Below are positions 1-64,000 of a DNA stretch of 64,000 nucleotides, one piece after another. A program made the position numbers and the translations under genes. Origin of the DNA: Lineolata rhizophorae. Lineage: Eukaryota > Ascomycota > Dothideomycetes > Lineolatales > Lineolataceae. The stretch spans positions 854,215-918,214 of the forward strand of contig MU001682.1 in assembly GCA_010093515.1 (NCBI GenBank), in the 5' to 3' direction. The number at the start of each line of letters is the position of its first letter. The first letter of the stretch is position 1. The notes beneath the pieces were generated by a model. It saw only the letters and a program-made list of their open reading frames with translations, was not told the origin of the DNA and did no database searches.

Positions 1-643
1 TGTATAGATAATTATACACACTATGGCGCCAAAAAGCGAGAATGACATAGAACATGGTGCCAAAGGCGCCATTAGCACACCACTTCAGCGCCATTGTTAT
101 CGTCGTCGCCATAGCCAGCAGGGAAGCAAAGGACAGTCTGTACTGGCCAATGGCATCTCGATAACCGACTCTAAATTCGTATAGGGCTAGATATTGAGGA
201 CAAGACTTACGGGGTCAAACTCGCCATTACCACCAGAGCACCACGGCCGCCATCACGGGCTCATGGCCAGCAAAGGATAGGGAAATGCGTTGTACCTGTC
301 CATTCCCCTCTATCTTCATAAAGCAAATGTAACAAAAGGTGTCGTAACCCTGCTTTCGCAGATACCAATATCAATACAAGTGATGCCCATCCCGTCCATT
401 AATTACGCCGCCATTACCATCCCCGAGAGGCCCCTGTTGGCGGGACCACTTCGATCGTGCCGGTTGTCGAAGCCACCTAGTATCCATGTATGTACCATGC
501 ATCTTACAAACCCACTAAGCAGAGAAATAGAAAATCCAAATATGCAAGAACACCATTGCGATTCACCATTAATCCCTCAAGGGAGTTCTCACGGCACACT
601 CGAAAACGCCGCCACCACCACCATCACACCCCCCACGAAACCC
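1..643. other. 5' edge of window, no gene supported
   Basis: No convincing coding region lies here. The first 18 bases form a small inverted repeat (TGTATA, 6-nt spacer, TATACA). The palindrome GGCGCC recurs in the first 80 bases (near positions 25 and 65), a hexamer that is also very frequent inside the F-box gene. The open frames running through 290-1714 on the plus strand are shadows of the minus-strand gene that starts at 2726 and are not annotated. Confidence 0.5.
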
Positions 644-2726
644 TCACGTCACCCTCCTCTTACTCAACCTCCTCCCCGTCTTCTCGCTCCCCTGGCGCCT
701 CAACTCCGGGCTCACCGCCCTCGAACTTGGGACCGAGATCTCCGACGGCGACACCGCGCCATCGCCTCTCACGGGCGACGGCGGCGCCAATCCTCCGGCC
801 CCAGCTCCCAGATCACTCGGCCTTCCCATCGTCGGCGTCGCCGGCAACGGCACTCCGGCCGCAACGTCGACTTCGCGCCCCGACACAATCGGCGACAATG
901 GCGCCCCACTGCCCGCGGCCACACCACCCGGTACCACGCTGCCATTACCCCAGCCGCGGCCCACGTAGTCGCTGTCGTGGGAAAAGCCGGTCCCATCGGA
1001 CGGTCCACCGCCGCCATGCCCGTTGCCGTACCCACCTCTCTCGTCATCGTCCCCTTCCCTCCACCCCCCGGCCGGTGGCGCCGGCACGCTCCACCCCTCC
1101 GCGAAACGTCCCGCGTGCCCCCCCTGCGGCCCCAACGAGCTGCGATCCAGCTGCTCCGCGCTATTGCTGGGTCCGGCCGCAGCGGTCGCGAACGTGGCTT
1201 CCGGCGGCGGCGTGCGGCGCGACAGCGAGAAGGTGCGCGAGCCGGGCGAGCGCAGCTGGTTCCTGCTGCCGGAGGCGCGGCGCAGGGTCTTGGGTCCGCT
1301 GGCACTGGGCGGCCGGGAGTCCGTGGCGGAGCGAGGAAGCGCCGTGCTTGCCACGGCGCCGCCATTGGCGCCGCGGACTGCTGGAGGTATACCCGCGGGA
1401 TCGCCGACTTCGCCGGGATGCGTGGGCCGCATGTTCGGCAGCATGGCGCCTTTCGCCTTGCTTATCGTGGATCTGCGGTGCGAGGCTTCGGACATGGGTG
1501 GCGGTGCGGCGGCGCCGGGGGCGGCAGCCGCGCCCGAGGGAGGTGGCGCGTTGAGAACGGCATCCGATGCGGCGAGATTGCCGCCCTGGGCGTCGCGAAG
1601 GCGGCGGTGGCGGCGCTTGAGATAGACGCCAATGGCCGCGATAAGGGCAAGGCCGACGGCGATGACGACAAGCATGATGATCCAGCGGTAGTGAGTGGAT
1701 ATCCTACGGAGTGAACAAGTTAGTCAGTGAATATGCGGATGCAGAGGTAGGGTACGAGATTAGGATTTGAAAAGGTGAAATTTAATGATAAAAAGAAAAG
1801 CATATAAGGAAGCGTAGGTGTTGGTCGAGTGATGGCCTAGCAACGTGACTCGAAACTGAGATAGAACGAGGCAAACTTCTTGACACGATCTCCGCGCTCA
1901 GCACTGATATCCCAACACAACGTTCCTGTTTGATAGACAGATTCGCGGGGCCCACACCCAATACGAACATCACTCGGCCACCAAAATATGTCTGCTTGGC
2001 TCCCCAGCTCACAATACCAAAGGAGACACCGCTAAAGTATAGATAGAAGCAGCCGACAGGATACTTCCCCCCCAACATTGCAACAAGCCTTAGAAAAAAG
2101 TGCATCATGCATCGTAACTAAAGAAATAAGACGCCATGCACATGTACACCACAATACAACACCAACAAGAAGCAGAACAGTAAAAGAAAAAGAGCCACTT
2201 ACCAACTTCCCTCCTGCCCCCCACCTTCCTCCCCACCTCCCGTAACCGTTCCCACCGCATCCGTCTCCCCCGCCGCACTCCCTCCTGTCGGTGTCCCCGC
2301 CCCGGGCGTCGGCGTGCCCACCCCACTACTGCTCGCACTACTCGTCGTCTCGCTCCCGCCGCCCGCACACGTCTGCAAGAACCACTCTCTCGTCCTACTC
2401 CTCTCGTCTTCCGCCGTGCACACGTCGGTGCATATCCCGTCCGCCGACGCGTACAGCGGCTGCACGCCGCCCTGCTGGCAGAAGCAGGCGTACTGGTCGG
2501 CGAGCGCGGTGGTGGCGGCGAGCGCGGGCGGTACGCAGGCGTTTTGCGCGGCGAGGAGGGCGGCGCAAGAGAGCGCGCAGGGGGGAAGGGCGTTGCCGGG
2601 GAGGAGCACGGTTGCTGCTTGGGAGGTGGCGGGGCGAGGAGCGAGGAGGAGGAGGAGGAGGAGGGTGGTGAAGGGGAGGAGGCGGGTGGGAAGACGCATT
2701 TTGGTAGGTTGGTGAAGGTGCAACAT
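644..2726 (-). CDS. CFEM-like cysteine-rich single-span membrane protein
   Basis: Two exons, 2726-2203 and 1703-644, encode 527 residues. The 499-bp intron starts GTAAGT and ends GTAG. Splicing makes W175 across the junction and joins the secreted half to the membrane half in frame. Residues 10-35 form a signal peptide with a seven-Leu run. Eight cysteines follow at 50, 54, 64, 81, 83, 99, 103 and 120 (CxxxC..C..CFC..CxxxC..C), the CFEM-like arrangement. A Ser/Gly/Thr linker and one transmembrane segment (about 183-203) come next. A stop-transfer KRRHRR and about 320 Ser/Pro/Gly-rich, probably disordered cytosolic residues complete the protein. This architecture recurs in uncharacterised membrane proteins of Pezizomycotina; a cell-wall sensor or receptor role is only inferred. 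The ATG at 2699 (M10, context CAAAATG) may be the true start. The intron is long for a fungus. Confidence 0.8.
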
Positions 2727-5700
2727 GGTGGTGGAGATGGCGTTGTTGTTGATAGAGCGGCGGGGAGATGCGCTGAACTGCGGTATGTGGGAAGGAGCTT
2801 AAGCAAGCTTTTCTCGAGACCGACTCGGTGACGCTGCCGGTGCTGGTTTCGGCGGCAATGCGCGGCGTTGCGCAGCGGGCCGGAAGCGCGCTAGGCCGAG
2901 GATCGCGGCTCCGGGGCGCCGCGGATGCGGCGATGCGGGTGCGAATTACGCTTGTCTCGAGTCAAACCGGCGGAGGAGTTTCGAATTGGTCGCGACGGGT
3001 TCGATTGAGCGAAACAAGCACGGCGATTGGGACGCGGCAGCCTGTGGAATTAGGTACTAGAGAAGGCCGAGAACGCGAGAGCGAACGACGATGTCTTGGA
3101 CGACGCAATTGGCACGATCCTGGGATGTAGGACAACAAAATTCCGCTTGGCAGACGAGCGAACTGCCGCGTGAAGTCGATCTGTGCGTAGGGAACAAGCA
3201 GGCGATAAGGTAACGAGCGATTGGTTGCGGCCGTACTGGCTGGCGATAGACGGCGAGATCGCCGCTGGCCGATCCGGGGAGAGTCTATCTCCGCCTAGAG
3301 AGCGGCAGTGGCAGGACCGCCGGGCGAGGCGATGCGGGCATGCCAGCGGGCCCTTGGCAAGAGGGTGGAGGTGATGGTGGTGACGGCGGCCGCGGTGGTG
3401 TTGGAGATAGAGTGAGCGGGTGGGGAGAGGAAGAGGGAAGAAGCCGCGGGCCGGGCCTTTCGGGCTCCGTCGCGCGCCGCGAGGGATGGACCTTCCTGTT
3501 CCCGCTCGATCGTCGCGCCGCGCTTGGCCTGTTCGGGCATATTGGACGCACTGGAGCTCTAAGGGGACTAGCGCCGGCTGTCAGGCACGTGAGGCTGGGG
3601 CGGAGGACTGTTGATCCGGCGCGCCGGGGGACAATTCTCTGTTTCTTGCTTTGTTTCTCTGTTCTGCACCAACACCCTCGCCAGGCCTATCACGCTCCCT
3701 GCCGGCCCTGCCGGTTAAGCCGCTCCACGGCTCGCACGCTCGGCAATCTGTGCCTGGAGGGAGTGAGGGAGTTCAAAGGCCGCCTTTCGTGCCTGCAGCT
3801 CCTGAACCGGGAAGCACGAAACAGCCGAGCTGGGAATTTCCTAATTGGCTACACGACAGGGACGCGTGCTACCGCCTGCTTACACAGCGCTCTGTCCAGA
3901 GTGCAAACAAACAAACGCGATGCCATGTTCTCTCCGCCGTCCAATTGCCGCCCGCGCTGCCCTGTCGAGGATTGACAGGGGGCCCGGATCAACATTGACC
4001 CCAGCCGGCTGCGTCCCCAATATCGACCCCCTGTCTTAGCCCCGGCAGTTATGTGTGGACTTTGATGGCAATACCGGACCCGGCCAACTCTTAACTTAAC
4101 AGCTCAACGAAGGATACAACAATTCCGTTCTCGTGGCAGGGTTTGTGGAAAAATTCTCACTGCTCGTTCTTGACCAGGGAAGGAGGGAGGAGACTCCGGC
4201 TCCTCAACAGCCGTGGACCCTCCCGTCTTCCTCCAGTTGGAGTGGGAGCTCTCTTCATCAGGCTTTCGTACTGTCGTCTAGAACTGAATGGCTTCGAAAC
4301 TATTGTTTTCGAAATCGCAGACGGGATAATGGAATTGTTTTCTTGTTCACACACTTAAGAAGCGGAGAGTGATCGCTGATTGAGGAACGCTAACGCCTCA
4401 GCGGAGATTTTTCCATCGCGTGCCCGCCATGGAAGCGTTTTGCTGCATGATGGATGCATCCCCGCACTCCCACCACCCTCACCTAGCGCAGGAACAGCCG
4501 AACGGATCGCCCTTGGCAAGTCGTTGTCGATGTGGCGGCCATCCGTGCGCCCCATCCCGATCCCATACCAGCTTGGTCTTCCCCACTCTCCCATCCACTA
4601 CTCCCAACAATATTCCCGTCTCTACCGACAGCCTGATATGATATACCCTCCCCAGAACCACGCACGCAACCCCATGCCCTTCTTATCACCTCACCCCTCC
4701 CCTCCCCATCTTCTTCCTAACCCCAATCTACGCCCACTTTTCCAAAATTGCCGCGCAGATTGCGCCACCCCCGACCGCAGCTTGCGTCTGTGTCCGCGTC
4801 CGCATTCGCATTCCGCAACGCGCCGCTCTATCTAGCGTACCCGGCCCGGGATTGTCGAGCGCGAGTGACGCGTGGGAGAGCGCGCGGGCCCCGTGGGAAA
4901 GGAAAGCACGCGCCACGTAGTATGTAAATCTGGCGGCGGGTCCCTTCCTGTCTGTCCTTTGCCCTCTGTTTTGTCTCTTTGTCTTTTTGGCTTGTCTCGC
5001 GAAAGCGTTACCCCAAGTCCTGTATTCGCGCGTTCCTGAGTTCTGTGTTGGGAGAGAGACTGCATTGGTCTGACTCTGAGGACTTCCTGTATAAGTCTTT
5101 GCGCCATTGCGACTAGGTTGCAGCTTTTCTTCACGTGTGTGCTTGTATCTCTCTAGTTTGTTTTGAGCTTTGCAGGAGAGATCGTGATGTGGTGAGGTCT
5201 GTTGGATGGTATTTAATAAAGGTGTATGGGTTGTTGAACTACGAGGTCTTGCGAGTTCTTAACTTGGATTTCGGGCACGGATCTGGTCTCGTGGTGAGGA
5301 GCTGGGTCTCTGGATGATCGGATTAACGCGGTTTGGCTGGCTTGAAGGTCTCTGAAAAGGTTGATCAGTCTACGAGGACTCCACTCCTTTTGACGAACTC
5401 GAGTCACTCCGTCCGACAACTCTGTCCGTCCCGAACAAGCTCAACAACCTTATGACAAGCTCTGGCCTTCCTGGCTGGCCCAACTGTTTCAGTAATCCGA
5501 AATCTGTCCGACAATTCTAGTTCCTTTCAACAACTTCAAGCATCTACAACAATCCGAACTCTTCAAAAACCTGGCAAGATCCACGCTTCTCTCCGAGTTC
5601 AATTACATTCGGGTAGACTCGAATCTCTTTGACAGATCGACCTTTGTCCGGCAAGCTTACTGCTCTCCGACTATCCGAACTCTTTCCGGCAACCCACTCG

Positions 5701-5801
5701 CCGCCCTAACGACCTGTATACTTCTTTCACCATTCTTCCATCTCGTCTATCCGCCACTCTTTCACCCGCCTCAATAGCGTCCGTCTCATATTCACCCCAC
5801 A
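2727..5801. promoter_or_regulatory. Divergent intergenic region of two genes
   Basis: These 3.1 kb separate the CFEM-like gene (minus) from the F-box gene (plus) and must hold both promoters. Bases 2830-3600 are GC-rich. Bases 4940-5000 are strongly pyrimidine-rich on the plus strand, and from about 5400 the sequence becomes C/T- and CAA-rich up to the ATG, as in long fungal leaders. I see no convincing TATA box and no reading frame with coding character. A long 5' leader for the F-box gene is inferred, not shown. Confidence 0.45.
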
Positions 5802-8800
5802 ATGGCGACGCCACCTTCCTCGTCTCACACGCACCGCCCTTCCACCTCAACCTCCTCTCCTCCATCCTCTTCCACGAATCACGCCAATCCCGCAAACTAT
5901 TACTTCCCCGCTGCGGCCCCCGCCACATTTATCCCGCCCACCCTCCTCGGCCCACGCTCCACGCGTCCCCGCGCGCAGAAGAAGCCGTCCCGTCCCTACG
6001 TTCCTCCGGAAGATTTCCCCGACTCAGGCCTCATCGACAAGATCCGCCATGCCGTCAAGGTCCGGCAGCACGCGCGGGTCGTATCGATGGGCCCGGGCCC
6101 GCGGCCACGTACGGGCCTGGAGTCTCTAGAGAGCGGCGACAAGGGCGGCAGCACAGGAGATGGCGCAGAGCAGGAGGAGCCAGCGGAAGGAGAGGACGCC
6201 AAAGTCGGCCGGAACCCGGTGGCAGGCGGCAGCGAGCGCATCCGCAGCCGCCGCCGCACTGCCGACAAGACCAGCATGTCGCCGCCACCGCCACGCGCCC
6301 TCGACCTCACGATGGCGCCGCCGCGCCTTAGCATCGAGATCGACACGTCGGGCAGCTTCTCACGACTCGGCTCGCCGGGCAGCTCGACGGCATTCCTGGG
6401 GCGCTTTGGCGATGCCGGCATGGCGAGGACTCCGACGGGTGAGGACGCTGCTACGGCGCCGGACGAGTGGGACGCCGGTAGGGAGAATGAGAGGGAGAAA
6501 GAGAGGCCCCTCACAAGCCCCGCGGGGAGTCAGAGCCGCGAGAATTTGTTGGCTGAGGGGACGGGGCCTACGGTGCGGAGGGTCGAGGCGAGTCCGGCGC
6601 GTGATGTCGCCGCTGGCCGTGATGCCTTCGCCAGCCGTGATGCCTTTGCGGCACAAGGCGATGGCGCGGGCGCTGGGCGCCTTGTCGGCGAGGCGGGCGG
6701 TCCAGAGCGTGGTCAACGGGTCCGGTGGGGTGATGGGGAGGGGGTTGACGGCTGGAATGGTAGTCATGAGAGAGGTGATGGCCGTGCGGGGGTGCATGAG
6801 CGGTATGGCGTCCGGGCGCCTTCTGGGGGGCCGGGGGCGGCGGAAGGGGCTGCCCGACATGTGAACGACTCGGGCGCGCTGGAGGGCGGCAGGCGTACGC
6901 AGAAGGATGAGAGGGTAGGCAATCTCGATCTCGATCTCAGCTATGGCAATGGTGGTGCCACTGATGGCGCCCGGAGCGACCAACATTCAGGACTGCAGAA
7001 TGGTTACGGGGCGGCCAGACTTGGGAGTCACTACGCCGATCGTGATCGGGGTGGCGTGGTTGGAACCCGGAAACGGCACGATGGAGCCACTATTACACAC
7101 GATCCTCGGGAGGCAACTGCTAGTGGGAGCGAGAACGGGGCTGCAAGGACGGACCAGGATGCGGGTGGAAGCGTTACGAGGAGTCATGGTGGTGCAGCGG
7201 CTGCCGACTCTACTGCTAACGCGGCTCAGCGGGGCGGGGTAGCTGCCTACAGGACCTCCGGCGTCGGCTCAGGGGGTGGTTCTCACAGTGTGGGGAGCAA
7301 GGCAAATGACTGGAGGCCTGCCAACGCCGTGGGGGGGCCGGGAGTAGGCGTCGGGCAACAAGGTGGATTACGCAATTGTTTGTCGCCGAATGCGGGTTCG
7401 CCCCTTCAGCACACTCAGCGGGAGGGGGCGTCCACCAAGCTGGGAAGCCTGGAAAGTTCGTCGACAAAGGTACTTAAGGAGGCCAAAGGCCGCTCAGAGC
7501 CCAGTTTCAATCCACCACCCGAGCCCAGCTCGCCTTTCATCCCCCCAGAGGCGGCGGCCCTTATCTTCCAGACCCGAAGGGAGGAGGAAAGGGAAAGGAG
7601 GAAGGGTCAACAATCACATGGCTGTCCATCTGTTCCACTTGGTCAACAACTTCATGATCAACATCATCTTGGTCCACAAACTGAAGGACATCATCAACAT
7701 GTTCGAGAACCTGAAGGACAACATCAACATGGTCCACAACAGCATGGACTGCACCATCATGCTCGGTGTGTTCAACAACACAACATGCCGGCCGACATCA
7801 CTGCTCCGTCAAGCCACGCAGCCATGGCAAGCCATGATGGTCGACATGGGCAACAAGTCAGGATCATTGATGCCACCACTGCACCTGGCCACGCAGGATC
7901 TACTAGGGTGGCTGACACGTTTGAGAACGCGCCGTATGGGCAGCAACCTATGCCCATCGACAACATTGCATCAAGCCACACGGAATCTGCGGTGGCTGCT
8001 GATAAAGGACAACAAGTTATGACCGTCGACACCACTGCTTCGAGCCATGCCGGTTCTGTGGGAGTGGTTGGCGCAGTCAAAGGAAGTGGACGAGACAATG
8101 GCGACGAACGTGGCGTCGCCGCTGTCAACAATGGCAATAGCATGAAGGCTATAGACTCTGCTCATTCTACCTCGAGCATGTCGCCATCGCTGCCACCGCC
8201 ACAAGGTTCCATGTACTCGGTGCATCACAGCAACGCTGGCTCTTCGTCAAAGAGCCTGAACAGGCGCAATAGTAACTCCACCTCTGGTGCCACTGCACCA
8301 ATGACAACATCTCGTACCACCAGGCCAGCTGGCTTGCGCCCCATCGTTACCAACACATCAGCCGTCTACGCCACAGCTGCTTTATCACCTAGGTCCCCTA
8401 GGTCAGCTGGCGTGGAGCCATCCAGGCCACTCCTCACCGGCGTCACGGACTACTTCACTGACGCCAGCACCTCCAACACACCTAGTGCGAGCGTGCCGGC
8501 AAGCCCAACCGCAATACTCGAGGCGGAAAAGCTGTTGGCATCGAATGGATGGGGCTACGACTACAGTGGCGCCACTGGAAGCGAGATTGCGCCGGCGAGC
8601 AGCACCAGCAACAACAATGGCGCCAGCAGAGCGCCATCTCCGCCCATCAGTCTGCGGTCTTCCACCTCGGTACGCAGCTCTCGCCGTGCTGCTGCTGCTG
8701 CGGCGGCGGCAGCGAGGGTAGCGGCCAGGACGGCGCCACCTAGGAGCTCGTCGGAGGACAGCCTCGTCATCGACGGTGCAGTGCATCCTGCCTTAAGAGA

Positions 8801-11084
8801 GCAATCCCCAGGCACTGATGTCGGAGAGAATGGCGACGGGAATGAGCCACCTCCGCCACCGCCAAAGTCCAAGTCGCCGCCTCCAAGTTCGTCGGCGAAC
8901 ATGATGCGTCAGGCCGGGCGTGGCGGCGCCATCGTGGCCGGGCATGGCGTGAGCAGGGTGGGTGGAACTCGGTCTGGCGCCACCGTCGGCGTCGGTACTG
9001 GTAGTGCTGCTCTGTCACGGCAGCGCAGCCGCGAGGACGATGGCACCACCGGTGGCGCCATCACTGGCGTCAAGGGCAAATGGATGGCGCTCGAGACGCA
9101 GCCGGAGCACGACTACGACGACAGCTATAACAACAATAGCAGCAGTAGTTCCATGCCGCACCCGTTTGACCCCAGCTACGAGCAACAGCTTCATCAGATG
9201 CACCTCCACGCCAAGCACGCGCCATACGCGCCGCGTCCTTCGCAGTCGCAGCAGTCTCTCACCACCAAGAGCTCTCGTAGTAGCTTCAGGTCCTCGCTAC
9301 CTTCGGGCCCGGCGCCGGCGGTGCTACCGCCCACGCCGCCACCCAAGGGGCGCAGTGCCAGTGGCGGCAAGACGGCTGGGATGGGTGTGGCGCTGGCTAA
9401 GATCATGACAGAGCAGCGACTGCTGGAGCGGATCCTGATCAATCTACCGCCGAGGGACTTGCTGCGGGTGCAGAGAGTAGCAAGGGCGTTCAGGGGCGCA
9501 GTGATGGCGTCGACTGCGCTCAAAAAGACGCTGTTCTTCTTTCCGGATGGTGCGGCTGTGCAGCCCGTCGTGGACGATGGCGTGCCGCAGTCGGAGCTCG
9601 CAAAGATGCCAGTGGAGTTCGATGTTGATGGCGCCATGGCTGCGTTGAAGGCAGCGGGCTACGGACGGTTGACGAGGCCTGAGCGGGCCACGCAGGGGCT
9701 CGCCAACGGCGCCGCCGTGATGCTGGTCAGGGCAGATGTGGAGACGGGCGAGCTTCGTGTCATGAGGACGGAACACGGCGGCGCTGGCGCAGTGCTTGAC
9801 GGCAAGAAACTGCCCATCCGCATCAACCCTCTTCTGTTCTTCTGCGCTCCCGAAGCCAGCAAGCTGAGCGGCGGTGGCGCCGTCCGCTCTAACGCCTCCT
9901 CGTCCAGCACCAGCAACAACGGCGCCCACAAAAGCGCGAACGGCGGCGCCGCCAACGGCGCCGCGGCATCGACGCCGACGGGCAAGCTCTTCCTCGCGAC
10001 CGCGCTGTCCTCCGGCCAGCTGCGCTTCCACTTCCTCGGCCCGGCGCCCAGCGTCGCCGGCGGCGACGTCCCCAAGACCAATCTAGGACAGGTCGACCGC
10101 ATGTCCGCGGCGGCAGCGCGCATGACGGCCGCCGCTGCCGTCGCTGCCGCCGCCGCGAGGAGCAACAGTGGCGCCAGAAGCGCGTCGAATCGCGGCTTCG
10201 AAAGTTCTCTGAGCAGCAGGGACGCTCCGCCGCCGGCCTCGCTGCGCTCGTCACGCTCCGTGTCTCGCACCGCTAGCCGCAGCGGCTCGGCCAGCCCGAC
10301 AAGCGTGCCATGGAGCCCAGGCGCCGGCCCTACTTCTGCTCCGTCCCAGCAGGGCAAGCAGGCCAATATGGCGGCCTCGTTCGACTCCTGGAACAGGCCC
10401 GAGGCCAGCTGGCGCCGCATGCTGCTCAGCCAACCGCCTGTCGCGAGCGTCACGTTCTGGGACCCCGTCGGGTCCGACGACGGCTGGGGATGGACCATCA
10501 CGGGGCGCGCGGTCGCTGTGGCAGCGGCTCCATTGGCGGCATCACTGCCTGCTCTGCCGCCCAGCTCTTCCAAGCCGGGCCTCGAGCGCATGGGCTCTGT
10601 CCGCAGCACCGGAAGCGCCGCCAGTTCTCGCAGTGGCGGCGGCAACGCAAGCCCTGTGTTGGATGGCCCGGCCAGTCCCGGTGGTACGACGGGGCTGTTC
10701 CGCCATGCATCTGGGCGCTTGAAGAAGAGGTATTCGGGCGCCGATAGCCCTTCGTCGCAGCCGACTAGCCCCATGAGTAGTCCGACGAGCGCGCCACGGT
10801 ATGGTCCGTTTGGTGTTGAGGGCGCGGGCAATGGGGCTGGCGTGGCCCCAGCGTCGCCGCCGCTGCCGCCGCCACCGCCGCCGCCACCGCCACCTCAGCA
10901 ACAGACGACGCAATATGGCGCCGCGAGAAGGGCTGTGTATGCGCCGCTGCGCGCGGTCGACGTTGTGGAGGACGTGCTAAGTCGGAAGGCGCATGCGGAC
11001 GGGTGCCCCGAAAAGACGAGGGAGGAAATGGAAGGATTTGGAGGTGGGAGGATCGGGTTCTGTGCTTGTGGGTTTTGGGTCTGA
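5802..11084 (+). CDS. Very long, mostly disordered F-box protein
   Basis: This single open frame of 1760 codons starts at an ATG in optimal context (CCACAATGGCG). An F-box lies at about residues 1204-1245 (RLLERILINLPPRDLLRVQR, then VARAFR). Ordered blocks follow: a hydrophobic INPLLFFCAP segment, GKLFLATALSSGQLRFHFLG and SWRRMLLSQPP, elements I associate with fungal F-box proteins. F-box proteins usually bind Skp1 and present substrates to SCF ubiquitin ligases; that role is inferred from the domain alone. The 1200 residues before the F-box are low complexity: Ser/Pro/Gly/Ala-rich, a Gln/His block (614-665), degenerate GQQ repeats (683-755), an Ala run and Pro runs. A proline tract also lies near residue 1690. 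Ascomycete F-box proteins of this type are usually a few hundred residues, so the N-terminal extension is unusual. No introns were needed. Confidence 0.8.
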   Translation: MATPPSSSHTHRPSTSTSSPPSSSTNHANPANYYFPAAAPATFIPPTLLGPRSTRPRAQKKPSRPYVPPEDFPDSGLIDKIRHAVKVRQHARVVSMGPGPRPRTGLESLESGDKGGSTGDGAEQEEPAEGEDAKVGRNPVAGGSERIRSRRRTADKTSMSPPPPRALDLTMAPPRLSIEIDTSGSFSRLGSPGSSTAFLGRFGDAGMARTPTGEDAATAPDEWDAGRENEREKERPLTSPAGSQSRENLLAEGTGPTVRRVEASPARDVAAGRDAFASRDAFAAQGDGAGAGRLVGEAGGPERGQRVRWGDGEGVDGWNGSHERGDGRAGVHERYGVRAPSGGPGAAEGAARHVNDSGALEGGRRTQKDERVGNLDLDLSYGNGGATDGARSDQHSGLQNGYGAARLGSHYADRDRGGVVGTRKRHDGATITHDPREATASGSENGAARTDQDAGGSVTRSHGGAAAADSTANAAQRGGVAAYRTSGVGSGGGSHSVGSKANDWRPANAVGGPGVGVGQQGGLRNCLSPNAGSPLQHTQREGASTKLGSLESSSTKVLKEAKGRSEPSFNPPPEPSSPFIPPEAAALIFQTRREEERERRKGQQSHGCPSVPLGQQLHDQHHLGPQTEGHHQHVREPEGQHQHGPQQHGLHHHARCVQQHNMPADITAPSSHAAMASHDGRHGQQVRIIDATTAPGHAGSTRVADTFENAPYGQQPMPIDNIASSHTESAVAADKGQQVMTVDTTASSHAGSVGVVGAVKGSGRDNGDERGVAAVNNGNSMKAIDSAHSTSSMSPSLPPPQGSMYSVHHSNAGSSSKSLNRRNSNSTSGATAPMTTSRTTRPAGLRPIVTNTSAVYATAALSPRSPRSAGVEPSRPLLTGVTDYFTDASTSNTPSASVPASPTAILEAEKLLASNGWGYDYSGATGSEIAPASSTSNNNGASRAPSPPISLRSSTSVRSSRRAAAAAAAAARVAARTAPPRSSSEDSLVIDGAVHPALREQSPGTDVGENGDGNEPPPPPPKSKSPPPSSSANMMRQAGRGGAIVAGHGVSRVGGTRSGATVGVGTGSAALSRQRSREDDGTTGGAITGVKGKWMALETQPEHDYDDSYNNNSSSSSMPHPFDPSYEQQLHQMHLHAKHAPYAPRPSQSQQSLTTKSSRSSFRSSLPSGPAPAVLPPTPPPKGRSASGGKTAGMGVALAKIMTEQRLLERILINLPPRDLLRVQRVARAFRGAVMASTALKKTLFFFPDGAAVQPVVDDGVPQSELAKMPVEFDVDGAMAALKAAGYGRLTRPERATQGLANGAAVMLVRADVETGELRVMRTEHGGAGAVLDGKKLPIRINPLLFFCAPEASKLSGGGAVRSNASSSSTSNNGAHKSANGGAANGAAASTPTGKLFLATALSSGQLRFHFLGPAPSVAGGDVPKTNLGQVDRMSAAAARMTAAAAVAAAAARSNSGARSASNRGFESSLSSRDAPPPASLRSSRSVSRTASRSGSASPTSVPWSPGAGPTSAPSQQGKQANMAASFDSWNRPEASWRRMLLSQPPVASVTFWDPVGSDDGWGWTITGRAVAVAAAPLAASLPALPPSSSKPGLERMGSVRSTGSAASSRSGGGNASPVLDGPASPGGTTGLFRHASGRLKKRYSGADSPSSQPTSPMSSPTSAPRYGPFGVEGAGNGAGVAPASPPLPPPPPPPPPPQQQTTQYGAARRAVYAPLRAVDVVEDVLSRKAHADGCPEKTREEMEGFGGGRIGFCACGFWV
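7641..8060 (+). repeat. Gln/His block and GQQ repeats within F-box gene
   Basis: Inside the F-box coding region, a 30-bp unit beginning CTGAAGGACA is tandemly duplicated (about 7680-7740) and encodes a Gln/His/Gly-rich stretch. Just downstream, three degenerate protein repeats start at residues 683, 713 and 736. They share the pattern GQQ, four residues, D, then A-S-S-H-A-G-S or close variants. Such in-frame repeats suggest expansion by slippage or unequal exchange and probably vary in length between strains. Confidence 0.65.
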
Positions 11085-12588
11085 TGGGCCCAGAAGGGTG
11101 CCGATTTGGATTCAGCCTGTCACATTAAGTTGCTCTACCATTGCCATCCATATGGCTCAGTTTACCTGCGGCATTATCCTGTTAGGACATCGACATTGTG
11201 GCGTCCAGCCGCAGTTTCTCTTTGTTTGCTCGGATTCTCTTCTCTCTCGATATCTGGACGTGGCTTTCTGGTTTCAATGCAGCAATAGGGTCGAACACCA
11301 ACAGTGGCCTTTATCCACTCATTCCTGGCTTCTGACGAGTCCGGTTTTCCTTGTTCTCTTTTTCATCTGTTTCTCAGTCCGAAAGCTACCGTTGGGGTGC
11401 TCTAGTAGCCGCGTGTGGCTGCTATATTGACTAGACTGGATTCGGAGTCGGGGTTTTCATGATACCTCTGTCGAGACCAAACGATGCCTTTTTTTTCTCA
11501 TCGGCTATTCGTGAGAGTTAACTATCACCATGAGGTCTTTACGGCCGCAGACGTTCCTTTACCAATCTTTTCGATCATCTACCTACTTCTAGCCTTCCAG
11601 AATGTACCACGATACCTTCTAAGCTTGCAATGCCGTACATTATCTGTAATGGCATGCATCTTATGCCGTTTCTAGTATTGCTTGGAATACATGTAGACTG
11701 CTGTATGTGTAACTGTCTTTGACTGTACCTTGTCAATGCAACGACCACGGCATTGTTACATGACTGCCAAACCGTAATGTACTTCCCACTAGAATGGCCA
11801 TATCTCGAAAAGGTGGTGGTTGCCAGCCGATATTAAGTATTGTCACCACATCCGGGACGTACCGGGATGGTCAACTATCATGGCAACGGCCACATGTGGT
11901 CGCCACTTAGGGGCGACATCATGAAACTTCGAATACTTTCCAGTTGCAAACTGCAACGCAACCTTAAAATTACTACTCATTCCCTACTTAGCGGTCTACA
12001 GCACTCTATACAGTTTACGGTACGCAGTCGTACTTCACTTAGACGGCATTGCACTTCCAGCAGGAGAAAGTCCGAAATCAAGCTTTATAGCGCAGTGGCA
12101 CCGCTTATTTATTGATCACTTCAGCACTGTTCCTGCCTGGCGAGGTGTAGTTCAAACTAAGTGCCGCAGTGCCACTGCCTGTGGTAAATTCTCCTCGGTC
12201 AATCTATATGGTGCAGTCGTGCTTCTGGCAGATTAGACTAATACTAGCAACGCACCAGCATGACGAATGCCGGCTCAATCACCAATCACCGTTTGTTCTT
12301 TCTACCTTTCTACAACTTCCACTTCTCAGATGGGGATCCATGGGGTTTTTACGCCTGCTAACGACCTGTAGTAAGTCGTGTTTTTTGAACGACTTTATAT
12401 ACTCATTTGTCGTATTCTGATTAACTCCCACTTACGCTATCTACCGAAAGGCCAACATGGCCTGTGTACATTGAGCGGCTTGAGAGTACTTATGGCTCAG
12501 TGTTGAGACCATTGTCAAACGAGCTCAAGATGTGTTATGTGATGACAATGGCGCTTATAAGAGTAAAATGTGGCCGTGCTGAATATAG
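11085..12588. other. 3' flank of the F-box gene, no gene seen
   Basis: Base composition falls towards AT-rich from about 11100. Only short, unconvincing open frames occur. I see no terminator-like or RNA-gene signal. This is the start of a 12.4-kb gene-free stretch that reaches the permease gene. Confidence 0.5.
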
Positions 12589-12683
12589 CACTTGAAGCAA
12601 GAGGAGGAGGGGAACAAAGTCGGACTCTGCACCTCCACGTGGTGTTCCCTGGTAACTGCCTTTGGCAGGCCGACGCAGAGACG
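12589..12683 (+). repeat. Dispersed repeat, copy 1
   Basis: About 90 bases, with the core at 12597-12660, match the reverse complement of 58551-58650. The core GCAAGAGGAGGA is followed by shared blocks including TCGGACTCT and CCTCCACGTGGTGTTCCC, and about 87% of positions agree over the best 63. The class of repeat is not recognised. No clear ends or target duplications were found here. Confidence 0.6.
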
Positions 12684-13384
12684 CAAATTTCACACCAAGC
12701 AGCCTCAACATGCCGAGTATTGATCGACATTTCAATTTTTAATCCGGACCGCCCGTTGTTAGGCACAGTCGTACAATAGACGACCCAACGAACACAATGT
12801 CATGTCTCGTTCCATGGGACCGACAAACACCATGTCGCAACAATCAGCATCTTACGGAAGACCATATTTTGCTCCTTTGGCGGCTATACGACGCAATTTC
12901 AAGAGTATGGCCGGCCTTGTCGCTAATATAAGAAAACGACAATAGATCCGGCTCTGTGGCTATCGGTTGGACCTTTCGACCGTCGATCAAACTATGGTCG
13001 CCCTCATTTTCTGGCCTTACAACTCCAAGGTCGGCCCAGTCGTACATTCTGAAACGACTAAACAAATAATGCATATCGCACATGCGATTTCTCTGCAAAA
13101 CATACGGCATATTCCGGAGTGGGAGACAGGTTCACAGGAACTCTTGGCGGAAAATAGATGGGCTGTGGCTTGCCGATTGAAGGACAAGATGTTGGATTAA
13201 TGGGGCGGATTTCTGGTGCGTAGAGGCCATTTTATGGACTCTCGTGCTAGAGGTTCTGCTTCATGATCTAGCAGTGCAAGTCCGCTTTCGGCGAGTTATC
13301 TAGCTAGCAATGTCGTTGTTTTGTTGGCTTGTGTCCTCTGAAGCAGGCTAGCTTATGCCCTACGAACCCGAGGCCACAGTGAAA

Positions 13385-13905
13385 GGATCATGGCTTGATG
13401 GTGCTGTCGCTTTTGGAATCCACCGATTCAACAGGCCACTATTAAAAGGCCTTCGTAGCCAAGGTACTTCGTCCTATCGAAAGTTTTCCAAGGTGGTAAT
13501 ATCATGGGCGGACCAAGTTATTTCTTCTTGCAAGAAGCCAGCCAGCGCCTAGGCAAGAGGCAACTGCATGGCTGGGTGGTGCTGCCGTTTTGAAGCCCAT
13601 TTAGAGAAGGGGCCGCTACTAAGGGCCTTGAAAGAAAAGGGACCTCGCCCTCCGGAAAATACTCAAAGATGGCAAATATCATGGTCTGCCCGGCTTCTCC
13701 ATTCCTAGAAAAAGCCACCAAGGTCTGGGGAAGAGACAGCGGGATGGTTGGGTGGTGCCGCCGTTTCTGAGGCCCACCAAGAACTGAGGCCACTATTGAA
13801 GGTCCTTCCAAAGGAGCACTTGTCTTTGTGGAAGACGAGCGGTCCATCATAATGGGCCCATCGCAAGGGACACAATCTCCGTAGATTGTAGAGATCTTCC
13901 GCAAA
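13385..13905 (+). repeat. Tandem repeat, three degenerate copies of ~177 bp
   Basis: Three units share recognisable blocks in the same order. GGTGCTGTCGCTTTT at 13400 is matched by related sequences at 13578 and 13754, giving periods of 178 and 176 bp. Each is followed by an element like GGCCACTATTAAAAGGCCTT. The copies are strongly diverged, so the array is old. No frame is conserved between units, which argues against a repetitive protein. Confidence 0.65.
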
Positions 13906-14379
13906 CAAGGATTATAGTTCTAACCGAGAACTAGCGGTAGGCTCTCGGGCAGTTCTCGACCGCCACGGGCCAGCCGGGGAAGTCTTCCGTTCCACCACTT
14001 CGATATTGTTAGCAGATTGATCAAGTACAACTCTTCTTTCTTCGACATCTGCCATACATTATCTGTGTTGGTATGTCAAGATCCGTTGATGACGAACTGC
14101 TAGCCTCCTCGTGGAAGACCCTAGAGCCAACTCCACATCACCGCCATGCTCCATCATGCGTCAGCATCTTACGGCAGCGGCCTAGACCATTGGTCACAGT
14201 GCCCGAAGATTGAAGCTAATGCGGCTAGCCAAATGGATGTGTCTAAGTACATGAGGGAATAGCCACTCCCTGTGGCTAAACTCTTCATTGACAAGGGACA
14301 ATGTATCTGTTCTCTTTCCTTGGACTTCTCCAGCAGGGACAATTTGTTCCCTCTTCTTGAACTTTTGCTACAAGGAATC

Positions 14380-14610
14380 ACCCTTTCTCGGTTTTCACCC
14401 GCATGCCACGTCCGTTCCCCACATCCTTGCGCTCCGCGCGGGGCCTTGCGCAGCATGCGGCATTCCTCCTCAGCATTGTGTCGTTTCGCACGAGGTTATC
14501 CTGAATCTCCTGTGCACCGCCACGCTCTTCCTAGGCTTTGACTCGTGTGCGCCATTCTTCCTCAGCGTTATTTTTCCCGCACGAGGAGGCGACTTGATGC
14601 CTGCCAATGT
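14380..14610 (+). repeat. Old partial tandem duplication
   Basis: A segment containing CTTTCTCGGTTTTCACCC (about 14383) and CATTCCTCCTCAGC (14461) recurs in diverged form from about 14526 (CTTCCTAGGCTTTGACTC) and at 14563 (CATTCTTCCTCAGC). Both copies are followed by CGCACGAGG. Spacing is about 100-145 bp. An open frame at 14288-14779 crosses the duplication but shows no recognisable domain, and I do not call it a gene. Confidence 0.45.
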
Positions 14611-15191
14611 TCCCCCCCAATTTCCTCACGTTCGGCTTCAGGAGTCGAACTTTTCTAAAGCCTTCTGCGGCGGACGGGACCCTTTCGATAGGGATTCAAA
14701 AGGTTTGGAGGTGTTGTGGCCAATGAACCACGTGATCAAAGATTACTATGCTTTTCGCATAGACAATGTGCTTTGGTAGGTATGTGTAAGGCGATCATGT
14801 TCGCCGGTGCCATCTCTGCCCCAACAAGATTAGCTACCGGCTCGACCAACTGGTCCGGAGCTTCACATACTTGCCGTCTCGCAAAACTCTTTCGGCCTCG
14901 AGCTCTTCGAGTCCTTCAGGCTCCTTTTCTGCCTCCTCCAACAAAAGATGTCCCCGTCCAGGCCGTACTTGGGATCGGGGATTTTCGGAGCCAATCCCCG
15001 TAAGGATGGCTTATTCTCTGCCATGCCCTACTCGGATGCCAGGCTTTCCCTCCAATTCGCAGAGACTGCTGTGGCGTGTCTGCGGCGTCGCAGACGAATG
15101 AATCTTGTTCGCAGTCGTTTTGGCGGAGCCAAGTGTTTGACTGGCAGGGACGGGGTGGCGCCGACGTTGACGAAGGGTGGTCTATCAGACA

Positions 15192-15577
15192 TAGTCGAAA
15201 ATTATTCGACTAAAAAATTTTGAAGTGAAAGTTCCACTAATACTCCCTCCCTGTCCGGGCAGTTCCTCTGAAATTTCAATTCCCGGAACATATTGTATAC
15301 TTGTCGCTAGTTTCCCTAGATCCCCTTCATAAAGTCGTTTGACGAACGACTATTTCACGATCGTCCCAGTCGTGTGTCGCACGACTACAAGAGATTGATG
15401 TGGCACGGGTCCGCGCCACACATCATCTCTCGTATCTTGGCCGGTCCATCGACACGCAGGCTTCGCGCTTGCGAAGAATCGCATGCTTAGCATCTGTGCC
15501 CCGCCGGTCGATCGTATCGACCATCAAATTCCGAAAGTCGTTCGTGACGACTATTTAATAGTCGAATATTGTCGACT
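15192..15577. repeat. Cluster of AGTCG...CGACT hairpins
   Basis: Five short inverted repeats share one design, an arm containing AGTCG, a short loop, then the complementary arm containing CGACT. They lie at 15192-15212 (8-bp stem, loop 5), 15333-15351 (7, loop 5), 15368-15386 (7, loop 5), 15536-15552 (6, loop 5) and 15560-15577 (6, loop 6). A sixth hairpin of different sequence (GGTCGAT, CGT, ATCGACC) lies at 15506-15522. The shared arms and loop length indicate one family, not chance palindromes. The region encodes nothing recognisable. Confidence 0.7.
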
Positions 15578-15665
15578 GTATACTCGTCCAAGAAATCGGG
15601 ACCAACATCGACATGTCGCGACGTCCGCCGGACATGACTCCACGACAGGCGCCGCCCAGGTCGTG

Positions 15666-15760
15666 GGTCACGCGCGGCCATGACCCGCCGCGCCCGGCAA
15701 AGGTCATGCGCGGCCATGGCCCGCCGAGCTCAGCAGGTCATGAGCGGCCATGCCCTACGA
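15666..15760 (+). repeat. Three ~35-bp tandem units with GCGGCCATG
   Basis: Units start at 15666, 15702 and 15736. Each begins GGTCA, continues with a variant of CGCGCGGCCATG, and the first two then carry CCCGCCG. Unit lengths are 36 and 34 bp and the third is incomplete. The array directly follows the AGTCG hairpin cluster and marks a sharp rise in GC. Confidence 0.6.
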
Positions 15761-18705
15761 CTGGAACGCCGCGGCTATCGTAATTGAGTAAGCCGTGCAC
15801 AGCGACGGCTGGGGGGGTGTGGCGGTCTGAAAAGACGAATGAGGTGGGGAAGGCATGGTGATGCCAGAAGGTGTGGAGGGTGGAGATGTGAGAGGTAGAA
15901 GGAAGGGTGGAGGTGTTGGAGCGAAAGGCAGCGCTTTATAGCGCAGCCGCGCGTCCGGTCATGAGGCAACCACGGATCACGGTGAGGCGTCTGAATACCA
16001 ACGTCACCAAATGCTGGCGAGATTTATTGTTGTCGGCCCTGTTAGATCTCAAAAAGCGCCATGGTGACAATATCATTACTTGGAAAGGCTATTTATCCCT
16101 ATCGGCATTCAGAATGCCTCACGCCCTTTGGCCACAGTGGCCCATCACCTAACCGCTTTTCAGAAAGCCCGGAGATACATAACGGCCGAAGAGCTTCACC
16201 TTTTCCGCCCAAGGAAGGCGATGAACTCGCACTCACATTTCGAACTACAATTCCGGTATTCCGATACTCAGAACGCCCTACACTACCAAGGCTCGAGGGT
16301 TTTACGTGCCATTATGCTTTCAGATAGCCTCACAGATGTACCTCAGAAAGGACTCCTGAAACTGAGAATGCTGGGGCATTACTAATTGTGTGATCAGTTT
16401 TGAACACCTATTTGGTCACCGCATAGTTCGAAATATTTGCTGCCAGCTTTGAATTGCCTCGCACAGCCGAAATTCGGGAGATAAGGCTTCGCTCGGCAAA
16501 TTGGCGCCATCTTACACAGCCTGGTGAAGTTGTCTCAGGAAAGGAGACTGATGTGCTCACAATTCATGGTCAAGAGCAATGTAAATGATACATTGCACCA
16601 TTCAACGTATGGTATGAGCCATGTGCACGACTAGGTTAAAGACAAACCTGCCGTTTTCATGTCCAAGTCCAACTGGCATATCGATGTACTATACATAGAG
16701 TTTGATGTTTGGGACCGCGTAGTCGTTGATCCGACCAAGACCTTACGCTGTCGCCAAATCACGATGCAGTTCTCGTATTCCAACCCAAATATGGATGAAT
16801 ACAGGGACGAGGTCTCCATGGCCGTCTTTGGGCAATGCGAGAACTGACCATATCTCCATGGAAGTACAAGTTTTTCGATCAGGACCACAACAATCTATGC
16901 TTTTATCTCGTGGCTTTGCGCCGCTTCTCCAGATCACCTATACATGACAGCAATTAAAATTGCAGAAGTAGTGATCAGCCTTCATACGGCTTGAAACCGC
17001 TGCCAAGCACTGGGTTGCTGCTTTCCTAGGACACATTCTTGTGGTATGATCATGTCCGTCATTCGGACCCACCCAAACACAATTTGCAGATCATGCACAT
17101 GGTCTAGCTCCACCCACGGTCTCTCGTGGTATTACCCCAAATACTGCTTCAACTTAGGCTTATTGACATCTTCTTATGCCCTCCCTTGCAATGGCTTCCA
17201 GGAACGAGGATGCTCGATCTTTGATCATGTCAGACACACATGGCATGAAGGCCAACTACGAAGACCGCGAGCATGCCTTGCAAAGGCTAACACTAATGCC
17301 AACGCAAATGTAGTCCTCCACTGTGGACTTGACGAAGAGTAGCGCACTACGCGAAATCGAAAGCGCGGTCGCTCGGTAGTTTAGGGTTAACGGAAGACGA
17401 GGAGGCGACTAGGAGTATGGTAGTATACCGGTACCTTAGTTATATAACCTATAGCACCTATTTTTCGAGGGTACTAAGGTATATACGATTCTTGTCCAAG
17501 GATGTCGAAAAGGTTAGCGAACGGACGGACTACGGATTCAAGCAGTTCTTTCGTATAACAGCCCCGGAGCCTACAATGCCGGTATACGACAGCCGGACCG
17601 CGATTATCCTTTTCAAGACTATAGGAACCGTTCTCGGAGCTTCGGCTTGTCATCACCTCCAACAATGAAACCGCGTTCTCAGGCTGTCATTACCTTCTAG
17701 CCAGTTTGCAGGCTATTTCATTTTCTTCTTCTTTGTCGGAGGACTTCACCGAGTGCAGTTGAATAGAGTCCATTATTATGGATCAGAATTAAGTCGTCGG
17801 AGGCCAGGTGCATCTCGGTAGTATCCTAGAGCAATCCCATCTTCGTAGGGAAAGTTCCCCGACCCTTCGGTATATGCAATAGATAAACGGCATTAGAGTC
17901 CGGCAAGTGTCTCGACAATGACGAAAATTCTACCCTGTCTTCGCGGGGCCCTCCTTAAAATAGAAAAGCGCACGAGGAAGATGGGCGCTCGGAGTTAAGA
18001 GGTCAAGTACACACTCTGTAGGCAAGATTTGTGTGAAATAGAGCACTCTTGCTCGAGCACACAACATTCGTTGTTTTCCCATATCTTGAGATGGTAAATG
18101 GTGTCTAGATGCTTCCGGTCAAGTATTGTCATGGTCGGTCTATAGCAGAAATGAACATGGTCCAACTAAGCTACAAGACAATACAGAATTGCCTTCCCGG
18201 CAATAGGGTTATAGATACAAGAAGCGGAAATACACCGAACGCCTCTTCACCACAGCTTCCTGAACTGATACCAGCAAATTTCGGAGATGACAAATCCACA
18301 GAAATAATCTCGGATGCCGGAATTCTTATGCTGTCACTTCATTCGGCCTTACTCCTACGTAGGATATCGATTCTAGTACACAATCGGCAGCATATACGCC
18401 ATTTCTTATTGGAAACCAGGAAATATCGACAAGTCGAAGCGCAATATAGGTTCGGAACGAAGCTATGGAATCCCTCCGCCAGTCCTTCAGGAGAACTCTT
18501 TTAAACAAGTACACGAAGGGTCGAGAGGGTACCGTGTTCTCTGGGTGCACGCTCGGCAACTTCAATGCGAATGATCCCGGAGACGATCCCTTCATCAACA
18601 AGCGAGCTATGTCTTGAGTTCGAGCAAAAGCCATCAGGCACGTATATCGATCCGCTTGAAGGACCAGATAAGACACTTCGCAAGACGCAAAATGCATGCT
18701 TCTAG
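15761..18705. other. Gene-poor stretch, nothing firm
   Basis: Only short frames without recognisable domains occur (for example 17417-17668 and 18109-18504). The motif CTCAGAA, followed one base later by GCC, recurs loosely in 16100-16350. An 8-bp inverted repeat (ACCTTAGT and ACTAAGGT) flanks about 17434-17490. I cannot assign a function to any part. Confidence 0.4.
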
Positions 18706-18710
18706 TTTTT

Positions 18711-18820
18711 TGTTAGGACTAGCGTACCATAGCCTGCAGCTAACCAACTTGGCCAAAAGACTGGCACAGTATCGCACTTCAGTGCGATGCTGCCGGCTAG
18801 GAACTATATATACACTAACA
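18711..18820 (+). mobile_element. Solo LTR-like element, copy 1
   Basis: A 110-bp element begins TGTTAG and ends CTAACA (the TG...CA rule with short terminal inverted repeats). It is flanked by a 5-bp direct duplication, TTTTT at 18706-18710 and at 18821-18825. A second copy of exactly the same length lies in reverse orientation at 63175-63284, about 94% identical. These are the marks of solo long terminal repeats of an LTR retrotransposon. The TGTTAG end and small size fit copia-like or small non-autonomous (TRIM-type) elements. No internal retrotransposon region was found in the window. The element is a fossil of moderate age. Confidence 0.8.
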
Positions 18821-18898
18821 TTTTTCATGGTCGTTTCTAAGAAGACAAAAGAACGCTGAGCCATATTATGGTGTTAGCGACTGCCTTTGAAGGAGAAT

Positions 18899-19500
18899 CT
18901 GTCCGCCAAACGGACGACATAGCTGTTTTATGTGGAAGAAAGCACAACAAGTGTTGCACTTCTATGTCCTCTCGCTATACCTATGCTCGGTGTTCTATAA
19001 GCAAAATACCGAGTACTTGAAGCATGCTGCGCCGCGTGGTGGCTACCAAGACAACAAAGCAGGTGGTATCGAGCCAAGTCGTGGTCTTAAAGACCACCTC
19101 AATAAGAGAACCGTCCGTCGAAAGGACAACATAATTGCCCCGTGTGGGAGTAAATATGCATTGAATATTCGCGTTTCTTAACAATGTCCTGTCTTTGGTT
19201 TCATACAAACAAATACCGAGTACTTAAAACATGTTGTGCTTGGTTGTCGTTTAGAAGACCATAAAAAGGACAGCATTGGACCATGTCGTGGTCTAATGTC
19301 TATCTTAATAACAAAGGACCTGTCCGCCAAAAGGACGATATGAATGCCGCATGTTGGAGCAAATAAGATTCGGGTTGAATTTTTGTGTTGCTTCGGTAAG
19401 TCCTACGTTCAGTATCGTATGAAGAAAATGTCGAGGACTTAAACATGTTACCCCTCAGCTGCGCGGCATTTTATCCCCGTAAAGACTTGGAGAAACAACA
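18899..19500 (+). repeat. ~210-bp tandem repeat, three copies with palindromes
   Basis: Units start at 18899, 19111 and 19320 (periods 212 and 209). Each opens with a short hairpin (GTCCGCCAAACGGAC in the first unit), continues through a diverged middle with ATACCGAGTACTT in units 1 and 2, and has a GTCGTGGTCT block towards its end. In unit 1 that block forms the 17-bp palindrome GTGGTCTTAAAGACCAC at 19081-19097. The array starts 74 bp after the solo LTR target duplication. No coding frame is conserved across units. Confidence 0.7.
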
Positions 19501-22500
19501 TTCAGATACCGGTGTTGTCCGCATTTTATGTCTCTACGGCATGACCTAAACAATAGAATCTGGAAAACCATGCGTTGAACTTCATAGCCCTTCAAAGAGT
19601 CGGCTTCACAATTAAATCCAAACCAAGGAAGACATGTTTAGAACTCCATGCTTTTCCATTGTCTCTCATCCTTGAATACGAGGTGAAAAAGTATGCACTA
19701 AACTTCATTATTCTCTATCGTCTTGTGCTTTATATCGCGCCATAGACTGATCATGCTGTAACCTCCAAAGCTGGCTTATCAAATTCTGGTCCTAAGAATT
19801 GCGGGACTGGCTGGAACAGAAACGCTGCATGAAACCAATGGATACTTCATAGAACGGGGCTTTCATACGAGTGCCTGGTGTGACTGAATTGCACGATACT
19901 AGGCTGAGAATATGCCGGTGTCGCGGCCGTTTGAAATACTTTCTAGACAGAACGCATCTCGCCATTATTGCACGAGGCTAAAGGACAAATTCGCGCTGTC
20001 TCGTTGTCCCCGACCAAGTCGAAATATAAAGGCTTACAATAGTATATCTCGACTCCGGTTCATCTGCCTTTTTCGAAGTAGAGATTGAAAGTGGAGACTC
20101 TAAGCTTAAACTCTCTAGGTAATTCCGCAGTCAACTACTTCAAGATGTGGCGCCGATGAGAGAGAATATGCATTTTTATATGAATCAGTTCACCAATTCC
20201 CATCAAACCTCGCATATGATACTTTCACGACGTCTCTTCATAAGATCGACAAATTGTTGTCGCTTCATAATCTTAACGGCACATGCCCAATGAGCAGAAT
20301 GCTAGCAATTTCTATCGTGTCGTACCACCCATAACGATGCGCCAAAATACTGCGGACTGATATTAATAGGTTCTCCGCTTGGCAGGAGCTTGAAGTATCA
20401 ATATCACACCAAAATTACAGCATGAAACTCTGCACAATGAGAGCTTCCATGGATCATCAATTGTAAACTGGAATATCTACTGGAGGGCCGGAGGATAACA
20501 CGATCAAACCCACGTCGTTTGTGGTGGTCACCTTTGCGGTTTCGACACAATTCTAATGTCGCCATAAAGGTCGCACAGAAAAGGCACCGCTGAAAAGGCT
20601 TCCATGTCGCAAATTCTGAGTTCGACGCTAACATCCGGCTCCGATCCGCCCTTGGGAAATACTCTCGCGGTTACCCGTGGACCATGTGCATGCATGATCT
20701 ATAGTTGAATGCAGACAGCGAACCCAAGCGCCAGCACACACACCGTCCCAATACAACCTCAATTGTAAATATCTATGTGTGACCAAATGTCACTCTCAAC
20801 GTGAAATACGACAGTCATAGCACTACGGCAGCCTCCATAGAAGTAAGCAACTCAAAGCTATCACAACTTAGAATTCTGTATGCGCACGGCGCGCATGAAC
20901 TTTGGGCCGCACAAACCGTGGAACAGGCTATCGTTGCCAAATTGTAGAGACGATAATCTGGGGGTTTGTAACTGATCTAGCAAAGAGTTCTGAGGAAGAA
21001 ACCAAAGCATACCCCAAAAAGGTTGACAATTCATGCTCTAAAAAGCTACATGTTTTAGAGACTAACAGTGTCAACTTAATAACTAGCAGGGAGTATTTCC
21101 CAGGAAATGGAAAAGAGCAAACCAAGCACTTCATAATTCCTCAGGCCAGATGGAAACAAATCGTAACAAGTGGAAACCCCAGTGGTATAACAAACTGAAA
21201 TGGCTTGGTCCGGTGTCCTCTGCACCCTTATAGCTTTCAACGCGCCAATGATACAAAACACGTAAGATGTCGTTACCGCAATCAATTAAATGGTAGCATG
21301 TCTTGAAAGAGCATGATATAACCAGCTGAAGGGCTTTGAATACCACACTTTTTACACCTACAGGAAGTAAAATTCTAGCCGGCATCCGGAAAGGTCAATA
21401 AGGTCAATAAATATGACTGTGTCTCAAGTTTCATAGCCATGCTATAATAAGCCGAAAAATTGTTGTGGCTTTTCATGAACTTAAATAAGCCAACTTAATT
21501 TTGGTTGACGTTGTACGCAAACCATTACGATGCTTCTAATATAAAACGAGCTATGACAAACTACCAGCACAAGACGTCTGGATTGCTTGTAAAAGCGTAT
21601 TTGTGCGCTCACGGGGAGTCAAATCGTTTGCCAGATTGCACGTGATTGGACAACACGTGCTGTGGTAAACGTATTCACATGTGGAGCATTTGTGTTAAGC
21701 CATTTGATGGAAACCGGAATTTACGCTTAACAAATCTGTTGGTCTAGTCGCATACAGAGGCACAGACAACTGCAAAATATGCTCCGTGCATTCTCATGTC
21801 CATTATTCAAGGAACATGAAAATGTATTTAGGGTTGAGTGGACGCAAATACAAACTTAGCTACCAAAGCCATAATATGAGATGTCTTACTCATGTAGCAT
21901 AGATCGTATGCAGTTTATGTGGTTGCAATCAATATATAACTGCAGAGAACTGAGTTCAACCCACGGACTTCACTCCCAATACCTACATTGTCGCTTTCAT
22001 TTCAAGTTTTCAACAACCTAAAGAAGGGAAAGCCTTCCACACAGAAGTAGTCATTTTACGTGCGACATGACTACATGAAACGACGTGATAGGAATTGCAT
22101 TTATGGCTAGCCTATCAATAATTGAAAGTCTATCTTTCAAAGAATTACATGATTGCTCTATCTACGATGGATCATGATGTGCTACTAGTGCTTGCAGCTT
22201 ATGCGAGACTGAGGAACCGTCTCCACATAATGATAGCTTGCAGAAGTCCACGAACCATAAAACATCGTAAAATCATCACTTTCAGAAAAAATAGCTTGGA
22301 ATATCTGCGGCTTTTCAGAATCTTCCTAATACTTTGTGTTTTGGAAATATATGGCGCAATCGCGTGTTTACCCAGACAAGGGAAGGCCCGTACTCCAACA
22401 AATGGAGCATGTTACAGCAGCGGCTGCATGCTTCGGCGCCGGCGATAGCATACTTGACACCTAACGGTTGTCAGACTTAGTTTCATATCTTGAACGCAGA

Positions 22501-22930
22501 GTATAAGCATTAAGTTATATGAGAGCAAACCCTCTTTTTGCACATTGGATTTGATCACTCTATGACTTCAGGTCTAGATATCCACATAAGCAACACTATC
22601 TCAATACGCATGTAGGTAGTTGCCTTTGAATCCTTCCTCAAATCCTTCAACTGCGGATGCCTCTACACTTAGGCGCACTTCTAATCACTCATGGAATACT
22701 GTATATTCACTTGCTCTCTACATTCAATGGATATTCTGGTATCAACACCAGACATATAGCATTACCAGACATGGGTTGAATTACAAGGAGATATCTGCTA
22801 TAATATCAGTTCCGGATATCTGTATTGCAAGTATAATTACCACTACATGCGGGACATTATATGCAATTCTATTCGTGGGTTTTATAGAGCATACTAGCTT
22901 CAAATCCAGATATCGACACGCGCAGGGAAT
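19501..22930. other. Gene-free AT-rich stretch, no feature seen
   Basis: I see no coding frame with a recognisable domain, no RNA gene and no clear repeat in these 3.4 kb. Short frames here lack codon structure. Confidence 0.4.
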
Positions 22931-22931
22931 A

Positions 22932-23008
22932 CGCCAAATCACACGCGGGATATCGCATGTGATCCCGCGCTTGGCGGTTCAAAGCGCATCCCACCTTCAA
23001 GTCCGGAT
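22932..23008. repeat. Pair of strong hairpins
   Basis: A nested inverted repeat occupies 22932-22976. The outer arms are CGCCAA and TTGGCG; the inner arms are CGCGGGAT and ATCCCGCG around a 10-nt loop. It is followed by CGGATA-CTGT-TATCCG near 22993-23008. Downstream, at about 23124-23160, a CTTCAACC-type simple repeat lies in C/T-rich sequence. No gene is assigned. Confidence 0.6.
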
Positions 23009-23514
23009 ACTGTTATCCGCCAGATATACATCAAATCACAGCCGGATCCCGCCTCATTTCCGCATGTCTATATCTAATGCTAGTTCTCCACCAGACCTAA
23101 GTTCCACGCTTTTCAACCATCGTCAACCTTCAATCTTCAACCTTCAACCTCCAACCTTCCACATTCCATCTACTCCACATATCTACTCACTTTGACCATC
23201 CATGCTCATCAGGATGAATGGATACGAACATCCAAACCAATTTTGTCTAAAGCCCTAAAGCTACAAACAAGAAACCCTTCCTATCAGCCACAAAGACATA
23301 CACAGGATATACAACTCAACCACAACCTAGCCGTTGCTGTATTGGGCCAGCAAAGCCGAACCACACTTCGCATCGTCTGCGAAAACCCGCTGATAGCCAA
23401 CGCCTAAAAGCAAGAACACTACCAAGTCGCGCGTCTAGGAACCGCAACCGAATCCCCACGCCATCAGACATCTTCTCTCGCCGCTGTTTCCTACTCGTCC
23501 ACATGCCCGCTGAC

Positions 23515-26500
23515 CTAGTCCTCCTTGCGCACGTACTCGACGGGCCCAACATACCTAAACCGGCCGCGCACAGCAAAATACGCGATCGAGAAGGTCACAA
23601 CAGCGCTATACACGAGCACGTTCCAATTCATGCTCTCGGGCGTTACCTTGCGCGTCTGCGGGAAGAAGCTCATGATGAAGACCAGTGTGAGAAACAGGAC
23701 GCTGAAGATGTTGATGGGCAGGCCATAGCGGCCCAGGCTCCATCGCGCTGGCAACAGTGGCTCCCGACGCAGACGCTTCAAGATCAGGCACGAGATCGAC
23801 ACGATATAGGACGAGATCAGCGCACCGGTGCCCAGAGAAGTGATGATGTTGAAAGCGGCCGTCGATCCGATATTGATAAGAGCAAGGAGCACGGCGATAG
23901 CGTAGGAGAGGAGGACCGCGTTGAGTGGGATGTCCCAGCCGGGGCGAACCTGATCGGGAGAAATACATCAACAATCGGTTTGCGAGAAATAAACGCGACA
24001 GAAGAAGAAGATGTCGAGGACAAAATCCACGGAAGCCCGAAACTTACATAACTCAACACTCCCGAAAACGGCAAGCCCTTGTCCCGTGCAAACGCCCACA
24101 CCTGCCGACTACTCGTGGCGACATTGGTCACGTTTCCAAAAATTGCCATGATAATCATGATGCCGGTCATGACGCTCGCGGCCGCATTGCTCTTCGTCGC
24201 ATTGTAAAAGACTTGGATAAACGGCTGTCCAGTAGGAGTCGCCAAAATGGCCTCGATATCGCCTCCCATGGTCATGCAGAACGTGACGATCATGACGAAG
24301 CCCATTCCGCCGTTGACCAGCGCCGTAGCCATCATAGCGCGCGGCAGCGAGCGACTTGCGTCGCGCAGCTCCTCGCTCATGTGCGTGGCGGAGTCGGGCC
24401 CGATGAAGGAGAACACCGGGGAAAGCATGCCGACGAGGCAGGAAAGGCCGACGTTGCCCCAGCCGCCGCCGTCGGTGAAGGTGAAGAAGACTGCACGAGG
24501 CTCGCCACGAGGGCCGAGAACCCAGAGCGGGATCAGGATGGCGAAGAAGCCGAAGATGTGCAGGACGAGAACGATGCCTTCGACGAGCGGCAGCCGCGAA
24601 GCCAGGAAAGAATTGAAGATCTGGCAGAACGTGTTGATGGCGATGATCAGAAGCGTTTGATGCCAGCGCTGGATCGTGTACGAGGGGTTGTTGAGGACGG
24701 CCAGGCCGAGGATTTGCGACGACGCCAGGAAACCGATCGAGGTGTTGCCGACTTGCCAGCCGAGGACGCAGAGCCAGCCTGGATGGAACAGGAGATTAGC
24801 ATGTTAGAGCTTGGATGTGAGGAGTCAGAAAATAGTCGGACAAACAGATACAACTTTAAAACGACCGCACTCAAAAAAGATGGGAGACGTGGAAAGAGGA
24901 TTAGAATCCTCTAGAAGAAAGCAGTGTCGAGCCAAGATGCGCAAAAGCATGTCCAGGAAAAGAATGGACCCGTGGAAGCTCTCATCAGCGAATAATCCTC
25001 ACGACCACTTGTTGCACCTCCTCACCCCAGACCGCCCTAAAGGTCTTCTCGAGGGGAATCGACGAAGGTGAACACACATTATGTTCCCTCGCCAATTCTT
25101 CCAGCCGAGCATAGCCTCGGCTCGTTCGAAATTCCCATCACCCGACAAAATTGGTGGTGGAATCGCCGGCGAAGCGAAGTGCCTCATCCTTTCTTCTCTC
25201 CTCCGCGTTCCGCCGATAATTACATCGGCTCACACAAATTTGTCCACCGTCCGGAAAATGTGGGCGCTGGAACGAGCCATCGGATCGTTGTAACACATTC
25301 TCCGCCCGGCTCCGCTCCCGCCCAGCCGGTCGTGAAATCGGCTCTCGAACATCGACTCTTCTTTGTGATATGGTGGACCGGCGTTGAAGAAAACAGCGTT
25401 GAAGAACAAGAGGAAAAGATGCAGAATGGAGAACGGCACGACATCACCGAAAAAGAAAGGAAACATGTTGTTGTTGTCTCCTGCGCGCAGAGTGTGCAAG
25501 AAAACATGTGCGCGCCCATTTACGACACAAAGGAAAAAGAAAAGAAATATCATGTTGCCTTCTGCGAGGGGAGTGTACGGGAAGAACCGTATACGCGCCT
25601 ACTCACCGACAATATAGCTCAGGAACTTCTGCGCGCGGCGCGGCGCGAACTCCGACACCCAATGATACTGTCCGCCCGTTGTCGGCGCCATGGAAGCCAT
25701 CTCAGCCATGGACGCGATGGCCGCGAGGAAGCCCGTGAAGGTCCCAATGTAGACCCAGATGAGGCCGCCGGTGCCACCGTTGATGAGGCCGAAGATGTTG
25801 GCGCTGGCATTGGAGAAAGATGTCAGTCAAACGTACAACCTATTCTTGAACAAAAGGCAAAAGTGTGAGGTCAAGTCTTGAAGCAGCGCTGGGATTGTAG
25901 GACACGGTAATCGACGCGACTAGAAAACCCGTCCCCCCGCCTGCCTGGGCAGATAAAACGAAACAATCCACGTTGTAGGGAAGCGCAGCGTCAACAGAAG
26001 CAGTAGCGGCAGCAGCAGTGATGCAGTGCGGCGATGCCTTAGTTGTGTGGTCTGTACGACGTGGAAGGCGTGGCAGGCGTGGTCCGTCGGGATCTGCTGT
26101 CCGCGCTGCTGCATGCGGGGAGACGTGCAGGGTGGGCATGCAAGCCACCACGCCGGGGGTTGCAGATGGTGGGGAATGGGGCCAAGCAAGGGACAGGAAA
26201 GTCGGAAGAGGAAGAAAGGGAAGCTGAAGCAGATGGAGGGCGGGACCCGTGGAAAAGGCGTGGCAGATGGGTAATCGGACAGAGTGCGTGGATAACGTGA
26301 CGACCTCGAAGACTTGGGGGAAAACGACTCGAGAAGAGAATGGAAAGCCTCCGGAAGAGGAACAAAACTGCGGCGGTGCGCGGTGGCAATTCCCACCGCC
26401 CACACAGCCGCGTAGGAAACAAAATCAACCCGCAAAACGACTTACCTCAACTGTGCCTCCCACGTCGCCATTAACACCATGGTGAAGCCGAAAATGGACA

Positions 26501-26768
26501 CGAATCGAAAGTTGCGCCGCAGTTGCTGGATTTTGCCCATGCGGAACATGTCGCGCTGGTCGAACGACGAGCCCTTCTTCTCGGCGCGGCGGCGCCGGTG
26601 CACGGTGTCTTCATCGCCATCGTCGTTGCTACCGAGGTCGTGGCTCTCGGCGTTGTTGTCGTTGTCGCCGGCGGCCGAGAAGCCCGTCAGAGACTCGTCG
26701 TATGTCGGCGAGCCGGCTTGGCTAGAGCTCGCGAGCTTGTCGCCCGTGAGGACAGGGACGGATGTCAT
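23515..26768 (-). CDS. APC-family amino acid/GABA/choline-type permease
   Basis: Four exons, 26768-26446, 25803-25607, 24778-24048 and 23949-23515, encode 561 residues, close to the usual 510-560. Introns are 642, 828 and 98 bp with GTAAGT/GTGAGT donors and CAG acceptors, and frame is kept at every junction. The N-terminal ~75 residues are acidic and cytosolic, followed by RMGKIQQLRRNF and a first membrane segment. The family signature INGGTGGLIWVYIGT, then MAEMASMAPTTGGQYHW, lies at about residues 115-160, and GPDSATHMSEELRDASRSLP in exon 3. About 12 transmembrane helices are expected. Fungal relatives include GABA permeases and the Hnm1 choline carrier; the substrate cannot be read from sequence. 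The transporter should be at the plasma membrane. An in-frame upstream extension to 26855 lacks an ATG, so 26768 is chosen. Confidence 0.88.
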
Positions 26769-29028
26769 GGTGTCGAGCACTAGGGCGTTTCTTTTGTGCG
26801 GAGACGCGCGTGCGGTGTTTGGCGGTCGAGGCGGTGGTGGGGAGGGAGACGACAACCGATTGAAGTCGAGAGCAGCTATCCGAAATTTGAAACAAGGAAA
26901 GGCAAAGAGAGCGAGCGTGGCCCTGGCGGACTAATTGATGCTATCGCGGTCGCTTGCGCCCAGGATTGTATGAGGAGGGAAGAAAGAGTAGAGGAAAGGA
27001 AAAGAGTGTATGAGGAGCGGCCGGCAGGAGGCTAAATACTGCGGCCGACGCAGAAAAAGAGATCTGGATAGATCGCCTAAGACTCTAAGCTCAACCGTCA
27101 CAATACTGCGTGCGGGTGAATGATAGCTCAAGTCAAGCGCATCCACAACGACAATTGGGCATCCACAGGCCGCACCTAGAAAGATATTAGGCCCTGCAAA
27201 CAGCTCGCCTTAGTTAGCTACCCGCAGAGCTAAGCAGCAAGCCAAACTCACCTTCCCGATCTATTCCCTCCTCCGAAGAGAACAGACGATCTAACGGACG
27301 ATGCGCCACCCACGGCTCCGGGCAGAACGATCGAAGACGACACAGAAATTGTGGAGGTATACCCGTCGCAGCTCAATTGCAATTGCAATATGCAAAGTAA
27401 GGAGATGCGAAGGGCTCACTCAACCCAAAAGGCGGAGCAGAAAGCAGAGTAGAGCTCCGCTCAGGAAAGGACAGGACAGGACAGGGCGAGACATGCAATC
27501 AAGGGCAGCCAGCCATGCATCCGCCAGTGCGGAAGGTATCTTGATCGCCGTCCGCCCACTGGCCAGAACGCCCCTGGCACGCCACGACCCTGCAAGTCCG
27601 TCCATCCATCCACGCAACCCGGAAGCTCGGCTCCGCCCTCCACCCATCTCCTCAAAGCCATCCGACCCGTCCTACGAGACATTATGAATTCTCCGAGCGC
27701 GCGCAGCAGCTGCGGGACTCGCGTGGACGGCAAGGATGAGCCCATCTCTGGCGCCCCTCCTGGTTCGCTGGAATGATGCATGGGCAGCGCAGCACCCTCT
27801 GCCGATCCCACGACCCATCCACAAACGCACGCACACATACTAAAGACGCAGGACGAATAAATCCATCTCTCCAGACCAGTGGCGAGCCTCTGCGCCGCCC
27901 ACTCCACTCGCACTAGAAGCAAATGAGCAGCACAGACACGCATGCCCACACGCCTACCACCGTACCATGTGTCCCCGCCAGCACCTCGCCTGTCTAGCCT
28001 AAGGCCATACTCGCGCGACTGACGCATACGGCTGGCCGCGCAGGTGTCGATCGACGGTGTCGCCCACCTTCTCGCGCGCCGCCGCACCCCATGCACGCCG
28101 ATTGCGCGACCCGGGCGATCAGGGAAACATCGCGATCGCGAGGGCACGGCTTAGGTTTCGCCACTTGCGCTGGAATCGGGGGCCGGGGGGGCTGTCCGTC
28201 AGTCTGTTCCTCGCGCCGTGGGGAAGACGGGCGACTTCGTGCAACGGGGCGGTCTGATGTCGACTCGATCGCTTGGTCCGCAGGCGGATAACTCGGCGAT
28301 GACGGATATTTCCCGTCGCCGAGCCAAGAGACCCCTCTGTTCGCAAGGGACCTGGACGTTGCACCGCGCCGCCTCCACTCTCCAACGGCACCTTCTGCCG
28401 TCTTAGTGCCTGGCTGAAGATGGACGTGGTGGGCCCGGCGCCATGCGCAATGCCGTTCGTGGCACGGGCCCTAGTCTTGCTGGTCTGTCGTGCCCCTTTG
28501 CCTCAGTCAGTGCTTCGACGCATCTCCGCTCTGTGCAACGATTTCCGGCCTCCCGTCCCCCGCGCGGCTCGCAGCATCTCTGGCGGGCGCTGGGAAAGGC
28601 CCGGCTTTGTTCGCTCGTGACGCGGCGGGCAAGGGTGTCCTTGCCTGCCTGAGAGCAGCGCGGCTTCTTTCCGCGGTGGTCTAGTGAGGATCCTGCCGAA
28701 GAGAATAAAAGGTGCGAATGAGAAGTGAGAAGTGAGGAGTGAGCAGTCAGGGGGAAAGATACGTCCCATGGAACAATGTTCGATTGTCGTGGAAGCAGGT
28801 CCCCGGTGCCAAGGGACTAAGGGTGCAAGCAAGCCAATGGGATGCAAGATTGACGTATCGGGCAAAGCCGGGACACCCGGATTGACAAATTTAATTAGCG
28901 CCACAGCGTTCTCTCCCGCCAAGCATCGCTGTTGTCGAGGTTCCATTGTTGTTTGCCGCTTCGCCTTGCACTGGACGTCCAATGGACTAATACTCCGTAA
29001 TTCAAGGAGTTCTCTATGCATATCATCC
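26769..29028. promoter_or_regulatory. Upstream region of the permease gene
   Basis: This 2.2-kb stretch must contain the permease promoter on the minus strand. It is GC-rich between 27300 and 28700, with many overlapping frames that I regard as noise, including a 228-codon minus frame at 27461-28147 with no ATG start. Simple repeats are AGGAC x3 at 27468-27482 and four copies of a GAGNAGT heptamer at 28720-28747. No clear TATA box was seen. Confidence 0.4.
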
Positions 29029-29210
29029 CAGCCCACTATCAAAGGGCTTTCGCAATATCCCCTTATTTACTTCTAACGGAGTAATTCAGCCCGCTATCAA
29101 GGGCTCTTTCCACAGTACCTTAAAGCACATTGCTTCTGGCGGAGTGTCTCAGCCGACTAACAAGGACTTAAGAGAATACCGGCCTATATGCAGAACTTAT
29201 GCGAGCAGAC
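29029..29210 (+). repeat. Three ~60-bp units with CAGCCC hairpins
   Basis: Units start at 29029, 29087 and 29150 (58 and 63 bp). The first two contain a small hairpin with AGCCC and GGGCT arms around a loop with CTATCAA, followed by a diverged tail with ACGGAG or GCGGAG. The third keeps CAGCCGACTAACAAGGACT but has lost pairing. The design resembles the larger array that begins 400 bp downstream. Confidence 0.55.
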
Positions 29211-29589
29211 TATAATACATCGCATGTCGGTTTCCACCTCTCTTCCTGACCTTTTCTCCCAGATCCCTTTCTCCCCTTCTTCCACCACTCTCCCGCCCCC
29301 ACCAACCTACGCCGACTCGCAGCTAGCATCCAAAGAAGGAAGGAAAAGGAAGAGCATTAGTGCTTCCGGTCCAAGCCGGTCGAGCTGGATTGACTCGCAG
29401 ATTGTGGCGTTCTGCGCCCCTACACCAACAGGAGATGCGTCGCCTCGCCAACCAGTTATCTCTCTATTCCACTTCGGTCTGAGCTAGACACTAAGAACTG
29501 TCAACTCCCATGGATGTGGGGTGAGATCATGTCCAAAGACACACGAAAGTAGATGCTAGGAACGTAGTCTTGTAGTCGAGACTTGACAA

Positions 29590-32500
29590 AACGTTGCATG
29601 CACAGATGTTCCCAGACTCATTTATGTCTCGGGGTCCCGCCCTGGGGTTAGCAAGTCATCTGGTGACAAGATCATGTACGGACTGGACAAGTACCGTGGT
29701 ATCTAACCATGTCATACTATCTTATTCCCTTCCCACACGTTGGTGGTCTCGTGGTAGAGATTTAACTAAGGAAGGCATGCGCAGATATGTCTATTAATGC
29801 GTATGCCTGGTGTCTTTGGCGCTGGCTGAGCAAAGTTTCTGATATGAGAACATTCACGTCCTAGATCGACACCTTGGTAGCTAACTGCGTCAGTCTATCT
29901 TCATCTCTTCCCACATGTGGGACAGCCGCCGAAGAGAGCGGCTCATACACTCTTCCAGTCGTCCGTTTTATGCCGCTTTGCCTCTGCACAGGCAGTATAC
30001 ACAAAGCTCGAAGACCAAGTCCACCATAAATATGGACTCAGAAAAGACTTAGCCTATATTCCGCACTGCTGTCCGACTTATATTGGAGGTAAACGTCCTG
30101 TTCAAGTAGATATGTCTTCTCTCCTTCTTTTCTTCACCTTTCTACTTCCTCTCCGCATCCCCATATTTAACCTCATATCCTCTGGACAGCCGTCTAGAAG
30201 AGCGGCTTATCTCACTTTCTAAGAGTCGGTATGCCGCCTTGCCTTTGTACAGGCAGTATACGCAGAAGTGCCAAGTCCGTCCGAGATATGGACTTTAGAA
30301 AGAGCTTACACTGTACTCTACGTATCACACTGATGTCGAGCGGATCAACCGTCTTAAAGAGACTTAAAGCTATATGCCAAAGTCTCGCCAAGTTCTCTCC
30401 GCAGACGCTACATACGTGGTGGGAGAGACGGTCGAAAATACGGAGACATCGAATTTTGCTCTTCTCTTCATTGACACCTTCGCAGGTGTGGGACAGCCGT
30501 CAAAGAATACGGCTCATACATTACGTCCGACGGACAGTAGATTGAAATACCACTTCCAAATATTAATGTGGTCTTGAGAAAGATCTGGCCGATATAGCGT
30601 GCAAGCACTCGGACATCGGCCGGACTGTCTCCCGTTTTATTTTGCTTCAGTCCACGGGCAGTGGACTTCGTACGTGTGCGTCAAATTGCCGCGGAAGAAA
30701 GCGGCTTACACAATAATATTCCGTATACGCGGAAAACATGTCACTTTTTCCTCTCACTCGACTGACCCACGTCATTCCTTTCGAATACCATATGCGTCAT
30801 AAAAAGGAAACAGACGGAGAGACATATGTCGCTCCTTGCTTTTTTCTCAAGCACGACCTTAACCGGACTTGTATGTCTACTTGAGGATTGTCTTACACCA
30901 GTAGATATCTTCTACTTGTTCCTTTCCTTGCTTCACCCACACATGTTTTTTGACCTCCACGTACGAGACAGCCGCCACAAGATGCGGCTTGTGACGCTTT
31001 CTCTACTTCTTCTTACGACACGAGAACACAGGCTTCACATGTTCGTGCGTCGTCCGCCTAAGAAAGTGGCCATATACTACTGATGGCCTGCACATACAGA
31101 GCAGTGTCAGTTTTTGTTTCTTTTCCCTCCACTTCAAAATTTCTTTTAACTGCCAATGAGAGAGACAGCCGGAGAAAAGAACGGCTCATACATTGATGCT
31201 GGCGCGCCGGTATTCTCCGAATAGAGAAACATGTGTCCCTTCTTGTTCTTGCTCAACCACATTAATAAGGCATCGGGTCGTGGTGGGAAACGCTGTCCAA
31301 AGATTACCTCATCACTATGCCTCTGGAGCTGGCGTCCTGTACAGATGGAGACTCCGCGCATTTTGCTCTTCCGCCGCTATAGTCATGCGGGTGTAGAGAC
31401 ACGTCACTCTGCTGTTTTACCCGCTATACCGCCAAACAGGCATCGTATGTGTAAGGGAATAGCAGTCGAAGGATACGACTGATACAGTATGCTCGGCAAG
31501 TTGGTACATGAGGTCGAAACAAGGCCTTTTTTTCATCTCTTTTTCTTCTACTCCTGAAAATTTCCCTTGTCATGTCGATTTCCAGTATTTTGAATTCCAA
31601 TACAAAGGATAGCCGTAGGAGAATACGGCATGTAATATGGTCCAGCCAACGGTTGGAATTACGGAAATGGCTATTCCCAGCCTAAAACATTCCTTATACC
31701 CTTTCCTCACATCTCCGCAAAAGTACATGGAGGAAACTACTCCCAACCAGGACAGGATCCCCCCCACGACCTAGAGGTACCTGTTCCAGCCATTTTCGTC
31801 GCTTTCGTCTACCACATCCCCGAGTTGCCTCCAAGCCTGACCTTCTTTGAAGAGAATATGAAGGGTGACAATCCGTCTTCCAATAATTAGAGATTCAATT
31901 CTAGGACATTCAATAGTTCAGACGCGTCGACAGTTACAATCCCGGTTCTGCTACTTGACAATTACTTTCCCAGTTTAACACGCGCTCGCTCAGGAAGAAG
32001 GAATCTTTATCCCAAAAATAATTCTGCGAACAAAAACATGTTTGGACACGCACCCATTCAGGAAGGAAGGATCTCCGCCAGCTGTTCCAAGGACAATTCT
32101 TTCAAGACATGTATGCGTGAGAGAATAGCTTACCAGAGCGTTTGTTCAAGACGCCTTCCTACTGTCCTGAACAATTCCACATATATCTCCTTTCTTCTCC
32201 TTCCGCCGTATACGTCCACAATCCCAATCTTCCGATGTGCGCAGAGTGGCTCTTGTCTCTCACTTAACTCTTACCGACATGGCCTACCCAGGATGCGTTC
32301 TTCACACCCTCAACCATTTATGAGTGCTCATTTCCCCAACTGCGCGATGTACATAACTCGCACAGCTTCGCTTTCCCGTATTTCGGATAGCCGATAATAA
32401 ACGCGGCCGCAAGAGAATGCCCTTTCCTCTTCCAATTTTCTCCGCCGCACATATACCATAGGAGCATAGATGCTCTCTCGCATTTAGCGGGGTCTCCCGC

Positions 32501-33440
32501 CTCTCTGAATCCCTCACTTTTAAGTTTTCCATACGCAGGATTGTCGCCCAGTACAGCGACTCGTTGAGATTAATACTCTTTGAAAACTTTACATGTCTGC
32601 AAACACTATGCTCCCTTTTTCCTCACCTTTCTCTGTTACATACACGCATTTACGGAACCTTTTAATGTGGTTGGGCTGGCTCTCTTACATTCTACACCCC
32701 GAGCTGGGTTGGCCGCCAATTAGCGCGGCCTATTTAATGTCCTTTTTATGGTCTTGACATATCGATAGATGTCTTCAGCTCTCTTTTCCTCGCCGAAAAC
32801 GAGCAATTGAAACCCGCTGCTTGCGAGCTTGCTCCATTCCCTCTTATACTTCCGTTCACATACAAATAGCCGCTAACAAACGTGGCTGGTATGGATTCTC
32901 GGATCCGCAATTTTTTATCTTCTTTTTGTTTTCATTCTCACCTCCACGTACGGAAGGGAGAATTCCATGTTAGAATGCGTGAAACGATAGTCCTTTTATC
33001 ATGGACTCCTTCGCAATAGATGGCTCCCGACAAGCGCGGCCTATACATTTCCATCCTGGCTATTTTCGCGAATGTCGCCTCTCACCTCCTATTTCTTTCT
33101 CCGCCCATTTACACATAAGCTATCTTTTCATGGGCATGGGGTCTATCCTTTCGAATGCACAGTTTCCCATGGCCGCTCAGTAATGTGGCTTCTACAAGTT
33201 TCTTTGTTGGTGTATCGTACCCATCCACAAATGTCGTGTTCTCTTTTTTGCTAGCCACAATTGTGCCCATAATTAAGCATATGGCCGCCACACGATGCGG
33301 CCGTACAATAAGGAGTTTCTTCTTCCTCTTTTTTGTTGCACGCGTAACTGGCATCTCTGTGTGTGAGATGACTGTCACCAAGCACGGCCTTTACAGGACA
33401 CCTGTTCATGCCTAAAAACATCAAAACATTACTTCTCAAT
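29590..33440 (+). repeat. Degenerate tandem array with recurring 6-bp/8-nt hairpin
   Basis: A motif like GACAGCCGCC followed by GCGGCTTATACA recurs in one orientation at about 29921, 30185, 30341 (weak), 30492, 30684, 30967, 31049 (weak), 31164, 31457, 31608, 32387, 32707, 32864, 33019, 33170, 33280 and 33368 (weak). In most copies the arms (AGCCGC/GCGGCT type) form a 5-6-bp stem around an A-rich loop, mainly 8 nt. Spacing is often 150-157 bp or about twice that; the first units show a 179-bp period (29597 and 29776) and one pair 264 bp. A C/T-rich tract usually precedes the hairpin. Between hairpins, blocks such as CAGGCAGTATAC and TATGGACT recur. Copies are strongly diverged. No protein or known RNA explains it. 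Confidence 0.7.
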
Positions 33441-36400
33441 TTCTCTCAGTTCTTTATTCATATCACTTTCATACATCCAAATGAAATATTTGATATGTGG
33501 GCCTATCTTCTGGGACCGTCCTTCCCTTTTTTTCTACTTCGGTCTCACATATGCGTATCTCAATCTAGCCGCCATTCATGTACGACATGAGCTTCTGTCC
33601 TCCCACGCAATGCGATCAATGGAATGGTTGCTGCCGGCATCGTCGCACGAAAAACTTTGCCGGTGGGCCGGGGCCAAGGGTGGAACGGCTCATTGTGGCA
33701 CACTGGAGTGGTTGGGAAATTACGGGGTTTTGTTTGTGAAACCTGAATGTGGATCGGTGCATGGGTGGCTGCTGCGTAGGACGGATTTCCCGGATACGAC
33801 GCAATTGATGGCCGGATAATTGTTCTGTTCTTTTTGTTTTTGCTTTGGATCGAATGAATGCTCTTGATTTAGTTACGTGTTAGCGGGCCAAGCGAGACCC
33901 AAGGGCGAATAGCCGCGTGAATCAATAACAAATCACGACGGAAGAACGATGAACGGATGTTGCAAGGAGGCTGTATGATATGATTGCAAACTGATCGCTG
34001 AGGGTCGAAGGTGCCCTCTGCCTCCTGGCGGATATCCAAGGGGATTGGCATCACGTGTTCTTATATCAGGTGCCTTTCCCCATGCGGGAAAGGACCCACG
34101 TGATATGGCTCAACACTATGGTAACATTACACCAGGAGGTCCAAGTGCTTCTTGGTCTGATGGTGCACGGGGGATGGTGTATGCCAAAACCAAGGTTTGG
34201 TTTTGTCCTCTTCGAGGAGCAAAACATGGCTCTATGGTTCATGTCCTTTGAGGACATTTTTGATGGAATTTTGCATTTCTCTGGGCGATGAGCTCACAAC
34301 ACGCAAGGAGAGGCACGAGTGGCATTTTATGAGAGCTATGAATTCCGCTGCTCCGAATTTTAGAGGAATTGGTTGCCTCTGTATGCGTTTTTGGTACTGG
34401 ACTGACGTCGTCTTGGACTAGTGGGGAGATGTCGAGGGGATTGGATACTGTCGTTTTCTTTGCAGTTGGAACTTGGAAGCGCTGAGTTCTGCTTCATATG
34501 AGGGGGCAAAATTGCGCAATCTGCAAGGCCACGAAACCAGGCAGATCGAGATTCACGTTCGCGGAGAGCAATCTTTCCTTCAATAACTGGCGTGGGTCTC
34601 GCTTGGGAGGACCTCACGGAAGTGCGTAAAGGAGCCACTGCGAAGACGGTCGCTCAACACTACGTTTTGCAACTTTACATCCCTGCAGCAAACAAGATAC
34701 GATCTCTCGTGCGTATGCAAGCATATTCATGGGAGAAGTGGTGCCCTGACTCTGCGGTTGGCCCAGCAGAAGGGCTTTATAACTTACGTCCCGTCCGCAT
34801 AGGTCTGCCTAGTCCTCTTCTTGCTCGCTTTGTATGGGACGGTGTGTGTGCTCAAGTCGTGTAAAAGATAGGTACATGGCACTGTCGGCGGAAAGAATGA
34901 TGCCCACACTTTCCCTACGATATTGTACTGTCCCCGTGGGACACAAACATTTCAAACACAGCATGTGGAGCTGTTATCCCCCCCCGACTTCACAGTTCTT
35001 TTCTTGGAGGATCGACAATGTCTTGTCCGCGAAACAGTTGGCTTAAATAATCATCATGGCTTGTGGGAGTCTCAAAACTTCAACTCATTTCTATGGGAGT
35101 TTCCCAGAGTACATTCTACTTTGGCATGGGAACAACCTCCTGCACGGATAACAAACTTCCAAGTTCAGCTCACATGAATTCCACGATACTAGTCTACCGC
35201 CAATTCGATGTTATGTCCTTCGAAAAGGTCACGAAGACTAAGATTGTGACTGAAAAATTTAGCGCATGTTCGTGAATTTGTAAAAAAGACGCCGGACAGA
35301 CACAATATGCCTAAAATTGCCATGGCTCGGAGCGTTTCTAAGACAGTATAAATTTGCCGGCCAATTCATAAATGGATGTGAGACCATTAGTACAACACGG
35401 CAATGCGGAGCATATCCCGGACACGTACAGCTATGATACGTACGGGCTTGCCGGAAATGTCCTTCAATGAGACATCATCGTGATTACGCTACACATTCTA
35501 CGTGGCGTATGACTATTGACGACCAATGACTGACCGTAGTTAAACTAATGAGCTGTACAGCAACTGCGCAGACCATTATGAAGAGCGTTGTTTAATCTGG
35601 GCCCGCTACAGATCTGTGTAAGGAACAAAATACAATTAAAATTGGAAGCTGCACCATGAAAAATATGCCAAATAAAACGGGGTGGAAGCCATTTTTCTAC
35701 TTTTTCAATTCGTCATGCATCTGCACACTTCTGTAAAGCATATCTTGAAAGCATATCTTCTTAAGAGATCTTCTAGGCCAACCATTTGTTGGCTTTCAAC
35801 GATGAAATTGGTCCGAGAGGCGTAAATAAGCCATTTACCAAAGGTTAAGGACATTTTTGGTTGGTGTTTGTAGTCCTAGGGAAATTTAGGCATCAAAAAA
35901 GAGCTCCCACTTAGTCTTGTGTTCGAATCAGATACCCACTGTTCACGTGGACTGGTCGACTTACCTCTTGCTACAAGCAAGAATGGGTGAGAATTTTAAT
36001 CTTTCATTTTATGGCAATAGTCACTCTTGTGTATATCTTGTATTGTTTGTGATACCATAGTGCCGTCATTTCATTTATCTTCTTATTTTGATCAACGTTG
36101 GCCGTGTAATTTCGTTCGCATTTTTTCTATTTTTCCCATTACAATTGACATTTGTCTCTTAGATCCTGCTGCTCAATATGCCTTGAGGTGTCTAGTTTCG
36201 ATCGCACTCTCAGCTTGATGTATCTCCAGACGCTCTTTGGCTTTTTGGTTGGTCTTTTGATGTCGTGTTCTTTGGTTTTCTATACCTTCTTTCTATTAAT
36301 TCCCATGCTATCTATGGACGATAAGGCCATCGGAGGAATGTAAAGTCTCGAGCAAGTGTCTACGTAAAAGAAAAAACGGCCATTTGAGAAAGCCTACAAT

Positions 36401-37991
36401 CTACGAATAAGGCAAGACGTTTAGGACCCTTGTTCGTGAAAAGAGCGTATCGCATGCATAATGGTGCCTTAATAAGTTGCGTCTCAGTTCTCAGACTCCT
36501 AGGAATTAGACGTAAAGTAGTCAACACTGAATGCCAGCGGAAACTAGATTCCGAGATAAAAACTAGTTGAGGCAAAATATATGGACAACACACAAGAATC
36601 TGAAAAGGCGCTACATTTCTTCGGGTTTGAGAGATACCATCGCTGCCCGCTAGCACGATTGGAGCGATTTCGAATGCACTGCCTTAGCGCAACCCTACAA
36701 CGTCTCAGGAGTACATGGCTTTCGTTGTTGGGGCGCAAGTTCGCCGGCTACACTAATTCGTTTTGTGTTTTCCCACCCTTGGGGCTCGCGGAATACTAGT
36801 AATTTAGGGATATGCGCTGAAAAAAAGCTGCGTAGGACAGCACAGCAGCATAATATTTGATATGTTGGACAGCATACGGTACGCAGTCGATATTGGCCCG
36901 TGAAAAACCTGGAGGAGAGCCAAGTGTGCTAGAAGACGTTTTTTGGTGTGATTAGAAGCAGTGGGGTAAGTCATGTGTCATCAAGACCAAAGAAAAATTT
37001 TCGATGGCATGGGCACTTCGAGCTATGGCGGAGGGTATCTAGAGCATCGCAGCGGCATCAGTCTGCCCATAGTCATCTGTTCTTCTTAACTCCGCGGCCC
37101 CCACTTTCTGCCAAGTCCATTTCTTGTGCTAACAAGCTTTCTGCTTGACAAAAGCGACCAATCGCAAAGCTCTGCAGCTGACCGGCGGCATCCAAACATC
37201 TCAACGTCCCTCACGCATCCTTTTTCAACTTAACTTCGCACGACCGGTCGCACAGAATCCTCCGCGCCCTCTCTTAGCGCACGAAACTTGGGAGCGTGCA
37301 TCTCGTACGCGCCTGTTGCGTCGCATGCGTGCAACCTCAACGTTCGTTAGACAAAGCCGCTCGACCTAGGTGCGCAAATCTAGCGGACAAGCGGCTCATG
37401 AGCTTTGCAGGGTGTTTTAGGGCTTTTGAAAGTGCCGAGGTATCGCGAAGCGATAGCATTGGTTCACGGGACGGCCGTACGGGGTAGTTGAAGAAAGACG
37501 ACGGTCGTAGCAATGCCGTTGACTCATAACGTGAGATCCTTCCTGCATCCAGGAATGACTCTGCACTACCGGCACGTGACGCCAGCAGCCCTAGATATCT
37601 AAACGGAGCCAGAGGACACCTTCCACCCTCAGCGATCAGTTTGCCAATATATGCTTCCGGCCTCTTTGAATGATCTTTTCATTGTGCATTCATTGTGGTT
37701 TGATTGTCGATTCACGCCTATTCGCCTTGCTCTCCTTAGCCTGTTAACAGTGGCGGGCGATACAGAAGAGGCCTCAGTACAACCATACTCTGCGGTAGGT
37801 TCAAAACAATGCCATATTAATCTGTAGAGGTGTTAGCGAAGGAGGTGTGTGCTTGCTAGACAATATCTTGTGCTAATGAGAAGAACGCACCCCGATCGCA
37901 GAGTCATATCACGCAGATTCCCGTCCAAGCATTATCCGAAAGGCGACAACCCGACTCGCGATCGCCGAAGAAACAGCCAATTCAGCTCGCG
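33441..37991. other. Gene-poor stretch with scattered palindromes
   Basis: No gene is supported. Short frames at 33481-33819 and 34592-34864 show no known domain. Besides the nested hairpin at 34050-34104, ATGTCCT-TTG-AGGACAT occurs near 34240-34256. The 35600-36400 part is AT-rich. Bases 37130-37480 are more GC-rich with short frames that I could not identify. Confidence 0.4.
34050..34104. repeat. Nested hairpin with CACGTGAT arms
   Basis: The outer arms are ATCACGTG (34050-34057) and CACGTGAT (34097-34104). Inside them CCTTTCCC (34073-34080), a 5-nt loop and GGGAAAGG (34086-34093) form a second perfect 8-bp stem. Two perfect 8-bp stems in register within 55 bp are unlikely by chance. CACGTG is also the bHLH E-box core, so two binding sites are an alternative reading. 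Confidence 0.65.
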
Positions 37992-39553
37992 ATGCCACTC
38001 CCACTTCCATCTCTCATGAAATCTTCTGCCTCCGCGCGTTTGGAGTCTCGTCCATCGCCTCCGGCCTCCCCACTACCACAGAAACCGACATCAACCTCTT
38101 CACTAGAGTCTCCAACGGCACCATTGGCACAAGCACTAGGTTCGCCACCCAGCCCCGCTCCGACACCGGCACCGCCGTCGCGGCCCAAACGACCCAGCAC
38201 GCCACTCTTTTGCGCCCACCCCACCTCCTCCCACACTTCCCTCCGCACCTCGCATGCGAGCTCCCTTCAAACGAGCTCCGGTCACGGCCAATCCAGCGTC
38301 GCCAATCCGAGCCACCTCGCGACATCTGCGTCTGGCACATCCCACCAGTCTACCAAATCCAGCCAGTCCGGCAGTGGCAACAGTAGTGAGAGGCGGCGTT
38401 CCACTCACCATGGAAGCAATTCCCCACCGCCGAAAATTTTCATTCGCAAAGCGCGCAGGAGCGATATCAGAGCCATGGCGAGCGTCTGTTCCGAGGCATT
38501 CTGGAATGACGATCTCTTTGGTGAGCTGATACATCCAGCCCGGGCCAAGTTCCCAAGCGATTTCGAGCAATACTTTCGGAGGAGGGAGAGAGAATCATGG
38601 TGGAATAGGGAAAAGGAGGTTTGGGTCGCGGTTGTGGTGAAGAAAAGGAAGGGAAGGGGAAAAGATAAAGAAACGGAAGTTGCGAGAACAGAAGAGCGAG
38701 AAGTGGTGATTGGTGTAGCGGAGTGGCAGAGGATTGGTTGTGGAGTATGGGCTAGGGGCAGACAAAAGAAGAGGACTACATTTGCCAAAGCAGAAGAAAA
38801 GCACCCGGAAACTGAAGAACCCAAAGGCAGTTGTGAAAACAACAGTGCAGGCAATACCAATTATGACATATATATGAAGATCAGAGAAGACCCGGTGTGG
38901 TATGACACTCGTAAGTGTTCTCACTGAATGTTTACACGGCGGTTTAATAACTGTATTCTGTAGGGCTTCTACTCCGCCCGCTCTCTCGTGTTTTCAACGC
39001 TACGAGCAAGCTCCTTTCCCCCAACCGTGCCGCAAATCCGAAAATGCTAGACGTACTCGATCGCGCCCATGTCTACTATGGACGTTTCTGGGAGGAGTCT
39101 TGGCAAGACGAGCAAAGGCGTAAAGCACAAGCGCAGGCTATGGATGCTCCTAATCCTACCTCGACCTCAAATGCTGTAGGAACCCCAACTACTCTGACTA
39201 CCGAACGAATTCCGGCTCTCACACAGCAACCCGTGCTACCACGTCGTCCCCACAATCATTCCCTTCACCTCGATCTCCTCGGCGTCCGCCCGGCGTATCA
39301 AGGCTACGGGGCGGGCCGTGCCTTGGTCGCTTGGGGCATCGAGCGCGCGCGTAGGGAAGGTAACATTAGCGCGAGCGTGGTGAGTGCCCCAGGGAAGGAA
39401 CGGTTTTATCGGAGATGCGGTTTTGGCGTCAGCGTAGGGTGGATTACCGAGGGTGATGGCAATCCTTTAAGAGGCCACTTAAGGGGTGGAGAAGTGTTGT
39501 TCTGGGACGGCGATGGCGATGGAGATGGTGGGGAGAAGGGCATTGGCGCCTAA
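37992..39553 (+). CDS. GNAT-family N-acetyltransferase
   Basis: Two exons, 37992-38910 and 38964-39553, encode 502 residues. The 53-bp intron has a GTAAGT donor and a TGTAG acceptor, and the split Arg codon (R307) is restored. The first ~147 residues are Ser/Pro/Thr-rich and probably disordered. The GNAT fold begins at K148 (KIFIRKARRSDIRAMASVCS). The acetyl-CoA-binding motif A is VRPAYQGYGAGRALVAWG, with Q419-G420-Y-G422-A-G424 as the pyrophosphate loop, and ERFYRRCGF (452-460) follows as in the motif B region. A charged insert of about 200 residues separates the two halves, much longer than in a minimal GNAT domain. The acceptor substrate is unknown. Relatives in fungi are usually annotated only as acetyltransferases. 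The C-terminus is Gly/Asp-rich. An alternative start is M9. Confidence 0.85.
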
Positions 39554-40479
39554 TGGGCTTGGAAATTGTTTGTGTGCAAGATGGAAATGGGGTGTCTTCG
39601 GAGAAGCAAATGACGAAAAAGTATGTATTTAGTTGAATACACGATATACAACTCTCGTGTTTAGACTTTCACTGCTAATGAAAAGTAATTAAATGCCTGG
39701 GTTATGAAAGTGATAGGTATGATTATTTTTCATTTCGTAAATTAGAAATCACGTAGATGTGAATAACTAAACTTAACAAGATTTTAGACAAGTACGAGTT
39801 TATCAAGCTTGCCTGCTAAAAGAGAGCCATGGCAGATCTAGGAGATAGGCAACCTTGTGGCTTCTTGATAGAAATATTGGAGACCACAAGCAGCAGAAAA
39901 TGCAGCCTTAAAGGCGCAGAGAACTCACGTAAGCCAACACCAGGACACGGCCACGTCGTGTCAAGTCTGCATCAAGTTTGATATAGGTAAGCAAATTCTT
40001 CCTAGTGTGTACCTGGCTGACTGGCCTGCCGTACTACATTGCTATGCATTCATCGCCCACCTGACACTGGCAGAATTTTTTAATGCAGAATTATAAATTC
40101 ACTCTGCGAATATGGCAAAATACAACAAAGCTAGTATAGCTATATTCGCTCGCTCTAATATTGGTAGAGTTTAGTAAGTTATGTCGAATATTGTTATACC
40201 AACATCTCTGCGACCCCGAACGAGCATTATTGTAGCCGGAGGTTACGCAACCAGCATTGCAAACTAGAAAACAGCAGTTACATCAACTTTCTAACTTGTA
40301 TATCTGCAAAACAGTTTCGCGGCGGTTAAGTTATATGCTATAAATAATTTAGAGAAGTAGTTGCAGTACAACACAGTAGTCTCCGGACAAGAGTTAGATC
40401 GACTAATAAGATCGACTAACATATGAGCGGAAATAAAAATGGGAATATCAGTTAGTGACCTTTATCAAGAGGCGACCAG
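39554..40479. other. AT-rich 3' flank of the GNAT gene, nothing seen
   Basis: No coding frame, RNA gene or repeat can be supported. Low GC contrasts sharply with the gene just upstream. Confidence 0.45.
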
Positions 40480-41300
40480 TTTTCTTGGCATTTAAAAATA
40501 CCATGAGCGGCTGCCTCCACCAATGCTCGTCCCTCACTTCGAATTGAGTTCTTATGCTGATCCTTTGCTTGGTACTGCTATAGAGTTTTTCAAGCTCTTC
40601 TAGAGCCTAGCCAACGTGCTTCCAGCTGTTTTCAATTCCTTTGCGGTGTTTTTCGACGTTATCAGCAATAACAAAGGATAGAGCATGACGGTCTTCCGGG
40701 TTTCTATACATGTTGAGTACGTTACAGTCTACGGTTGTAACTAGATTGCGTTATACGATTGCTCGAAAGTGATACCATTGTGGGGAACTTACAACCATTA
40801 CAGATAAAAGAAGGTTATTTATTCTTATCCTCAAAGCTAGGGTCGCGAGCCTAAATTCAGAACTCATCACCGCAGACTGTTGGCACTAAGCAAAGAGGAA
40901 AATGTTCTTCAGAATTAGCCGATATTGTTTGTTTGATATGATTCTCTAGCCCTCGAAGAAGCCCTGATACTATCTCGCGTAGCACACTTCTATATCCGTA
41001 ATATCAGGCTCCAATTTATACCCTTGCCAACGACGGACCTAGTCTTCGATGGTGATAAGCTGTCTTAGGACGTCCCTGAACCTCAGTGCTATGTCGCCGA
41101 AAACCCTCAGCTTACCTTTGTCGCTAGACTCGAAGTCCACAAGAAATTCAAGCTCTTTAAGATCCTTTGCAGTCCCTGAAACAGTTGCTGCCGTTTTCGT
41201 CAAGGCCGTAGTATCATCAGGTGTGGACACCAGTATCAAGATCTTAGCCAGGCAAACAGATGGCGTTATTATAGAAACTGTCGGCCAAGATAATCACACT
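40480..41300 (-). pseudogene. Decayed protein-coding region, family unknown
   Basis: Several adjacent minus-strand stretches read as ordinary protein but lie in different frames and are interrupted by stops. Examples are TAATVSGTAKDLKELEFLVD and GDIALRFRDVLRQLITIED (41039-41239), LREIVSGLLRGLENHIKQ near 40940, and EDRHALSFVIADNVEKHRKG near 40680. They are helical, charged and in the right order for one protein. The overall look recalls the helical N-termini of large fungal STAND/ankyrin proteins, but this is a weak impression. At least one stop and two frame changes separate the pieces, so it is most likely a dead gene; unrecognised introns are the alternative. Confidence 0.4.
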
Positions 41301-42099
41301 GCGCGAGGAAGTTGACGACGCAACGCTAATGTTTGGTCCTAGATACAACTGCAGACCTGTCAAAAAGCGCAAATAATGGAGATATAGAGAAGCTTTGACA
41401 AAGCTATAGACAAGAGAAAGAAAGGTAGAGCTTTGCACTCACTCAGAAAGAGGACCAAACTGGCCTTTTATTCTTAATAGCAGCTACTCCAGCTACAATT
41501 CACAGCCTGCGAGTTATGAATCCGCCAGAAATATAACAATGCGTCCCTTAGGATGTGATTACGGAACGTGAATAGAGATATTTAGAGCTGAATTCCTAGT
41601 TTGTCACTGCATATAGGCAAGAGTCTCACAAAAGGTGAGATGAAGTTAGCTTCCGGACATTACGCGTCCACAATGGGAAACGGGTCCGTAATACTGCAAT
41701 TAACACTACAAACGTGACTCTGGGAGTTTCTAGTCTAGCCAAGCCCTGCGCTCGAACATTCTAGCCGGAGTTTCAAACATCGTAGTCTTCAAATACGAGA
41801 ATTTCTGCTTTTAAGCGGTCTCTGGCCTATCAGCGGACTTATTCGAATAGAACAACTGATATTAGGACGCTTCTAGTGGAAAGAGCAACTTCACTCGACA
41901 CGGCCCATGGATTCAAGCTTATCTAAGTACCGTGGGGCTGATTTAAGAACCTGCATATATGGCCGATAATCTAGAACGCTAGGTTTCACGCGACGGAGCG
42001 GCCCGAAGCATGTTCCTAGCCCTGCCCTTAATCCTTGTCCCTGACATTCTATCGACCAGGTCCCCGGTGAAGGTGTGCTGGAGGTCTGGCCTTGGATGT

Positions 42100-43380
42100 G
42101 TGGAGCAAATCACGACGATGTGTCAGCGCGGAGTCTCCGGGACGGTGTGAGGCGGAGCGAGACCGTTGGTTGAAGTCCTATGACGAAACATGGTCAGCAT
42201 ATAGCGCCGTATCCTGCAGCGGGAGCTAGCAGGGTCGAGGCACATTTCGGCTGGAACAAAGACCGAGACAGCTTCATATTTCTGTCCCTCGGAGCTGTTC
42301 GTAGCAGTTGTGAAGGTTGCTGTGATCTTCTCGAACGTCTCTCTTTCCTTCGCAGTCAAAACTGTTAGCACTCTGATACCGAGATAAAAGTTTGCTAACG
42401 GCTATTATACGTACACTCAGGTCCTAGGCAAAACCAAATTATCAGCACCAAGCACCGTTCCCTGTGGAAGTGTGTTCCTCCTCCACCGGACGGTCGGGTC
42501 CGGCGCTGCCCTATCACGGCTCGGTTTTGCCCTCCACTTCCAGGCCATGATAAGACGTTCAAAATCGGAAGGATCATGCCCCCAACAGATTTCTCCACGT
42601 GATGTGGTCGAACGGGTGGCTGATCTCTGGTCGGCACATGGCGGCGAAGATGCATGCGCTTGCCAGAGGGGTGGCATGATAGGGCTCAGCCCAACTGCAA
42701 GCGTGGGAGTAACTAGCCAATGCTAGCTTAGTGTTAGAATCTCGGATAATGAAATACTGTGGACGCATAAGGTATCATTATGCAACTTGTCTGTTTGGAT
42801 CCATGATGTGCTGCCTCGATAGACATTTGGTTGTCATACAGGGTGAACTTCACGGTCGCAATATCAATATTGAGCCCACACAAAAGCATTTTGCAGTTGA
42901 AAGTTTTGATAATTAAACCAACTTAGGTGCCAAAATTGCGTCAGAAGATGCGATTAACGCATAATGCTGCATGCCTACATAGCTGTCTAGCTCTCCAGAA
43001 GTTCTGAACCAAAATATCCTAATTTTGAGACCTGGAAGCGCCGCAACATCGCAAAAATGTCGTGAGGAGAAAGCGCCACCACATCAAGCGCCTCATTTCC
43101 AAGCGCTTCCCGCAGACGCGGCTCTCCGCTTTCATAGAAACAGCAGGCCCGTACTCCCGCAAACCAGGGCGAACCGGCGGCCTGAATGATTCGTACAATG
43201 TTCAACCCACCGTGACTCAGGCCAAATTTAGGCCACTGCGAGCTTTGTGCGACCGCATTCATGGCGAAAAATGAGTTCTGACCTTTCAAACGGTCTGGAA
43301 ACTCTAGAACCACATGTGACAGCCTCGTGATGCGATCAGCCGAGTTAAAGCCCTAGTGAAATCAGAATGGTAAGCTGCAT
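42100..43380 (-). pseudogene. Possible decayed or intron-rich unknown gene
   Basis: The best piece is 43352-42987, a 122-codon open stretch without an ATG start that reads like protein (GLSHGGLNIVRIIQAAGSPW, then FYESGEPRLREALGNEALD). It is preceded by a plausible acceptor (CTGATTTCACTAG). Downstream, coding-like stretches in other frames occur at 42730-42580 (HPFDHITWRNLLGA), 42600-42420 (WGHDPSDFERLIMAWKWR) and 42371-42123 (LTAKERETFEKITATF). The last two can be joined by a GTACGT...ACAG intron only if a different frame is used upstream. I do not recognise the family. The order on one strand suggests one locus, broken or wrongly resolved. Confidence 0.3.
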
Positions 43381-43796
43381 GTTTGCCTAGCAAACGTGAA
43401 TGCGTTGCCTTTGTTTGCCCCTTTGCAAATGTGTGCCTTGGCATAAATAGACGGCTCTCAGCTCTTGTGATGTTTCTTCTTCCTTTTCCATCTCAGACCT
43501 CTTTTAGCCTTTGGGAGGTGACGGCCACGTGATTCCAGGTATGCGCCTTCTCTCCAGCATAAATTGTGTTTCTTTACTTTGCTCTCTTCCCTCTCCTTTC
43601 TCCTTTTCCTTAGTCATAGAGAAGAAACTGACCGATGAGCGCACGATATGTAAGTCACCTTTCTTCTCGTTTACTCCTTTCCCTTTGCCACCATCGGCAT
43701 GCCCTTACGATCATGACATGTATGTCACTGTTGCTTACAACGTGATGTTATTTTACCTCAACTCCAGAAACCCTTCCCTCAAGTCAACAAAAGCTC

Positions 43797-44123
43797 CTAC
43801 ATCCTCTCCCTTGTTTTTTTTTTCTTTCCTTTTCTTCGGTCCACCTGGCCGGCTGTTCTAATCATTGTCCAACACTGACCGATGTACTTCAAGCAGACCT
43901 TGGTCTTCGGGATGCCGGCGAGTCCGGACGCACATCCTAGACACCTTGTCGCTCTTAGTGGGAGCTGGGGGCACGATGGATCCCGGTCGTGGCGCAAGGT
44001 GTTGGCTACGCCGCGTCGGAGCGAGTCTTCGGTAGCATCATATAGTGGCCGCCCCTGCATTGGTCGTCGTAGGGCCGTGATCCTAGAGTAAAATGGACTT
44101 TGAAGCGTGGGATTGCTCGCCAT
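43797..44123 (-). CDS. Hypothetical 108-residue ORF, weak
   Basis: This frame starts at a true ATG (44123), MASNPTLQSPFYSRITALRR. It contains five cysteines and ends in a Lys/Arg-rich tail (KGKKKKTRERM) encoded by the complement of a C/T-rich tract. No domain, signal peptide or homologue is recognised. The tail looks like run-on into non-coding DNA, so a real gene, if any, would be shorter or spliced. It lies upstream of, and on the same strand as, the decayed locus at 42100-43380. Confidence 0.2.
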   Translation of the reverse strand: MASNPTLQSPFYSRITALRRPMQGRPLYDATEDSLRRGVANTLRHDRDPSCPQLPLRATRCLGCASGLAGIPKTKVCLKYIGQCWTMIRTAGQVDRRKGKKKKTRERM

Positions 44124-44832
44124 GTCGTCCGTCCATGGCTGGTGGGTTGTCCGTGCTTGTCCGACATACCTTGTAACTTCAGATAGGAAATTTGAAGATG
44201 CTTTTCTTGTTTGTTTGACGTAAGAACAGCTGTTTGATCTATGTGATTTTGGTGGAGTCCGCGCTGTTGATCCGTTCTGTTTATGACTAGGTACGTTGCT
44301 GCCTTCTCTACTCTGCTGCTAGAAACCGTTTATCTGAAGGATAGCAAGAGTCAGGCATCCCACATGTCACATTAGCATCATTGCTGACGCTGGACGCACG
44401 GATTTCAGGAATCCACGATCCGAGCATCATGACGTTGCATTTCGAGCTCCCCAAAGGGGTAACTCCGCTCCTGCAGCTTTCATTGTGACAGCCCACGATA
44501 GCTGTTCATTCCACTTTTCTCGCAGTGCGGATACCGTCTGCTCACTTTACCCAAAGTGGCAATTTCGAAGGCTGTCATGGTGTTGTGGCGCACGGCCATC
44601 GGCCCGACCGCAGCCGATTGCCGGCAGGATCGTGGTTGCAAATAGTAACACTATCTGCATGGGCAGCATCGTCGAATCAGTTTGATTTCTAGCCCTCTAC
44701 CTATTCACTTGGTCATCTAGATCCAGTTTCTAAGCATTTCTCAGCAATACCTTATCGAGCTTCCTCTCCCACCGACTCCACGCGCCAAAAACAACAAGCC
44801 CAGTCCTCCCTGCAAAGTCTCCCTGCAACACC

Positions 44833-46064
44833 ATGCCAAATCGCCGACCACCGTCACCACCATCACAGGTATCTCTATCAGACCCACCTTCTGCAATCGG
44901 CAAACAGCTCAGTCACTCTCTCCCTCCCTTCCTGCCGGCCGTCCTCCTTTGGCAGCTTGGCTCCTCCATAGCTCCCCCTCCCAGATCCCATGACGAAAAA
45001 GCAAGCTCGCACGCAACCCATACGCTCGGTCCGCGCCGGCGACGGCGCCGATAAGAACGCATATGCTTCCACACCCCTAGGCGGAGATTCGCGGGACGAG
45101 AGGGCGCACCGTTAACGCCGGGCGCAGTCACACGAGCAACGCTCGTCCCGCGCGAGCGCGCGTGGCTCGGCCGGCGTCCTCGTCGTATCTTCCCCATGGG
45201 AAGGGGAGGCGGCTGAGCGAAAAGGCGGCGCGGGCGTCCTTCCGGATCGCGGAGCTGCAAAGGCGGAGGGAGCATTTAGGTGGTGATCGGCGGCGGGCGG
45301 ACGCGAGAAACGGCGGCTCGAGCCCGGAGAGATAGGCTTTTCAGTGGGTTTAGAGATACACTACACGTACGCACACCGGGATCGCTAGTGGACTGGATAG
45401 CTTCGGTCTGGGCATGACGCTATCCCACTCGCTACATGGCCATAGGCACACGCCTATCTGCCTACTTGCCCTGTTCTGGCGTCTCTTCCGGAGGTAAGCA
45501 CCAAGTACCCGGGCCCTCTACTACAGTTCTCGTGTACCTCGCACCTCCAGCAACCAGGCCTGCGGCGCCATCCGTCCCACGATGCATCCACCATCCCCGT
45601 CGCCGCTAATATCGACTCCCGTCCAACTCGGCAGGTCGCACTCTAGCCGCTCTGACACAGCCAACCACGTCCGTCAGGCTAGCAGCCCTAGCCTCGCTTC
45701 GGGCGCCAAGCACAACTTTAATATATTGACGCCCCGTCGAGCGCGCGCGCACCTGGACACACTCGCAACCCCCGGAGCGAAGCCGTGAGGGCCTTGGGAC
45801 GGGCAAGCCGCGGCCACGGATGAGCCGGACGTGGCGGCCATCGAGGTCATGCTGGACGAGGTCAGGAAGGCGCTCGGCGTGCTCCGACGGCCATATGCGC
45901 CTGGCCCAAGCCCCAAGGGAAGCATCATCCGCACATCTACCTTCACTGACACAGACAGGAGCTCGGACGAAGCCGCTGCCATCCTTATCCCAGACAACCC
46001 GATCGCGTGCTCGGAACGTAACTATCCTCCCGGCCTCCTTGATCCCGGAAGTCCAACACGGTAG
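44833..46064 (+). pseudogene. Possible broken or spliced unknown gene
   Basis: GC-rich plus-strand sequence contains protein-like stretches in several frames. A start at 44833 (MPNRRPPSPPSQ) can be followed by a GTATCT...CATAG intron into LPLPDPMTKKQARTQP and KNAYASTPLGGDSRDERAHR (to 45113). RRLSEKAARASFRIAELQRR lies near 45210-45270. One frame carries HPPSPSPLISTPVQLGRSHS (45582) and, after a single stop, AAIEVMLDEVRKALGVLRRP (from 45837) to 46064. The pieces suggest a basic, Ser/Pro-rich protein with helical segments. Family unknown. Stops and frame changes favour a relic; additional introns cannot be excluded. Confidence 0.3.
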
Positions 46065-49000
46065 TCGGCATTGGGATGCGCAGCGGCCAGGGAGCGGAGT
46101 GAGGATGCCATGGGACCCCAACGGCTCACCGGCCGCTCATGGACAAGACGGCGCAGCACTGTTCAATATTGTTGTGCAGCAGTGCGGGATCCACTACGGG
46201 GGGACAACGGCCGAGTTCGCGAGCCACACGCTGCGTCGGTCGACGCCCGTTGGCGACGCGGTCATCGTGCGGGAAGGATGGGGGGGAAGCCAGGAGATTA
46301 ATCAACGCAGCACGTGGCGCAGCCAAAGTAAGCAGCAAAAAAACAATCCGACGCTTTGTCCTAGGAGCAGGAGAATTTTCCACGCGGGCGCAAATTGCAA
46401 TATCTCTCCGCTGGCATGGAAGAAAATCTCTTTGGGTTAATTCTTCGCGAGACCGGACGGACATGGGGCGTATCCGGGAAAAGCGTGCTGGACCTAGGGA
46501 ACGCGAGTGTGAGATATAGTACTGGAAGGGATTTACACGCCGTGTCCCAGGTACCAACTACGCCGCACTCAATGTAGGGCTGGAGTGGGTACCTACCTAC
46601 CCGCCTGCTCCAGGGCAAAGCCGCAGCGTCGGATCTAGGCGCTGTGCGACACCGGGTCTGGTCGGTCGCGATGAGCAGACCAGAGCATGTCCGAGGACCG
46701 AGGGATGACACTTGAACGGGCAGTGAGTTTGATGGCGGTGCTACACCCACTCGTCTACCTACCTGCCTGCTCGCAGCTCTCTGCCGTTGCTGTTGCCTGC
46801 ATCCATTCTGCTATCGAGCCAGCCTCGACTGACGGATTCTCGTGTTGCGAACCAACCAACCAGTCGAGTCCGTGGATCCGCAGCGTCTCAACGCGCTGCC
46901 TGCCGCCCCCAAGCCGCTGAGTGCAACGTCGCAAAGGCCAAAGATATCATCCTCTTCGCATTCAGCATATCCGTTTGCCAATTTTAGCCTCCCCGATGGC
47001 ATGTCTCATCGAACAGCGGCGTCACCTTTCGTTTCTAGCAAATGCCTGCGCTCTGCTACATTGGCCGGCTTATGCGTCATCCACGGCCCCTTCTGAGAAT
47101 CTGACTGGCTCGACACGTCAATTGAAGGTGCCAAATGGAGACTTTTCTGCTCGGTCGGTATCCACACAGGACGTGGATGGCGCTGCGCTGTGGGAGAGAT
47201 AATGCGGGAGTGAGAAGGAGTGCGTGATAGCGTTGCTGATGGACGGCCGGGCGACGATGCAATGGAAGGAACAGCCAGCCATCCACGCCGACTGTGCATC
47301 CAACCAGCAAGTGAACAGGCCAGCGAGCTCACTGAGGCCGTTCGGGTGTTGACATGTCAGTCCGCAGTGACGCAGTTGGCTGATGGGCGCCTCACATCCC
47401 CAACCGCCAACTGACACCACCTACACCTAACCACGCATCCACCACTGACCCACACTCTCCCGATCTGTTGCGACGCCTGCTCCGCCTTATCAGCAGCGTC
47501 TACACGTAGGCCTCCGATCTCTCCACACACACTCTCTCGCCCTTTCAGACGCACAAGCACACAGCCAGCGCGTCCCCAGAGCACAAAAATGCTTATCGGA
47601 CGCCCCTCCTTCCGGAAACGAGCCCCGCCAGCCGCCCCCTTGTGACGCTTTTGGCACAAGTAGGCCATCCAGCAGCAGATGCTGGCTGCGGCGGTGGCTC
47701 CGACCTCGCTCGAGCCCCCTAGGAAAACTAGCGCGCTAGCGCCAAGCGAGCGAGCGAGCGGGCCGTTTTGGTCGAGGCGATCTGTGCGCGCACAACCCCC
47801 CCGCTCCCCCCCCTTTGGTTTTTCCCGAGTGGACCGAGGAGGGAGAAGGAGGACAGGGAGGAGGACAGGGATGCAACCCCCCCTTTCCCTGCCCCAGGCG
47901 CTTGTGGCTCCGCGACATGGGAGATTGGCGAGCGAGGGCCCTGGTTAAAGTTTGTCCCGATTCTATCCTCGTGAGATGCGTCTGTGGCTTGCCGTCGCCG
48001 GTGTGGTGGTGGTGCGTCTATCTGGTTGGATCGGATGCGGATGGCGCCGATAGGCGGGAGCTAGATAGGTGAGTGCGGGTGGATTGCTTGCTTGGCTTCC
48101 TGCCTACTTTTTTTTATCTTGATTTGGTAGGTATGTTGTTGCTGTGTATCTTGGTCAAAAAAGTAGGCTGGTTAGTTTTTCAGCCTATTTTTTTACTTGT
48201 TTTCTCCTTATTGTGCGTATTTTAGGCGTTTTATGGACCCAGATGGACCTGTTTTGACGTAGTTTCTCAAGCTGCCTATACTGTTAATTATTTTAGGAAC
48301 GAGTAAGGAGATAGGCGGAACACTTGGGAGAGGTATTTCTGACTCGCGAAATGTTGCTTTCTACCGAGCATATGCCCTCTAGCCGTACTGCACCGCCAGC
48401 AAACTCACCACCACTTCACGCATACCTCCGAAACATGTTTCTTATCGGCGCAGAGTTACATCCATCCCCTTCCGCGCCTCGCCTCAGGTCTGCTGAAGCC
48501 ACTCAGCACTGTTCCGTTTTAACTTTTGACTGTTGTCGAAAATGGCTTTACTTCCGATTCGTGTCCTGTCCCGCCTACTTTTGCACCCGCCCTAATTGCT
48601 ATTGACTCTCCTTCTTTCCCGGGCCCTATTGCGTACTACATAAACCCCGGGCCTTCCTCGAACCGGAAGCTGAGAAGTGAACCGCATTAATATACATGCC
48701 TACAAGCCTGTCTTCCTTCTAGGCAAAAGTAGAAGGACAATCTCGCTCCCCCCAGCATCAATTTATTTTCACCTACTTTCTTCATCTATCGGCGTCCCCA
48801 GGACCTGGACGCGAGCGTTCTGTGTCGCTGGCATTGCCGCGTCGCCGACGTCAATAGTCGGGGAGCACTTTCCGGGTTCGCAGGTAACTGAACATTATTC
48901 TTCTTTTCTGTTAGGCAACTGACTTAGTCGACTGGAAGACAGAGAAGCCAAGAAAATCGATTTCATGCCGTGCCAATGGGCGAACATCCCACTTTACTTT

Positions 49001-50879
49001 CTCGTCTCTGCCACCAACGCTATCGACCATCGCATAGACGAAAGTGTAAATCTTCCAGCTTATCGGTGTAGCTTTGTTTAGCTACATCCTCGGGTCATGG
49101 TACAAATCCGAGCAGACTCCGTATAAGCGGGAAGCCAGATCTGCGCCCTCATTACTCTATTAGGACCTAGTTGGGGTCCGGGGGTCTAAGCATGACTCTC
49201 GCACCACACCTTCACGACAACCCCTGCACCTCCACTACTCGAACTCGTTTGCTCGCGTGCAGCGCACATGAGCAGAAGCCTTAGCTATCCCCTAAATTCT
49301 ATTTTCCTCTTTTGAATTTCTAGAACACTGGGAATCGGCGCACGCACGCGCTTTTTCGGATCCTTTTCCGAGCCCTGACCGGACGCGATCTCCCCCCGGC
49401 TCCGCCTTGCGCCTTTCACCGCCTCGATATTCCCGTTTCCTGCGTTTGGGTGGTGGTGTAGGCGCCGGCGGCCACATGACGGGCGAGACCACCTGCTGCC
49501 GCGCGTGGCTGGCGAGCGCATCGCGCAACTGCCGACTGAAGACGCGGTGCGTGGGGGTCCGGTGACTGCGCGCGGGCGAACAGGTGAGCATCTTCAGTCT
49601 GTTTGTGGTGGAGGTGCGGCTCTCTCTCTATCTCGCTTCCTTCCGCTCCTCGAAGTCGAAGCATTGACGGGCCCCTTTCTTGGAGTGGCGAGGAGCGCAT
49701 ACCGTTGTGCAGCGCTTGTGTCACGGTGCCACGACTGATCAGGCCTCCCATAAGGCTGAAGCGGCACGGATCCGAGGCTGTTCGGAACAGAATGTTCGAT
49801 GCGGGCACGGGATTTTGTCGGGGCTGACAAAGGGATGCGAGAAGGGTCAGCTGAGGCCGCGGCCAATCGATGGACGGCCACACGCAACACAGAAGCTACC
49901 TGTGCTTCCGGCCATGGAAGAAAGTGTCGGCCTTGGAAATAAACCGTTGAGATAAACACGCGCGGGTGCTAGCTAGCTGCCCGGCTAGCTAGCTCCGGGA
50001 AGGTTGCCTCGCGCCAGCGATAACGTGCTCAAGGCTCAAACTACAGCTACACTACCTGGCTGAGCCCCCGACCTATGTGGCTGAAGCTAGCCCGTGGCCA
50101 TGCCTTTCTAGAAGCCGAAGGCCGCGCTTCGGTGCATCAGATGCGCCTCGGTGCGCCAGCGGCCGATCGAAACCCTTTCCCGCTGCACAGCCGCCGCCCC
50201 GTCCATTGGCACTCCCCTTGTCCCCTGGCCCACGTCCAAAACCTTGCGGAAGCTTTATCTTGCGCGGAAGCTTGTTCGCTCCCAGCAAGTTGCCCAAGAC
50301 GGTAGCTCGCAATGCTGGATATATTGCCTCGAGCCACACCATTTCCCGCACGCTTTGAGCCCCTCGACCCTTCTCTCCACTCCTTCGCTACCGGCCGCCT
50401 GTTCGTGCCCCCCTGGCATGGTCTGCCTGGCGTCCGTGGCCGACAAAGCGGCTCGATATTAAGTCGAACCGGGGAGCGCTGCGTGTGCGCTTCCGTTGTC
50501 GTGGGTGCGCGCACAGCTTAGGCCATCATGCGGACGACCATTGCGGTGACTGGCGCGCGGTATGAAGGGTTGCTGGGCTAGGAGATGGAGCTTGGGCCGC
50601 GCGGAATGGTTGCAGACGAGGCGGGAAAAGGCGGGATGATGCCGAGTGTTTTCGGCCATGGAGACGCAGCTGGGAAGGTGGTTGACGTGGTGGTTGGGAC
50701 GGATTCGGCGGCCTGTTGGACGGATACGGTAATGGCGGAGAATGGGGGCAAGCGGGATGAGGAAGACGGGAACACGAGCCATGGATGTCAGGACGTGGTG
50801 TTTGTTGCTAAGATGGGAACGTGGGATGGCGATGGGGCAAGTCGGTGGATGATGGGGCCATCGTGAGTGAGATGGAGGA
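46065..50879. other. Intergenic, GC-variable, no gene supported
   Basis: Many overlapping frames occur on both strands, as expected in GC-rich DNA, but none shows a domain. Visible simple structures are the palindrome CTAGCGCGCTAG (47728-47739), AGCG x4 (47744-47760) and two GCTAGCTAGC blocks (49968-49977 and 49984-49993) that form an inverted repeat. Bases 48100-48300 are T-rich. Confidence 0.4.
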
Positions 50880-50887
50880 TATAAAAG
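50880..50887 (+). promoter_or_regulatory. TATA box of the subtilase gene
   Basis: TATAAAAG lies 232 bp upstream of the protease ATG in otherwise mixed sequence. A transcript start about 30 bp downstream would give a leader near 200 nt, which fits the C/T-rich sequence at 50990-51070. The call rests on motif and position only. Confidence 0.5.
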
Positions 50888-51111
50888 GGGAGCGTTGGAA
50901 CGTCGAAATGGAACCCTTTTGTTCTTCAGCACCCAGCAGTTCGACGAAGAAGAGAAAGAAAAGCTTCCATCTGGCAGTCGGGTTCTCAATTCCTGATCTC
51001 TTTAAAGATCTGTTTGAGTTTCTCTGTCTTCGTTTCGGCATTCCCTGTCTCCCGGTCTCTTTTAGCCTTTGATTGTCTTTGATATATTCCGATCTCGACC
51101 ATATATCGAAA

Positions 51112-53142
51112 ATGAGGTTCTCGGCTTTCTTTGCCTTCACGGCCGCCGTCGCCGTCACGGCTGCCCCGACCAACCCCAAGGTCCGCCGCGCCACGGAGGA
51201 GTTCAACATCATCGTCGACAAGGCGGCCGATGTGCACGCGGTGCTTTCGGCCATCAACTTGACGGTCGACTCGTCCGACGTCGTGCAGGTCTTCAACAAC
51301 ACCGCCTTCCGCGGCTTCACGGGCACCATCACGGCGGACGAGGCCGACGCGCTCAACGCCCTCGACGAGGTGCGCGCCGTCGAGCGCCCCGTGGCCGTCA
51401 TCTCGGCCGCCACGCGCAGCAACGCTCCTTGGGGCCTGCAGCGCATCTCGCAGTCGGAAACCGTCTCGGGCGGTACTGCCAGCCAGCCCATGTTCACCTA
51501 CACGTACGAGGATACGTCGCTGGGCGCCGGCGTCGACATCTACGTCATCGACACGGGCATCAACATCGGCCACAACGAGTTCGGCGGCCGCGCCGAGTAC
51601 GGCTGGTCCGCGTACAGCTCGGCCGACGACGGCAACGGCCACGGCACCCACTGCTCCGGCACCGCCGCCGGCTCTTCCTTTGGCGTCTCCAGCAACGCGA
51701 ACTTGATTGCGGTGCGCATCCTTGACTCGAGCGGCAGCGGCACTACGTCTGCGGTAAGTTTGCTATTTTGGCATCCTGTTTCTTGCGATTTGAGTTCTGG
51801 TTGGTCGGATGAGGACGCTCGAGTTGCTTGCCTTGCCTTATCACGACACGAGCTCTTGTCGCGGTAGTGGCGGTGGTGGTGGTGAGGAGGCGCACCTGTC
51901 TCATCCGCGCCTATCTCGGCCCTATCGTCGTCGCCCGCCGTCCGGCCTCCAGTCCTGCGGGTAAGCCGCGTGAGCAGCCCGCTCCGTCGGACTGTTGGGG
52001 CGTCGTCGACAGCGGGCGGTGATGGTGAGGAGGTGAGGTGGGTGGGCCGGCAGGGATCCTGATATGCACGAGCAATTTGCGGAGGTGCTCGTGCACACGG
52101 CAATCGCCCCTGGTCCCTGCCCCGTCCCTGTGTCTGCCCCTCACCTCTGGGTACGGGCTACGTTTGGCGTCTTCTGCTTTCTGCTGGGAACCTTTCCGCA
52201 AGCTTGGAAGCGAAGCCGCCGGGCGCTGCCGCGGCGTGCGCCGCTTTCGACTGTACCGAGGCAGCGATGGCGGGTGCAGTGCATGCTGCTGTGTACCCGT
52301 CCGAGTCCGTGGACAGAGGGCGAAGGAATCGGCGATGTGTGCCCTGTTCCTGGAGACACAGAGCCGGACGTGGACTCGGAGCTACTTGAGTGGCTCAACA
52401 GTTTTGCTGACTTGCAGTTCTTTCCCGGCAGGTCCTCGGCGGTCTCGATTACGTTGTCGACGCGCATAATGCGCGCAAGAGCCAGTCGGGCTTCATCGGC
52501 TCCGTCGCCAGCATGAGCTGGGGCTTCACTGGCCGCTCGACGGTCGTTGAGGAGGCGCTGACTGCCATGGTTGATGCCGGTGTGCACGGCGCTGTGAGTT
52601 TCCACTCTCCATTTGCGCTTTTGACACCGTCTCTGCGAACGTCTCTGACTAACACGCGAATTTAGGCCGCCGCTGGCAACTCCAACACCGATGCCTGCAC
52701 CATGACTCCTGGCTCCCTCGGCGGCGACGGCCCTCTTGTCTCCGTTGGCGCCTCCGACATCGACGATGAAATCGCCTACTTCTCGAACACCGGCCCTTGC
52801 GTCGACGTGTACGCTCCGGGCGTCGACGTCCTCTCTGCCTGGCGCGGCAGCTCCTCGGCTACCAACGTCATCTCGGGCACCTCGATGGCGACGCCGCACA
52901 TCGCCGGTCTCATGGCCTACCTCCTCGAGCAGAACGGCTCCATGAGCCCCGCCCAGCTCAAACAGATGATCGTCAACATGGCCATCGAGGGCGAGCTCCA
53001 GACCCGCTCCGATATCGTCCGCGGCGGCGAGCTGATTATCGCCAACAACGGCGTCACTACCGTGCAGGAGGTCAGCATCCAGAGCGAGGCTTTCCCGTAT
53101 GAGATGGAGATGGTCGAGGGCGGCAACAAGCTTTACTGGTAA
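51112..53142 (+). CDS. Secreted subtilisin-like serine protease (S8A, proteinase K type)
   Basis: Three exons, 51112-51753, 52432-52593 and 52666-53142, encode 426 residues; introns are 678 and 72 bp, both phase 0 with GTAAGT/GTGAGT donors. Residues 1-18 form a signal peptide. An inhibitor I9-type propeptide spans about 25-98. Mature enzyme should start near residue 100, before SNAPWGLQRIS, which aligns with the proteinase K N-terminus. The triad is D147 (VIDTGI), H177 (GNGHGTHCSG) and S341 (SGTSMATPH), with oxyanion N273 (AAAGNSN). The D-H spacing of 30 equals that of proteinase K. The enzyme should be an active extracellular endopeptidase for nutrition or host/substrate degradation. The C-terminus carries about 35 extra residues (NGVTTVQEVSIQSEAFPYEM region) beyond the usual end. 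A TATA box lies upstream at 50880. Confidence 0.92.
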
Positions 53143-56100
53143 ATGCAGCGGGACACGGCGGATATGCGGGGATCCAAAATGTTGCGATGAGGGCATGATG
53201 ATTGCGGAGCGAGAGCCACGGAAAGATACATGCTGATGATGGAGCTTTTCTTGCTTCCTTCTCCCCTTCATTTGTGAATACTTTTTGCATGCCTTTACAT
53301 TTATTTCCTTGCCATTTTTCCATATCTTTCCTTGCTCTCTGCATGCTCCTGTGTTTCCAATTTATTGGCTTCTCATATAGACATCTTTCCCTTGCGCCGC
53401 TTAGCGCGTTGGTGATGGTGCCCACCTTTTTTCTATTTAGCTGCAGCTAGAATGACAATTGTGATCACATTTGCAAACATCTCTTCAAGCTAGGCTAAAT
53501 AGCCACCGTGATGCTTCTCGAGATTGTCTCAGACCCGACTTTCATGTCACATTGGTAAGGTCTTCCTTTGCAATTAACAGAACGTCGTCATGCGCAAGAG
53601 TGACTGCAGTCATGTCTTCAACTAGGATCTCATGGGCCTGGACACGTATATTCCTTGTCATAGAACATCATTATACGTTAGAACGACTGTGCAAAGAGCT
53701 CCTCATTCAAAGCCTCCTGATTCTACCACACACATCAACCATTTATCTCTCCACCTCAACAATTGTCTGTCTGTCTATGCGTAGACATGAGCCTAAGATC
53801 TCTGCAACACTGGTCTCCCAGCAAAAGTCCTTGTAAATTGTAACTCAGGCCCCTATGGAGCACAAATGTGGAGACAAAAGAACATTGTTACTAAAGTCAC
53901 TGTAGACTAACAAACACCATCGTTAAGGCAATCATGGGCATCAACCAACTTCAGCGCCCTAAAATGCAGCGAACATACAGCACCATCATGCTCTTGTGAA
54001 GGATGTCAATTTCATCCATTTCCACCTATCTATCCTATTCTCTAAGCTGTGGGTTTAATCTATCCTACAGTCACTTGGCTAAATGAGGTATCGTGATGGG
54101 AGCGCATCATTATTATTCAAAAATCTAGAGGTCTTCACATAAGATAAATTTTACCATGCGGAGTGAGCAGGAACATAAGGCTAACCCTATTATAGAACCA
54201 TCTCCAGGCATGTTCTGGCTAGGGACGCATTTACATTATCGGGGTCTTTACAGACTTCACAAGATACAGCAATCGCCGCAGCCAAAAAGCTCGCACTTCA
54301 AACCGCCGAGCGAATCTAATAAACCTAAAGTCCACCCGAAAGTCTCTTCGCCTCCGAATCTCTTTTATCCATTTTTTCACCAGAGAGCAGCGATCCATCA
54401 AGGCCTCATTTGTTCGTGAACGCTTCATTAACTTCCACATTTTCCTTAGCGTGCTCGTCAGGAAACCGACGACGCCGCTCCCCAGGCCTGGAATCATTCA
54501 GAGTGTTATGCGCTATGAGACGGAATGAGGGATAAATTTGGATGAGATGCGAGATTTCTCAGATGCAGTAGATGCTACTGTGTCATTCATCGAGGCAGTT
54601 GTCGTCCTAGAGGCACCATGCTCGAAGCTATGAGGGCGTCCTTATGCTTGCCACGAAAGTATGTGCCGAAGACGACGCCGCTGCATTTAGATGGTTTAGA
54701 CACGTTTTTGTCGACAGACTCGCATTTAGGCCAAGAGAATGAGTTAGATTCCGAACCTTCCAATATGGAATACTCCCAGTTTTGGAGGTTTCCCGGAAAA
54801 AGGCAAATGCCATTACTTTCGCCCGAAGTGTAGGAATTTTTGGAATGGATAGCGCTCTGATCGCCCAACGAAGAAAACAAGAACGTGAAGACAGTTGAGG
54901 GAGGGTCTATCGGTAGGAGATGTGGTGCCACTCCCAATGTCGTGGCAGCCTGGGCCCTAGAATTCTGAAAATTCGTTTCCACATCGCCATGGATTTGCTA
55001 CTACCACTATGGTAGCAGAAAAAACTAAAAATCTGGTTCGGTGAGAAATATGCGGAATTAATGCAGTTTCTGTCCGCCAGTCTTTAATTGCTGTCACCGA
55101 TTGGATATTAGTATTCCATCTTCAATGTCGTCGGAAAACGGTCACGCACTGTAATTTGAAATTTTGAATCTTTCCAGTTCTGAAAGTCCGATTTTTCTAG
55201 GCTTTCACGTTTCACATGCTCGTCTTTCGCCTTCCTATCCAGTTGGATTTTCCGCGGCGCCTTTTCCATATTCCCATCTTTCAAGCTCTCATTCCTTTTC
55301 TTCCAACAGTTCCATCTGATCGTAAGGAGGTTCTCACATTCCCGACATTGAAAGGATCGGGACTTTCTCTCTATCCAGGATTTTAGGTAGAGTCGATCCC
55401 TAAGAATATTTCGTGGGAACAGATACGGCCTAAAAGATGCACAGACCATGAAACTGCCATCTAGCTTGACCGAAAATCCTGGGAGACTTGGACGATGTTG
55501 GAAAGAATGAAGGTATTCCAAATCTTCAATAATAGAGTGATTCTCTTGTGGCCTAACTTGAGATCCCGAACCTAAAATAGGGCCGTTACGCTTTGTCGAG
55601 GTATTTCATCCGTTGCCCATACTCTCTACTAGGACTTCCGAATCAGTTTTCATTTCTTTGTTTTCCTTTTGTCTGCTTTCAAACAAGAACTGCGGTATAT
55701 TTTTACAGACGCATCTCAGCTGATTTGCGCAAGCGTCACGGAGTGTTCGAGCAGCATCGAGGTCCATATCGTGTTGAAGTGGGGCGCAGGAGGAAGTGTA
55801 TAGCGACCCTCTGCTATCCACTTATGTGTGAGCATGAGGTGAGGCGGTCACTGGCGATGTCATGTCGGTGTCGTTTCCAACTTGTCGAGGAGTCCCACGG
55901 GCCAGCTCCAGGATTCGACCACCACGCCTTGGGAGCCCGGCTAGTGAGCTTGCAAGCATATACTTCCATCTCTCATCTCTAGCGGACCCTTCGTCCTTCC
56001 TCCACTCCACCCCACCATTCAACCTTCTTTCCACATATTATGCTTTAAACGGAGACAACCAACGCTGGGAAAGTGAATACAGCTTCCTGGACACCGCTAA

Positions 56101-57177
56101 GGTCAGACTCATTATTGCCCAAAAGTCTCCTTATATGCCGTGATGTGCCAGTAATTCCCAGGAGGTCGCGTTGTCCGCCATCTTTCTAAAATTCAGGAGC
56201 GGCTATGCCGAGCTTGCACGTCCAGTCTGTCCATTGCGAAAATCCTGCATGAATCACGAGACCGAACGTTGCTTTTGCTTCCACTATCCCAGCCACTTAA
56301 GCCTGGTCTTCACCGGTAAGTGTCAGCAGCGTTATGAGCGGGCTGTTCTTGACAGCGAATATTATCCGTCTAAAAAGGTCCGCCGTCCCAGCTACTTAGT
56401 CGTGGCCTTCCGCCACAAGTGGAAGTGCGGTCAGAGACCTGCTCTTGATCGACTTTTGTCAAGGGGTAAGGTTTGAGTCCGGCTGGCCATGCCAGTGATG
56501 ATCCTGGACTTGATTCCGTGGGTCCTCTGGTTGCGGGACTGTGCGTGGACTCCCAAGCATGGACCTCCAGCCAGCTGGCAGGTCAGGGCCGAGTCGTCTG
56601 GGGCTCCCATCTCCTCGTGCTGCGTTGAGATGATACCGTCACGATGGCTGGGGAGAACGGCGCTACCATACCACAAGAATGTTGAAGGAGCTGGATCGAA
56701 GGCCGCTGAGCCGGACTAGAAAATGATCGATGAGCTAGCATTGCTTCGTCGGCTGGGTTCCATCCAGAGGTAACATCCAGGAGAATTGGGGGAACGATTC
56801 AAGCATGGTTAAATTCCGCTGAAGCCGGACTGAATGGGAGTTATTGATAAGCCAACATTGTCGTATTGGCATAGAGTTGCTCCAGGGCAGTTGCCTGGAT
56901 CTGATCCCGGGGCCGCCTTTTCGATTAGGCGGGAAGTTCTCCGGCCCCATGGGTCCAGAACGAGGGAAGGATCGCTAATGTCGACTGATGATCGGGCAGA
57001 CATGCCGGCTGCCAGGTTTTGTCGTTGGTCGCAACCGCGCAAATGCCACCGATGGAACTGGACCGCCACAATCGTGAACGGTTTTGGCAAGTCCGGACTC
57101 CGGACGATATTGCCACCAGTGGCAACCTCGACCATTGGAATATGATCGAATCTGATCTAGGCGACGCTTGTCGTCTT
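53143..57177. other. Gene-poor stretch downstream of the protease
   Basis: Bases 53160-53450 are probably the protease 3' UTR (C/T-rich, with no clear polyadenylation signal). The rest holds only weak frames. A 137-codon minus frame at 55108-55521 is lysine-rich but has no ATG at its start and no domain. I see no RNA gene or clear repeat. Confidence 0.4.
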
Positions 57178-57594
57178 TCAAGCAGTGCTGATCCGGTCCC
57201 CGGCTCCCGTATTTGACTTAGGGGCCTTCGCTCCCTGTTCCATTATAAACACATGGGCATTCCAAGTCCCCATGGTCTGACTAGGGACTCCTCCCAGATT
57301 TTCCGGCAATCTGTCCCTAGTGTTGAAGAAGGCCGGATTGTATAGCTCTTGATCCGGATCAGGACTCGTTGCGCGGTCCCTTACCGCTGCGAGGGCGGAG
57401 TGTCCGAACGGCGCGGGCGCCCAAGAATTCGCGAGCCTGTCCTTCCCTTTTGCCCTGATAACGTTGACTTCCATGCAAGCAGTCATCAGGGCTTCAAGAT
57501 GCCCGCCGTTAAGGGTCGGGTTTTGAACAGGCCAACGATTTGGCCTCATTTTGCTTTTTTTCCGATCGCCTTCTACTTGAGCGGCCACGGACAT
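57178..57594 (-). CDS. Hypothetical 138-residue ORF, weak
   Basis: This is an ATG-started frame (57594) with fairly even composition, including NPTLNGGHLEALMTACMEVN and NPAFFNTRDRLPENLGG. No domain, signal peptide or transmembrane segment is visible. It ends next to the hairpin cluster at 57633-59086. It may be a chance frame or a remnant of a repeat; nothing in the context supports expression. Confidence 0.2.
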   Translation of the reverse strand: MSVAAQVEGDRKKSKMRPNRWPVQNPTLNGGHLEALMTACMEVNVIRAKGKDRLANSWAPAPFGHSALAAVRDRATSPDPDQELYNPAFFNTRDRLPENLGGVPSQTMGTWNAHVFIMEQGAKAPKSNTGAGDRISTA

Positions 57595-57632
57595 GGCGGT
57601 CCATGGCCGCAGTAAGGCCAATGGCCGCTAAA

Positions 57633-59086
57633 TTCCAGCCACTGGAGTCGCTCCGCGTCGGGAGCGATTACGTCGTGGCGATTGTCGCCATTATGAAGGA
57701 CCCGGAATGATGGTCTGGAGGCCGACGGCGGCCTTGAATGTTGGAAGCCGGCATCGTCGCCGGCTAAGCAGCAACGGGTCTCGATGAGTCAATCTTGTGA
57801 TCCAACGCGGTCTGTTGGCTGGCTGGCTGATTGGGCTTGATGAGGCGCAGACAGTGACTGGGTCAAACGGTCGTGGGCACTTTTCTCAGTCAGCCGTTTT
57901 AATTAACGACAGAATGGATAATTCTTTCACGGCCTAGAAGTCGATTGCTCGACTTCTCCGGGCCACGAGTCATTCCATGCCGCCTCTCACCGGCAGCGGC
58001 ATGATGGGAACATGGATTCCCTTGCAATGTGCAGCGCCGGCAGCGCGCAGCGCACGCAAATTTGATCCGCATCGCGGCCCTTGGTTGGTTGACTGATCCC
58101 TGATGTGACCGGCCAACTACCTCAGGCCGCGAGGCAATCCGGACCGCAGCTTCGCTGCTGCGACGTTAATGGTGAAGTCGACGCGCTGGTCGACTGGATT
58201 CGGGAAGTGCTTACACAGCACCGTGCAAGGCTGGCGAGGTCCGCTCGATGCCGCTTTTCTGACGGCGGCATCAGCGCGGGAGCGGCCTCGTCGCCGGCAA
58301 AGGAGGACGATTCCGGGTCGTAAAAGGACTCGGCAGCGGGCCCACGTCGTGAGCGCAAATTGAACGAGCCGACCCTGTCGGCTTATGTCTGTCGCGGTAG
58401 ATATATCCACATCGACATATCGACGGAGTTCCGTGAGAAATTTGGCCGGAGGAGTCTCCGTCGATCTTGTCCATGAGGTAAAGCTATTAGCATCCGTTCT
58501 TGCGGATATACTGCGGAAGAATCCTACCTGTGTGGCACCTTTCTTCATCTCTCCGTCACGTCTCTACTTGGCCTGCTCGCCCTGAGGACGAAGCAGTTTC
58601 CGGGGAACACCACGTGGAGGCGTAGAGTCCGATTTCGTTCCCCGTCCTCCTCTTGCACAGGCACTCCGCCGATATCGATGTCAGTATTGTGTGCCGTGCT
58701 CCTTTCCCTTTGCTCCACCCGTTTTGGTAAGCACCGGTACCGAGTGTGTCGAGAGTCCCAACGGCGTCTCGACACACTCGTTTCGGTGCGACCAACGGAG
58801 GTTGGTCTCGACGGTGCTGGTGTTGGCACTAAGTACCTAACAAATGTGTATAGCCCAGAAGTTGGGCTTGGGGTAGCTGTCATGCGCCAGCAGTAGAAGT
58901 GAGCGCAGTGGCCGGCGCGGGAGTCGATTGCGCTGCCGTGTCCGTTGTTGCTGTCGCTTTTGTCTGTTCCTCATGAGGAAGAGGGCTTTGGGAGCGCCCT
59001 GAGCGCTCCCGGGCAGCCGGGCGTCTCGCATGATATCGGGCGCCAACTGGCGCCGGTATTTGACCTGGATTCCCTCTCTCCAGGTC
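57633..59086. repeat. Dense cluster of short perfect hairpins
   Basis: At least twelve perfect inverted repeats lie in 1.45 kb. They are 57648-57667 (7-bp stem), 57676-57690 (6), 57746-57765 (7), 57936-57957 (9), 57976-58003 (8), 58176-58195 (7), 58247-58272 (8), 58741-58780 (14-bp stem, 12-nt loop), 58790-58807 (7), 58852-58868 (6), 58990-59010 (8), 59039-59054 (7) and 59062-59086 (7). Random DNA would give about one 7-bp case and essentially no 14-bp case. The largest hairpin has a further outer stem (GCACCG at 58731, CGGTGC at 58784). Arm sequences differ, so this is not a simple array of one motif. No protein or known RNA explains it. Confidence 0.7.
58551..58650 (-). repeat. Dispersed repeat, copy 2
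   Basis: The reverse complement matches 12589-12683 over a ~63-bp core at about 87% identity, with weaker similarity beyond (CAGGCC and AGAGACG blocks). It lies inside the hairpin-rich segment. On the minus strand, about 190-250 bp before it, a sequence starting TGTTAGGTACTTAGTGCC could be the left end of a larger element, but I found no matching right end. Confidence 0.6.
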
Positions 59087-60700
59087 GACCGTGCTGCTAA
59101 ACAAACACTCCCCGCCCCGAGAGATGCCGGCCTGTCGCGGTTTTAGAAGTCGGAAACAGGGCTGCCGCCTTTAGGTCTGGGTTGTGACTCAAGGCCGGTT
59201 TCTCTTAGTTCCCTCAACGCTCTCAATCCCAATGCATCGTTCCTGGTGCCTCCTTTTCGCGTTGTTTCGTCAAAATAAAACGAAGTTGCGGCGCTTGGTA
59301 GGCAGCTGAGGTGGAAGGCAAGACTGCGTTTTGGGCCACCGCCCGTAACGCAACCGCCATCGTCCTTGAGCTAGACATCATGAGCCTCAGGATATTTGTG
59401 AGCGGATGCCATCTGTCGGCTCAGGCATTGCTCTAGGATCGAGCAAGGATTTGAGCAATTTCGAGCCGGGTCCGATTGAATACATAGTTCGCGTCTCTCC
59501 AATTCAAGGTCTGTTCATCGAATAATTTTAGACAGCAATTTGGATGGCCCGTCCAACAGTGTTTCCCTTTTGGAGTTTAGAGTTTTCTCTAGAATGAATG
59601 AGTTCCGCAAACCTTTCGACGAAGGTGCTCCACGAATCGAACAGTAGGTCTGGATGAATGATTGAAAGATGTAGCACTTGGTATTCCATCCACGTTTGCA
59701 ATGGGTCAAATCAAATGCAAGACCGGTACCGTATTTTCACGAAAAGGCTGCCATGATAGTCGACTTCGGCCCATCAGGGAGCCTCAAGTTGGGAACACTC
59801 GTCCTCAGGATAACATTCCAACCAAGACTTTCTTTCCGAATTTCTTCAACAAACGGATGATCTTCTAGGGGAAGTCTTCATGACTAGAGAACCTGTGCCG
59901 ACCCAACTCCTTCGGCCCGAACGAAGTGGCTGTATGGGCGGCGTTGCACCTAGTGGCTGCAAGGAGTGCCATTCTTGTTGCTGTTGTCATTTCTCTGATG
60001 ACTGCGATATTGTTGTAAGGCAGAGGGTCCCGTTCAGTTTGCCCCACCAAACCGACGAATTATTTTTGTGTCTCCCCTCCATCGGCCAAGCTTCGAATTG
60101 TTGTTAACCGATGTTTGGAAAACGTTTGACCAGAAGCGTTGCACGAAATGAGTGTGAAAGTCGAGGCGGGGTTCAACTAAAGCCAAGTACGTGGCTTCTA
60201 GTTCCTTTTGTCTGATCTGTGGTTTGAAAGACTTGGAATTATGGAAAGGCGGTGGTATAAATTGACTGGAACTCGCTCAATGTTAGTGAGGCGATCTCTT
60301 CTGTAACAGTCGTCATTTATCCGACGTACCTTGAGCAGCTGCGCTTTGAGCAAGTTCAGATGTGTTCCTCGAGAAACCGGCTAGAGAGTCAAAAGTATTG
60401 CAATCTTTCCACCTCAAGCCTCGTTGTTGTGAAAGAGAATGAAGAAGAAGAAATATGCACTGTCGAGAGAAACCGGGATCGGCGTCGTCCGTTTGTATCC
60501 GTTCTGATCGTACATAAGCTGCGACACCAGCGCGTCCGTAGCGCCTCACGGCTGTCGTTCATCTACCAGAATGCGCTCCCGGCGCACGACCACGGTAGGT
60601 GGGTGCCCGGCTCTTGCGGGCCCATGTTAGAGTACCGACGGTCTCCAACCTCTGGGACGACCTGCACCACCCAGACAGCCATGGCCATCGCCTGCCCGTA
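59087..60700. other. No gene supported
   Basis: Only short frames on both strands, without domains, occur. Sequence composition is mixed. I see no RNA gene. Confidence 0.4.
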
Positions 60701-60998
60701 GTCCCCATTATGATTCCGGGTATTGAATGGGGACCACGGCGCTTCGCATCGTATCCTTAGCGAGGCTCATGGCGTGTCCGGACTCCCCACGCGGCGAGTG
60801 GAGAACCACGCATGAGTTGTCTCCCCTCTGGCTAGAGGCTGAGATCCATGCGGCCCCCCTTGGTCCTTCTGCGGACTGGGGGAGGAGCCCGAACAGTCTG
60901 GGCTTGCGGCGCCATCAGGATGGTAGGCGCCGCGTGGTGCAAGAAGCCCTTGCGGGAAGCCCCGCCCAACCCCAATTGTCATCGGCCAAAATTTGGCC
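60701..60998. repeat. Second small hairpin cluster
   Basis: Four inverted repeats lie in 300 bp: GTCCCCATT/AATGGGGAC (60701-60734, 9-bp stem, 16-nt loop), AGCCC/GGGCT (60886-60904), GCGGCGCC/GGCGCCGC (60906-60933, 8-bp stem, 12-nt loop) and GGCCAAA/TTTGGCC with a 1-nt spacer (60984-60998). The style matches the 57.6-59.1 kb cluster, although no arm sequence is shared. Confidence 0.6.
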
Positions 60999-63174
60999 CG
61001 CCTGTGACCATGTTAGTCGGGGAATGCAAGGTGTTGAGGCTCGATTGGTCTGTACGAACCAAAAAGCTCCTGAACCGGAGCCAGTAGGGCCACGGTGCGA
61101 ATGCCGGGCAAATTGAGTGAGGCGTGCTCTGACGCCTGGTGGGCACCAGCCAGCCCGGTTCGACGCCAGCCTATTCAGGCGAGTCAGTCAGTGGTTGAAG
61201 TTCTTGACATGAAACCACGATGCATGATGTCAGATGCTCAGAGAGTTGTGCAAGGAACTGGGCATCCGTCAGCTGCAAAGCATCCTAGCAGCGGGCTTAC
61301 ATGGCCATACATCTGCATGGAGCTTCGCTCTGTGCCACAGAAGAATATGATGCAAGATGGTGCCATGATGAAAGAAAGAAACATTGCAATGTACGTACTA
61401 GCTGAGCCCTTGGAGGTTGGAGGTTACCCTCCTGTAGTGTGAGAGGAAGAAAGTAAAGAAGGGAAAAGGTCTCAAATGGTGGGTCTTGGGTCCTTTTATA
61501 CCTTTGTCGACGAGTTTCTGAAAGACGAGTCTGCAGCATCACGCTGTTTACCTCTCATGGTTACGAGGCCGCTGTCACCTTTGAAGGGTGGTGGTTTTGA
61601 CATTTTGTGATGCTGAACAGCGAAGCGAGATCGGTCAGAGCAAAGTTGGGTATTGCTGGGTGAGCTCTGATATGACTCACAAGCCATCACCGGGGTTTTT
61701 CGCTACCCGGCACCAGAGCAGGTAGGTTTGAGGTATTGGTGACGTTAGCTCCCCACCTCGCTTGCCATTCAGGGGAAGCACCACAGAGCTATCCCAAAGC
61801 AGAAAGCATGACACTGCAGTTCTCTTGTTTCCATCTCTAACTAGGAAGTGGTAATTTGAGTTGGTTACCACCGAACCCTTCCTCTGCCATGTGACAGTTC
61901 AATTAGATCTAAATTGGCATTACTTCATTCGCGGGCAGCGATACGGCGCCAATTTGGCGGCGAGGCGGCCAGAAGCCTTCCGCTGCCAACCGGATCACGT
62001 ATGCCAACACAACATTGGAAACCTTCCATGGAACATACCATCATGCTCCTTATTGACGTCGTAAACAGAAGGGGTCGAGCTGAAAGCGGATGTTGGACTA
62101 CCTGATTCTACCCCTCATTCTTTCCTGTTTCAAGGATGGCAGCATGGTGACATTGGGCGGCGTAGTGCCGGTCAAGTAGGCTCAGAGCGACATCTACAAA
62201 TTCAATGCGTCTCCATGCCAACCAGCATTGGGGCTTAGGCACCTTAGACACGTCAGGAAACAACAATAGTAACCTATTTGAGTCTGCTGCTAGCCTGCCA
62301 AACTGTTCTTGCCTAGAATACGGTGACATGATGACTTCAAAGTTCCTTAGCATCATTATGCGTAATTTTCTAGACGACGCTAGGTGAGCTAAACGACGCC
62401 GCATTCTTCGGCGTTCTTTCTAGCCACGGCATCGCTAATGTAGCCTGGACGGCTGAAGCACATGTGAAAGAGGCTAGGGCGGTTGCATAGGTAACATTGC
62501 TATGTTCTTTTTGGAAGGAATCAATGTGATCACAAGTAAGTGGCTCCCTTCCGGCGCGAGTTCTGATAGATAGGACAACGTTGGCCCTTTCCACGTGCCT
62601 TCACGCTCGTCAGCAATAGGCAGCTACTTGGTGTTGGCTGCCTGGGACTGCTTGCGTCTGTCTGAAAGCGATATCTGTGAAGAGCACTTCTCAACCACGT
62701 TCTTGCCGTGATGGAATCCAAATGCAGTAGCTCAACCACCTGGTGACGCCGTTACGTCTCGCCGCGCTACCTAATTGATCACGCAATCCCAGGCCGACGT
62801 TGGCCAAGCTCAGCGAGGATAAATACGAACGCCAGAGGCGGCAGACTTAGATATATCCCAAAGTATCATTTGTATAATAAATTACATGGGTACATATTTA
62901 GAAATTGCCTCCCCCTATTTCTAATTTTGATTACGGTGATGCCTAGCACTCGACAAGGACGTGCCCCATGCCATTACCGCATTCAGCCGAGCCCCGCACG
63001 ACGATGCTAGGTTAAACGTATACTTACGGAAATACGCAGGGTTTGACACAGGAGAGTCGCTTAGGAAAAATACCGAATTGCAATTTTGTATGTTGAAATT
63101 TGTCTCTTCTTTGCCCTCCGGGTCCCACGCGGGTGGTCGTGCTTTTGCATATCATTGTCCTACAAAGGCGATTG
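60999..63174. other. No gene supported
   Basis: Weak frames only, for example 61095-61442 (plus), which has no recognised domain. From about 62840 the DNA becomes AT-rich. Nothing else can be supported. Confidence 0.4.
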
Positions 63175-63284
63175 TGTTAGCATATATATAGTTCCTAGCC
63201 AGCAGCATCGCACTGAAGTGAGATACTGTGCCAGTCTTTTGGCCAAGTTGGTTAGCCGCAGGCTAGGGTACGCTAGACCTAACA
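63175..63284 (-). mobile_element. Solo LTR-like element, copy 2
   Basis: This is a 110-bp element in reverse orientation relative to the copy at 18711-18820, of identical length and about 94% identical. The ends are TGTTAG and CTAACA. A 5-bp target duplication GATTG flanks it at 63170-63174 and 63285-63289. Different target duplications at the two loci show that they inserted independently and were not copied by a segmental duplication. It is a solo LTR of the same unknown, probably copia-like or TRIM-type family. Confidence 0.8.
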
Positions 63285-63289
63285 GATTG

Positions 63290-64000
63290 TATCTTTTCAC
63301 GATCAGATCCAGGAAGCTCGAAATAGTATTAGCCAATCCGGTGCTTCTCCCACAAACTCCAAGGGCAAATAGAGATACATGCTAGTATTTGAAGCTAGAA
63401 ATTATGGCAGTGTCTTACATTATTATTAAAGCATATTTCTAATACCATACATTTGAAATGTGCCTCGATCAAAATATCAAGGTGCTCGAGCAGTGATGGC
63501 CGTGTCTATCAGCTGACTGTCTGGCAGATCAATACTATAGACCAAAACCTCATATATTGTGAAGCAAAGTATCCATATATCAGATTCCGTGCTTTCAAAT
63601 AAACATATAATCATGACCATTTAATGGATTTTTCCAGTTTTGGTTGAGGACGATACATGGAAATCCAGGACGGAGCTAGCATTATGCCGTAGCAGGTCTC
63701 ATGTGAAAATCAATATTAAGAGCTTCAATAGTTTCTTGGCGCCAAATGTATAGTAGTTATGTAGCTTTAGAGGCAAGATGTCTTGATGTTCGAGGATAAG
63801 ATATTTCTAGTGTCATGAAAAGGACAATATCAACCCAACAAGCTGATATAAAGTACCTTACAATGTCGCAGAAAGAAACAAGACAATGTTTACACTTAAA
63901 GAATATTCGAAGACGTTCTCTTAAAACATAGACTATTATAAGAAATATTATTGCGGCTTTTAAGGTATGGCTCACTGCGTACAATCCGTTGTACACTCAT
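63290..64000. other. AT-rich 3' edge of window, nothing seen
   Basis: Low-GC sequence without repeats or domains. The hydrophobic minus frame at 63757-63996 reflects AT-rich composition and is not a gene. Confidence 0.4.

Follow-up and report, generated by a model that had tools for sequence, protein, structure and literature searches.

The question raised by this locus is what has been multiplied there. The DNA analyzed, a 64,000-nucleotide stretch from Lineolata rhizophorae (referred to below as the window), contains an array of degenerate copies of one short hairpin, which could be a structured RNA module, the remnant of a satellite, a mobile palindrome or a protein-binding site in DNA. 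A non-coding stretch with approximately 17 worn copies of a single stem-loop, whose arms have partly co-changed, suggests a repetitive structured RNA. The array is real, unusual and modestly covarying; if transcribed, it would represent a previously undescribed form of the repeat-module kind.

The window is eukaryotic nuclear DNA and, as judged from the translation of its genes, fungal. The array is located between an intron-containing permease gene (26768 to about 23.5 kb on the minus strand; family and intron limits judged from translation) and two inverted repeats of approximately 180 bp (33878–34057 and 37573–37749, 74% alike), in DNA that no ORF spans. No stop-to-stop ORF longer than 168 aa overlaps the array stretch, and none of any length spans it. 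A protein-coding repeat was rejected on the grounds of this lack of a spanning ORF and of the intervals between copies, only 4 of 16 of which are divisible by three.

Known RNA families were also considered. A search of the window against Rfam 15 yielded no family at gathering score, and no tRNA was found. Three sub-threshold matches in the region 28500–34500 (E up to 5) were chance-like, the best (E 0.058) reaching 24.8 bits where the family's gathering score is 76.8; at the same limit, no match to an HDV ribozyme was obtained in this region. H/ACA snoRNAs consist of a long hairpin with a guide pocket, followed by an ACA box. Such an identity was rejected for the array hairpin, which has a 6-bp stem without a pocket and no Rfam match, and in which only a trailing TAnA resembles the ACA box. 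RIP-driven decay was rejected as well, since the indices are not RIP-like (TpA/ApT 0.85, CpG observed/expected 0.96).

Seventeen copies of the hairpin, all in one orientation (+ strand), were identified between positions 29921 and 33395, where the initial annotation had counted about 15. The stem is 6 bp long, and the loop is 8 nt in 16 of the 17 copies (7 nt at 31464), confirming the A-rich 8-nt loop previously described for at least nine of them: A accounts for 51% of loop bases and T for 12%, with A exceeding T in 15 of 16 loops and a tie in one. All pairs are intact in copies 1 (29921–29949; first base of the 5′ arm at 29924) and 5 (30967–30995; arm from 30970). Copies 12 (32708–32736; 32711) and 16 (33280–33308; 33283) are also fully paired, each with an outermost G-C, which in copy 12 replaces A-T. 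Copy 2 (30185–30213; 30188) has six pairs including one U·G, copy 3 (30492–30520; 30495) a T-A inner pair changed on both sides, copy 4 (30684–30712; 30687) five pairs, copy 7 (31164–31192; 31167) five with the innermost broken, and copy 10 (32386–32414; 32389) four. The innermost pair of copy 9 (31608–31636; 31611) is T-A and its outermost pair is broken; in copy 11 (32539–32567; 32542) the outermost pair is broken and the third is T-A. G·U or U·G pairs occur in copies 13 (32865–32893; 32868; one), 14 (33019–33047; 33022; one, with one mismatch), 15 (33168–33196; 33171; two) and 17 (33367–33395; 33370; one, with one A·C mismatch), and in the weak copy 6 (31049–31077; 31052), which has one G·U, one mismatch and a covariance model E of 0.03. 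Copy 8 (31463–31481; 31464) carries the arms CAGTCG/CGACTG, the third pair, C-G in the family, being T-A here; because of its 7-nt loop it was left outside the 16-copy alignment used below.

Three further units on the + strand are recognizable by their flanks and have lost the hairpin, the loss and the limits being judged by eye (the right-hand limit for the first). The unit at 29693–29770 shares a 51-bp flank, 76% alike, with 29871–29921. In the other two, at 30415–30450 (flank family D3) and 31279–31315 (families D3 and D9), the flank is CGTGGTGGGA and the hairpin is broken. Maintenance of the hairpin is therefore not universal among the copies.

The frequency of the hairpin was compared with that in shuffled sequence, as the initial annotation had proposed, and was found to lie above it. 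The motif AGCCGC-N8-GCGGCT had 11 matches with up to two mismatches (shuffle mean 0.08) and 13 with up to three (0.99). Stems of 6 bp with an 8-nt loop, G·U allowed, numbered 9 versus 1.75, the maximum in 300 shuffles being 7; those with a 5-nt loop were also in excess (7 versus 1.73, shuffle maximum 6). In a leave-one-out profile test, from which 31464 was excluded, 12 of 16 copies scored above all 118,344 background positions. The number of background positions scoring at least as high was 10 for the copy at 31052, 1 for 31611, 9 for 32542 and 3 for 33283. A profile built from the 5′ half of the array placed 3 of the 8 copies of the 3′ half above all background, and one built from the 3′ half did so for 6 of the 8 copies of the 5′ half. 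A covariance model (R1), whose use for scanning had also been proposed, returned only its own 16 members below E 0.7 when run within the 64-kb window; its best other match had E 0.77. The exact hairpin pattern occurred twice in viral contigs, with no second hairpin within the 600 bases displayed around each match, and both occurrences were taken as chance.

The initial annotation described spacings of 150–157 bp or twice that. Six of the 16 intervals measure 147–169 bp, a concentration with p 0.009 when any 23-bp bin is allowed, and five of the six fall between 32389 and 33171. Intervals of 307 and 296 bp are near double this class; over the whole array, however, periodicity reaches only p 0.08. 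The tandem-repeat finder TRF, suggested earlier as a means of detecting a 150–180 bp period, detected no tandem repeat in the array; some unit pairs align, and the spacing is partly regular.

The copies could belong to an old tandem satellite that is functionless and decaying and be recognized because they were searched for through their hairpin, while template switching between the arms fixes mismatches and produces paired changes in one step. The flank-homologous units devoid of a hairpin are consistent with this explanation, as are other degenerate tandem pairs nearby (13389–13807 and 19004–19449) and an excess of perfect hairpins across the window (170 versus 110). Moreover, template switching is described, in the parts of PMC8794818 available, as both making and maintaining hairpins. 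Its paired arm changes, possible there in a single mutation, correspond to those of the array.

A total of 101 pair cells (six in each of 16 copies, five in one) comprised 85 Watson-Crick, 7 G·U, 2 A·C and 7 other combinations. Covariation of the arms, for which the initial annotation had recommended a statistical test, proved to be real but modest. In the 16-copy alignment, 90.6% of the cells pair, compared to 85.3% in shuffles (1 of 500 as high), and both sides are changed in 9 cells, compared to 3.2 (none of 500 as high) in shuffles that ignore kinship between copies. The covariation score was 0.331 versus 0.227 (2 of 500 shuffles), and both-side change affected three pairs versus 1.6 (19 of 500); no excess of further pair types was detected in this alignment (7 versus 6.8 in shuffles). 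In the 17-copy alignment, in which 31464 was misregistered by MAFFT (judged by eye), 89.2% of cells are paired and 10 show both-side changes, versus 3.7 (none of 500). Arms that differ and still pair, reported initially for at least three copies, are present at 31463, 32868 and 33171 and also in further copies.

Fungal zinc-cluster proteins use CGG half-sites. It could be proposed that the copies are clustered palindromic DNA sites, CCG-N10-CGG, recognized by a protein that binds DNA as a dimer, for example a zinc-cluster regulator, and the CCG and CGG half-sites in the arms, held at a fixed spacing, fit this proposal. Half-sites of this type should vary independently, whereas both-side changes in the array are linked. 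At 31464 and 32542, both bases of the third pair, which would fall within the half-site, have changed. This explanation is considered very improbable.

Column information defined a conserved unit of approximately 29 nt, composed of GAY, the hairpin and nnTAnA. The six unpaired columns of GAY and TA.A contain 0.49–1.04 bits; all exceed the 99th percentile of the null (0.44) and five exceed its 99.9th percentile (0.61). Columns −46, −21, −16 and +13, beyond the element, also contain more than 0.45 bits, so that the conserved island is not perfectly sharp. The array copies were picked partly by their arms, which are thereby subject to a selection bias; GAY, TA.A and the A-rich loop played no part in finding them and so escape this bias. 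The satellite explanation, with or without template switching, predicts neither these conserved unpaired columns nor the G·U pairs. The lack of any inverted-looking loop in the array also speaks against template switching, but carries little weight, since loop inversions are rare in the available parts of PMC8794818 even where compensatory changes fit this mechanism; the same parts leave the conservation of unpaired bases in the array unexplained.

Among the 16 aligned copies, the two arms have mean pairwise identities of 0.68 and 0.76, compared to 0.61 for GAY, 0.42 for the loop, 0.38 for the six bases following the stem and a near-random 0.26–0.32 beyond the element. Since random 20-mers have an identity of 0.254 (sd of the mean 0.011), the 20 bases directly upstream (0.32) are still somewhat alike. 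Flank homology among copies is weak, with z above 2 in 13% of 136 upstream pairs and in 10% of downstream pairs, and homologous flanks are found in the pairs 29924/30188 and 29693/29871. The flanks have thus diverged more than the hairpin on average, as initially claimed, although not in the three units that kept a recognizable flank and lost the hairpin. The C/T-rich tract noted before the hairpins was confirmed: pyrimidines make up 66% of positions −50 to −10, compared to 56%, and no random set out of 3000 reached the former value, the enrichment being weaker nearer the hairpin (−30 to −5, p 0.046). Selection on a structure, one interpretation offered in the initial annotation, is partly supported: the covariation, the conserved unpaired GAY and TA.A and the one-orientation A-rich loops favor it, and the loss of the hairpin from some copies disfavors it.

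Each copy was folded in isolation as a 41-nt piece, or as one of 38 nt for 31464. Four or more pairs of the copy's own stem were predicted in 15 of the 17, the exceptions being 30188 and 33370. When the region 29000–33600 was folded as one 4.6-kb RNA with pairs limited to 50 nt, the own stem was predicted in 8 of 17 copies only, the arms of the other nine being placed outside it. This predicted fold counts against isolated modules, although predictions for long RNAs are uncertain, and it agrees with satellite decay.

The strand of a putative transcript leans weakly toward +. G·U cells outnumber A·C cells 7 to 2 (one-sided binomial p 0.09), which favors a + strand RNA, and folding z values in the array are slightly lower on + (−0.59) than on − (−0.37), but a like difference is seen elsewhere in 24–37 kb (−0.20 on +, −0.07 on −). 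AATAAA-type signals and intron-like patterns do not differ between strands (two of each per strand); the intron-pattern scan was uninformative, as it recovered none in the permease control. Single folds hinted at an outer stem (GTGTG/CATAC and CATAC/GTATG, the latter formed by the flanks of copy 13 itself). A general outer stem was rejected, since matched flanks are not significantly better paired than mismatched ones (permutation test on the + strand, eight flank sizes, p 0.09–0.58, best 0.09).

Neutral decay alone, template switching, a DNA-binding site and a mobile hairpin (discussed below) each miss some of these features, and therefore the favored reading, at a probability of about 0.42, is a modular non-coding RNA whose stem-loops recur along pyrimidine-rich linkers, arranged like the Xist A-repeat. 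The locus would be a non-coding RNA gene or a long untranslated portion of a transcript, probably read from the + strand. A module of approximately 29 nt (GAY, 6-bp stem, 8-nt A-rich loop, stem, nnUAnA) may have been multiplied about twenty times through ancient tandem duplications in which each unit measured very roughly 150 bp, with selection keeping the modules while the pyrimidine-rich linkers diverged. Each stem-loop could then serve as a binding module for one RNA-binding protein, and with the linkers spacing the modules apart, the array would work by multivalency. The repeat, its geometry, the covariation and the conserved unpaired flanks are observed features; transcription, strand, protein binding and any function are inferred, and the presumed expression and conservation hold the probability at this level. 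It was lowered, and that of decay with template switching raised, because the whole-stretch fold forms the own stem in so few copies and because of the rarity of loop inversions in the consulted portion of PMC8794818; decay with template switching is nevertheless considered rather unlikely. Since about twenty copies are present at one locus, the array would provide a natural test of selection versus template switching as the origin of paired changes in hairpins.

According to the parts of PMC5742192 available, the Xist A-repeat consists of 26-mers with U-rich linkers between them, mouse having 7.5 of these modules and man 8.5, and its stem-loop structure, not its sequence, is reported to be crucial. 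The likeness to this published description lies in short modules set apart by linkers and in stem-loop modules that, within the window, pair despite sequence change, three units having lost the stem. For the U-rich linkers of Xist, the pyrimidine-rich upstream tract at −50 to −10 is a candidate counterpart. In the predicted whole-stretch fold, the nine copies whose arms leave their own stem would depart from this layout. The array also differs from the A-repeat, as described there, in its sequence, its 8-nt loop (an AUCG tetraloop in Xist), its longer linkers and the far greater divergence of its copies, and it is known from DNA only; homology is not claimed. If transcribed and conserved, it would be the equivalent in fungi of repeat-module lncRNAs, and such RNAs can be quickly deleted and tested there.

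Candidate structured RNAs of fungi in the accessible portions of PMC5640933 and PMC8216456 are likewise non-coding structures with covariation support. Those of PMC8216456 are, in that portion, mostly present in a single copy per genome, unlike the multi-copy array, and no word starting with "repeat" or "tandem" occurs in the main text of either paper as available. No nuclear fungal hairpin array was announced in the titles or abstracts among the literature matches listed on structured or repeated fungal hairpin RNAs, a coverage outside subscription journals.

Repeated insertion of a short palindromic element, comparable to mitochondrial GC clusters or to repetitive hairpin-forming elements, is another conceivable origin of the copies. 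GC clusters, as characterized in the part of PMC4478555 available, resemble the array in being short GC-rich palindromes of non-coding DNA with a constrained stem. They occur there as many identical, dispersed mitochondrial copies flanked by short direct repeats, whereas the array copies are divergent, clustered, nuclear and, by eye, not bracketed by direct repeats; an element of the GC cluster type was rejected for these reasons. The mostly unrelated flanks beyond the 29-nt unit would suit a mobile hairpin in general; the partly regular 147–169 bp spacing and the homologous flanks of some pairs would not.

Similar hairpins elsewhere in the window count in favor of mobility. In a census of all 5-base arms closing a hairpin with 3–14 nt between them, the most significant in the whole window was AGTCG (10 versus 0.79), followed by AGCCG (12 versus 1.53). 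Outside the array, AGTCG again led (9 versus 0.73) and AGCCG came fourth (7 versus 1.34), while the maxima in 400 block shuffles were 4 and 5. AGCCG-N10-CGGCT was found four times versus 0.12 (block-shuffle maximum 2), and the mixed arms AGTCG/CGGCT and AGCCG/CGACT occurred once each. Several of the outside hairpins of the AGYCG type are clustered and so are not independent, and the AGCCG matches at 3718 and 10275 lie inside long ORFs. These hairpins are possibly kin to the array; they lack GAY and TAnA, which argues against a mobile hairpin, and give no significant match to R1. On balance, a mobile hairpin is improbable.

A mini-array of three 20-nt hairpins (arms AGCCGA, CGCCGA and AGCCGG; 108 and 113 bp apart) is present at 25103–25343 on the + strand. 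It lies within intron 2 of the permease gene, which is on the − strand and the introns of which were placed by eye, and contains neither GAY nor TAnA.

A 64-bp repeat, with copies 89% alike at 12597–12659 (+) and 58593–58656 (−), matches the HDV ribozyme model below its gathering score. The HDV-like candidates, at 12609 (+) and 58643 (−), scored 31.2 and 27.9 bits, the gathering score being 44. A search of the whole window gave them E 0.069 and 0.41, and short searches 0.0045 and 0.015. By eye, the copies are distinguished by one paired change in the presumed P2 and one in the presumed P4; the presumed P2 is absent from the Rfam structure line. HDV-like ribozymes are known from fungi, with 230 representatives from 26 species in the part of PMC5640933 available. 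Candidate 58643 lies inside a hairpin-dense stretch (57.0–58.9 kb), and candidate 12609 approximately 2.5 kb before another (15.0–15.9 kb), whose better fold is that of the other strand; because of this gap and this folding, its tie to the latter stretch is doubtful.

A class of hairpin-rich non-coding RNA genes or elements with AGYCG/CGRCT arms, of which the array would be the most expanded member, could be suggested by the candidate within 57.0–58.9 kb and by the position of 15.0–15.9 kb downstream of the other. Its members may be freed through self-cleavage and then either serve as multivalent scaffolds for proteins or propagate as RNA. This idea was reduced to a long shot on account of the distance of candidate 12609 and the opposite-strand folding.

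Within the array region, a second type of hairpin, AGTCCA-N9-TGGACT, is present at 30018–30038 (+ strand), and hairpins with AGTCC/GGACT arms are also found at 30274, 30649 and 32989.

Two repeat copies matching the HDV-like ribozyme model, each with a score below the gathering score, were identified in the window: copy 1 at 12609-12680 (plus strand) and copy 2 at 58559-58643 (minus strand). Comparison of these candidates by eye revealed one paired change in the presumed P2 and one in the presumed P4. The window contains four occurrences of the sequence CCTCCACGT (expected count 0.34 in all): two fall in the HDV-like candidates and the other two, at 30954-30962 and 32941-32949, within the array of hairpins with AGCCGC/GCGGCT-type arms; this sharing may be due to chance.

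The second candidate lies within a stretch of very high hairpin density (57000-58900), which contains no ORF of 150 aa and has the lower folding z score on the minus strand. A further hairpin-dense stretch was observed at 15000-15900, where the folding z score is also lower on the minus strand; the 15-16 kb interval contains 13 perfect hairpins, compared to 1.8 in shuffled sequences. Eight hairpins with AGTCGT/ACGACT or AGTCGA/TCGACT arms are located between positions 12374 and 15560. Their 6-bp arms enclose loops of 5-10 nt, and a single mismatch is present in one of the eight.

Three 20-nt hairpins with AGCCG-type arms, spaced by 108 and 113 bp (25103-25343), are placed within an intron of the neighboring minus-strand permease gene. 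This intron, of about 800 bp (limits set by eye), is long by fungal standards. Upstream of the array, a hairpin pair (AGCCC-N9-GGGCT and AGCCC-N8-GGGCT) is present at 29030-29110.

The array is adjoined by inverted repeats of about 180 bp each (33878-34057 and 37573-37749; 74% alike), separated by about 3.5 kb, which are possibly the termini of an old DNA transposon. Another inverted repeat pair, 110 bp long and 94% alike (18711-18820 and 63175-63284), perhaps represents a dispersed mobile element. Degenerate tandem duplications were observed at 13389-13807 (period about 178 bp, 69% alike) and 19004-19449 (period 207-214 bp, 67% alike).
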